From NCBI GenBank assembly GCA_963924555.1, contig OZ004597.1, positions 62,001 through 126,000 on the forward strand: 64,000 nucleotides of DNA, given 5' to 3'. Under the pieces are notes generated by a model. That model saw only the letters and a program-made list of their open reading frames with translations, searched no databases and had not been told where the DNA came from. The DNA comes from Crambe crambe (lineage: Eukaryota; Porifera; Demospongiae; Poecilosclerida; Crambeidae). Shown piece after piece: positions 1-64,000 of this stretch. Both the position numbers and the translations under genes were made by a program. Numbering within the stretch: the first letter of the stretch is position 1; each line of letters opens with the position of its first letter.

Positions 1-176
1 CCAGAACTTTCAAAAGTCCGAGTCCTTTTCTTTTTGACCTTCTTTATCTTGTGCTGCGCACTACTATTACTACTACTAGCTTTTCCCTTCTCTCTCCTGA
101 TCTCTTGAGATTTCTCTGTAGCTGCTAAAGCTCGCTTTTTAAAGGCTTCTTTTTCTTTCCTAAGAGCTGGATCCAT
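1..176 (-). CDS. GTF2E2: TFIIE beta subunit, N-terminal exon (partial)
   Basis: The start codon is at 174-176 on the minus strand, and the reading frame is open to the window edge, giving about 58 residues. The protein begins MDPALRKEKEAFKKRAL, which closely matches the known TFIIE-beta start (MDP, a charged stretch, then FKKRAL). A serine run and a lysine/arginine-rich stretch follow, as in the family. TFIIE beta is a general RNA polymerase II initiation factor that helps load and regulate TFIIH at the promoter. The winged-helix domains lie outside the window. The gene is head-to-head with UNC45, with 118 bp between the two start codons. Identity rests on a short but distinctive N-terminus. 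Confidence 0.72.
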   Translation of the reverse strand, partial: MDPALRKEKEAFKKRALAATEKSQEIRREKGKASSSNSSAQHKIKKVKKKRTRTFESS

Positions 177-294
177 TTTTATAGCCTGCCCACGAGGTAG
201 CTAGCCGAGTGCCAACGATGGGCTCTAATTGGAATGATCCCCTGCCATGCCCCAGTTCCCCTTCCTTATAAGGAAAATAATTATCATCATCATC
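177..294. promoter_or_regulatory. Divergent intergenic region, GTF2E2/UNC45
   Basis: This is the 118 bp between the opposed start codons. It must hold the core promoters or 5' leaders of both genes, so a shared bidirectional promoter is inferred. I see no clear TATA box. An in-frame upstream ATG at 247 would add 16 residues to UNC45 but matches the family less well than the ATG at 295. Confidence 0.45.
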
Positions 295-3174
295 ATGAAT
301 CCAGAGGCAATATTGGATCAGGCTCTGTCAAGTAAAGAAGCTGGAAATCAGCACTTCAGAAAAGGTGAATATGATGATGCTGTCAAGTGTTATAGCCAAG
401 CACTTTTGCAGTGCCCCCAAGACCATGAATATGGTGCTATCATTTTGAAGAACAGGGCAGCATGCTACCTTAAACTACAGCAGCATTTGGCTGCACTGTC
501 TGACTGCACCCAAGCACTCCATATTGCTCCAAATGATATCAAGACCTTATACCGGCGAGCACTGGCCTATGAAAGCATAGGAAATTTAACTGATGCTTTT
601 GCAGACTTGAAACGTTTGCTTAGTATTGAGCCACAGAATAAGGAAGCTACAGAACTGGCCCGCAAGTTGACTGCTACCATTAAGAAGCAACAGGATCACA
701 TGCAATCTACTGATGGATTACTTGAGGAGATCTTTCGATCACTTAAAAATCCTAAACTTTCCCAAGCTAAGCAGATTGTGGCAGCAAAAAATTGTGCAAT
801 TCTCAGCAGAGAACCTGCTGGGGCAATAAAAATGTATGAAGCTGGAGTCGTGCCCCTACTTTTACCATTCCTAGACTCGTGTGAAACTGAACTCGTTCAT
901 CATGTCTTGCAGACATTCATTGGCCTGTGCACGGGGCAGAAAGCTCGTGCTTACGCTGTAGTCCAAAGCATCTCTCTCGAGAAAATATCTGCTCTTATCA
1001 GTCACGAGAGCAGTGAAGTATCTTGCAGTGCAATTGCCCTCGTCAAGCAAGTGATACTTTCGATCTCCAGTGAGGATATGCACACTCCTAAGGGTGTGGA
1101 GTCTGCAACACCTGATGTAACTCTAATCATTCCTGTGGTGCAAATGATGTTCATCTTACTATTAAACAAAAGCGTTACCAGCATCTCAAGAGACCACATC
1201 ATGGAAATGTTGATGTCCACTATTCCAAAGGTAAAGTGATTCGTTTGTACTCGTTTGTATGTGATTATATTTCAACCATATCAAAGAAAAGATGTTGGCA
1301 GGCCCCTATGCATGAGATTTACTGGCACTTTTCATTCTTTATACTAGAGTTCCTATGTGGTGTCTGTGTATTTGAAAGGTGGTCTGGTATCAAAACTTCT
1401 ACAACTCTCTGCTGTACCGGAAATAGAAGAGGAAAGTGTTGGAGTGAGTGATGAGTGCAGGGCCAATATTTCCGTAGTTCTTTCTACCCTTTACCAGAAT
1501 TGTAATGCGGAAGAGAAAGTATTGATGGAAGAAGAGTGCACTGCGTTTGTCCTCACTCGACTCGATAGGGAGAATAGTGCAGCAAGACGAGAAGCAGTGT
1601 TAGCCATTACTGTACTGCTTCAGGGAGTGCTAGAAGTTGGAGCTAAAATCTTCCTGCAAAAAAAGGCAAAGGATGAAGTGTTACGAATGGCCAGTTCTGA
1701 AGATGTTGGCCATCAAAGTCTTGCTGTCGAAGCCCTGGCACTGGCTGCTTCTAACAAGGAGCGTTGTCATGATATCATTACAGATGGACTGCCAATTTTG
1801 AAGAAGTTATTTTCTTCTCCAGATGATGGCGTGAAAGTCCGAGCTTTAGTGAGTCTTTGTAAATTGGGCTCTGTTGGTGGTAGCAACATCAATGCACGCC
1901 TATTTGCAGAAGGATCGGGATTGAAGTTGGAACAGGCTTGTCGCAAGTTTCTAGTTAATACAAAGAGGCACAGTCGTCTATACAGGTGGGCTGTGGAAGG
2001 CCTTGCTTTCTTATCCGTAGATGCTGAAGTAAAAGAAGCCTTCATTTCTAAAAGCGGTGCGGTTAAGACGTTGTGCTCCATTCCCAAGACTGGTGAGCAG
2101 TCTTTGCTGTATGGAACGGTCACCATCTTTGTCAACTTAACCAACAGCTACGATAAGCCTGAGAAGAACCCAGAGCTAGAAGAACTGGGTAAATATGCTG
2201 GAGAGAATGTCCCCAAGCAACACGAGTTGGATGGAGACGAGTATGTTAAAAAACGAGTGTCCTCTCTGCTGGGGCTGGGTATTGTCCCTGCTCTAGTTAT
2301 TCTGACCAGTAGTGAGAGCAAAGCTGTCCATGAGCAAGTATCCAGAGTCTTTTTGGCATTAGTAGAAGAGGCTTCCCATAGAGGTGTAGTAATGCAACAA
2401 GGAGGGGTCAAGTCTTTGTTATTGCTCACAAATAGCAACACCGACCATGGCAAACGCCTGGCTGCACAAGCTTTAGCAAAGATAGGTATAACAAACGATC
2501 CAAGGTTGGCTTTTCCGGGACAGAGAGCTTTGGAAGTCATCCGTCCTCTAGTACAACTGCTAAAGTCCGACCAAGGTCTGCAACAATTTGAGGCCTTGAT
2601 GGCTCTCACTAATATGGCAGGTACTACGGATGATGTCAGACAGCGCATTGTCAAGGAAGGAGCTGTGCCATTGATCGAGTCGCTAATGTTTGAAGAACAT
2701 GATCTGATACGCCGTGCTGCCACTGAAGTCCTTTGCAACATGATTCAGATTCCAGATATTCATGAAAGGTTCTTGCAGGATGATGTAGAACGGGTTAAAC
2801 TCTGGACTCTATTTTCTGGAGAGGAAGACTTTGAGTTGGCCCGTGCAGCCTCTGGGGGACTGGCCCAGCTCACCCACGATCCACGCATATGCACCAAAGT
2901 AATGCAAGTCAAATCTGCCATTCCTATTTTGAAGGAATTGGTAGCCAGTGAGGAAAAAGAGCTGCAACACAGGGGGACTTATATCTTGGCTAACCTGGTG
3001 GCAGCAAGTAAAGACATCGCTAAAGAGATCGTCTCTGGTGAATTCTTGGAGATTCTCATGGCTTTAGTGCAGGCACCCACTATTTCCGAGCCAGTTAGGA
3101 CCAATGCAAGTAGAGCTCTTGAGAAGGCAGTGGAACATCAACTCATAGAACCCAACCCTCAGCTGTACGCTTGA
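295..3174 (+). CDS. UNC45: UNC-45 myosin chaperone
   Basis: There are two exons, 295-1230 and 1348-3174. The donor AAG|GTAAAG and acceptor CTAG are both phase 0, giving about 920 residues against roughly 930-945 in animals. The first 130 residues form three TPR repeats (AGNQHFRKGEYDDAVKCYSQ, then KNRAACYLKL and RRALAYESIG), the Hsp90-docking module. The rest is armadillo-like central and UCS repeats, for example AIPILKELVASEEKELQHRG near the C-terminus. UNC-45 folds and protects the myosin motor domain together with Hsp90 in the cytoplasm. The ATG at 295 was chosen because MNPEAILDQAL leads straight into the TPR. The 3' end lies 76 bp from the end of the converging CFAP119-like gene, with an ATTAAA possible poly(A) signal near 3218. 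Confidence 0.93.
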
Positions 3175-3250
3175 AAGAAAATTGACTAGTTTTTTTTGTT
3201 TTTGTTTTTCGATACATATTAAAGAACTGATCGTAGTTATGATAAAATTA

Positions 3251-4191
3251 TCAGTAAGTTGCTTTACCACCTTTCTTCTTTGCGCTGACTATTCGCTTGC
3301 TGGTTTCAACTGCACTTTCCAAGGCACTGATTCTACCGAGCAGCCTTGTTTCCTGTGCTGCCAGCTGTTCCTTGATGTATTCCTAAAATTTAATACGGCT
3401 AACAATGACGTGTGTGGTTACACTTGTGATTGTTACCTGTTCTTGCTTGACTATCTGATTCAAGCTAGTGGTGATGAGTTCCTTCAAGCGAACCTTGGCA
3501 GGCTCCTCTGGCTGTTCACTGCAGTTATCAGTCTTCCCACCTGATTCGTCGCTATCTATACATCACATTATAATGCAGTAGCTATAAAAAATACCAGTTC
3601 TGATACTGAACACTTACTTTCTCCTTCCTCTTGTTCTGTGGTTACAATAGTGCCCACTTCACCATCCTGTGAGACCACTGGTGGAATAATGCCTTCCCCA
3701 GAGTATGAGAAGAAGACATTCATCTGAACCCTCTTTGTAAAGGCGTACTTGTAGAGTTTGTAATGCTTAAAGTACGTTGACAACACATATTCACTAAGAG
3801 TTTTGACTTGCAAGGGTGTGAAGAGACCTGTACTAAAGGGAGGACGGTTCACACTGTGCTGAACCAGCAGCTTCCCAAAATAATCAAACAGTTCAGATTG
3901 ATTTTCAAAGGGTGTGGAAATGCACTTTGAATGAATCTTTTTCACTATGGAGAGAAGTGTAGATAACTGAGCGGTATTAAATTTCTGGTTCTTCCCAAAT
4001 AAAAAAGCATACATATACAAGTCCAGTTCAATGATGTCTTGTTTGCTCTGTCCATCCAGCCCCAGCTTCTCACACAATGACAGCCGTAGGCTCTCTCTAC
4101 TTTGGGAACATTCTAAAAAAATTTCTACATCTGATAAGGAGAAATCAGTCCACGTACATAACTCCTCATGAGCAGTCATATCAGTTTCCAT
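3251..4191 (-). CDS. CFAP119: Cilia- and flagella-associated protein 119 (CCDC189-like)
   Basis: There are three exons: 3618-4191, 3437-3555 and 3251-3382. Intron phases 1 and 0 fit exactly and give about 274 residues. Exon 1 has the family signature: a WTDFSLSDVE start, then LLVQHSVNRPPFSTGLFTP and STYFKHYKLYKYAFTKRVQM, closely like human CCDC189. Exon 3 encodes a short coiled coil (EYIKEQLAAQETRLLGRISA) and a basic tail. The family is linked to the axoneme of motile cilia and sperm flagella, but its molecular role is poorly known. The gene is tail-to-tail with UNC45 and head-to-head with TAF1. The last two exons were assembled from splice signals and are supported by frame continuity. Confidence 0.82.
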
Positions 4192-4263
4192 GGATATTAA
4201 GCTTACCGGTCGTACTTTGACCTTTTATGATAGGAAATAAAGCGCACCTTGGTATTGGTAGAT
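4192..4263. promoter_or_regulatory. Divergent intergenic region, CFAP119/TAF1
   Basis: Only 72 bp separate the two opposed start codons, so the transcription start regions must overlap or sit inside the 5' leaders. No TATA box or other motif can be named with confidence. Confidence 0.4.
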
Positions 4264-7200
4264 ATGGATTTGGTCGGATTTCTGTTCGGAAACGTCAATG
4301 AAGAGGGTGAGCTGGAGGATGAAGAAGTTCTCGACAAGGTTAGCGAGCTCCTCAAGTAGTAGTTCTGCTTTTATGTGTTTTTGTAGGATTGTGTTGCAGG
4401 TCTTAGTCGCCTGGGGGTAGGATTGGGCAGTGTATTAGGAGAAATGGTGGACCCAGGTGAAGGAGAGGACAGTGATGAGAGTGAGACAGACAATGAGAAA
4501 GCATTAATGTCAGAAGATTTTGCTGACATAGATGAGGTACACCTCAGTCAGCACATTGTGTGGTATAAATGCTTGTGATGAACACATCACAGGTAGCAGA
4601 TGATGATACTCCAGATGCCCCTTTGGTTGGATCAACTTTGCCTCGGTCACAGCCCTCATACTCAGTCGGCCCCACACCTATGCTGACATCTCGTACCACA
4701 CATGAGCAAGAGGAGGATTATGACCTGCCATCCTCTCCAGAACCTTCTCGACCACCAATAGGAACAGTTTTGCCTTCCAATGTCTCTCATTCTTCATCTT
4801 TCAAGTCCCATCCTGCACTTTCCAGTATCTCTATAACCCATCCTTCCACTACTATGATGTTCCCATCTGAATCTCGGCAGGCTGGTGAATGTTCATCGAG
4901 TGTGGAGGAGTCATTGAGCTCACCTGTGGTTCAGGACTCTGGCTTTGAGTCACAAAGTGCTTCGTTAGAAGATGCCCTGAAGTCACCACAGATTATCAAA
5001 AGTCTTCCCCGTGTATTGGGATCAACTGCTGAAGAAGTGGTTGTTAATACTGGTAGTGAGACTAAACTCGTGACCCAATTTGAAACTACTTCTGTTAGTT
5101 CGGAAAACCAGGATGTGAGAGAATTTCCTGAGACCAATGGTGAGCAAGGTTCAGCTATTCCTGCCCTCATCCCAGATAACATGACTCTAGAAGAGCTGCG
5201 GGCCAAAGTCAAAGAGTTATTCCCTGGTTTCAAGTCTCATGGAATTTTAAGGTTTTCTAGTTTGCTGGGCCCTGGAAAGCCTTCTTCTCTTCCTAGAGTA
5301 TGGAGAGAAGCACAAAAGCCCAAGAAGAAGAAGAGGAAAGAGCCTGCTCAAACTTGCACCTGGACTCTGGATGTGGACTTTGAACCCCCTCCAGAAATGG
5401 TGATGACCAGTGATGAGGTAATGAAATTAAGTCATAGATATCACTGAATTATTTTTTTCTGATGCAGGAGAAATTTTTATCTGTGGCCATCCCTGAGGTC
5501 AAGTCGTCATCAGCCAAGGACCCTACAAAAAATAAGAAAGGTCAGGGTGACCATGCAACCAGAGATTGGAGATTTGGTCCAGCCAAGCTTTGGTACGACT
5601 TAATTGGCCTCCCAGAAGACGCACAGACTTTGGACTATGGATTTAAACTGAAGGTGACTATAAAATTTTGTTATGAGAGTGGATTTTTCAAAATTACACG
5701 TCACCCTGTTCAGGATGCTAAGAGCGAGTCCCTTTCGTCAGGTACCGCTGATGATTTTGAACCACCTGAGGATGCTTTTTTGATGGTGTCTCAAGAGCAC
5801 TGGGAAGATAAGGTGTTATGGGACATCCCATACACCCCAGCCCCTCCACTGTCTGGAATGGGAGGTACATGGAAGCCGCTCAGTGAGACCTCTGCCTCAT
5901 ACTCCCGTCAGCTCAGTGCAGGACACAGCACCACTGAGGGAGGTGTGTCCAGTGACTCTGGCCCACATCAATCCATGTTTCCCATAGAGAACTATGAATT
6001 GGCCTACTATCGCTGGGAGGATGACATCATTTGGGACACTGAGGCAATGGAGCAGATTCCTGCACCCACCTTACCTCTGATTGACCCAAATGACTCGAAC
6101 TTTATCATCGGCATTCCAGAAGAACCTCCTCCGACTTTTGGAACTGATAGAGAGAATCGCAAGGTGGTTCCAGATTGAAATTCACTGATATCCTTAAGCA
6201 TTGTTATTGTATAATTCAGGATGGTAAGAAGGTGGGACGAGTAGGTGGTGGTCGTAACAAGGGTACTTCAGAGACTGTTCAAGTCCCTGCTTTCCACAGC
6301 AAGAAGGATCCCTTCAACATTTCCAATGATGAGTATTATAACCCCAAACACGTGTCCAACTCTCAGGGCTTGAGTGGATTTGATGGCAATGTGGTGCAAC
6401 ACTCTACCCCAGCCCTGGATCTCCACCCACATTGGTTCCCCACTCAGCTCAGTTCCAGTACCCTCAGGCACTTTCATCGTCCCAAGCTACGGATACGCTG
6501 TCCTCGTGGGGAGCACAGCACAGGTTGGTACACTGTCAGTTCCTTGGAAAGTCACGTGGCCCTCAAGACAAAGGAAAGGGAAAAGGAAAGGGTAGCTTCA
6601 GGTGGCGGTGAAGTCTTCTTCATGCGCACTCCAGAAGATTTGAGCTCATGTGATGGCAAGCTGGTGTTGGCCGAGTATTGTGAACAGTACCCTCCACTTC
6701 TCAGTGCAATCGGTCTGGCCACTAAAATCAAAAATTACTACCGCAGATGTGAGGTAAGTCTAGTCCCGCCCAGAACTTGGTGATGTTCTTATGACTGTTT
6801 GCAGCGACAAGTGAAGAGCCACAATCCCGAGCTCCAGTACGGAGAGACCACTTATGTGCAAAATATGTCGTACTTCCTGGGCCAGCTGAAGCCAGGACAG
6901 GTCCTACAGAGCTTCGAAAGCAACCTATTTCGATCACCCATTTACCAGCACACCATGCCAGAGACAGACTTTATACTGATAGTGGTTGGAGATGAAGTAT
7001 ACCTCAGGGACTGTCCACATGTGTTTGTAGTTGGTCAGGAGTGTCCTAAAGTGGAGGTCCCAGCCCCAAACTCCAAACCAGCCACACAGTTCCAGAGAGA
7101 ACTGCTGCAGGTATGTACATGACACGTGCAGTAGTACTATGCGTACTAAATTCTCCTGTTTCTCTAGGTTTTCCTGTACCAACAGTTCAGAGAAAGTGAG

Positions 7201-10200
7201 GAGTCACCCAAGAAGTTGAAAATGGATGTGATTAGGAAAGCTTTTCCTGCTAATATCATGTCTGAAAGTGTAATCAGAAAGGTGCTAAAGACTTGTGCTG
7301 ACTTCAAGAGGGAAGGTAAGTCACTCTCTTCTCAGTGACTCGCTCACTTTACCAGAGACTCTTGCTTTGTCAAGGCTATGAGAATGGCTGGTGGGTCTTG
7401 CGTCCTGACTTTAGGCTTCCAACTAATGAAGAGATTCGTAGCTTGATAACTCCAGAGCAAGTGTGTGCCTATCACAGCATGTTAGTTGCTGAGTACAGGC
7501 TCAAGGTAGGACTTCCATTAGTAGGCTCGTTCGTTCTATCTTGAAGTCGCTATTCATAGGAAGCGGGTTATCGTGGCAAGTCTCTGTTTACTGTTGAGGA
7601 AGATGAAGAGGAAGATTCTGGAAACAAGATGGATGATGAGGTGAGGCATCCCATCCTGCAATGTACATGATATTGCTTACATACATTTTAGTTGCGAGCT
7701 GCTCCATGGAACACCACTCACCACTTCATCAATGCTTCTAAGGGCAAATACCAACTCTCTGTCAGTGGACCAGCAGACCCCACAGGTTGTGGAGAAGGCT
7801 TTTCCTACACCCGCCTCAACCCCAGGGTATGTGTCTGTACACCATCCTTCCATTTCTGTCAAATGACTTCATTGCAGCGAGAAACTGCCAGTAGTTTGCC
7901 AGCTAGCAAGAAGTACAAGAATGTAATGGGGACAGACGGAGACTTGAGGAAGTTGAAGCTACACAAGGCCAAGACATTACTCAGGAATTTTGGAGTCCCA
8001 GAGGAAGAGGTGACCAGATGTACTGTAAGAGGCACGTCCACTATCTCAATATTTCTCCTTACAGATTACCAAGTTATCACGTTGGCAAGTCATAGACCGA
8101 GTGAGGGAGCTCTCCACTGAGGCAGCACGTTCTGGAGATGGGGGTGAGATCCTAGCCCTGTTGTTTTGTATTATAAATCCATAACGTTATATTGATCAGT
8201 GGATATGATGAACCTCAAATTTGCCAGAGGAGCTCGCTTCTCTCAGATGGAGGCACAAGAGAGATATCGTGACGAGTGCCAAAAGATGTTTGACCTGCAA
8301 AATAGGTAGACCTTTTATCACCTGTGAAGGTGATAATATTGGTGCTGTTTTCTTGGTAGTGTCTTGTCAAGTGCAGAAGTACTGTCCACTGATGAAGACA
8401 GCAGTGGTGGTGAGGATGACAGTGATAACGAGTTGGGACGCAACTTGGAGACACTGCTGTGTGGCAAAAAGACCACAGCCCAGCTCAGCTATGAGCAAGA
8501 GGAAGCAGAACGAGCTGAACTTCGTCGCCTGCTCTCTGAGGAGAGGCCTTCTCGAACTCCTGACTTTGCAGAAACTGGCGACAGAGGTACAGATGTCAAA
8601 AGAAAAGAAATTCAAATCATGTGCTACTCCCATAGGGACTCCAGTTGGCCTAGCAGCTGATGGAGATGATGCTTCTTCTATCAAGAGTTTTTCTTCGACG
8701 GTGGGTATTTGATTTCAGTGGAGAGTTGCTATAGTGAGGAGATGGTATCTCTCACTGTAGGCCGGAAAATACCTCGTTATCTCTCGGACTTTCTACGATG
8801 AAGAAGGTCACGAGTTTGTGAGGGATGAGGTGGTGAAGAGACCAGATGTCATCAACGCCTATGTTCAGCTCTCCAGTGAAGTCAGGTCAAAATTTGTGGA
8901 CCAGGATGAACAGACAAGAGAAGACATGAAGAAGATGAAGAGAAAGTAAGTTGAGTGGTACATCAATGATGAATAATAGATGGCACCGTACCTCATCAGG
9001 ATCCAAGATCAGCTCCGCAGGATAAAGAAAATTGAAGAAAAAGAGAAGAAGAAGGCAGAAAAGCCTCAGAAACCAAAACCACTCACCACCATTAAGGTAG
9101 AAATGTGTGGATTAAATACAGAGTGTAGTCCACTATCTATGTGTAGATGAAGTGTAGTGCCTGTGGGCAAAAGGGCCACATGAAGACCAACAGAAACTGT
9201 CCCATGTACAAGAATAACCCTATCAATGTGGCCCCTACTGACTTGGAACTGGCCCAAGAGGAGAAGGAAATTTCCCAGGATGACTTGGTTAAGGTGGAGG
9301 GCACAAAGGTGGTGCTCAATCGAGCAGTGGTGGAGCGTGCTCAAGATGTGCGCAGAAAATCCCTTCTCCTCAAGTTCCCCAAGCTCCAGCGTAAAAGAAG
9401 GCGTGGTCCTCAAGAGGAAGATCTGGACTATCTGGAGAGAAGGAAATCTATACAAAGAAGAAAGACCAACCCTGAAGTCGGTTGATTTGTAATAATAATG
9501 ACCACTGAGACTACATCAACTCTTCCTCTGATTGCTCCAGGTCCCATTTTCTGATCACATGGAGAAAGTGCTTCAGGCGCTAATGGTTCTCCCTGAGGTA
9601 CAACCCATTCTTTATGTGCAAATACTGCCTTTATCAATCCACTCCAACGCAAACAGTCCTTTCACTTCAGAAAACCAGTCAATGCTAAGACTGTACCAGA
9701 TTACTACAATGTCATCAAGTTCCCCATGGACCTCCAGACCATGAGAGAGGTACAAATAATGTCTTAATTATCCTCCCAACCTACTTGCATGCTTATTTGC
9801 TTCTATTCAGCATTGCCGGAAGCAAGTCTACAAGTCCCGTAACCAGTTCCGTGAACACATTAATCTCATAGTCACCAATTGTATCACTTATAATGGTAAG
9901 ACTTTGAGCTAGGCGGAGAGGGGATAATCTCACTCCCACTTACTATCGACTTGCTGGCGCAGGATTGAATTCTGACGTGACACGACATGCCAAACAAGTG
10001 GCTGAGGTGTGTGAGGAAGAGCTAGCAAAACTTGAAACTGAGCTGGAGCAGCTAGAAGCAGAGATCAATCCTGCCTTGGATGACAATGCTCTCGTGGCCT
10101 TCTCTTATGTATTGGGAACGGTTGTAGACTGCATGAAAGGAGTTCCCGATGTAAGTCACCACATAATAGTGAGTTCTGTATCGTCATAATGATGGCCGAC

Positions 10201-10744
10201 CTACATACAGTCGTGGCCTTTCCATCATCCTGTGTCCTCAAAAAAAATTCCAGACTACCACAAAATCATCAAGTCTCCTATGGACCTGCAGACCATGAAA
10301 AAGGTACTGTAGGTTTGTTTATTTGTTTGTTTGTTTTTAACCAAGTTGAATTATTGCAGAAATGTTCATCTCGTGCATACATGAGCCAAGAATCTTTTCT
10401 GACTGACATGAACCAGATAGTAGAGAACAGTATAACTTACAATGGGCCTTCTTCTCCATACACACAAACAGCTCAACGTATGAGGGAGACAGGCCTTCTA
10501 AAGCTCCAAAAAGTGAGTGGGCTAAAGTCAAAAGGTAATGATTAGTTAACTGTTGTTTATACAGGAGGCACAGTTATTGGATAAATTAGAGAAGCGCTTG
10601 AATGGAACTGGAAGTCCTGCCCCTTTGTTGAAGCTATTGGAAGCTACACAACCTCTACAGGATGAAATGCTACTTCTGGAAGACCTTCAACACTCCAGCT
10701 CAAGTAGTGACTCTGCCAGTGACAGTGACATGGATCGGGACTAG
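4264..10744 (+). CDS. TAF1: TFIID subunit 1 (TAF1)
   Basis: Many short-intron exons encode roughly 1,500 residues by hand count. The start [19 protein letters not shown] matches the TAF1 N-terminal TBP-binding region (FLFGNVDE in human), and exon 2 (4387-4535) holds [10 protein letters not shown]. The central TAF1 core is spread over about 5468-8950, including [19 protein letters not shown] and DYGFKLK. A CCHC zinc knuckle ([19 protein letters not shown]) is at about 9147-9206. Two bromodomains follow: the first at about 9541-10030 ([18 protein letters not shown]), the second at about 10080-10530 ([19 protein letters not shown]). The C-terminus is acidic and serine-rich. TAF1 is the scaffold of TFIID, binding TBP, core promoters and acetylated histones in the nucleus. 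A 60 bp stretch at 5654-5713 is probably a stopless intron. Exact boundaries of some middle exons were not resolved. Confidence 0.95.
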
Positions 10745-10825
10745 CTATTTGACCCCACATAACACAAAATGTCATCATTGACTTGCTCAATCAAACTAAA
10801 ACTCTTCTTGCTCAATACTGTTAAT

Positions 10826-13130
10826 TTAGTAGGTTGCAACTCCTCGTACATTGCTGACAAGCCATTTCTCCAGGTACTTGTGATCTCCAAACTCCCTCAT
10901 CCTTACAGGTCTAGCCCTCAGTTTCTCTCTGGTTGCATTCAGTCGCTGTTCTGCCAGCACATAAAGGCGGTCAGAGGCCAAGTCACCCTGCAAAGGACCT
11001 GTACGTATTTTCATAATGAAGTCTCTATCGGGACCTGACGAGCAGCGGACTACAGGAAACTTCCCGTCCACAAAGTTATCCAAGCTAAGGAGCTTGTGGA
11101 AGATCTGCATCACAGTATACATATTCCTGTGTATTTCCAACTGGTAATCATCTTACACTATAAAATATCTTTCTTTCCCTGGCAGTACCACTGTGCTTTC
11201 CAGAAGAGAGCCTTTGCATGTGTGTCTTGATGTAACCGATGTACTGCAACACGACTTTTTCGGACATGAAGAGATGTCTGTGGGCCACCAATTCGCACCA
11301 CTCTTCACTGCTGTACACCACATCCTCTGCAAATAGCAACTGTCATCACACCACAAGTTAGTTCTGAGGGTCAAAGAGTGTAGAAATTTACTTCAATGAT
11401 GTTGACAGCTCCCTTTAGCAGCATCTCACAAAACATCCGTGCCTCGTAAGCTCCTGCTTCTTGCAGCAGCTGTTGCCCGCGACTGTCATGACTCTCCTAC
11501 AATGAAATGCCACCATTCAAATAGTCAGTCTAATGTGGTCACATACCTTCAGAGAGGTGCCCGAGGACAGTACTGCAGTTATAGGGTGTCGGAAAATCAA
11601 GATGTAGTCGGTATCACTGGTGGGTAGAGCAAGGTTGTAGAGCCTGCTGCCTGCTTCTATCACTGCCAGCATATGGTTAGGCTCTACAGCATTCAGTTTT
11701 ATACCCTGAAGCAGTTCTGATAGCCGCTGCTTATCCTCATCACAAGGACCTGGAGGAGTCACCAAATGAAGCCCATCCATCCTGATCTCCACCAACCACT
11801 TCTCCAACTCCAATTGCAGTCTCTGCAACTCCACTGATCCCTTGCTAGGGAATCCTGTCTCACACAGCTCCTTCTTCCACTCCACTATACACTCAAACAA
11901 GAGGTCTTTTCTAACTTCTCCCTGCAAAGATGGTGCATGTTCCTATAATTCTCTGCTTCATCAGTCACTCACTTTAAAAGCAGCCTTCAGTAAGTCCAAT
12001 GCTCTCTGTGCACATTTTCTCTCACCTGAGAGCAGAGGAGAACTCCAGGAACACAGAGATTCATCCTTAACCACACAGTCCACATAAGAAAGAAGTCTGC
12101 ACCCCAAACAATAATGCTACTCGATACCCAGAGAAGAGTATCACACTCACCTACAAGAATCACAAAACATAACTAAAGAAATATCTGGAGCCAGTTCCAG
12201 GGACCTCTCCACTTTCTTCTTCTTGGACAGTGTTCCCACAGCCTGCCCCATGCAGGCATCTACGAAACTCTTTCCAAAGAGATGTTGAGGGTCCATTAAC
12301 TGACTCAAGTGCAGCCATTGAGGGGAGCAGACTACAACACTTTCTGGGGAGGCACACAGAGCCTCTATTGATCGCACATGTCCACGCATCAACTCGCAGC
12401 AGAAGCGACGCACTTCACAAGCAAAGAAAAACTCCTACAAGGGTGATACAAGTGATACGTCATCAATACCATGCCATGTCACTTGATTCACCTGATTAAT
12501 AGTGTCTGCAAGCTGCTTCTCGTGTGGCGTAGCTAGCGAAAAGAACTGCTGGTCCAGTGCAACATACACCACAAAGAGAGTGTTGTTCTTGGCTTGTGCT
12601 GATAGTTCATTTTGAACCCCAGCAAACCAGGGACAGGTAATCAGGCATGCATACAAAACCTTCTTGACACACCCCTCTAGCACGCGAGTGATATGCTCAG
12701 CAAGCTTGGCTTTATGCTGTTCAGAGAGTGAGGAGGGCGTGTGAGTCTTGACCAACAGTTTTAACTTGGAAATCAAAACAGGGTCAAGGGTTGGAAACTT
12801 CATCTCATAGTGACTACCATCGATCTTGCTCTTAAGACTTCTAAGTTGATCCATTAGCGACTGAGCCTCCGATACAACTGCACACATTGTACGACACAGG
12901 TGAAAAAGAGAGAGAGCATAAAGTAATGGATATTCACCACAATTTTTATGTTCATCTCCTCCCAGTGCAGTAGTACTGTCACTGATGAGATGACAGAGCT
13001 GTTCGTGTGCTTGCAGACTTTTGGAAGCAGCCTCCATAAGAGCATCCTTCTCACTTCTCCCAATTCATGAATGACACATAAACACTATTGTCAGTAATAC
13101 AATGATGGATGATTACCTCTTATCAGTCAT
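10826..13130 (-). CDS. Tandem nucleotidyltransferase-fold protein (RlaP-like)
   Basis: This is a multi-exon gene. A 14 nt first exon (13117-13130, MTDKR) joins in frame to the exon ending at 12492. I read two repeats of the RlaP/PF10127 plan. The N-terminal repeat has TLFVVYVALDQQFFSLATP then EFFFACEVRRFCCELMRGH. The C-terminal repeat has GSRLYNLALPTSDTDYILIF, then EAGAYEARMFCEMLLKGAVN, then RHLFMSEKVVLQYIGYIKTH. GSR...SDTDY is the classic nucleotidyltransferase metal-binding motif. The N-terminal repeat lacks a recognisable GS and DxD and is probably inactive. Bacterial relatives are tied to RNA repair; the animal function is unknown to me. The 3' end lies 81 bp from TAF1. The fold assignment is by motif only. 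Confidence 0.62.
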
Positions 13131-13490
13131 AGTCAAGTTGGTAAGTACTTGGTAAAGGGACGAATCGATAGAGTGAAGATTGTACTTTGAACTCTGTATA
13201 ATACCAAAACCCAAAGATCTTTGGACGACCCAAATCACCTTGCACGGAGGATACTACTTCGTATTGGTACTGTATATACGCGGCTACGCTTCCGCTGTTA
13301 GCCACACTTTATCAGTGGATCTTGTGAGAGGTATAGATTTGCCCCGCACTGAACTAGCAAATTACTAAGCTAAGTAGTCTGCACACAATAATATTATACA
13401 CACAGACTAGCTAGTATATCGTATCCGACTGAGCCAATGATAGAGTAGCTGTGATCACTGTGTGCAGGAAGCTGTATTGTATCGTTCCGA
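13131..13490. promoter_or_regulatory. Divergent intergenic region, nucleotidyltransferase/CNOT7-8
   Basis: These 360 bp lie between opposed start codons and must hold both promoters. Short open frames occur but have no recognisable content. No motif could be named. Confidence 0.4.
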
Positions 13491-14646
13491 ATGGTGGTAG
13501 ACATGCAAGGAAGTGGTAATGGCAGCAGCTCTGAGCCAGAGACCTTCATGGAGATTTGGGCGCATAACCTGGATAAGGGTTTTGACAAGATCAGGCGGAT
13601 AGTTCAAAACTATCCTTATGTTGCTATGGTAAGCTGGTACTCATTTTGATGTGCACTAATTGGAAATTGTACTCCTTCAAAAAGGACACAGAATTTCCTG
13701 GAGTGGTGGCCAAGCCTCTAGGAGAATTCAAAAGTGCTTCTGATTATCAGTACCAGCTCTTAAAGTGCAACGTCAACTTGCTGAAATTAATACAACTTGG
13801 ACTGACCTTCTACAATGAGCGTGCAGAGCAGCCTCCTGGGGTTTCTACCTTTCAATTCAACTTCAAATTTAGTTTAGGGTCGGTTGATGAAGGGTGAGTC
13901 TATATGTGGGTTACCTTCCTTTTCTTCTTATAGGGAAGATATGTATGCACAGGACTCTATCGACATGCTGACTGGAGCAGGAATTCAGTTCAAGAGACAC
14001 GAAGAGGAAGGAGTGGATGTGAATACATTTGCAGAACTCCTCATGTCCTCTGGTCTAGTGCTCAATGATGAAGTGACATGGACCACCTTTGCTAGGTACA
14101 TGATAGTCGTGGATTCCTACAATTCCTTCATCCACCTTCACTCACAGTGGCTATGATTTTGGCTACCTCTTGCGAGTGCTAACTTGTTTAAAACTGCCTG
14201 ATAAAGAGCAAAGTTTCTTTGAACTCTTGTCAGTCTATTTCCCCAAAGTGTATGATGTCAAGTACTTGATGAAGAGCTGTAAGAACCTTAAAGGTGGGCT
14301 GCAAGAAGTGGCAGACTCTTTAGAGGTAAGATCACCTCCAGCTAATGTCCCAAGCCTCCACAGTTTTATTGCATTTGCCTGTAGCTGGAGAGGGTCGGTA
14401 CACAACATCAGGCTGGCAGTGACAGCTACCTCACCGGAGCTGCTTTCTTTAAGATGAAGCAGGTATAAATAATCACTCCAGCTTAACTAACTGTACAGTT
14501 ATGCATCTACTCTAACCTTATAGATGTTCTTTGATGAGAACATTGATGAAGATAAATACTGTGGCTACCTGTTTGGACTTGGTAACACTTACTCCTCAAA
14601 TGGGTCAAATGTAAACGGTTACAGCATAAATGAGACATCTCAATGA
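13491..14646 (+). CDS. CNOT7: CCR4-NOT deadenylase subunit CNOT7/8 (CAF1)
   Basis: There are six exons, ending in TGA at 14644-14646. The protein is a close match to human CNOT7/8: [104 protein letters not shown]. The DEDD catalytic residues are all visible: D and E of DTEF, D of SGYDFGY and D of AGSDSYLTG. It is a 3'-5' poly(A) exonuclease that shortens mRNA tails in the cytoplasm as part of CCR4-NOT. The ATG at 13491 is used; 13503 is an in-frame alternative. Exon 2 has two in-frame donor options differing by 15 nt. The gene is tail-to-tail with ZFAND2. Confidence 0.94.
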
Positions 14647-14966
14647 CCACATCCCAAAACAAGTCTCTCCCAACTTTCCTCACTGAAGCCACTCTCCACC
14701 ACATATCACTCTCTTTTAGCTTTTGTCCCATTTATAAGCCAAGCCACTTTTATATTTACAGCCACTATTATTGTTCAGCAGTTCCTCTTCATCACTGTAT
14801 TTCTGTGCATGCATGCATGCTCTCTCTCCTAGTCTTTCTCTTCCCTCCCCTCCCCCTGCTTTCTAATTGTAGGATTCTCATGATGTATGTTCCACATATC
14901 AATTGCCGTTGTGAATGAGCTACAAAAATTTCTTTTAATTAATGCTTTTAAGAGAGTATGCAAGAG
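14647..14966. other. 3' intergenic gap, CNOT7-8/ZFAND2
   Basis: This is 320 bp of pyrimidine-rich, noncoding-looking sequence between two converging genes, presumably 3' UTRs. A short GCATGCATGCATGC run lies at 14806-14821. No gene is seen. Confidence 0.4.
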
Positions 14967-16259
14967 TCATTTGATTGCTGTCTGTTCTGAGTTGTTTTCT
15001 ACATGATAAAGGGATCCCAATGAAGGTGATAAGTACCGCACGTCAACACAACTCACTGATTTGGCATCCTGCTGTAGAGAAGCAGCAATGGCTCTGGCTA
15101 AGGCTTCGTCTTCATTGTACTGTTCAGTGTTCACTTGTGGTTGTGGGGGTGGAGGGGAACTAGTAGCAGAAGAGGGTTGTTTCAAAGAGGCAGCCATTGC
15201 AGCAGCTAATGCCTGATCCTCACTCTCTTTGGGCTGTGAATGGCTATGACTTTTACTTTGCTGCTCCCGTTGCCTAAGCAGCCGCTCCCTATTATTCGAG
15301 TTGTACTAGAAGTAGTATAACTTAAATAACAGTCCACACACCTGTTCAGTTCAGCTCCAATTCCCGAGAGGGTAGTGCTTTGCGGGGTTTTATTAGCTGG
15401 TTTGTGTGGCACAGCAGAGCGATGAGTACTCGCATTTCCCAACCTATCAAACATATCACTTGTATCACTTCTGCTGTGTCATCATAACAGTCTTACCAAC
15501 CTATTGCGAGTTCCTTCGCAGTTATGGTCCGTTTCGAATCTGTGCTTCAAACAAAACACTTTACGACACGTATTGCAGTTGACTTTGACCAACTATGATA
15601 ACACAAAGAGACAGTGAGGTCACTCACACATCCACAGAGACATCAATTACCTCTTTCTTCTTGCAACCTCTGAAGGAACATCTGTTAGTATACAACTACA
15701 AACATACGTCATTGTATTACTATGCAACACGACAGCAGCAAACCTTCTTTGCAGCCTCACTCTGACAATCGTTTTGTATGTGCTGGTCCATCTAGCGGTC
15801 GTGATGCAATATTCATATGTACTATTATACTTTGACTTAATGAAAACCTTTATGTTGGGGTCATCTCCTCTGTTAATGGGTACTGGTTGATTGCAGAGTG
15901 GACAGACAGGGACCTGTACATCCTGCATGGACAGGAAACGAGACGTACATAACTACACATACATGTCATGTCATGGTATGAAAGGAAGCAACCTTGGAGT
16001 AGCTCTCAGTGCAGTGGTGGTCCTGATACCGCTGGTGATCTGAGCTATAAATCGGGCAAATTAAAATCATCATTTCATGATTGAAAGAACCTACCAAAAG
16101 ATCTTGTGGCATGCATCACAAGTAAAAGGAAGAAAATCTGCAGGTCAAAATTAATTATGGCCATCAAAATGAATCAGTTAGTTAGCTAGCAGGCTAATAA
16201 ATACCAAGTCTGGCACAGGTTACTTCAGCACAGTGAACACCAAGATGAGGGAGTTCCAT
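14967..16259 (-). CDS. ZFAND2: AN1-type zinc finger protein ZFAND2A/B
   Basis: The start is at 16257-16259. MELPHLGVHCAEVTCARL runs over small exons into FLPFTCDACHKIF, CSDHQRYQDHHCTESYSK and DVQVPVCPLCNQPVPI, then MDQHIQNDCQSEAAKK, NRCSFRGCKKKE and VNCNTCRKVFCLKHRF. This is the two-AN1-finger layout of ZFAND2. The last exon encodes two ubiquitin-interacting motifs (SEDQALAAAMAASLKQ and NEDEALARAIAASLQQ), as in ZFAND2B. The family works with p97/VCP and the 26S proteasome, in ER-linked degradation or the arsenite response. Exon joins were checked by phase; for one exon the acceptor giving LYTNRCSF was chosen because only it keeps frame. The true C-terminus may lie in a further small exon if GTGAGT near 15065 is used as a donor. 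Confidence 0.85.
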
Positions 16260-19200
16260 AATCCTGCCTACTTTACGATATTAACCAAGTGGTCGTCAAA
16301 CTTACTTAAGTACAAAATAACCAAACCATGTCAAAAATGATGACATCATAACATAATTATAATGTCAGGAAAAAAATTGTTAACGATCTTTACCATAAGG
16401 TTGTGCCTCACAATTCTTAATACGGATAGGAGAGTTATCACTATTCATTACAAGAGGCTGTTGTGGCATGGCTGGATACCAGAGAAATGATGGTGAAGCA
16501 TTAGGGCAGTATACGGTGAGGAATTGCCCACTCCATACTGGACACTCTTACACCTTGCTCAACCAACCATTTCCTTGTCTTATGGTTGTGTGGACCATGT
16601 ATACACTAAGCAATGCATAATTCAGGGATCAGCTTTTGTCTCTTGATTGTATGCATGAGCAGCACACACACTTGCAAGACTTTAGTGATGAAAGCATAGT
16701 TATTTAGGGAATCGTCTTTCCTTGTATTATATATGGAAGCCAGTTGGGTGCACTTTGCTGACGTTAGGGGCTCCAGCAGCTGTTGTTTGGGTGATGCTAA
16801 ATCTAAGGAATGCGGATTGGTTCAGTATATTGACATTACCTAGATCCAACCTGTCTTAGAGCAGGCATGAGAACATTGCCCTTTTGAAAGAAGTACAAGT
16901 CCATTTTGTCATAATTTAGTCTTGAGTTGCATGTGTTGGGATGCCTTAATGATTAGTTCCTTAGGGCAGCCTTGAGTATCCTGTCACTCATTGATTAGCA
17001 GGGTATTCCAACACCAGCTTTGCCAACTTCAAAGTGCTGACTTGGCTCACTCTTTGGTGGTTGCCATGGAAGTGGCTGCAGGTAGTCTAATTGGATTAAA
17101 TGGTGATGGTGCCTATCATTTAATCTGAGCTGAGATAGTGCTGAGTGCATTCCATCTGGTCCACACCTCAAATTCCCCTATAAACTTCTCACTGTGTTTA
17201 AATTGAATGAAATTCTTGTGGTTGATAGGATTATGGGTCTACAGGACCATTCTACATAAAAAAAATTGATGTAATCTGATTAATAATGTTAGCTCTCTGG
17301 ACCAAATGTTCCTTCATTCCTTAATCAAACATGGCTAGTCTAGAAGCACAATGTAATAAACTTAACTGAATAGTATTTGGTGAGGCTTCTAATAGTTCCT
17401 TGTTAAGTTGGCGTGTTTGCCCCAGCTAGTTGGTCCATCTATTCTATGTGCATGTCCACCTACTCATCTGCCCAATTCCCTTCATGTTTGTATTCATTGG
17501 ATCCCTGCAGTCAGACTAGCTTATATGCAATATAGGTACCCTCTGCAACCCCAAGCCTTTTATGAAGGGTCTGGCCCTTTGTGGTGAATGGTTGATAGTA
17601 AACATTTCCTGTGTAGTGCAGCTGCCCTGGGGCACACCACATTTTATGACATATCCACATATAGCGCAGCTAAAGATGTAGTCATCTGCTTTTGGCTTAA
17701 GCAAAAACCAAAACTAGCTTGTCCAAGTAATTATGAAGTATGCATGTGAGAGTGTGCAACTCCAGCTTGCTGACATGACCTGTGTTCCGGCTTTATCTCG
17801 TACTTCAAAGTCAATCCTGGAATGCAAATCCCAGACGTTTTCCCAAGTCAAACTATAGCTATTTATATTCTGCAAAAGCACATGGATTGGTATTAAACAC
17901 TGGACTATATATAAGCTAGGTGTGCAGTCACTGTACATATTGACCCAGTCCAAGGGCTACTGTTATGATTCTAGTATGAGCTGTGAATAAATAAGAATGA
18001 CCCAACTGCTTATCAAATGCTACAATATGCCATGCATGGGTGAGGCTTAGCACCCACCATTTCTAGGCAGGACTGACAGAGATCATTCCACCAGTCCTTC
18101 CACAGGTAGACTTCTTCCCTAATACAGCTAATTGATGAACTGGTGAAAACCACAGCTGTGGGTAAACAGAATCCTTCCATGACTGGGTTATGGCTCCCCT
18201 TTCTGCTTAGCATGCTATGATTATGTGGGAAGTCGATTTGGTCATCAGAGCCATTTGAGCTAGGATTTGTTGCCAGCATACTCCAGTCGATCCAGAAACC
18301 TTGTCCTGTCGTAACTCATTTCTTTGGGTTTTCTTATCAACATTGGCACTGGCTGTTGTAGTCTTCAGGGTTATTGTCTGGTACATGCACAGCTAAATGG
18401 TACCCTGTTCTCATTTCCTGCCTGTGGATGGAGTGCAGTTGTCATTGTGAGTTGGCGATTGGCCTGCTTTCTCCACCTTGCTATTCAGCCAGCATCTCAA
18501 GTGCTATCATGAATGGGTCCACTCAAAGGACTGGGATTGTGCCTGCCTATTGTGTGTGTATATACAGCACTCTTAGAAAAGGGATCATGTGGCTTCTTTG
18601 TGCTTTCAGTCAAGCTGGGACCAATTGAGTTAAGCTATTGATGGTATATGGGATCATACTCAAAGCCTTTCCCCCTCCCCCTCCTCTGTCTTCCCTCAAA
18701 TGAATCAATCTCTCCACCACTAACAGCATTTGATCTTGTCCTCTTGCTAACTAGTTAGCCAGCTAGCCACACAGTCTTACATTTGCTTTATGCATGCATT
18801 GTTGGTCACACACTGTACTGGTATCTTAATTAGCTAGTGGCTGGCATGTTAAAGCTTCCAACTGGTCCTGTGCAGTGCTTAGATGTCTCTTCTGCTATCC
18901 GAGTGCTCACTTGTCTTCTTGTAGTTTGTGTGTTCCAGATTTGTCTTAAAAGCTTCTTCCTAAAGTTATGGCAAGTGGCCAAGACTTGCATTAGTTCAAA
19001 TATGTACCATGTTTCTAGTAATTTGCTGATGAGCCAGCGGAAGATTACATCATCGTTTGAGAGTTAGTAGGTACAGAGGTCACTATCAGTACATGTGTGT
19101 GTCAGTGCTTCAGCTGTCACCATAATTGAGAGTAATTGGGTGTTTATGAGCATCACTCTCAACAATACTCGTCCTTAAATTCAATTTGTGGGTATTATAG

Positions 19201-20803
19201 CTGGGGTTTCCTTGGGCCATCGGCACTATGGCTCCTCAAAATAGTGTTGACTCACCACCACACCAGGTTGATATACAACTGCTATAGATTGCTCTGTGAA
19301 ATATTGATCAGTTCCACCAGCTGTGGTCCCTCAGCCGATCAAGTTGCAGGGGGATTTGTGATTTCGTAGCATGGCCAGCATGTATGCGGCTTCTCTGCAT
19401 TCCTGACTGGGGGATAATTTAGTTTGTGGCTTGCCTATTTTCAATTTTAAATGGTATTTTGTCTTTGTAGTGTTTTTATTTACTCTTCAAAAGGTATCGA
19501 AGTGGTTAGTGAGTTCAATATGCTTTAACCTGTGCAGTACCTGTGAGCCATCTGTTGAGAAATGGTTCTTATTTTCTGACTGTGTGCACACTTTAAGTTG
19601 CAGAGTACACACAAGAGTACTAGCTACCCATTGTATTTCAATGGTCTCTGCCTTAATGTGTCTACCATCACCCACTCAAACTGCCTGCCTGCTGCTCACT
19701 CCTGCATCACACACAACACTTCATTTCATATGACATCAAACATTAAGAGACACATTTATACACTGCATTGGGGCTGGATCAGTGACACACTCTATTGACT
19801 TGTTCTATATCATGAACTGCTTTCTAGTGGCTTCTGGAATGTGAGTATCTATTACAATATGTCTTTCAAAGGGCTATTCAGCTCCCTAAATACCCATTGC
19901 CAAGTCCTGTCCAGAAAATTACCAGTGCCAATGGCCCTAGCCACACATATTAATCTCACTAGCTCTTTTACATCCCCTTCTTCCTCTTTCTAGAAACCTG
20001 TTGCTATAGGAACTAGCCACACATATTAATCTCACTAGCTCTTTTACATCCCCTTCTTCCTCTTTCTAGAAACCTGTTGCTATAGGAATCAGTCCAGTTG
20101 TTCCACATTGCATCATCTTTACAGGACACACGTTCAAATTAGTGGGTTTTCCAATCTCTGATTTCACCCATGCATGTTAGAGTCTCGGCCTAACTCCCAT
20201 ACCAATCTCAATTATGCTCCCTCTTACTCCAGACTCATTGACGTACATGTATCAGACATGGTTGCTATGGACAAGAGCTTTCTAAATGCACTGCTAATTT
20301 TAGCTGATTGGGAGTGCACATGCCAGCAAGTACAGTACATGCATGCTGCATGTGTGGGCCAGCCTTGGACAGATCATATCATCTTTCCAGTCCCGACCTT
20401 CCATTACGCAAACATTCCTATACCACACAGAACTCATTAGATCTCCCTTTATTGCTTGATATTCAATTTCATAATTTTTATGGGGCTAACTCTTTTTAAT
20501 GGAATGACATCGTGACAAGGTGTATTAAGTTAGGTAGGTAGGTGGATAGCATAAAAAGTTTAAGAGATGAAATGATGAGAGAGATAATGAGAAAGATAAT
20601 AATGAACTGCTGTGTAAGTGACATTTAGAGTGGTTTTGTGATGGTGTTCACAAATAACATAGCAAGTTTTATAGTGGCAGCCTTGCCAGAGTGGTGAATC
20701 AGTGGGTGACTTTATGGCAGGCATATAGATATTTTAAGTTGTATAATAGGGTGGTGACAAATCCTAGTGTTCTTTCCAAAGCATGAGGTTGGGTGGGTGT
20801 TAG
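16260..20803. other. Gene-poor 4.5 kb stretch
   Basis: This is the largest gap between recognisable genes in the first 40 kb. A short open segment at about 16392-16470 followed by GTAAAG could be a 5' noncoding exon of ZFAND2. The rest has only short chance frames and no protein similarity I recognise. It contains one perfect tandem duplication (19937-20088). It could hold regulatory DNA for the KLF gene, a noncoding RNA or decayed repeats; the sequence alone does not decide. Confidence 0.5.
19937..20088. repeat. 76 bp perfect tandem duplication
   Basis: The unit beginning CTAGCCACACATATTAATC at 19937-20012 is repeated at 20013-20088 with no mismatch that I can see. It is a recent local duplication inside the gene-poor stretch. 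An assembly stutter is possible but less likely for a single 76 bp unit. Confidence 0.9.
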
Positions 20804-22098
20804 TTATTGATGTCTCTTTAGGTGCAATGCCAAGTGGTCTGAACGAGCAAATGCTCTCTCACAGTGAGGGCACTTGAATGGCTTGACTCCGGTGTGTTTT
20901 CTCATGTGACGTGTCAGTTCGTCTGATCGAGCAAACTTCCAGTTGCAACCCTCCCAGTTACACTTGTATGGTTTTTCTCCAGTGTGGGTTCTCTGGTGTG
21001 CTTTGAGGTGGGAACTCTTGGTGTAGACTTTGGTGCAGCCAGGGTAAGTGCAACGATGGACACGCTTGTTTCGCTGAGGCTTGGCATAGTAGTACACTGC
21101 ATTCACCAGCTCGTACGGAGTGTACTGAGGAGGCACAGCCGACAGCATGTGGGGAAACTCCTTGAGGGGTGAACCGGGGCCAGATGTTGGAGGGCTTAGT
21201 GGGTAGTGATGCAGGGGGGTAGAGGAGAAGACGGGATGACACCGAGATCCTGCGTGGTAGGAGTAAGCCTGGGCATTGATGTTGATGTTCACAGTGGGGA
21301 CAGATGGAATGGCAGCTGAATAAGGTGGTGAAGGTAAGCCGGCAAAATCTGGGAGCTGGCTGCCTGTGGATGTCACCACAGAGTGTTTCGGGTCAGCAGC
21401 ACTGGCACTGGTGCTTGAGCCAGTGTAGATGAGGGGAGGCGGTGGGTAGGGGTAGTGCTGGAGGGGAGGGCTTCCTGCTGAACAGGGGGAAGGCAGTTCG
21501 TGCTTCACCTCCACCAGGGAGGGTGGTGTAAGTGGCTCCTTGCACTGGGCAGGGCTAGCTTGAGGGCTGTACTCGGATTTCACTGAGGGGCTCATCTCGT
21601 CTGTAAGTTCAATGTCGCGGAAGATCTCATCGATGTCAGAGGCACAACTTCCAGCATCCTCACTCTGACCTCCTAAGTAGCAGTTCATTTCATTACGCGT
21701 CTGAGGGAGAGACAAAAGTACAATTGGTTATTTAGTGGGAGTGAATCCTCTTGTGTGAGCAACCCTGCACCCTTATCATGAATACACTTGAGCTGTCTGG
21801 ACCTAGCCATGAATACACTTAAGAGATTGTTGTTGCATGCGGATTTCTAGATTGGTGCGGTAATAATAACAGTTGCTGTTGTAAAGTGGTCAACAAATAA
21901 ACACTTGTTATAGCTACTCACTTTCTGGATTTCTTCATCAGAGTGAAAGCCACTGTCTTCCAAATCAGAGTACATGACGGGAGATGGTTGCTCGGGGGGA
22001 CTTGGAGTTCCAAACTTGTAGAATCGTTCGTTAACATCAGAAGTTGATGCACCTGGAAATACCATAACAGGCGCAGGACACATTGCCACAGCAGCCAT
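20804..22098 (-). CDS. KLF: Krueppel-like transcription factor (KLF)
   Basis: Two exons, 21922-22098 and 20804-21700, join in phase 0 and give about 357 residues. The C-terminus carries three C2H2 fingers with the KLF signature: [39 protein letters not shown] and [21 protein letters not shown], joined by the TGEKP and TGVKP linkers, and ends right after the third finger. The finger sequence is closest to the KLF2/4/5 type. The N-terminal part is rich in proline, serine and acidic residues ([16 protein letters not shown]), typical of an activation region. KLFs bind GC/CACCC boxes and control growth and differentiation. The gene is head-to-head with the HMG-box-like gene. The exact paralogue group cannot be set by eye. 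Confidence 0.92.
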
Positions 22099-22651
22099 CT
22101 TAGTCGGCAGAGAAGGTAGCTAAACAGCAGAAGTACAGAAAGGAAGTAGTAGACAGAGTCCTTGCGTACCAGTGATAGCAGAAGATGCAGAAGAAGAAGA
22201 AGAAATGTGATACTTTTTAACGACTGTAAAAGTCTTGTTTGGATTTCGGATGAGTTTGTCTGTTGAGGTGTTGCACTGCAACGAGTATAACGGATGATTC
22301 AGCCAGCTGATAATGAAGTTCTCTTGTCTTCCAAGCGCGGCGACCAGATCCACTGGAAGCACGGCAGCGTCGGATTGGCAGTGAAAAAGAAAAAAATAAT
22401 AATAATACTAAAAATAAAAAGTATATAGCAAGACGAGTTCCAGCTCGTTGGAGACAAGGACCAGCCTGTCTTGCTATAGCCAGCTATAGCTGCAAAGTAA
22501 TCGCTCTTTCCCGCACTCGAAGTACCTTCCTCACTTGTTTGACTGTTTACATTAAATGGACAAAGATATTTAAATACTAGATCAAAAGGGGCGTAGCTCC
22601 ACATTTAGCCACTTCCTGTATTTAATTGCAATCCTTACTTCCGGAAAGTTA
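22099..22651. promoter_or_regulatory. Divergent region, KLF/HMG-box-like gene
   Basis: These 553 bp lie between opposed start codons. On the minus strand an AT-rich TATATAC-like patch at about 22418-22426 could serve KLF. A run of A-rich triplets is near 22384-22410. No operator-like motif can be named. Confidence 0.35.
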
Positions 22652-25156
22652 ATGGCCGGGGAAAGTTGCACCTGGAAGAAATTTTATGCAGACAGAAAGC
22701 ACAAATATAGAACCAAATTTCCTTTTTTAAAGGAGGACCAGATTACTGCCAAACTCAAGAGAATATGGAGTAGAGAGAAAGGTAAGTCTAGCTACTTCTT
22801 ATTAACGCGCACCATTGGAAGCCCCCTGTACTGCTGTGATGCACATAGCTAAGTTTAATCACTTGACAATAAGAAATGGGCAGAACCTATGCAAGCATCC
22901 TTTGAAGTTGAATGATACGCTAAATAATTTTATGATGCATAACGCATTTGTTTGTGTTTGCTCTCCATAATGGGTATGGTCTACAAATGGTTTCTGTAAA
23001 TAATGAGTGGTGAATTTTCTTGTATAGCTGCAGTTGTTTTAGTGTCGATACAATTTGATCTGGCATCATGTTATGCTGGCATTTTTTAAGGTGGAGACTA
23101 TGTTGACATATTTACTAATTGATAGGTAATTGCTTGAAACACAATGCTGTTGCAGTGCAGTGTGGGGGTACCTACATAAAGTACTGGATGGGTTAATTCT
23201 TCTAGTCATGAGCTATTGATTACTTACAGTCCAGTATTACTAAGAATAGTAGGCAGGTTAATGAGGGAGTGTATCCCCTCCCTATGGTGCATCTCCTCCT
23301 ATAACTACTTATTTTCTCCCCTATGTGTGAACATACTGCTTGGAAGCTTTAGCATTGTATAACACAGAGTTAGCCAGTGTCACTTTGTTCTCATTGCCAA
23401 CTGTCCTTTTTTTTCTGCCAACCCACAATCCCTCTCACCGGCTCAGTTAGACTGGAAGCTCTGAGTGTGTAGGCAGCTATGGAGGCTGGCTATCTTATCA
23501 GCCCCTGATCAAGCCAGCTGCATTTTTGTTAGCCTTTGGGCATAGAGTTAATTGGATTTGTGGTTGGTTTCTTTAAATTCTGCGGGCAATGTAAAGCCCC
23601 AGATTTCCATTGGAGTTTGGAGCCACTAATCTTGAGCTGAACGTTGTGGTGAGGCTGGGGAGTCAGGTGGTAGTGAACACTGCAGGGCTGCTGTGTGTCT
23701 AAGAGATGGTGGACCTAATGCATGTTACAGGGATCCAGTGCTGTGTATGTGATTTTGTGGTGATGATGTTGGGGCTGCTTGCTGTGAGAGTTGGTGGTGG
23801 ATATTATAAAATTTATAGCCCATTTTTTAACCACTAGCTAATTTCAGTCATTCCTTGCAAGTGTGAAAAGGAGTGGCACTTAGAAACTAATGCATAAGAA
23901 TATTCCTCTTTCAGTTTATGTGAATTCAGGGTCTTCCCTAATCTCTTTCCAACTGCTAAGGCCCACTCAGACTTGAGATGCTCTTCTCTATTCCTAACTA
24001 AGTGGACAGAAGCCTCGGTGAACAGAAATCTTTTCATAGTTGAAATGAGCAGAGCCATGTTGTACTGGACGAGGTCAGCCATGGTCCTACTGGACCATGT
24101 CGACCTGTCCATCCATGCCTTAGACTCTAATGCAGGATGAGCAAGATCTGAGCTGAGTCCCCTTAAGTGCTGGCAGCATTTGAAAAGGTGCTGTTTTTGT
24201 GACTGGCTTCACTGGATTGACTGGTTCTGTTCATCATAATAATCACTTCTTAGTATAAGTTTCTGTTGACTGCCACAGTGGTTTCTGTTGTGTGTCATGG
24301 AATGCTTCCTGAAGCCACTGCACAGTTCAATTACTATTTGGAAACCTTATGGCATGACTCAGGGTAACTCTCTACCAGAGTCCAATAGCAAAGATACCTT
24401 TGAACAGTGTTTCTGGTTGGAATGTCAAATTTGAGCTGGCCGTGTGCATTGTTGATGCTGTCTGCTGTCCAGGTAGCTTTGATATGGTTGGATTATGCCA
24501 TTGTTCTTTGCACTGGTTAAGAGATGAGTTATTCATGATAGTGTGTTATGTTTACTTTCAGGTGAAAAACACAGGCATGGGAGTAAGAGTGACTGGTTTA
24601 CGCCTCATACCGGCTCATCTAGATCCAAGGTGACTTAACTGCTGATATTTACTTGTGCATACTGTGAACCAGTTGCTCATTTGCAACTTTGTTATGAACT
24701 TTTCTCTTATATTTTACAAGTTCATTTCTGTTGCAGAAGAAGCCATCTTGCCTAGCCGAACCAGTCTTCATGCCTACAGTTGAAGCTGAAACGCTGCAAA
24801 CTTGTCAGGAGAATGTACCACCTCCCCAGGTTTTCTCTGACCCACCCAGGCTATCTTGCTCCTGCTCCAAATCGCAACATAACTCCTCAGGCTCAAATTC
24901 GGTGGCACGACATAATTCAACAGATATTCAATGCTTGGATAAAATTGTTCAGAATGGCACAAATAGAGACCCACAAATTCAGAGGGCAGGTTCTGAAGAT
25001 GAAATACCAGCATTAGACCTTCAAGACACTTCTACTTACTTTCCTAATGCTTCATTTTCAGAAGTAAAATATAATAGAATTTTGCTAGTACTTCACAATT
25101 ACATCCTGAATATTTGTACTTCTCTAGAGTCCTTCTGGCACAGATTTTCTCTGTGA
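22652..25156 (+). CDS. Putative HMG-box-like protein
   Basis: Exons are 22652-22781, 24562-24629 and 24737 onward. Phases (1, then 0) fit without forcing, which supports a real gene. Exon 1 has TWKKFYADRKHKYRTKFP followed by KEDQITAKLKRIW. The spacing of aromatic and basic residues, the LKRIW helix and the SREKG turn resemble helices 1 and 2 of an HMG box, but helix 3 is not recognisable in exon 2. Exon 3 is serine- and asparagine-rich with no known domain. It either runs to TGA at 25154-25156 or splices at GAA|GTAAAA (about 25059) to an exon near 25249-25325. The 1.78 kb first intron is long for this window. Function unknown; DNA binding is inferred. Confidence 0.5.
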
Positions 25157-25771
25157 TATGTTTCTCCCTCTAGCAGTCAAGTCAACGGGTAGTGGTAACA
25201 ATCCAGCTACTTCTGACCAAGGGTATTAATGAAATTTTATCTTTTTAGGAGCGGATAAATTTAATACTGCCACCTACTCAAAAGAATATTGCTCTCATTG
25301 TCCCCATTTATAGCGAAAGTCCCTAATTAGTGATATAAATATCTGCCCACTCACTAATTTAGAGTTGGCTTGTAAACATCAATTGTATTCTGGCACCTGG
25401 TATAACATTTTACAACTCATTTCCTTCCTGTGGTGTAGAACTCTGGCTGGAGAGAGTGGATATTGCCTGTTCCTAAATGACAATGACATCTTCATGTGAC
25501 CTGCCACTTGGCAAGCATGGTGGACCATTCTTTCTGCTAACTATCCATTTTAACTCTCCATTCATCATCAAAATTCACACAGTACTTTCTTGTTATTATA
25601 ATTTCACAAAATACCATTAAAAAGAAATGAATGAGTATAAATATATAGAATGAAACAGTAAAAAGAATAGAATGATAGGGCAATGTGTTAGTCAGAAGAA
25701 GAAGAAGAAGACAACCTTCTCTCTGCCTCTAGCCTATAGAATCACACAATCATTGACTCATTTACAGTGTT
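25157..25771. other. 3' gap, HMG-like gene/TBC1D
   Basis: About 615 bp lie between converging genes. A candidate terminal exon of the HMG-like gene lies at about 25249-25325 after a good acceptor (TTTTTAG). The remainder is AT-rich, with a short (AGA)n run at about 25697-25710. Confidence 0.4.
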
Positions 25772-28700
25772 TTAAATCTTTCTGAACCTTTTGATCTTCT
25801 GGTCCTGAGCAAGAGAATGTTCTTGTAGTGTTTGCATTTGTAGCTGTAAGGTACCAATGGAGACGTGGAAGATGGCCAGCTGCTCAACCATTTCCTTCAC
25901 ATTTCTCCTCAGGATAGGTACAAGTGACTCCACACCATCTGTCACTGGATCCTCAACACGAAATCTTGTGTTTAACTCGTCCATCACTTGGAACTCGGTC
26001 TCAAATATTCTCAGTTTTTCTCCAAATTCCATGCCCATGGCTTGTTCTAGAATCTCAGTTTCTTGTCCCTCCACCTCCTCAGGAAGTCTGGTCTTCAAGT
26101 AGGAGCAGATGGATTCCATGGAGGTACACTTCAGCAGTCTCTCTTCATGATTTTTCAGCAAGGACAATGCCACCTGCAAGAGGTAATACAGTCGACACAT
26201 TATTATTATAAGGAACTTTATACCTTGAATAGAACATCAGTTCCTTCATAGAAGATCATGTCTGAAACAAACAGTTGTTACTGATCGCGACTGATCTGAG
26301 GATGCTGACATGATTACTTACCAAAGACTCTGGCACTGAAGGAAATAGGATATTGTGAGGCAAAAATGGTGAGGAACCATGGGGCAGCGTAGAAGAAGGG
26401 GGTCACTTCATAATCTTGGAGAAGTTGGTGCAAGGCGGGAATGAAGTCATGAATGAGCCTAGAGAGCTGGTAGAGACGTGTTTGAAGATTGGCTAAACTT
26501 CCCCTGTAGATGTCTTTGTAGCCAAGGAGATTCATCAATGTGTACAGAACGTGGAAGGCAGAGAGTTCATCCTTGGTCTGGAAGGAGGGTGATATTAGAT
26601 GCCATCACACATAATGTGAGTGGCTTACATGTATGAGTATGATTCCAGTGACAAAGCTCAAGCCCTGACAATAGCCTGTTTCACTGTCAGCCACGGCATA
26701 AGCATGTAAAATATCGTGCAGCTCAGATTGGCCTCCTCCTGACAAAGAGAAGTAAGGGTGGGATGGAAAAGTCCTGCCTGTAATAATGTAACATGGACTT
26801 TCAGCAGGGGATTCACACAACTATAGCTAACATACCCACATCCACTGCTATGTTATGCTCGTATTCAGTGCATTGCTGGAGAAGGTCTACAAAGGCTTCC
26901 TTGGAGCTTAGTTCTTCTGGAATGGTCCAACTGGGTTCATTTTTAGTTCTGTAGAGCCTGGAGAGGAACTGCCACACCTCCTCCCGGCGAATAGGGGGCA
27001 CACCTGTCATGGTTGGCATGGAAAACATAGAACACGACCTATAATATTATTGTACCTAAGAGAAGTGCCGCATTAATGTCCTCAGAGTCTGGTTCCTCTA
27101 ATTCCAGTAGACGATTCCACTTAGTCCAAGACTCTGAGGATACACTCTGGAAGTTATAGTGCATCTTCAACTTCCTCTTCTTTACTGACTCTGCCATCCA
27201 AAGTCAAGAAGGATCATGGTTGGTTGAGCACTGAGAGACTCACTCACCTTCAATTTGGTTTTGTTTGTCCATGCGATTGAGAATAATCTGCTGGGAGATA
27301 GCATTCTTCCATCTTTTGCGAGCCCTGGTTGCAGGTGACCCTTCAACATCCCCTAAGGTAGTTTTGGGTGGCTTCCAACTGCCTCCTGGATTTGTCAGCT
27401 CAATAATCTCGAAATCTTCCACTGCAATTAATCGGAATAGTTGATAATTAACAAAATATGTAAACTGAATGCACAGAACTACTTACAGATATCACTACTC
27501 GTTACACTTCCACTTCGTGTAGGTGTAGATACACTATCAAAGATCTCCTGGCGCCAGCTGTGAACAACTTGTGAAACAGTGCGACGATGACTCTTCTTGT
27601 GGTAGTTGGTGGAGGCAGAGAGAGAAGGTGGAGTCTGAGAATGTCTGTGTCTGTGTCGCCTGATTCTCTCTGAACTTCCTGTCCTGATAGAAGGAGGCCG
27701 CTGTGGTGTTTTAAAACTTACATCTTTCTTTATAAATTCTTTCACGGGTGGGGAACCAGTATCCTCTTTTCTCTTGTTGTGAATTATTGGATCCATTCCT
27801 TCACTGCTGGGTTCGTCCATAGCCATCCGAGGACGGTATCGAATCTCCCCATCGCCAGCTGTGAAAGATCTCGTTCTTGTGAGTGACGACTCTCCCTCTA
27901 TCTTGGGGGAAGTGGCGATGGGTGCCAGGAGTGCATTAATACTAGTCTTATGAGAAAAGAGTGGAGACCTTGATCGAATGTTTAGGCTCTGTGTTTGCAG
28001 GTCTGGTGCCACTGCATCAGTCGTCTTGACTTTCTTATCAGTTCCAGGTTTACGCAAATTCTCAAATGAGTTTGTAATGGCAATTTTAGCCCGTGCTAGA
28101 GTTGGTAGGCGGAGTCGGGAGGAGGAGTCACCATGACGTGGGACAATTCCAGTTCCCTCTTTGGAGGGAATGATTCCTCTATGAGCATGTTTTTCCTGCT
28201 GTTTTTGAAAATGCTGTCTCAGCAAAGCCACCAATACAACTATTTGTGTGTACTCATGATCTGCATGTTCGGAGCCCTGCTCAAGTACAACACAAGTCAT
28301 GACTAGTCCTGCACTTATGCTAACAGGAAGTATACCTTGTAGTCCGACATGATCCGGTTGTAGTCAGTGTCACTGAAAGTGGCAAGGGAATCTTGGATCA
28401 ATGATTGGGCCACCTGAGTAGACACACCTGCAATCCACACACAAGAAGATATGTAACTGGTTGCTGCATCATTCTCAGCACTGACTAACCTTCCAAATTC
28501 TTGCATAATTGCTGCATCTGCTTCAGAGGACACGATTCACAAATGGCAGGGGTTGAACTCAGAGAAAGAGCATGTACAAATGCAGATTTAAAGGACTCCA
28601 AGATCTTGATGGCCTGAGGAATGCATTATTTCCAGCACATTTACATTATATTTGCTGCTTACCATTTTAGAATTCTTGGCCAGAAAAAGATAGCAGAAGT

Positions 28701-30165
28701 ATTTCTTGCTGTCTTTGCTTCTACTGGTGAAAGCAAGGTGATCATTCTCCTTCTTTCCCTAAAGTTTGAGTATAGTCATGAAAGCTTGTCCCATAAGTTA
28801 AAGCAGGAAGAATCTGACCTGAGCACAGCAGGCCACAGTCCTAATGGATTTTTTGAGGACTATTTCACCCATCTCTTCTGTCACCACCACCACACTCACT
28901 CCAGAGAATGTTAAACGGACTTTCTGGTTTTGAAAAGGTTTATTGCTTCCAACTTTCAGGGATAAAGCTTGGAACTCGGAAGATGTCTGTAAATTGACCA
29001 GTTCTGGAATTGTATCAAAATCAGTGGACTCTGATACTTGCCGGTCCTTTGTACTGAAGTCAGGTGATGACTGTTTGTAGGCAGTGTGCTGATCGGCTGG
29101 GTCATCAGGACTTGTGGGAATGTCTCCATCTGAATTATCTGCTGCCCTTTCTTCAGGTGATGAGGAGGTAAGTGTAATGGAGACATCTGATCCAGCCTGC
29201 ATCTGTTGCTCTGAGCTGGTCGAAGATATGCTTCCAGTATCCTGTGTTCCTCCCGCCACATCAGAAACAGCATTGCTGCAGGCAATACTTTCAGAATCCA
29301 CATGATCAGTGCCAGTTGTGGGAAGAGGAGGTTTAGTAGTGACACTACTTCTTTTTAGTTTTGCCCCAAAACTCTTTATTCTAGATCGTGTCTTACTGCT
29401 CTGAGAACCATCACTGACTGCCATGCCTTCACGGACTTTGGCGACTAAGGAATCGATGATCTTCACTTGATCACTGCTAGAGGTGGCTGGAGGGGGAACC
29501 TCATACTTGCCCAAATACTCCAGTTTGTATTCCTCCCCAGCCCCTTGAGGGAAAGGATCACTGTGGGAGGACATGATGTAGCCCGAGGACTTTATGTTAG
29601 CTGAGGAGGCATGATGGTTATGGGTGACCGTGGGGGGTACTGCAATCTCCTCCTGTGCATGCTCCTTAAAACCAGCCATGATCTTATCTGCCTGCAGCAC
29701 AGACACCATTATGCTTACTCCTTCCATGGTGCCAAGTCATACATACCTCTTTATAAGTCAGAGCTTGAAACACATGACAAAAATACTTGTTCCTTTCATG
29801 ATGGGCTATATAAGCAAAGGAAATGCCATCCATAGCAATACAGCACTGCAAGATACTCCCATAGCTATGTCTGAACAACTCTTGTCCATTATCTGCCACA
29901 AAGCTCACTCCTTCAGGCCCTACACACATCACAATGATACAAGCTAGGAACATTTAGCCTACTGAAGCTAACCAGGAGAAAGCCAGATGAAGTTCATTTC
30001 GTTGGCTTTGAGCTTCAGCTCCTCGATGATCCAAGGCATCATGGAGGTGCAACGCCTGTCCACTCCAGTCTGTCCCAAATAGTAGATGTTGAATAGACTT
30101 TGGCTGCCTGCACTGCCTGCACTGGGAGATCGCTCAGCAATATCCTTAGATTGGGTCCTAGACAT
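25772..30165 (-). CDS. TBC1D4: Rab GTPase-activating protein TBC1D1/TBC1D4
   Basis: Multi-exon gene; start at 30163-30165. The domain order matches AS160/TBC1D1. A first PTB domain opens the protein (FNIYYLGQTGVDRRCTSMMP), followed by a second (YKLEYLGKYEVPPP). A serine-rich linker leads to the DUF3350 segment (KRWKNAISQQIILNRMDKQ) and the TBC domain (VPPIRREEVWQFLSRLYR). The catalytic arginine finger is split by an intron (IAVDVG then RTFPSHPYFS), and the glutamine finger is in TGYCQGLSFVTG, so GAP activity looks intact. A coiled coil ends the protein (LQLQMQTLQEHSLAQDQKI). Relatives keep Rab8/10/14 inactive on vesicles until phosphorylated by Akt or AMPK; RTRSFT in the linker fits an Akt motif. 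Head-to-head with CAPN15. Confidence 0.92.
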
Positions 30166-30340
30166 CTTTGTAAACTTTTCAACTAAGGCCTCCCACTATA
30201 CTAAGCTCGCTTGGCGTGCGTTTATTGGAACTATTATGATCGACCCGTACCCGGTACCCGTACTTAGTCTACCACGCCCCTTAAATTCTGCCTGACAGTC
30301 ACGTGGCGGCATATCTTAGATATATCTAGAGAAGGCCAAC
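30166..30340. promoter_or_regulatory. Divergent intergenic region, TBC1D/CAPN15
   Basis: These 175 bp lie between opposed start codons. A direct GTACCCGGTACCCGTAC cluster lies at about 30246-30262. A shared promoter is inferred from spacing only. Confidence 0.4.
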
Positions 30341-34447
<4,107 letters not shown>

Positions 34448-34768
34448 ATTTAAGCTCCTCCTCCTCAAAGTTTGCCAAGTTCTTTTTAAATCCTCTCATT
34501 CTTTTAAAAAAATAATTATTCTTCAAATATTAGCGAGTCCCATTGGTTCCAAGCGGACAATCCTAGTCGACGATGGGACCTGGTCATTGGGACCTTTGGA
34601 AGTTGACAATGGGACCTGATCCCATTGGTCCCAAGTTGATAGAACTTCATTCTCTTAGATTCATCAGCTAGTCAGTACAATATCCTTCTCAAAATCAAAA
34701 TTCTATCTATTTTCATTGCCGGCATGCCATAAACCCCCTCAATTTGGAAATGATTATAATAGTTGGAA

Positions 34769-36135
34769 CTAAAATCCATATTTCATCTGTGTGTCTCTCC
34801 TGGAAGCTGCTGATTGACCCCACTGCTTCAGTAACTTGAGCTCATTGGCCTTTGCCTGCCAGCAAGTTCAGTAAATACAGTCATATGTAGTCGACTTGCT
34901 TTGATTACCTGGTGGGCTAGGTATGAAATCTGGTTCTTTCTCTTCTGTTGAGAAGTGGGCTTCTCTCCTTCAGGCTGCAAAACAAAAAGAAAAAAAAAGA
35001 ACGTGATCATAATGTGGTACGGGACTTGAGACTTACTGGTTTGTACAGCTTATCAACAGATTCCTCTGAAAAGTGCTTCTGGTACAGCTCTATGCCAACT
35101 TTGACATCATCTTCCTTGATCTCTATCAGGTCATTGAGAGAGGGATCTCGACCACGCTTCCTCTTTCCGCCCATCAGTCTCCGATACTAGATACAGAATA
35201 ATCAATCACATACAACCCGACACTATTAATCTACTCACCGCTTGATCGTCCATGCTAAGTCCAGGGCCAGCTCCCAAGAGGGGACCTTCACTGGGAATGG
35301 GTGTGACAACATCATTGAAACGTTCATCCACGGTTCCTTCAACCTGCCCCCACCCACTTAGCAAAGGGTCAATGGGGTCATAGCCACCTTCTCCTTCAAC
35401 ACTAAATGGCTTGGGGGCACTTGGAGCTGTTTCCACGACTATTGGGTTCTCAGAGGAAGAGGGAGTGGCCACCACTGCAGCAGCATGAGGATCAGATGTG
35501 GGGAGGGGATCAGTGCTCTCCAAATGGGAAAAGAAACTAACAGGTTCTTCATCACTGTCACTATCGTCCTTCTTAGCAGCAGCTGATGACGTAGAACGTT
35601 TAGAAGTCACACCCCTTTTCTGTCTCGCAGCAGCTGCCTGTGCCCTCTTGCTAAGTGTGTACGGAACCATTGTCTCTGATTTAGTGGCCGTCTTTATTGG
35701 GAGCACAATCTTGCTGGCTTGCTTAGGCTGTGGCAGTAAGGCAGTCAGTCCAGTTCCTCCACTTCTCTACATTTATGGCCGGCTAGCTAGTGTTATGATG
35801 CTGGGCCGCACAATACAACTTACAGTTCGCTTAAGTGAAGGCTTTTCATCATCAGAATCCTCTGAATCACTCTACAAAAGTCCACAGAACAATGCTTAGT
35901 ATTCACTAGATAATACAAATGAATTCACTAGATAATACAAATGACTTACCCCTCTTTGGACTCCATGATGGCTGAGTGAAGGCAACCCTATCCTCACTGG
36001 CTGATTCTTCTTCCCCTTAACTGGAGCTGGCAATACAGACAGGAGCTTCCTGATGTCCTTATCCTTTCCTGATTCACTTACTAATTCATTCTCTTCTTCA
36101 CTGCCTGAACTATCTCCATAGGCCACAAGGGACAT
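34769..36135 (-). CDS. PRCC: PRCC-family nuclear protein
   Basis: The start at 36133-36135 gives MSLVAYGDSSGSEEENE, matching the PRCC start (MSLVAY, then acidic). A central exon has SLSKRAQAAAARQKRG-like basic and DDSDSDEEPVSFFSHL acidic stretches, parallel to DDSDEEVAPENFFSL in human PRCC. The conserved C-terminus reads KRKNQISYLAHQ, then after an intron AKANELKLLKQWG and RRDTQMKYGF, stopping at TAG 34769-34771; human ends in QAKYGF. PRCC is a nuclear, spliceosome-associated protein that binds MAD2L2. The fusion of human PRCC with TFE3 is known in renal carcinoma. The gene is head-to-head with the paracaspase gene, 76 bp apart. Confidence 0.88.
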
Positions 36136-36211
36136 AGTTTCCCCGCTTATTTCCCGCCAGATCTTTTGTTGACTCAGCAGTAAACATGCTGATTCAGCAC
36201 ACAGTCAGAAA
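36136..36211. promoter_or_regulatory. Divergent intergenic region, PRCC/MALT1
   Basis: Just 76 bp separate the opposed start codons of PRCC and the paracaspase. Any core promoter must be shared or overlap the leaders. An out-of-frame ATG at 36186 could lie in the paracaspase leader. This region is not present in the second paracaspase copy. Confidence 0.4.
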
Positions 36212-39200
36212 ATGGCTCTGAGTGAACTCTCTAGTGATGGACTCAAGGAACTGGCCGGCTATCTAAAAGAGTTTCCTGCCCACGATGAAGATGCAGATCA
36301 GTACTGGCACGAACTAGCCTGCACACTTAGGAAACGTTACCCAAAAAGATTCAGCCATTATTCCCCACAGGTAACTAGTTTAATACTAATCAGTGCCTTC
36401 TCTCTGAACTTCTGATCCTGTTACTGATAGTTTCTGGTAACTGTGGGACAAAGAGGGGATAAGGCAGCCTTTGCTTTTCTCATGGACTTAAAGAAGAGTA
36501 AAGTGGATGTGGAAGAACTACTAGAATGTCTGAAAGAGATTAAGTGCCAACCAGCTATCAACTTTTTCATGCCTGGAGCTAGTAGGTGGTCCTTCCTGTG
36601 CAAATAGTAAATAAATTTTATTTTTCCAGCAAAACCGGAGCTCTTGGAATCACTGGAAAGCCAGCACCAGCTCAAATTAGATGTCGGTGACACACTGAAT
36701 CTGGTGGTAGAGGCAACCTGTAGACCAGGGCCGCTTAAATACAAGTGGATCTGCAACCAGAAAACACTACCCAATGCTTCTTCTGCTCATCTGACCATTC
36801 CCAACGTCACTACAGCTGATACAGGTGGGTTTACTCTACAGTACCAGACAATCCAGAATCATCATTTGTGTCCTTCAGGAACGTACCACTGTAAGGTGAC
36901 TAACCCAGCCATTAATGATCCTGAAAGGGCATCTACTCTCTCCCAACCTGTGGAAGTGGTGGTATACAATTCTGAAGTCAGCTCTGAGAAGACAAATGGC
37001 ATACATAGGCAAGGTGTGTGTGTGTGCATGAGTAGCTTGAAGAAGTCCTCCCTATCACTGGTTCACTACTAACTCTTACTAATTAGAAACATATGTGAAA
37101 CCACCACCTCCTGTCATTACAAAGCACCCCACCTCTATCACTGTACGACGTAACCAACCTGCCACCTTCTACTGCAAGGCTGAAGAAGGTGTGGTCTATG
37201 ATTGGTACAAAGATGGGAAACAGTTTCGAAAGGGTTGCCGGACTGGACAATTGGTGATAGACCCAGTGAAGTTAGCAGACGAAGGTCTCTACCATTGTAT
37301 CGTTTTCAATGATGGCGGCAATGAGCATTCCACTGCAGCCAGGCTTACTTTCATCAGTGAGTTATTTTTATTCTTTAAGGTGGGAAAAATAACATATAAA
37401 TTTTGATTTAGATAGTAACATTGAGATCACTCAGCAGCCATGCAGTCAGACACTGCGAGTCAACAATGAGTTGAAACTGAGCTGTACTGCACACATTCCA
37501 GGCAGGACTGACTCTCAGTTGGAGTATGAATGGTACCCTATACAGAGAAGTAAATGGTTGTAGATATATTATCATCATCATTTTCATAATGAATAATTGT
37601 ACCAGACAAACCAGCAGCACATTCTCTTGGAAAGGGCCACATATATAGTACTCGTGTTGGCCTGAAGGACCTCACAGCACAGCTCAAACTTAAATTCTGC
37701 TGCAAAGTGACAGACTTATCTGACTCAACTAACTTTGTGTATTCGGAAATCGCTACCATCAAGGTTGAGACTGGTAAGGTTTGTCTGACTGTCATAGTAT
37801 AAATGGTTGATAACAATGATGGCAGTTTGGATAGTGGAGGAGCCACGTGACTTGAATGCACAGATATCTTGTCGAGCACAGCTCAGTTGTGAAGGGAAGG
37901 GAGAAGGGAAATTAGTTTATCGCTGGATGAAATCGAACACACTTCAGGGGACTTTCAAGCCTCATGAAGTGACCACATGTGGTGTGCTGTCATTTGATAA
38001 AGTGGCTCAGAAGCATGAAGGATATTATAAGTGTCTGGTGGAACATCACAGAAACGAAATTGTACTAGACCAGGTTGATTCTAGAGTGGTATACCTAAGG
38101 CCTACTTCTCCAAACCAAGGTCAGCATCTGATGAAAACTTCCCAAGATCCATGCAATCACATTGTAGCACATTGTAGGCAAAAAAGCTTCATCATATAGC
38201 ATAGAGATAATTCGGGAACCTCGTTCTCTGGTGGTGAAGGAGGGAGCTCCTTTTCGTATGGTGTTTGAAGCTGTATCCTCTGCTCCCACCCCCATCTCTT
38301 ACCAGTGGTACTTTAGTGGCACTGCAATTCATGGAGCAACTTCCAACATTTATAAAAGGTTAGCATGCATGTACACTTAAGAATTCTTTTAGGAATGTGG
38401 TCTGACAGGGAAGCCAAAATTGAGGACTATGGGTCATACTGGTGTGAGGCAAAGGTAGAGGGTACGAGTGTTCTCAGTGAAACTGCACGCATAGAACTGG
38501 CAGATAATGAGACAGAATATCTAGGCAGAACCTGGGAACAAAGAGAAGGTATTTTCATCCTCTATTAATATTTTCTTTTAAAATACTGCTATTCACTATC
38601 CAGCGGAACGCATATTCAAGACCAATAGGGGAGAGAGATTTGGTAAGTTAGCAAATGCTACTCCCATATTCAGCTAGATATCCCCCCATGTCTTTCTTCA
38701 CCAAAGCCCGGGAAAAAGTTGCTCTGCTTATTGGCAATGCACGTTACCAACACGAGGATCTCAGAGAACTCAACACTCCAGAAAGTGACATCAAAGAATT
38801 GGAAAAAGTGTTGAAGGCACCACCATTTAACTTTAAGGTCTTCTCTCTGGTGGACTTGACCTACAGCGAAATGCAGTCAGCACTACTAAAATTGCTCTAT
38901 GAACTGTTGACTGTGAGCGGGATATATGCCCTTTTTTATTTCTCTGGGCATGGATTCCAGAGCAATATCCATAACAGTTACTTGGTCCCTGTGGACTCTG
39001 AACCTTGCCGTGAGCATAGCTTTCATGTGGAGGACATCATGAAGAGAATGCAGGGAACATACTCCAGAGCATTTCTCATCTTAGATGCTTGCCAAGTTGT
39101 GTGAGTCACTCAATTAGTAAGTAAGACATGTGCTTATGTTTTGTCAACAGTGATGAAAAAAGTCAAGACCAAAATTTATCACTGAGCAGCATGGAAAATT

Positions 39201-40150
39201 TCTCCAATGTGCTTAAAATTCTATCATGGTTAGTCCCTTTAATTCCACGAGTGTATGACTTGAAGTGCACATTGACGTAGCACTGGGAATACAACAGCTC
39301 CTGATGCCTCAGAGCCATCCACATCAGTATTCAACAAAGCCTTCATTAATGTGATCAAAAGGGGCAATAAAATATCAGAGATGGGACATGATATCCATGA
39401 AGGTAGAAAATGTTGATCACTGACTGACTGACTGACTGATAATGCAATCCGTTAATGCCTCTTCCCTCTCTGTTCCAGAGTTAAGAAATGCTGGAGTTCC
39501 ACAAACACCTCATATCGAAGGACTCATTGCTGACCGTGACATCACCCTGAGGGATTCCATCATGAGCGATAACTTGAAGGATGAAGATGAAGAGAGATTG
39601 TATAACATTCCCAAGATTTGCCAAAAGGCCCACAGTCAGTCACAACACTCTTTACCAGCTAACACTAGATAGCTGTTGATTCCTCTCCTACACATCCAGA
39701 GGCACCTGATGGAGTCATACTCAAAGGAGCCAACATGGGAGACCTCAACACATATGCAGAGTTGGAGCTGACTTTCTCTTCTGTGCTGACCAACATCCTC
39801 CATGTGGAGGCCCACCTCTACCAGCATCAGGATAAAACCACTTCAGCTGCTATCAAATTCAATGAAGGATTTTTGGTATTATTATTTGATCTATGCATGG
39901 GTTTTATGCAAACTTATCTTTTTGTTGACAGCGTGAGCAAGGGGTATCTGGCTCACAGACTGACCTACACATCTATAAGCCAAATGAGTGTGCTCATGCT
40001 TGCATTGTGATCAAGGGACTCCAGAAACTAAAAGCACCTCTCAAGTTGTTGATTGATGTCCAAATGTGTGTGAGTGGAGAAGACAGAAAGGTTAATCTAA
40101 CCCACTCCCTAAAGGACCTCCCATACATTGCCACTATTTGCAATAGTTAA
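36212..40150 (+). CDS. MALT1: MALT1-like paracaspase, complete copy
   Basis: Exons 1 and 2 encode a MALT1-type death domain (ELAGYLKEF, then DKAAFAFLMDLKKSKVDVEE). Five Ig-like modules follow, each with the W and YxC signature: about 36630-37010 (YKWICNQ, TYHCKV), 37088-37355 (YDWYKDG, LYHCIVF), 37413-37775, 37827-38119 (YRWMKS, YYKCLVE) and 38190-38549 (YQWYFSG, SYWCEAK). The caspase-like exon is 38674-39100, with KVALLIGNARYQ, catalytic His in FYFSGHGFQ and Cys in LILDACQVV. Downstream exons resemble the post-protease region and third Ig of human MALT1, ending at TAA 40148-40150. MALT1 cleaves after arginine and scaffolds NF-kB signalling with BCL10. Human MALT1 has two Ig domains before the protease. 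The 3' end is 34 bp from the aminotransferase. Confidence 0.9.
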
Positions 40151-41859
40151 AAGTCTGTGTTATATGATTATTATAGCTTTTGTCTCAACTGTTTGTGAGT
40201 TTAATGAGAGAAATATCGAGGGCTTGAAGTAGTCTGTCTGCATCTTTGAGGGTAAAAACAAGTGGAGGCTTTAGTTTGATGACATTACTGCATAAACCAT
40301 CGCGAGAGATAAGTATCTTGTGTTCCAGCAGCATCCTGCCAGCATAATCATTGAAAGATGTACAGAATTCCATTATGTAGTTACTACTCACCAATGGACC
40401 AGGTTTTTTGACAGTTGGGGGTCTGGCTCCCTACTTTCTCTGTCCTTCACTATTTCAACACCAATAAACAGCCCATGACCACTGAATAATGTGTCACGGT
40501 TACTGTCATGTGAATAGAACTAATTCAATAGTTACCGGACTTCCCCCATACATAGATGCTTGTCCATCAGAACCTCCAGATGCTGCCTGATGTAACCACC
40601 AACTTCCTTGGCATTCTCCTGGAGCTTTTCCTCTTCAATGGTGGACAGCACAGCCTCTGCCACAGCCAGTGACACTGGGTCACTCCAGAACTAAACATAC
40701 ATTCATAGGCCTATAACCGTGAGCTTGCACATTTAGCAAGAATTACTAACCTGAGCCATGACAGCTGAGTCAACTTTCTCCATGTATTTACTAGCTATGG
40801 CTGCTGTAGTGACCACACCTGATACTGGGTGACCGTTCCCCATGGGCTTACCAATTGTCACCAAGTCATAGCCCATCTGGTAGTGGGTTAAGCTGCATAC
40901 TCAAACACTTGAGAGAGGTAGTTGTCAGGCAGCTGAACTTGACCAGCACATCCAGGAAAGCTCTCTGCCATAAAACAAGCCACCTAATATGACACCAACT
41001 CAAATTATACCAAATACACAACAATGACCCTTAAAAAATCAATTATTATTCTAAACGCACCTTTTTCCCCTGAGCATGGATTTTATCGATGATGGCTCCA
41101 ACTTCTTTGGCATACTTTGGACCTGCATCACTCCCCCTGTACTTTCCCCGATAACTATCAGGAAGAGCACACTGGAACCGAAAAGTACAACCTAGTCAAA
41201 TCACACAACACCCACCCATCCACAAGACCTACCACCCATCCATTAGGATTGGGTTTAATGACAGGGTCAGTCCCAACCACTTGCTGCTGATCTTGTAGGT
41301 GCTGAGTCCCATAAGGGGTTTAGTGTGGCCATGGTAGGCTCCATCTAGCACCAAGATCTCGCTTCCATCGCTCACAGTTTCACAGATAGACAAAGCCAAA
41401 TCATTAGCCTCCGAGCTACAATGATTAAATACCAGACTTAAGTCCCTTCATATTATGCCACCAATATTATAAAGCGGCACTTAGTGACATGGAATGCCAC
41501 AGACGTACCCTGAGGAGGTGAAGAAAACATGGCCCATGGAGCGAGGGAAGTGAGAGAGCAAGTGTTTAGTGTAGGTGGAGAGGTTAGGGTGATTAGGGGA
41601 AAGGCTCGTGTTCAGCTTGGACATTTGTGATGAGAATGCTTCCACCACACGTGGATGACAGTGTCCCACTGTGTGTGTATGTACGTCCATTGATGTAATC
41701 GCTACCTGTGCTCACAAACCTTGTGTCACATTGTTTATGCAGTCCAAGAAGGCCTGGTCATTTTCATCATAGAGGAATTGACCACGCCCATATACTATCT
41801 TCAATGGGTGGACATCAGAGTAGTGGACACTTAGAGATGGACTGCAAATGTTAAACGAA

Positions 41860-42311
41860 GTGGCTATTCGTCCGGCAGCCGGATACTATTTTCAGAGCTA
41901 TTCGTCCGGCAGTCTAAATAGGCCAGCGAAGCTGGCCTATGTATTATAAAAGCTCCTGCAAGGGAGCGAGCGCAGCGAGCGTTAGGTGCATGGGACGTAC
42001 TATTCACGCACTGTTGTGACTCCAAGGCTAGGCAACACTCGCCCAGCTTGCAGTGCAGGCCCAAAGGGCTCCCTAAGGCCACCAGAGAGTAACAAGTATA
42101 AATATCACTCTCGAACTGAGTTTTGCAGCGTTGCCACCGTAGCGTATTGGTTAGTGCCGTGTGCTTTGGAACGTCCGATCGTGGGTTCGATCCCGGAATT
42201 GCTGCTTCTTTTTCTTCTTTCAGATTTTCAATCTTTGAAAATTTTCTAAGTGCCAGCACTGCCGGAAGAATAGCTCTGAAAATAGTATCCGGCTGCCGGA
42301 CGAATAGCCAC
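41860..42311. mobile_element. 452 bp TIR element with tRNA-like promoter boxes
   Basis: Inverted ends of about 53 bp begin GTGGCTATTCGTCCGGCAGC at both termini. The flanks AATGTTAAAC (left) and AATATTAAAC (right) look like a target-site duplication of 8-10 bp, compatible with hAT-like insertion. The homologous site in copy 2 (near 62533) is empty, which proves it is a discrete insertion. It carries no protein-coding capacity. It sits in intron 1 of the aminotransferase copy 1. Confidence 0.85.
42133..42204 (+). other. tRNA-like sequence with Pol III A and B boxes
   Basis: TAGCGTATTGG at 42140-42150 fits an A box, and GGTTCGATCCC at 42184-42194 is a near-perfect B box. The A-to-B spacing is typical of a tRNA. 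A five-T run at 42209-42213 could end Pol III transcription. The acceptor and anticodon stems pair poorly, so this is a tRNA-derived SINE-like head rather than a working tRNA gene. Confidence 0.65.
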
Positions 42312-42806
42312 AGCGAATATTAAACAGCTGGAACTCATACCCGCATAAACTAATAATATAATGCTTTACGATATAAATTTCTTCCTGAGCTGGATTACTT
42401 CTTCCTTACTCATGCAAGAGCAACTGCTCTGTCTTGCTGGGAGATGCCGACATACAACCTCAAGTTAACCACGCCCACTTCGTGGCAATGGATCGGTCCC
42501 TTACCAACCAAGGCAGCATGCAGTGGATAGAGTGAGGTTCCAGAATGGACTGGAAATGATTAATTACATCCGCCTTGCGGTGTTCCGTATATTATGGTAA
42601 TACTTACCGGATATTGTATTCTGGGCCGGCTGTTTCCATCAATTAATTAACTGTCTACAACCAAATATATATCCCACCTAATACATTTACTCCCATAGAG
42701 AAAAGTGCTCTTACTGTCATAAATTCCCTCCCTTAGGGTAAAATGCGTTATGACTCATAACGCACTGTTCCCCAGGCTATGAATAACAATATTTTTAGGT
42801 TTTCTG

Positions 42807-43380
42807 AAGCTGACTGTTGGAAAAAGATGATAATGAAGATAATCCAGGGGCGGATCCAAGGGAGGGGCATTGGGGGCAGATGCCCCCCCCCTTTATAGTA
42901 TAGCTTGACTAGCTAACCTTCACTCCTGCAGCCAGCGGTGCAAATTTGCGGTAGCTAACTAGCTAACCTTTGTTCCTGCAACTAGGCACGGTGTAAGTTC
43001 CAGTAGCTTAACTAGCTAACCTTCGCTGCAGCCAGGTTTGTTTTATAAAGCACATCCTATTAAAATGCTAATTAAAAGTGGGCATGACCGGTCTTTGAAA
43101 ATTTTCTCCGCGCTTACGCGCGGATAAAAATGCCCCCTCCTTTGGAAATCCCTGGATCCGCCCCTGTAATCTATGAGATAATGATCAGATAACATTGTCA
43201 TTAACTAGCTATTACTAAAGAGTTATTTCTGTCTCTGTATTATGTTGGTAGTTTATAGCTGACTGTTGGAAGAAGATGATTATGAAGTTAATGATCAGTC
43301 TATAATATTGTCATTAACTATTACTAAGGAATCTATTTCTGTCTCTGGGTAGTTTATAGCTGATTGTTGGAAAATGAAGA
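42807..43380 (+). repeat. Diverged tandem repeat around AGCTGACTGTTGGAA
   Basis: The motif AGCTGACTGTTGGAAAAAG, an AATGATCAG core and a CATTAACTATTACTAA segment recur from about 42807, 43256 and 43357. This makes about two and a half units, the first of which is split by the hAT-like MITE. Confidence 0.6.
42845..43166. mobile_element. hAT-like MITE (322 bp)
   Basis: Termini are CAGGGGCGGATCCAAGG and its inverted partner CCCTGGATCCGCCCCTG. The CAGGGGCGGATCC end is typical of nonautonomous hAT elements. There is no coding capacity. Inside are three copies of an ACTAGCTAACCTT motif. A clean 8 bp target duplication is not visible. Confidence 0.7.
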
Positions 43381-43613
43381 AGTCATCTGGTGCTGCATGG
43401 GTCATCATAGCTTTTTTTTTTTTTTTTTTGCAATTTTCCACAAGAAGAAATTATTTCTAAGGCCCATTGATATTTTTTTTTGGCGTCATACCTTCCGCTA
43501 GCTTAGCAAACACAAAACGTGGGTGGAGGAACTCGTTAATAGCTGGGTGTGGTGGGCATGGGAGGAGCCTCGTAGTTCGTAGTCTTGCTTGAGAGCAGGA
43601 GGCTCTGTACTGT
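43167..43613. other. Noncoding left flank of the RecQ element
   Basis: About 450 bp holds the end of the tandem repeat, a T run at 43412-43430 and unremarkable sequence up to the 4 bp target duplication CTGT at 43610-43613. Confidence 0.5.
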
Positions 43614-43769
43614 TAGTCTCGCGCGCCCGCCCCTCCAAAATAAAATCGGAGGGTCTGGTGTCACGCGTATATCAAACTCGTTCTCTCCTCCAGATTCTGG
43701 AGGACATACTTTGAGCTGTATAGCTTATGTAGCGGGTGTGGTTTCATACGTAAAGCGTGGGTGGGAATA

Positions 43770-45183
43770 ATGCTTATGAAAGTTAGCGCGCTATTATTAA
43801 GCTTGAGTCAGGATGTCATGCAGGCTACCATAGCCAAGGTTGCTGATTCTTTCGGATTTAAACTAAAACTTGAACAAGAAAGAAGTCTACAAAAGTTTAT
43901 TGCTGGTAATGATATATTCATATCTCTCCCTACTGGCTATGGAAAGTCTCTTTGCTACATCTTATTGCCTCCTATTTTTGATATTATAAGAAAGGTTGAT
44001 AAGAAATCAATTGTTTTAGTTGTGTCTCCATTGATAGCCTTAATGAAGGATCAAGTTGCCACTGTAACAGCAATGGGACTATCTTCTACATACGTTACTG
44101 ATAAGCAATCGACTACTTCTTCAGTTAAAGCAGGAATAAAGAATGGGGATTATCAGATAATTTTTGTCAGTCCAGAAGCTCTTTTTTTGTCTACAGAGTG
44201 GCGAAATATCCTTTCTTCCGATATCTACATATCAAATTTGTCATAGACGAAGCTCACTGCGTCAAAAAATGGTAAGTTGATGAGGCCCCCTCCAACTACA
44301 ACTCAAATTAAAGATAAGACTATAATATTTTTTATTTAGGGGAGAGAAGTTCAGAACTGAATTTTCTCACCTTGATGAGGTACGCAGTATCATACCCAGT
44401 ACAGTTAGGGTTATGGCATTGACTGCCACGGCAACGAAAACTACAAGAAATTTCATAATAAAAAGTTTATGCATGCAAGCACCTGAAATTACATATATTC
44501 CTCCAGCTAAGGAGAACTTGTTATATTCTGTCCTGGATAAACCCAAAGGTGGAATTTCTGAAGCTTTCAAATCTATTGTAGACAGACTGAAATCTGAAAG
44601 AAGTAAAATGGGACGTATAATAATATTTTGCAAAACGTACAACAATGTAATATCTATATATCAATTTTTTAGACAGAAATTAGGAGAGTACTTTACAGAG
44701 CCAAAGGGCTCTCCAAATTATGTGATAAATAGAGTCATTGATATATATACACATTGCACACATGAGACAGTCAAAAATAAGATAATTGCACAGTTCACCA
44801 AACCATCAGTACTGAGAGTTGTCATAGCAACCATAGCATTTGGTATGGGTATCAACTGCCCAGATGTTCGGCATGTGATACATTGGGGTGTACCTGCTGA
44901 TGCTGAAATGTATGTTCAGGAAACTGGAAGGGCAGGTAGGGATGGGAAATTGGCATGTGCTACTATACTGAAGACATCATCTGATTTAGACAAACGTTAC
45001 ACTACTCAGCACATGATTGACTATTGTACTAACAAGTCGCTGAAATGCCGGAGGATAGTACTATTTCAAGATTTTTATGATTGTACTCTGACAGGCACTG
45101 GATGCAAATGTTGTGATATTTGCCAGAAGTCCTGCAACTGTGAACAATGTGATTTGAACATAAATTCATTTAGCATTATGTAG
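43770..45183 (+). pseudogene. Transposon-borne RecQ-like helicase, frameshifted
   Basis: The N-terminal part (43770 to about 44235) has FKLKLEQERSLQKF and Walker A in LPTGYGKSLCY, then VVSPLIALMKDQV. The next motif, VIDEAHCVKKW, is in another frame, so a single-base frameshift lies around 44225-44240. A splice GG|TAAG-like donor near 44272 and acceptor TTTAG at 44340 lead into the second part (to 45183) with ALTATATK, IAFGMGINCPDVRHVIHWG and QETGRAGRDG, all SF2/RecQ motifs, and a Cys-rich zinc-binding tail (CKCCDICQKSCNCEQC). A helicase would assist transposon DNA processing. The host BLM/RecQ gene is excluded because the whole unit sits between TIRs. Confidence 0.85.
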
Positions 45184-45293
45184 TTATTATTCACCTGGTT
45201 ATTACTGTATATGTTGTGTATTTACATGTACAATCATAATTAATTTGTAGACAGCCACTTACACATACATACTGTACAAGTCAACAATAACAA

Positions 45294-48200
45294 TTACATA
45301 GTGTGTTTGCTGAAGTTTTTGAAAACCCAATCCATTAGCTCCTCTTTCGATAACTTTCTTATTAAATTGGTTTTTAATTTTGCGAAAGACTCATGAGCAT
45401 GTGATGTATCAAATATATTGGCATTCAACAATTGTTGTATTATCACCTTCAAGTCCTTAGACATTGATTTTTGGGAGTGCATACCACTAATTGATGGTAC
45501 ACCAGCTTGATAATCAAAGTTAACCAGGCTTTTGCTGAAAGAACCCACACTTTTTCCTGCCCGGACAATTGCTTTCTCAGTCTTGTTGGCTCCCAGTCCG
45601 TTGATCGACATTTTAACCATCCGATTCAAATGCTCCATATGGAGATCACAGCTGATGTTGTGTCCAGGCAAGTCTCCGTGAGTATTGATAAAGCGGCACC
45701 ATTTGAGTTGCTCTGCGAGGTTGGGAGGAAGTGTGATAAAATACTGGGTTAGGAGTGTTAGTGCCTCCAAAGCATAGTTAGTATGACCCGTAGCTTTAAA
45801 AATGAGCAAAAAATATTTCCAAATCATTATGATGCGATCACCATCTCCTTCCCTCACTGCATCCTTGAAGTCAAGATAGAGTAGTCCAAGACTCAGGACT
45901 TCACAACTGTAGTCACATATGGTACCACTTGCTGTACTGGTGGGCTGATTAAAGTCAGTCTTCAGGTCTACACGTAAGTCTATAATGGAGGATGACAAGT
46001 CAGTAAGAATAGATTTTCTTACAGAGTCTTCCTGCATCCACGAGTCTGAAGGTACATGAGAGGCATGGGGTATATCGTTAAGAGAGGACATACCAAGGAA
46101 TTTCATGGCCGTCACAATTACATATCCGGTCACCACAATTTCTAAAAAGTCCTCATTTGCATTAACATTACTCTTAACCTCAGTGGTTACGTTTCTTCGA
46201 TTTATGAGGTTTCTCAGCTGGTACAAAGTCCCCCTCTCCATTACTGACTTCGAATTATAGAGGCGTTTCCATATTACCTATTGATAGTGAGCCATATTAT
46301 AAATTAATTAATTCTTAATTGAGCCTCAACATGCCATGTACTAATTGAGAGTCTAACACATCATGGTCAAATTAATTTGAGCCAACATGCTGGTTGTGCA
46401 CAATATCTGTGCAGGTTCAAACATGTATATGGCTCAAAATTCCAACAACACCATATTCACATGCTGACATTAGCACAATATGTGCAAATTCAAACATGCA
46501 GAGTATCAGGTTCAAGCATGCATTCTTTTACCTCCATGAAACAAACTTTGGCATGCCAATCCTCTGCCACTGGCAAAATGCCACCCAGTGTGTCCTTTAT
46601 AAGTTCAGATGTAGACCGAATTAACTGGGCCCCCCTAGCCCGGGCCACAGATAAATAGTCACCACCAACTAATGTTGTTAGGAAGCACTTGTCTGGTGTT
46701 ATCCCTGTCTCAGGAATAAACTTCTCACAGTTCACGGAGGGAACATAAGTATGGTAGTGTTCAAGGATCTCAGTCATGTCCTCATAGTTAGTTTCACTCT
46801 TGAGCAATACTCCAAGAGGGACCTGTACAAGTAATTTGTATAAAAAAGAAAGCACTTCTTCTTATAACACTTACTATTTCTGACTCCTTAGACATTTCAT
46901 TAGAGAACTTGTGAGGAATGTGGCTTGGTACAAGTCCTTTGTAATCAGAGTTGAAAAATGGTAGATGTTCTACTAGCAAGCGGGACAAGAGTATTGTAAA
47001 GTCCTGCTTCAATGCTTTATAGTCCTCTTCACCAGGGATAACATCAAATATGTTAACTTCTGTTCGAATTTCACCTGACAAATTGGAAAAAGCTATGCGA
47101 TCTTTTACTGCAAAGGATTGCACATAATGTAAGGATCTTGTTTGATAGTCACTTCGCATATACCTGGGGTTGACATTTTTATCTATGTTATCGAACACAA
47201 TTTTGTACCCAGCATTGAGGGATAGGGGTTCCCTGATATTAACATCAGCTTCTTTTTCACAACTCTGTGATACACTCAGTGAACCGTCATAACTGGAAGA
47301 GTTATCAGATGAGTTACTGCTGGAACTGTCAGATGTAGTGCTGCTGTTGAAATCCAGGTCATGACCTACACTTTCTAAAGAAGCTGCTGATGATGACATT
47401 GATGAATTAGTTTCTTCATCCACATAGAGAGTTAGAGATGACTGAAGAAGTGGTGGTGATAATGGTGATGGAGAAGATTCAACATCAGTATCAATGAGGT
47501 TTATCATGGTCGTCTCTTCGATGGTGTTGGTCACCTACATGCATGAATGCCAGGATAATGTATACTTAGAGACTGCAATGCCGGCTATACCTTTTTCAAG
47601 CTCAACTGTCTTGCTGCATTTTCCTGCCATTCTTTCACTTTCATATCGAAACCTTTACCCAACTTATCCACCAACTTGATTGTAGTACTGTGAGACATGC
47701 AGATACCCATCTTTTGTAGACGCTGATATACCTAACCAATTATTAGGGGTGTTATTATACATTTAGCTCCCAACACAAACTTACTTGTTTTGCTGAATGC
47801 CCTGCATAGAGGATCAAGGAGGTCAGTCGCTGAATTAGTGAACACGATTCTCTCTTGTTTTTGCAAATTAAACCAGCAATCACCACTATTATAAAATTAA
47901 CATTTAATCTAGGAGTTTTAGTCTGCAAGCAACATTTCAGAAGGGAGAGTAATGTAGGTGCCTTGTGTTTCAATTCATTGATGACATTGCTGACTTCAAA
48001 ATCTTCCAAGGATTGTTTAGTCTTACTCTTCAAAATAGAATTGAATTTATTGGAGCACATTGCTTCAATCTCCTTCTTCAAAATATGCCCAATGGTTTTG
48101 ACCATAGCTTCTTTTGTTGTTATGTTTTGTAAACATTTTGTAGCAAAGGATCGATAGTTCTTTCTTATGAGTGGTTTGCAAATTTTTCTCCTAGCTGGTG

Positions 48201-48803
48201 TCACTTTGAAGGATTTGGGCTTAGAGTCATAATGAATAGTAGCCTATTATAGACAGATGCTAAAGCTATAGTAGTGGGGAATAACACAGTAGCTTACTGT
48301 TAGTGATGGTGAGCATGAAGTTACAGAGTCCGAAGGAATAAATGCTGAAGGAAAAGTATCCAAAGATGCAGAGCCTGACTCTGAATGAAATGATCCAGAT
48401 CCTGAAGGAAGAGAGCCCAAAGAAGTACTGGGTGATGAAAGAGCTGCAGAGCCAAATAAAACAGATTGATACATAGAAGAAGAAACCCTTATGCCTAGAA
48501 CTCACCAGTTGTCGGCAAAAGTGGAATTGCTTTTTTAATATTGCTTTCTAGCTCTCCATAAACACTGTGGTATCTTTGTATCAATCGCACACAAGGTCTG
48601 CAAATGAATCCTTTGCTAATTTTTGCAGCATCTACTTCAAGGTCTTGCATTTTCTTTATGAAAGTCAGTAATGTCTGCAGCACTGTGGACATAGAAGAAC
48701 CACAGAGGAGCCTCCTTTGTTTTCTCTCAGCCTTACTAGAGACATCTCGCCCACAGCTACAGCAATTCTCCATCACTCCTACAGCTAAATCTTTCCTGCT
48801 CAC
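45294..48803 (-). CDS. DUF6589-type protein, candidate transposase
   Basis: About seven exons run from ATG at 48801-48803. The first has a zinc-binding N-terminus (CCSCGRDVSSK, then FICRPCVRL). Middle exons include a helical region (SFATKCLQNITTKEAMVKTI) and a serine-rich linker. The conserved core runs YHTYVPSVNCEKF, VGGDYLSVARARGAQLIRS, LPVAEDWHAKVCFMEV spliced in frame to IWKRLYNSKSVMERGTL, YQLRNLINRRNV, LEALTLLTQYF, WCRFINTHGDLPG and NISCDLHMEHLNRMVK. This order is that of DUF6589 proteins, common in coral and sponge genomes. D in VGGD, D in EDWHAK and E in HMEHLNR are possible catalytic acids (inference). No stop or frameshift was found, so it may be intact. Confidence 0.75.
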
Positions 48804-48958
48804 GGTCGGCTATTAATAGCGCGCAAGTTTAGTAATCAATTTAATGATATTCATACATTCTATCAGGCGCGCGTGCGATACTAATGAAGAACGAGTTTGA
48901 TATACGCGTGACACCAGACCCTCCGATTTTATTTTGGAGGGGCGGGCGCGCGAGACTA

Positions 48959-49814
48959 CTGTACTGTAGAGTTGGCGTCTGAACAACGGCATATCACAGG
49001 ACAGGGACAAGCCATGGCAGGAGTTTCGTTTTGTTTCGTAACTAAGGGGTAGCTACGCTCTAGCTACAGACCGACCAATGAAATCGTGCGCCCTGGGGAT
49101 ATATAACAGTTAGAACACGGTAGTCCTGGTGATTATGGCCAAATAAACAACCTTATCCTCGGGCTGCGCCCTCGGATTCGGTTGTTTATTGGCCATAATC
49201 ACCAGACTACCGTGTTCTAACTATTACATGTACCCCGAATGGATAAAAACAATACCATGCAACACTGCAAACTTTATATGAACTGTTTATATTACAGTAT
49301 GAGCTGGATTGGTTAAACTTGGTCCTAGAAAATTACGCAAAGCAGGTATACTATTTGACAAAGAAAGGTGTAGTAGTTAGTAACAATGTAGTAGAAAGTT
49401 GATATGTATCTTTTAAAACAATTTACTAACATGTACTTCAAGTCCTCAACCACATTAACTATGGATGATAGAACTACTTCAGGAGATAAAATTACACAAA
49501 GTATTTATATGCAATTTTAACTGCTAGAGCACACTTTAACTCGAGTTTTGCTCTGATAATAATCCCAGGGTCTTGGCATCTTGTAGTATAGTCTCCCTGG
49601 CAGAGTTCAGCCTCTTCATAGCCACTTACAAGCTTGTACGGTTAACCACAAAGTGATCTTTCCTGTTCATGGAGATACAGCTGCAGCGCATCAAAATAGG
49701 CGCAACAGATATCACACGACCGGAAGTGCTTGTTAATATTAATTTAATAGGCGTTTCCAGTCCATGTAGGAACCTATATAGGCCTAGTCTATGGTTGGTG
49801 GCACCTGAAAATAT
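48959..49814. other. Noncoding sequence right of the RecQ element
   Basis: Up to 49228 this is still copy-1-specific sequence, including the 115 bp hairpin. From 49229 it matches copy 2 (62887-63455) almost base for base. Copy 1 has an extra ATAGGCCTAGTCT-like stretch near 49775-49795. No gene is seen. Confidence 0.5.
49108..49222. repeat. 115 bp near-perfect hairpin (foldback element)
   Basis: AGTTAGAACACGGTAGTC at 49108-49125 and its reverse complement GACTACCGTGTTCTAACT at 49205-49222 are the outer ends of arms of about 43 bp around a GC-rich loop (CTCGGGCTGCGCCCTCGG). It ends 6 bp from the point where copy 1 and copy 2 rejoin. Confidence 0.85.
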
Positions 49815-50666
49815 AGTCTGGTTGCTTAGAGGCAAATTTTCATGAAATTGTTACGAAGCGGACAAAAGCGCCAAAATTTGTCAGCAGCTTGCTTTCATCA
49901 TACTAATCAATATTAGCCTAGGAGCCCTCATGAATTCACGCCCCAGAACAAAATGGCCGCCATTTAATTGACGCAATACTATTTTTGTGGGCTTATTATC
50001 ATCAAATAGTATATAAATACCTATTTTTCTACACATGAGGTAAAAGTGGTGCATTAGCATTATAATTATTCTTGGATGTTCAAAATTTTTCGCCGCACAA
50101 CAAAATGACCACTATTTATCCTTCAAAATTACTATTTTGTGGCTTATTAATGTATGTGTTGTTTTTTTCGCTGCTGCATGAGTGCACAAGTGATATTAGC
50201 ATTCATTTGTTAATCATTAGCTAATAGAACTACCTCTTCAGCTTTTGAATGCAAGGTCTCAGATAGTGCCGTAATTGTACTTTTTCTGCATCAAGTACAT
50301 GCATGTGAATTTGATGAGTATGCGGATTCCTTGCCTGATTGAACAGAGGTCTACCTTGCTCAAAACAATTTCTTTAATAAGGTATGCACTGAATAGAATT
50401 CTAAATCCCATGTGCTCAGTAAATAGAAGTTTTTCTTCTTGTGGATTGTGGCTTTTTGAAAGTGAATTTTTCGCTCATGAGATCCAATCATCCCCACCAT
50501 CTCTCTCGGAGCTGGGTAAGCTCGATTTGCCAAGCGCTAAGTCTGAATTACTGCAATGTATTGAGCAATCTGTAGAGAATGAGCCACCTGCTATGTTTGA
50601 CTGCATGGTGCTTGATGGTCCTGTTATTGTCCACAGCTTGCCAACCTCTGGGGTTACTACTTTCAA

Positions 50667-50965
50667 TAAGTGAAAGGAAAAAATTTATGCTAAATAAAAA
50701 GGCCATGTAGGGTTAGCCTGTACTTTTACCTATAGCTAGCAGTTTCTGTGAACAAACATCAAAATTATGCTGCCTTCTACATCACTGCCTCCCACCAAGC
50801 TGCTTTATTGTTCATGTCAGTGTAAAGTTCTGCTTGGTTTAGGCAGTGATGTAGGGATTATTATTGAAGGCAGCATAATTTGATGTTTGTTCACAGAAAC
50901 TGCTATAGGTAAAAGTACAGACTAAACCTACATGGCTTTTTTAAATATTTTCCCTTTCACTTGTT
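50667..50965. repeat. 300 bp foldback repeat
   Basis: Arms AAGTGAAAGG, CCATGTAGG, ACTTTTACCTATAG and GTTTCTGTGAACAAACATCA lie on the left and reappear inverted on the right, closing with CTTTCACTTG. The central loop itself carries inverted GGCAGTGATGTAG copies. It is a nonautonomous insertion nested in the 3.3 kb element. Confidence 0.75.
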
Positions 50966-51281
50966 TGTTTACTTTTTATATGACCTTTTCTCAATTCATT
51001 TTTATTTAGAGTGGCTAGCTAGCTAGGTACTGGTTGGCACACGCATACATGCATGTGATCATGACAGACGCTCGTGTGTCATAAATGACGTCATTAATTT
51101 CAAAATGGCTGACATAGTATCATTTGTAATGAAAAGTCGTTCGATATGACTGATTATTTTAGAGGAAAACTGTGTGAATAACGATGGTAAAAGCACATTG
51201 TGTGATTATAACTGCACAAGTTGATATGAATTTGATTGTCGTATGTGAAAGGATCATGGAGTTACAGCCATCAAAGAAAAT

Positions 51282-51282
51282 C

Positions 51283-51320
<38 letters not shown>
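51282..51320 (+). repeat. (TGA)13 microsatellite
   Basis: About thirteen perfect TGA/GAT units inside the 3.3 kb element. Confidence 0.9.
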
Positions 51321-51323
<3 letters not shown>

Positions 51324-51599
51324 GAATCATAAAAATTTTAGATTTAGACGGCGGCTGGTGCTGATTGTTGACGCTATTCTGGAGGAGTTTGAGCGGACAT
51401 AGCTGCATTGTTTTCTAGATGTAAGAAGTTTAGTTGAGCCTGTAGCAAGAATAGAAGAGATACAGAGAGTCCAGTTTGTATTGTTCATGCCCATTCCTTA
51501 CTAACCCTACATAGAGAGTGCTACCACACTCTCTGATGAGTATGCAGATAAGGTGTTCATGCCTTACTTAATGAAGCAGCTAGGGAATACTACATGATT

Positions 51600-52711
51600 G
51601 GGGATACATACATTGTAGACAGTTTAAAGGAGTCCACCAGGAACAAGAGGGGAAGGGTGTGTGAAGAAAAGTGTCTGGCTCAACTACGCTCCCTGGTAAC
51701 TGGAAGGATTCCTTCATGACTCAAAGAATAAAGAGGAGCTGTTTACCTTTCTTACAGTCAAGGTTGCTGAATACGCTTTTCCACCAAGCAAGTTTGTGTA
51801 TATCACATCGGGGAAGTCTGTTGTGTGCATAGGCTCAAGCAATCCAATGCTAGATTGCAACCATGAAGAAGCTGATACCAGGGTCATTGTACACAGTAGA
51901 CACTGATGTGGTAACAATCCTTATTGGCGCATTCTATGACCTTACTGCAATTCAACCTCAAGCAGACATCTGCATGGGTTGCCTTTGGGATGGGGAAGAA
52001 CTACTGCTTCTATTCCATAAACATCGTCTGTTCCACCCTAGGAGAGCCAAGATCCCGAAGTCTACCAGTGTTTCATGCATTGACTGACTGTGACACTGTT
52101 TCAGCCTTTAAGGGAAAGGGCAAGAAGACTGCTTGGCAAGCTTGGCAGATCTATGAAGCTGTCACAGACACATTCGTACACCTTGCCAGTCATGCTTTTG
52201 AGCATCTGAGTGTAGAATGTCTTCATTTTCAGAGAATTGATAGGCTAACTGTCATTATATATGATAGAACCAGTCCTTTGAGCTCAGTCAATCAAGCGAG
52301 AGAAGAACTTTTCTGTCGAGAGAGTAGATCAATTGACAGAATACCACCCACACAAGATGCACTACTTCAGCACACTCGTACTCAGCATGCACTGTCCAAG
52401 CTGGAATCTGGACCACCTGCATGCAAACACAGCCAGTTATTTCTTCACCACATGAATTCTCGTAGACCAAGGAGTCAACATCAGGGCCTTGGATCCCAGT
52501 GTGGATTACAATCACAGAAGTTTCCAGAGCATGCAGCGAACTCGTAAAATGTTCATGCAAAGGAGATTATACCAGATGCAAATGTGCTAAAGCTAATCTT
52601 CAATGTTCATCACTTTGCCAATGCAAATGTAATGACTCTGTTTACACTAAACTAATTTTGCATCAGTTATTTTTTCTCGTGCAGCCATTTGTTCTTAACC
52701 ATAAGTGCTAA
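51600..52711 (+). pseudogene. Broken transposon ORF, EADT/DTDV type (PIN/XPG-like?)
   Basis: Pieces in different frames read MIGDTYIVDSLKESTRNKRG, CNHEEADTRVIVH, VDTDVVTILIGAFYDL, LPVFHALTDCDTVSAFKGKG, IYDRTSPLSSVNQAREELF and SIDRIPPTQDALLQH, then a Cys-rich tail (CSCKGDYTRCKCAK). This order is that of a very common repeat-derived protein in cnidarian, fish and sponge genomes. The spaced acidic motifs EEADTR and DTDV resemble PIN/XPG-type nucleases (inference). At least two frameshifts and stops make it nonfunctional. Confidence 0.6.
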
Positions 52712-53092
52712 ATTATTGTTGAAGTTAGCTCCTAGCCTAGTAAGGGATCTTCATGTAAAAGTGACTGCAATAGCCTACTGTAATCTTCACTTTGTATGCA
52801 ATTTGCAGTGATTTATCTTATAATTGCCGAATATGGCGGCCATTTTGTTATTCTGCAGGTGCGCTAGGAATATTTTCCACTTTGTAACTGCTATTGTGAA
52901 TAATAATGCAATTTTCAGTCATTTATCACAAGATAATTGCTGAATATGGCGGCCATTTTATTATTCTGCGAGTACGCTAAGAATTTGTCGGGGGCTCCTA
53001 GGCTAATATTGTTTAGTATCACAAAATGAACTCTTGTGCAAAAAATGGCACTTTTGTCCGCCCGGTAACACTAAGCAACCTGACTAATAGCG

Positions 53093-53190
53093 ATGGGTCA
53101 GAGTTTATCAGAGCCCAAGACGGAGAAAGAAACCGTTGCATATGAGAGCACTGAATTTACAGTTGCATGCTCTGGAATGCAAGGCTGGAG
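53093..53190 (+). pseudogene. Orphan first exon of a PP2C (PPM1) phosphatase
   Basis: MGQSLSEPKTEKETVAYES then FTVACSGMQGWR matches the start of PPM1-type phosphatases (MGxxLSxP and MQGWR just before the metal-binding SMEDAH). The next required motif, MEDAH, is not found in the following 4 kb. The frame soon hits TAA, and only a weak donor (C|GTATCC) is present. The exon begins 8 bp after the end of the 3.3 kb transposon. It is either a fragment cut off by rearrangement or an exon whose partners are elsewhere. Confidence 0.5.
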
Positions 53191-55002
53191 ACCTCGTATC
53201 CTTTAATTCTACTGACTTGTTCTGTTAATAGCTAAAACTGTACCCTCAAATCGTTGACCCTAACCTGTATTGATATTCATAGATGCTGGGGTCACGCACG
53301 CGCAAACAGTGGATACCAGGCCCTTATTTTAATAAGGCCTGGGTACGAGGCTAAGTTAGCTAAGTGATTATATGAACCTTCAAGAATCATGATCACAATT
53401 ATGGGGTGCCGTTTATTTCAAAATTCAGTCGAGAAGGAATTTACACAGGTGGTGGACATTTATCAACACAGGGGGTGGGAATTTACTAAATCTCAACCAT
53501 GCTCGTACACAGGTGGTGTACACGGGTGGTGGACATTTACTAAATCTCAATCATACCATACTCATACACATTAGCATCCTTGTGATAAGTGGGTTAAAGG
53601 ATAAAGTGGGCGTGGTGATCCCACGCACAAGCACACCCGGGCCACTCAAAATTCTGTCGCCCCGGCCCCGCGAAAAAAATAAGTGGGCTGGCTAGCTCGT
53701 GAGCTTGAGACAGCTAGCTGTCCATGCAGCGCAGTTGCCATTAGCTAAAGAAATCAACTCGGGTGCTCTCCTTGACAAGGAAATATCGTAAGTACAATCA
53801 TCTAGTGAAGCTACCTGATTAGCTCGCTACAATCATTTCCCCGGAAATGATAAACCTATATCACTCCTATGTTGAGCCTAATCTAGTCCCGGCCCCACCC
53901 TTATTTTACAAGTGAGCTTCAGTTTGCTAAAAAAAGTCGGGGTGTTTCTGTAACATGATCCATATACTGAGTTAAATTTGGCGGTGTATTAAATTTGACT
54001 GTGTGGCAGTCCATCTTTGAACTGCCAATAATAATGTCCACCAATATCTCATGGAACAATTAGCTGCGCGAAAGACTACATAATAGCTAGCTAGCTCCGT
54101 TTCCAGCTGTTTTGCGATCGTGATGGTTCTTTGAAGAAGCAGGCAGCTGACATCAATCTCGGAATGTGGCCACATTATCATCTGATATTACTGCAACGGC
54201 ATAATTATGGGTCCTCCGAGTTTCTGACAGCTGAATAACTCCCCACACGTTTTTTGATTTGATAGCCTAGCCTCGAACACAACTAGTTAAATGAAACTCC
54301 ATGGCTTGCTCCTCCTGGCTTGCTCCTAGCTTGCTTGGCGCTCGACCGATGGCATGTGCACGCGGTATAAGAATGTGTGCGCGAGTGCGCGATAATGTGC
54401 TGCAGCCAATAATAATGTTCGCCAAAAGCTTTCCGTGGTACAAACGCCAAATAAAACACCCGCCAAAATTAACTCATATACGGTAGCTATCAACTTAAAT
54501 GGACGGCCAATAATAAGTAGGGGTGTTGGAAGGAGAGGTACTGAATGCAAGGACAAGGGGGAATGAAAATGGTTGAAATGAAACGGTGTACCATCATGGA
54601 ATGGAATTTATAGAGTGAAATTAATTTGGCCTAACTCCGTATGTAGTATTATTCCATTTGCTGCTGTAACATTAAATTTTAAGTCTTTCTTTTTAACATT
54701 AAAAATAAAATCTTGATTAGAGCCTTTTTTTTTTCAAGGAAAGTGCAATTCAAACTGATCCATTCCTCATTCAACTGTTTCATTCCAATGTTCCACTAAA
54801 ATTAATAATTAAGAAAATACCCAAGCAAGGATAAAGGTTGCACAGTCCATGCATATGCTCCATGCATGTACACACCACAAATGCTACTAATAACACTGTG
54901 ATGGCATCCTAATAGTCTTTGTGCTATTTATATGCAGGGTGTGTTGGGCTCGAATATTAATTTTTTTGGCACACCATTTGACACTACTGAGTGTTTCTGT
55001 GA
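53191..55002. other. 1.8 kb without a recognisable gene
   Basis: Imperfect direct repeats of ACAGGTGGTGGACATTTA and TTACTAAATCTCAACCAT occur at about 53443-53560. The rest is AT-rich with short chance frames, a T run at 54727-54735 and no clear TIR pair. Confidence 0.45.
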
Positions 55003-55450
55003 TAGTCTGGCACGCGCGACCCCCCAGAAAAAATCGGGAGGGTCTGGTGACCCGTATATACACGTTTGGTGATCCTGGAATGTAATTACTACCACTTACC
55101 GCGATCTGGTTTGTTTACATTCCAGTACTAATTAGCAACTAAAACTTTGCGCAGTGGAATGTTTGCACAATTGCTGGCATACAGTGTGTCTTCTAGTTAG
55201 CTATAGCATAGGCTACGGGTTACCTTCGAGGCTAGGTCAGATCCAGATTTGAAAGCAGTCATCCATGAAGTAGCCTCTTCTCTAGGATTCAAGCTAAAGT
55301 TGCAGCAAAAGAAAGCTTACTTCACTTTGCAAGAGGGAATGATGTGCTTGTTTCCCCACAGCCTCAGGGTTTGGTAAATCTCTGCCCTACTATGGTCCTA
55401 CACCCTGCTTCCTGATCATTTTTGTGGTATTACACTAACATTTATCAGTG
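55003..55450 (+). mobile_element. Relic of a second RecQ-type element
   Basis: The start TAGTCTGGCACGCGCGACC, then TCGGGAGGGTCTGGTGAC at about 55043, is a diverged version of the 5.3 kb element's TIR. It is followed at about 55262 by a frame reading AVIHEVASSLGFKLKLQQKK, homologous to ATIAKVADSFGFKLKLEQER in the helicase. The Walker A region is degraded (CAGGGTTTGGTAAATCTCTG) and the rest is gone. Class and orientation match the intact element. Confidence 0.75.
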
Positions 55451-56444
55451 CCCACGCAATTAACGAAAACCACAGTCATTTCATAAGCAGTACATAATTT
55501 ATATGCTTACCCATGAATCATGGGTAAGGTCACCAAATGTGTATATACGGGTCACCAGACGTATATACGGATGGCTATGTGTGGTTCAAAAAATAGAGAG
55601 TGAACTTCAGTCAAGTAACCCCTTACCCATCACCAACTACAAGCTAATCATTCCTATATACTTCACTCCCACGATTCCTACTTCACTCCCATGACAGACC
55701 AAGATGAGATATGAAATATGAGATATATAGGTGTGGTTATTGGGCTAGGAGTGATAGGAATAGTAATAATGTAGCTAAACTTTATGGCTATCCCTACTTC
55801 ACTTTTTATTTTGAAAAAAAAAACTTGCGTTCATTTATAAGTGGATTCTACAGTTGGTTCCAGCCAGGCCGCTACATATGCTTGTAGGAAGTTGTAATGT
55901 GAACCTGTGATACTTACCATGAAGCACTTAGAGAAGCACTTAGATAAGCCTATCAGCCTACCAGAAATACAAGCAACTAAGATAAGCCAATGACTTTGAC
56001 AAACCACTGTAGAATTCAATTAAACTTGCCTATCATCTTAAGAAATGTTGGCCAAAAATGTTACTAGGCTAGTCTGCCCATGTGTAGACAAGGCGTTGAA
56101 TAATGCCATTGAATCGTAATGGACCAATCAGATTGCTTGAATCCATGTATATAGTCTCTGATAATTATGCTTTAAAGTGATAACTCTGAAGTTGTTATGC
56201 ATGCCCTATGTCACAGTGCATACTGTTTATTTGACCTTTGACCCCACGAATGAAACATGCCCATAACACTTGGCAACAAACAACTAGCATTTTGTCATAG
56301 AGACGCTAGGCTTATAGAATTTGCTGGACTAACTAGCTAATCCTTGTTAGCTAATGGAGTATGTGGTTAGCTTTGAGCCATATACTGAAAAGTAATCCTC
56401 ACATATTCATTGTCATCTGAGCATACCCATTATGAATATCAACT
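55451..56444. other. Noncoding stretch with foldback-element fragment
   Basis: At about 55580-55690 lies a partial copy of the foldback repeat found at 57527-57721 (shared AGAGAGTGAACTTCAGTCAA and CCCCTTACCCATCACCAAC). Just before it, variants of GTCACCAAATGTGTATATAC and GTCACCAGACGTATATACGG occur at 55527-55571. No gene is recognised in the remainder. Confidence 0.5.
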
Positions 56445-56687
56445 GGGTGTCTGAATTCACTGGACTGGATTACTGGAATGTGACTACTGGACTGACCTTT
56501 CACCTTAAACTTGATACATTATTGCCACTTAAAATTACTGGGCAGTAATTATTACTGGTATAGCTACATTAAAGTGGTTATGATGTCATAAAGAATAATT
56601 TTGTCAGTCCAGTAGTCCAGTAGTCCAGTCCAGTAATCCAGTCCAGTAATCCAGTCCAGTAGTCTAGTCGAGTGAATTCAGACACCC
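56445..56687. mobile_element. 243 bp MITE with 9 bp target duplication (MULE-like)
   Basis: The ends GGGTGTCTGAATTCACT and AGTGAATTCAGACACCC are inverted partners, extended by degenerate CCAGTCCAGTAATCC-type tandem motifs. Both flanks are ATATCAACT, a 9 bp target duplication, which is the hallmark of Mutator-like elements. Confidence 0.85.
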
Positions 56688-57010
56688 ATATCAACTAGAT
56701 GTACAACGTTCAAAAGGCAGGAGAGCAAAGCAACAATATGGTTATCAAATGCCCAAACTCTTGAGTCTCCACTGGGTTGTCTCTGCTGGCAAAGAATCCA
56801 TGGATTGACCCCATTTACCAATGCAGTGCTTTGTACAAGCTCATTAAACAGTATTATAATTATGTACATACTGGAATCTCAAATTTCCATTGACAAGCCC
56901 CAAATGGCATAGCCACAGCTAGTGAGTGTGATTATTCTTCTGTGTCTCTGTCCACAGATAAGCTTCTATCATTAGAATTTGCTGGCTCGTGGAAGTGTTA
57001 TTGTTTCTGA
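56688..57010 (+). promoter_or_regulatory. Upstream region of the CARD exon
   Basis: These 323 bp lie between the MITE and the CARD start codon. They must hold the promoter and leader if the CARD exon is the first exon. No specific motif is named. Confidence 0.3.
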
Positions 57011-57368
57011 ATGGCTGAGTCCAAGGAGTATTCCACTATCATCAATTGTGATAGGAAGCTGACAGTTGCTTTCAAATCTGACAGAGATATAGCACAGTTT
57101 CTCCTTCAGCAAGGATTCATCACACGTGAAGATTACAGTGAAGTTAACAATCCAAAATCAAATCTGACAAGCAGTGAAAAGGCTAGTAAGCTAGTGACTG
57201 CAATCACAGATCGAGTTGAACTCAACCCTCGCAATTACCACAAAGTAGTTAATCATTTACATCAGAATATTACAAGATATGGAGACATCATTGAAATTCT
57301 GGATCAAGAATATCACAGAAAAACAGATCCCGAAGTACCTAACCCTTCTACTACAAACCTTCAATCAG
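57011..57368 (+). CDS. CARD-domain exon, likely first exon of a CARD-Ig chimera
   Basis: ATG at 57011 opens MAESKEYSTI, then a death-fold of about 90 residues: DIAQFLLQQGFITREDYSEV, NNPKSNLTSSEKASKLVTAI, LNPRNYHKVVNHLHQN, YGDIIEIL. The LxxxGFITxxDYxEVxNP and SxxEKAxKLV patterns are typical of CARDs. The frame continues to a stop at 57439, but a consensus donor (TCAG|GTATGT) ends the exon at 57368 in phase 1. The next usable acceptor (TTTTTCCAG, 57845) opens the first Ig exon of paracaspase copy 2 with the two nucleotides needed, making an in-frame fusion. CARDs mediate assembly of signalling filaments, as in BCL10. Alternatively this is an independent CARD gene whose downstream exons were displaced. 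Confidence 0.72.
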
Positions 57369-57526
57369 GTATGTTTAACCACATTATGTTGTATTTCATT
57401 ATAGTGCTCAATAACCATAATAATTATAGGAACTTTTGATACATTTTTTCCCAGTTGTTGTATTACGATAACGGGGAAAATATTTATTCTAAATAAAAAG
57501 AGAAGTAGGGATTGCTGTGTGCGGTT

Positions 57527-57721
57527 CAAAAAAGTTCAGCAACAAGAGAGTGAACTTCAGTCAAGTAACCCCTTACCCATCACCAACTACAAGCCAACTA
57601 TTCCTACTTCACTCCCATAATGAGATATAAAGGGAGTGAAGTAGGAATAGTTACCCCGTAGTTGGTGATGAGTAAGGGGTTACTTGACTGAAGTTCACTC
57701 TCTTGTTGCTGAACTTTTTTG
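57527..57721. repeat. 195 bp foldback repeat at the duplication edge
   Basis: CAAAAAAGTTCAGCAACAAG at the left and CTTGTTGCTGAACTTTTTTG at the right are perfect inverted ends. The arms extend nearly to the middle (CTATTCCTACTTCACTCCC / GGGAGTGAAGTAGGAATAG). It ends 14 bp before the first base homologous to copy 1 (57736). A related fragment is at about 55580-55690. Confidence 0.9.
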
Positions 57722-57735
57722 ACAAAAAATTTTTT

Positions 57736-60700
57736 ACTAGAATGTCTGAAAGAGATTAAGTGCCAACCAGCTATCAATTTTTTCATGCCTGGAGCTAGTA
57801 GGTGGTCCTTCCTGGCCAAATAGTAAATAAATTTTATTTTTCCAGCGAAACCGGAGCTCTTGGAATCACAGGAAAGCCAGCACCAGCTCAAATTAGATGT
57901 CGGAGACACACTGAATCTGACGGTAGAGGCAACCTGTAGACCAGGGCCACTTAAATACAAGTGGATCTGCAACCAGAAAACACTACCCAATGCTTCTTCT
58001 GCTCACCTGACCATTCCCAACGTCACTACAGCTGATACAGGTGGGTTTACTCTACAGTACCAGACAATCCAGAATCATCATTTGTGTCCTTCAGGAACGT
58101 ACCACTGTAAGGTGACTAACCCAGCCATTAACGATCCTGAAAGGGCATCTACTCTCTCCCAACCTGTGGAAGTTGTGGTGTACAACTCTGAAGTCAGCTC
58201 TGAGAAGACAAATGGCATACATAGGCAAGGTGTGTGTGTGCATGAGTAGCTTGAAGAAGTCTTCCCTGTCACTAGTTCACTACTAATTAGAAACATATGT
58301 GAAACCACCACCTCCTGTCATTACAAAGCACCCCACCTCCATCACTGTACGACGTAACCAACCTGCCACCTTCTACTGCAAGGCTGAAGAAGGTGTGGTC
58401 TATGATTGGTACAAAGATGGGAAACAGTTTCGAAAGGGTTGCCGGACTGGACAATTGGTGATAGACCCAGTGAAGTTAGCAGACGAAGGTCTCTACCATT
58501 GTATCGTTTTCAATGATGGCGGCAATGAGCATTCCACTGCAGCCAGGCTTACTTTCATCAGTGAGTTATTTTTATTCTTTAAGGTGGGAAAAATAACATA
58601 TAAATTTTGATTTAGATAGTAACATTGAGATCACTCAGCAGCCATGCAGTCAGACACTGCGAGTCAACAATGAGTTGAAACTGAGCTGTACTGCACACAT
58701 TCCAGGCAGGACTGACTCTCAGTTGGAGTATGAATGGTACCCTATACAGAGAAGTAAATGGTTGTAGATATATTATCATCATCATTTTCATAATGAATAA
58801 TTGTACCAGACAAACCAGCAGCACATTCTCTTGGAAAGGGCCACATATATAGTACTCGTGTTGGCCTGAAGGACCTCACAGCACAGCTCAAACTTAAATT
58901 CTGCTGCAAAGTGACAGACTTATCTGACTCAACTAACTTTGTGTATTCGGAAATCGCTACCATCAAGGTTGAGACTGGTAAGGTTTGTCTGACTGTCATA
59001 GTATAAATGGTTGATAACAATGATGGCAGTTTGGATAGTGGAGGAGCCACGTGACTTGAATGCACAGATATCTTGTCGAGCACAGCTCAGTTGTGAAGGG
59101 AAGGGAGAAGGGAAATTAGTTTATCGCTGGATGAAATCGAACACACTTCAGGGGACTTTCAAGCCTCATGAAGTGACCACATGTGGTGTGCTGTCATTTG
59201 ATAAAGTGGCTCAGAAGCATGAAGGATATTATAAGTGTCTGGTGGAACATCACAGAAACGAAATTGTACTAGACCAGGTTGATTCTAGAGTGGTATACCT
59301 AAGGCCTACTTCTCCAAACCAAGGTCAGCATCTGATGAAAACTTCCCAAGATCCATGCAATCACATTGTAGCACATTGTAGGCAAAAAAGCTTCATCATA
59401 TAGCATAGAGATAATTCGGGAACCTCGTTCTCTGGTGGTGAAGGAGGGAGCTCCTTTTCGTATGGTGTTTGAAGCTGTATCCTCTGCTCCCACCCCCATC
59501 TCTTACCAGTGGTACTTTAGTGGCACTGCAATTCATGGAGCAACTTCCAACATTTATAAAAGGTTAGCATGCATGTACACTTAAGAATTCTTTTAGGAAT
59601 GTGGTCTGACAGGGAAGCCAAAATTGAGGACTATGGGTCATACTGGTGTGAGGCAAAGGTAGAGGGTACGAGTGTTCTCAGTGAAACTGCACGCATAGAA
59701 CTGGCAGATAATGAGACAGAATATCTAGGCAGAACCTGGGAACAAAGAGAAGGTATTTCTCATCTTAGATGCTTGCCAAGTTGTGTGAGTCACTCAATTA
59801 GTAAGTAAGACATGTGCTTATGTTTTGTCAACAGTGATGAAAAAAGTCAAGACCAAAATTTATCACTGAGCAGCATGGAAAATTTCTCCAATGTGCTTAA
59901 AATTCTATCATGGTTAGTCCCTTTAATTCCACGAGTGTATGACTTGAAGTGCACATTGACGTAGCACTGGGAATACAACAGCTCCTGATGCCTCAGAGCC
60001 ATCCACATCAGTATTCAACAAAGCCTTCATTAATGTGATCAAAAGGGGCAATAAAATATCAGAGATGGGACATGATATCCATGAAGGTAGAAAATGTTGA
60101 TCACTGACTGACTGACTGACTGATAATGCAATCCGTTAATGCCTCTTCCCTCTCTGTTCCAGAGTTAAGAAATGCTGGAGTTCCACAAACACCTCATATC
60201 GAAGGACTCATTGCTGACCGTGACATCACCCTGAGGGATTCCATCATGAGCGATAACTTGAAGGATGAAGATGAAGAGAGATTGTATAACATTCCCAAGA
60301 TTTGCCAAAAGGCCCACAGTCAGTCACAACACTCTTTACCAGCTAACACTAGATAGCTGTTGATTCCTCTCCTACACATCCAGAGGCACCTGATGGAGTC
60401 ATACTCAAAGGAGCCAACATGGGAGACCTCAACACATATGCAGAGTTGGAGCTGACTTTCTCTTCTGTGCTGACCAACATCCTCCATGTGGAGGCCCACC
60501 TCTACCAGCATCAGGATAAAACCACTTCAGCTGCTATCAAATTCAATGAAGGATTTTTGGTATTATTATTTGATCTATGCATGGGTTTTATGCAAACTTA
60601 TCTTTTTGTTGACAGCGTGAGCAAGGGGTATCTGGCTCACAGACTGACCTACACATCTATAAGCCAAATGAGTGTGCTCATGCTTGCATTGTGATCAAGG

Positions 60701-60834
60701 GACTCCAGAAACTAAAAGCACCTCTCAAGTTGTTGATTGATGTCCAAATGTGTGTGAGTGGAGAAGACAGAAAGGTTAATCTAACCCACTCCCTAAAGGA
60801 CCTCCCATACATTGCCACTATTTGCAATAGTTAA
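57736..60834 (+). pseudogene. MALT1: MALT1-like paracaspase, second copy without protease
   Basis: Homology to copy 1 begins inside death-domain exon 2 (ACTAGAATGTCTGAAAGAG at 57736, equal to 36520), so the original start and most of the death domain are absent. The five Ig modules (57846 to about 59753) are preserved. The donor after the fifth Ig is followed directly by ATTTCTCATCTTAGATGC. Bases 38551-39070 of copy 1 are missing, removing the linker exon and the protease exon except its last 30 bases. The catalytic His is gone. Splicing from that donor to the next exon (TGATGAAAAAAG) shifts the frame and stops within about 12 codons. Downstream exons remain as sequence. As an independent gene it is broken; as the 3' part of a CARD-Ig gene its Ig exons could be used. 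Confidence 0.82.
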
Positions 60835-60868
60835 AAGTCTGTGTTATATGATTATTATAGCTTTTGTC

Positions 60869-62665
60869 TCAACTGTTTGTGAGTTTAATGAGAGAAATAT
60901 CGAGGGCTTGAAGTAGTCTGTCTGCATCTTTGAGGGTAAAAACAAGTGGAGGCTTTAGTTTGATGACATTACTGCATAAACCATCGCGAGAGATAAGTAT
61001 CTTGTGTTCCAGCAGCATCCTGCCAGCATAATCATTGAAAGATGTACAGAATTCCATTATGTAGTTACTACTCACCAATGGACCAGGTTTTTTGACAGTT
61101 GGGGGTCTGGCTCCCTACTTTCTCTGTCCTTCACTATTTCAACACCAATAAACAGCCCATGACCACTGAATAATGTGTCACGGTTACTGTCATGTGAATA
61201 GAACTAATTCAATAGTTACCGGACTTCCCCCATACATAGATGCTTGTCCATCAGAACCTCCAGATGCTGCCTGATGTAACCACCAACTTCCTTGGCATTC
61301 TCCTGGAGCTTTTCCTCTTCAATGGTGGACAGCACAGCCTCTGCCACAGCCAGTGACACTGGGTCACTCCAGAACTAAACATACATTCATAGGCCTATAA
61401 CCGTGAGCTTGCACATTTAGCAAGAATTACTAACCTGAGCCATGACAGCTGAGTCAACTTTCTCCATGTATTTACTAGCTATGGCTGCTGTAGTGACCAC
61501 ACCTGATACTGGGTGACCGTTCCCCATGGGCTTACCAATTGTCACCAAGTCATAGCCCATCTGGTAGTGGGTTAAGCTGCATACTCAAACACTTGAGAGA
61601 GGTAGTTGTCAGGCAGCTGAACTTGACCAGCACATCCAGGAAAGCTCTCTGCCATAAAACAAGCCACCTAATATGACACCAACTCAAATTATACCAAATA
61701 CACAACAATGACCCTTAAAAAATCAATTATTATTCTAAACGCACCTTTTTCCCCTGAGCATGGATTTTATCGATGATGGCTCCAACTTCTTTGGCATACT
61801 TTGGACCTGCATCACTCCCCCTGTACTTTCCCCGATAACTATCAGGAAGAGCACACTGGAACCGAAAAGTACAACCTAGTCAAATCACACAACACCCACC
61901 CATCCACAAGACCTACCACCCATCCATTAGGATTGGGTTTAATGACAGGGTCAGTCCCAACCACTTGCTGCCTGATCTTGTAGGTGCTGAGTCCCATAAG
62001 GGGTTTAGTGTGGCCATGGTAGGCTCCATCTAGCACCAAGATCTCGCTTCCATCGCTCACAGTTTCACAGATAGACAAAGCCAAATCATTAGCCTCCGAG
62101 CTACAATGATTAAATACCAGACTTAAGTCCCTTCATATTATGCCACCAATATTATAAAGCGGCACTTAGTGACATGGAATGCCACAGACGTACCCTGAGG
62201 AGGTGAAGAAAACATGGCCCATGGAGCGAGGGAAGTGAGAGAGCAAGTGTTTAGTGTAGGTGGAGAGGTTAGGGTGATTAGGGGAAAGGCTCGTGTTCAG
62301 CTTGGACATTTGTGATGAGAATGCTTCCACCACACGTGGATGACAGTGTCCCACTGTGTGTGTATGTACGTCCATTGATGTAATCGCTACCTGTACTCAC
62401 AAACCTTGTGTCACATTGTTTATGCAGTCCAAGAAGGCCTGGTCATTTTCATCATAGAGGAATTGACCACGCCCATATACTATCTTCAATGGGTGGACAT
62501 CAGAGTAGTGGACACTTAGAGATGGACTGCAAATATTAAACAGCTGGAACTCATACCCGCATAAACTAATAATATAATGCTTTACGATATAAATTTCTTC
62601 CTGAGCTGGATTACTTCTTCCTTACTCAAGAGCAACTGCTCTGTCTTGCTGGGAGATGCCGACAT
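60869..62665 (-). pseudogene. PHYKPL: PHYKPL/ETNPPL-type PLP lyase, copy 2
   Basis: The start at 62663-62665 gives MSASPSKTEQLLLSKEEV in frame with QLRKKFIS, so the N-terminus here is intact. The exon with LDGAYHGHTKPLMG and YKIRQQVVGTDP is also in frame, unlike copy 1. The segment that should carry the PLP-binding DEVQ motif is missing exactly as in copy 1, leaving an in-frame stop after QVFEYAA. The lesion therefore predates the separation of the copies. The enzyme could not bind its cofactor normally. The 3' end is 34 bp from the end of the paracaspase remnant. Confidence 0.78.
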
Positions 62666-63562
62666 TACAACCTCAAGTTAACCACGCCCACTTCGTGGCA
62701 ATGGATCGGTCCCTTACCAACCAAGGCAGCATGCAGCGCAGTGGATAGAGTGAGGTTCCAGAATGGACTGGAAATGATTAATTACATCCGCCTTGCGGTG
62801 TTCCGTATATTATGGTAATACTTACCGGATATTGTATTCTGGGCCGGCTGTTTCCATCAATTAATTAACTGTCTACAACCAAATATGTACCCCGAATGGA
62901 TAAAAACAATACCATGCAACACTGCAAACTTTATATGAACTGTTTATATTACAGTATGAGCTGGATTGGTTAAACTTGGTCCTAGAAAATTACGCAAAGC
63001 AGGTATACTATTTGACAAAGAAAGGTGTAGTAGTTAGTAACAATGTAGTAGAAAGTTGATATGTATCTTTTAAAACAATTTACTAACATGTACTTCAAGT
63101 CCTCAACCACATTAACTATGGATGATAGAACTACTTCAGGAGATAAAATTACACAAAGTATTTATATGCAATTTTAACTGCTAGAGCACACTTTAACTCG
63201 AGTTTTGCTCTGATAATAATCCCAGGGTCTTGGCATCTTGTAGTATAGTCTCCCTGGCAGAGTTCAGCCTCTTCATAGCCACTTACAAGCTTGTACGGTT
63301 AACCACAAAGTGATCTTTCCTGTTCATGGAGATACAGCTGCAGCGCATCAAAATAGGCGCAACAGATATCACACGACCGGAAGTGCTTGTTAATATTAAT
63401 TTAATAGGCGTTTCCAGTCCATGTAGGAACCTATGGTTGGTGGCACCTGAAAATATAGTCTGGTTGCTTAGAGGCAAATTTTCATGAAATTGTTACGAAG
63501 CGGACAAAAGCGCCAAAATTTGTCAGCAGCTTGCTTTCATCATACTAATCAATATTAGCCTA
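62666..63562. other. Noncoding tail of the second block
   Basis: Matches 42414-42668 joined directly to 49229-49925 of copy 1, with small indels (for example GCAGCGCAGTGG for GCAGTGG). It contains the left inverted repeat of the 3.3 kb element from 63456. No gene is seen. Confidence 0.55.
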
Positions 63563-63818
63563 CACAGCGAAAAATCTACAACTTGTAAGCATTCTGTAAC
63601 AGGTATGTAACAGAACAAAAATCCGTAAACCCTAGGCACCGGAAGTACTAATTTTTGATCTGTAGGCAGTTGGTGGGGCAGCAGGTCTGATACAGTCCAA
63701 AAATACGGACCTGTTACAGACTTGTAGATTTTACTGACCCGTTACAGACCTGTGTACAGGTCATAACTGGTATGTGGGGCAGTCCAGACCTGTTACAAGT
63801 TGTAGATTTTTCGCTGTG
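63563..63818. mobile_element. 256 bp MITE with TA target duplication (Tc1/mariner-like)
   Basis: Perfect 26 bp inverted ends begin CACAGCGAAAAATCTACAAC, and both flanks are TA. The homologous site in copy 1 (ATTAGCCTAGGAGCCC, near 49920) has a single TA, so this is a clean insertion into the inverted repeat of the 3.3 kb element. The interior is built of CAGGTCTGTAAC-like motifs in both orientations. Confidence 0.9.
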
Positions 63819-64000
63819 TAGGAGCCCTCATGAATTCACGCCCCAGAACAAAATGGCCGCCATTTAATTGACGCAATACTATTTTTGTGGGCTTATTATC
63901 ATCAAATAGTATATAAATACCTATTTTTCTACACATGAGGTAAAAGTGGTGCATTAGCATTATAATTATTCTTGGATGTTCAAAATTTTTCGCCGCACAA
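63819..64000. mobile_element. Start of 3.3 kb element interior, second copy
   Basis: Identical to copy 1 from GGAGCCCTCATGAATTCACG (about 49921) onward to the window edge. Confidence 0.8.

Follow-up and report, generated by a model that had tools for sequence, protein, structure and literature searches.

A MALT1-like paracaspase gene is present three times in tandem (copies A, B and C) in the sponge Crambe crambe. Judging from the gene models, the key gene of this array appears to be copy C, a predicted fusion of an NLR-type CARD exon to the Ig array and protease of the paracaspase, rather than copy B, on which the preliminary description had centered. The CARD capture had been thought to have created a protease-free CARD-Ig protein, a view not sustained by the data, as an identical CARD exon heads the protease-intact copy C.

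The anatomy of the array can be read directly in the DNA. The copies were located by self-BLAST of the window (the whole stretch of 64,000 nucleotides analyzed, C20:62001-126000, part of a 6.34-Mb contig of the 143-Mb genome) plus neighboring contig sequence. Positions are given in window numbering, and the parts of the array are on its forward (+) strand. Copy C lies beyond the window end, 13.9 kb past copy B measured from CARD to CARD. The left boundary of the duplicated unit was placed by BLAST at 36519 in A, at 57735 in B (start junction 57734..57735) and at the window-equivalent position 71649 in C (C20:133649, in locus L010). At copy A, which retains the original left end of the paracaspase gene, the left part of the unit (36519..42675) was recovered as three self-BLAST pieces, and BLAST adjacency marked in its downstream flank a 6.5-kb insertion (42676..49227) that is not in the B unit. 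The open reading frames of this insertion, probably a mobile element, match DEAD/Helicase_C, DUF6589 and, weakly, zf-AD in Pfam. The block 49919-59759 is repeated at 63819-73672 with 99.56% identity. To the right of copy C there are aminotransferase-like frames (weak Pfam matches of 15 and 20 bits) and then a PP2C gene (Pfam, 42.6 bits). A fragment left in the duplicated unit (53078..53271) is a 98% match to the stretch just before this gene (window-equivalent 77373-77565), which was taken by eye as the first PP2C exon, the PP2C Pfam match lying 0.5 kb beyond it; the same stretch is also kept as a fragment in other units of the array. A 176-bp stretch of the neighboring aminotransferase-like gene was found at copy C (about 6980-7155 of L010) and was missing near 40866 (A) and 61550 (B); the complete neighbor gene possibly stands on the C side only.

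Two further observations concern other genes. A long CT-type simple repeat (window about 31950-32290), with several open frames that read as Ser-Leu repeats, lies upstream of calpain frames (Peptidase_C2, 32945-33271). Among seven papain-family stretches read, two (L053 and L054) have Ser in the usual position of the catalytic Cys or beside it, as in silicateins; the best PDB match of L053 was silicatein alpha (E 2.1e-13), with cathepsin L-like entries close behind (5.5e-12). Together with the expansion of CARD-NACHT genes, this fits a demosponge.

Three database open reading frames are identical to parts of the array: P0001 to the CARD frame, P0058 to copy A and P0059 to copy C, the latter two at Ig5. 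Each is assigned to a 40,511-bp contig, and the equal length was taken to mean one contig of another assembly. This supports the linkage of A, CARD and C, while it does not prove the array, since the same individual or reads may have been used. An 82-aa open reading frame at the junction occurs in its A and C versions in three database matches, from which the B-specific version is absent, although clustering at 90% identity could hide it; copy B is thus less secure than the A-CARD-C linkage.

Copy A (36212..40150) is a complete MALT1-like paracaspase gene model of 17 exons and 1012 aa, open throughout and with GT-AG introns. It is laid out as an N-terminal domain (two exons), an Ig array (five Ig-like units according to the exon layout), a p20/p10 protease and a C-terminal segment. 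Human MALT1, in which the catalytic residues are H415/C464 (PMC6125328), is matched by the protease part with a best E of 1.6e-19. In this alignment the GHGF and LDAC motifs of copy A fall opposite GHGY and LDMC of the human protein, and the same residues occur in copy C, so the catalytic His and Cys are present. Against Pfam Ig_3, the Ig1 and Ig2 frames scored above the cut-off, Ig4 reached 29.4 (cut-off 30) and Ig5 19.6, and the Ig3b frame alone gave no match; multi-Ig PDB entries matched across the array, one of them being Contactin-2, which covered residues 266-391. The C-terminal, MALT1-type Ig (Ig3) of A and C scored 12.8 bits with PF18703 (cut-off 26.4). When a death domain was sought in the N-terminal domain, neither Pfam nor PDB sequences gave a match.

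Other paracaspases were met in the course of the analysis. A second one in the same genome (L059, C19:3872501-3877500; frames 1-180, 486-956, 3252-3587 and 3819-4067) is closer to human MALT1 (E 1.9e-29 with two frames joined by eye, each a Pfam Peptidase_C14 match); an Ig frame above the Pfam cut-off precedes it by 2.3 kb in the same orientation, their belonging to a single gene being presumptive. In the database, P0043 and P0060 (138,934-bp contig) represent a relative that has diverged from the array paracaspase (93% identity to A in p20) and whose Ig5 frame is nearer to C than to A.

The model of copy C comprises 16 open exons encoding 1027 aa, with AG/GT at every internal boundary and with both catalytic motifs. 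Counted from Ig1 onward, 14 nonsynonymous and 19 synonymous changes separate A from C, along with one codon (pN/pS 0.21); over the aligned gene, 35 of 2789 exon positions and 15 of 824 intron positions are divergent. Under neutral evolution of one copy after the split, the probability of 14 or fewer nonsynonymous changes would be 0.002 to 0.01, a range that follows the constraint assumed for the other copy. In the p20 exon, C shows two amino-acid changes and one codon fewer than A. At both changed residues the relative P0043 agrees with A and not with C, while P0044 shares the cysteine of C; the codon missing in C is present in P0043 and absent from 14 more distant relatives aligned. The polarity of the A-C changes in p20 is therefore mixed, and the differences between the two copies may be in part older than the duplication.

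The CARD exon (57011..57368) has an identical copy at C20:132925-133282, heading copy C (0 differences in 358 bp). The score of this exon against Pfam PF00619 was 16.1 bits, under the gathering score of 23.9, and the search of PDB sequences with the CARD family profile yielded no CARD match. The identity of the domain rests thus on the predicted structure, a six-helix CARD/death-fold bundle (36 of the 41 other CARD matches entered the structure alignment, five being left out). Across the family, Pfam CARD matched 12 of 18 members at E ≤ 1 (best 7.8e-4). These matches were outnumbered by those of FumaraseC_C (16 of 18, best E 9.4e-4) and SHOCT_2 (15 of 18), which were dismissed as chance because the predicted fold points to CARD.

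The exon belongs to a large exon family in the genome. Its nearest paralog, 81% identical, is on contig C10, where it opens the coding sequence and a NACHT exon follows (a CARD-NACHT, NLR-type gene). In the array gene no NACHT is met downstream, the next exons being the Ig domains of the paracaspase. The segment homologous to the NLR-type locus (56925..57378; 83% DNA identity to C10:6818085-6818530) contains 86 bp 5′ of the ATG, among them an intron acceptor that puts the first exon base at 56958, and then the CARD exon and about 10 bp of the intron downstream. The homology ends 86 bp upstream of the ATG, and no promoter or 5′ exon for the CARD was identified; among 153 other pairs of CARD paralogs the shared upstream homology was equally short (median 2 bp). 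In a scripted check of 20 CARD exons from the genome, the two of the array among them, 18 showed a phase-1 GGT[AG] donor. The two lacking it were L016 and L022; L016 was read as having a GC donor at the same place and a phase-1 acceptor before its NACHT-bearing exon. The nearest CARD-NACHT paralog (L047, reverse strand) displays an apparent GC donor, CAATCAG/GCATGT, versus the GTATGT of the array copies. Genome-wide, the adjacency of CARD and NACHT was modest: with 103 of 232 NACHT candidates scored, a same-strand NACHT was present within 12 kb downstream of 28 of 84 CARD matches and upstream of 14 of 84. Relative to the nearest paralog, the CARD shows a dN/dS of 0.31, a constraint dating mostly from the period when it served in an NLR-type gene. 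The nearest paralog points to an NLR-type gene as the probable source of the CARD, and not to a BCL10-like one; the idea that it represents a BCL10-type partner domain does not agree with the position of that paralog before a NACHT exon.

Concerning the junction with the Ig array, the layout initially described was confirmed, as was the phase compatibility of both sides. The CARD exon ends in a phase-1 GTATGT donor, followed by a 477-bp intron and, in copy B, by the phase-1 acceptor of the Ig1 exon at 57846, and the models are open. With position weight matrices built from the other introns of copy A, these were the top-scoring sites of the CARD-Ig1 interval (donor 9.4, best of 33; acceptor 10.1, best of 41). 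In copy C the corresponding predicted junction would join C20:133282 to 133760. The loss of the original N-terminal start was also correct for the most part, except that 57 bp of the second exon of the N-terminal domain are kept in phase (57741..57797); with scores of 6.1 for its acceptor and likewise for its donor, this remnant might serve as an optional mini-exon. The intron contains a foldback repeat element (57468..57722), recognized by its matches elsewhere in the genome: at least 28 other places with 93-97% identity, from 40 scored of 3160 candidates, most of them matching on the opposite strand too.

Copy B retains eight Ig-array exons in an open model (57846..59752), in which Ig1 and Ig2 pass the Pfam Ig_3 cut-off and Ig4 narrowly misses it. 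At informative sites it is C-like in 18 of 18 cases from 57778 to 58340 and then A-like in 46 of 47 from 58521 to 62740, which places the switch within the Ig2 exon (58340..58521) and marks copy B as a C-A recombinant that arose by unequal crossover, or else as an assembly joint with the same outline. As initially claimed, it has lost the protease: a 520-bp deletion (junction 59754..59755) removed the linker exon and 397 of the 427 bp of the p20 exon, so that no paracaspase domain is left. The remaining p10 and C-terminal exons (59835..60834) were checked for frame. Splicing of Ig5 to the first of them leads to a stop after 11 residues, and to the second after 24, while the third (p10c) is in frame. 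Being a crossover product with a deletion, and with its simplest splicing out of frame, the protease-free decoy is probably a by-product. At most, copy B would yield a truncated CARD-Ig protein, probably scarce because the predicted stop comes several exons before the gene end. Exon shuffling after duplication had been suggested as its origin; the shuffling is indeed tied to the duplication, while copy B itself is a later product of unequal crossover and deletion.

The explanation we favor, with moderate confidence, is that the tandem MALT1-like array acquired, at a duplication joint, the exon with which the coding sequence of an NLR-type gene begins. This would have placed the CARD ahead of a paracaspase gene with most of its original N-terminal domain gone, the ancestor of copy C. 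Since each side kept its native phase-1 splice site, the donor of the CARD exon and the acceptor of Ig1, the gene most likely encodes, in 1027 aa, the CARD, the Ig array, p20/p10 and the C-terminal segment. A later unequal crossover of C with A within Ig2 would then have given rise to copy B, which also carries the 520-bp deletion taking most of p20. If the fusion is spliced as predicted and expressed, its CARD could self-assemble, or NLR-type CARDs could seed the assembly, possibly including the many related CARDs of the genome; the protease domains would thereby be brought together, and the protease activated, without a separate BCL10 adaptor.

Other readings of the locus deserve consideration. 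A functional role of copy B as a CARD-Ig adaptor or decoy devoid of protease seems very unlikely to us: from the CARD through the Ig array its frame is open and the phases agree, and the splice from Ig5 to p10c would be in frame, but the use of either preceding exon leads to an early stop, for which mRNA decay would normally be expected, and the recombinant nature of the copy and the absence of its junction frame from the database matches mentioned above also count against it. The same recombinant pattern suits the notion that copy B arose as an artefact of assembly, when two haplotypes of an A-C locus were merged across the repeat that A and C share. Heterozygosity is frequent in sponge genomes, copy B is exactly C on the left and A on the right, the long block recurs at 99.56% identity, and the 40,511-bp contig displays the frames of CARD, A and C, the B version not being among the matches listed. 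On the other hand, the switch falls within a 182-bp interval between informative sites, and the deletion proper to B and its lack of the 6.5-kb insertion would need a distinct allele of A, which makes the artefact decidedly improbable.

The remaining two readings, both of which we judge unlikely, concern the fusion itself. The CARD exon could be stranded, with transcripts ending in the intron or its repeat and giving nothing or, by read-through, a CARD-only protein of 142 aa. The frame stays open for 23 codons beyond the donor, a repeat element sits in the intron and no NACHT exon follows; against this, the donor and the acceptor are the strongest of the interval, and the nearest NLR paralog also reaches its natural partner exon by a phase-1 splice. 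Finally, B and C could both be unexpressed pseudogenes carried along in the array. The lack of an identified promoter and the changes of C in p20, with its missing codon, fit this, whereas the 16 open exons of C with intact splice boundaries and the A-C pN/pS of 0.21 argue against it.

Fusions of this kind have partial counterparts. In API2(cIAP2)-MALT1 of MALT lymphoma, the API2 partner is N-terminal. As in the array, part of another signaling protein is joined to MALT1; according to PMC6125328, MALT1 monomers are inactive and need dimerization, and the fusion is constitutively protease-active. That fusion is a somatic translocation of human lymphoma with an IAP partner, while the array fusion is germline, has an NLR-type CARD and would have a putative activity. 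The HLH-paracaspase fusions (Staal et al. 2018, PMC5978004, section 7) also join an oligomerizing domain to a paracaspase, which activates it artificially; they are engineered, and the array fusion is apparently natural. In the CARD-CC/BCL10/MALT1 system, CARD assembly is likewise proposed to drive paracaspase dimerization, but CARD and paracaspase are separate proteins, in contrast to the single predicted polypeptide of the array, with a CARD of NLR-type origin. In the NLRC genes of sponges (CARD-NACHT-LRR), such as those of Dysidea avara (PMC12909245), the CARD precedes NACHT as in the nearest paralog; in the array an Ig-paracaspase gene takes the place of the NACHT part. With type 1 paracaspases (MALT1/PCASP1), copies A and C share Ig-like domains N-terminal to the paracaspase domain, and the array differs from them in having more Ig-like units before the protease and an N-terminal domain that is mostly absent from B and C and, in A, devoid of a death-domain sequence match. 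Type 1 paracaspases have not been found outside planulozoans, those of Porifera being described as a protease domain alone (PMC5978004, section 3); the models of A and C, with Ig and paracaspase in one frame, and the C19 paracaspase with Ig upstream are in conflict with this statement on sponges.

Exon capture is a known process, of which the CARD-Ig-paracaspase architecture would be a novel variation; among the matches listed from open-licence literature (titles and abstract openings), none described a CARD-paracaspase fusion. A further-reaching proposal, possible though doubtful, is that copy C is an expressed germline CARD-Ig-paracaspase coupling NLR CARD assemblies directly to a MALT1-like protease with no need of BCL10 as an adaptor. 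It would then parallel API2-MALT1 as a naturally formed fusion, and copy B, lacking the protease, would compete with it. If the fusion is expressed, germline evolution would have done the same as lymphoma translocations and laboratory fusions, by putting a new oligomerizing domain on a paracaspase, and there would be a direct link from NLR to paracaspase in an early-branching animal.
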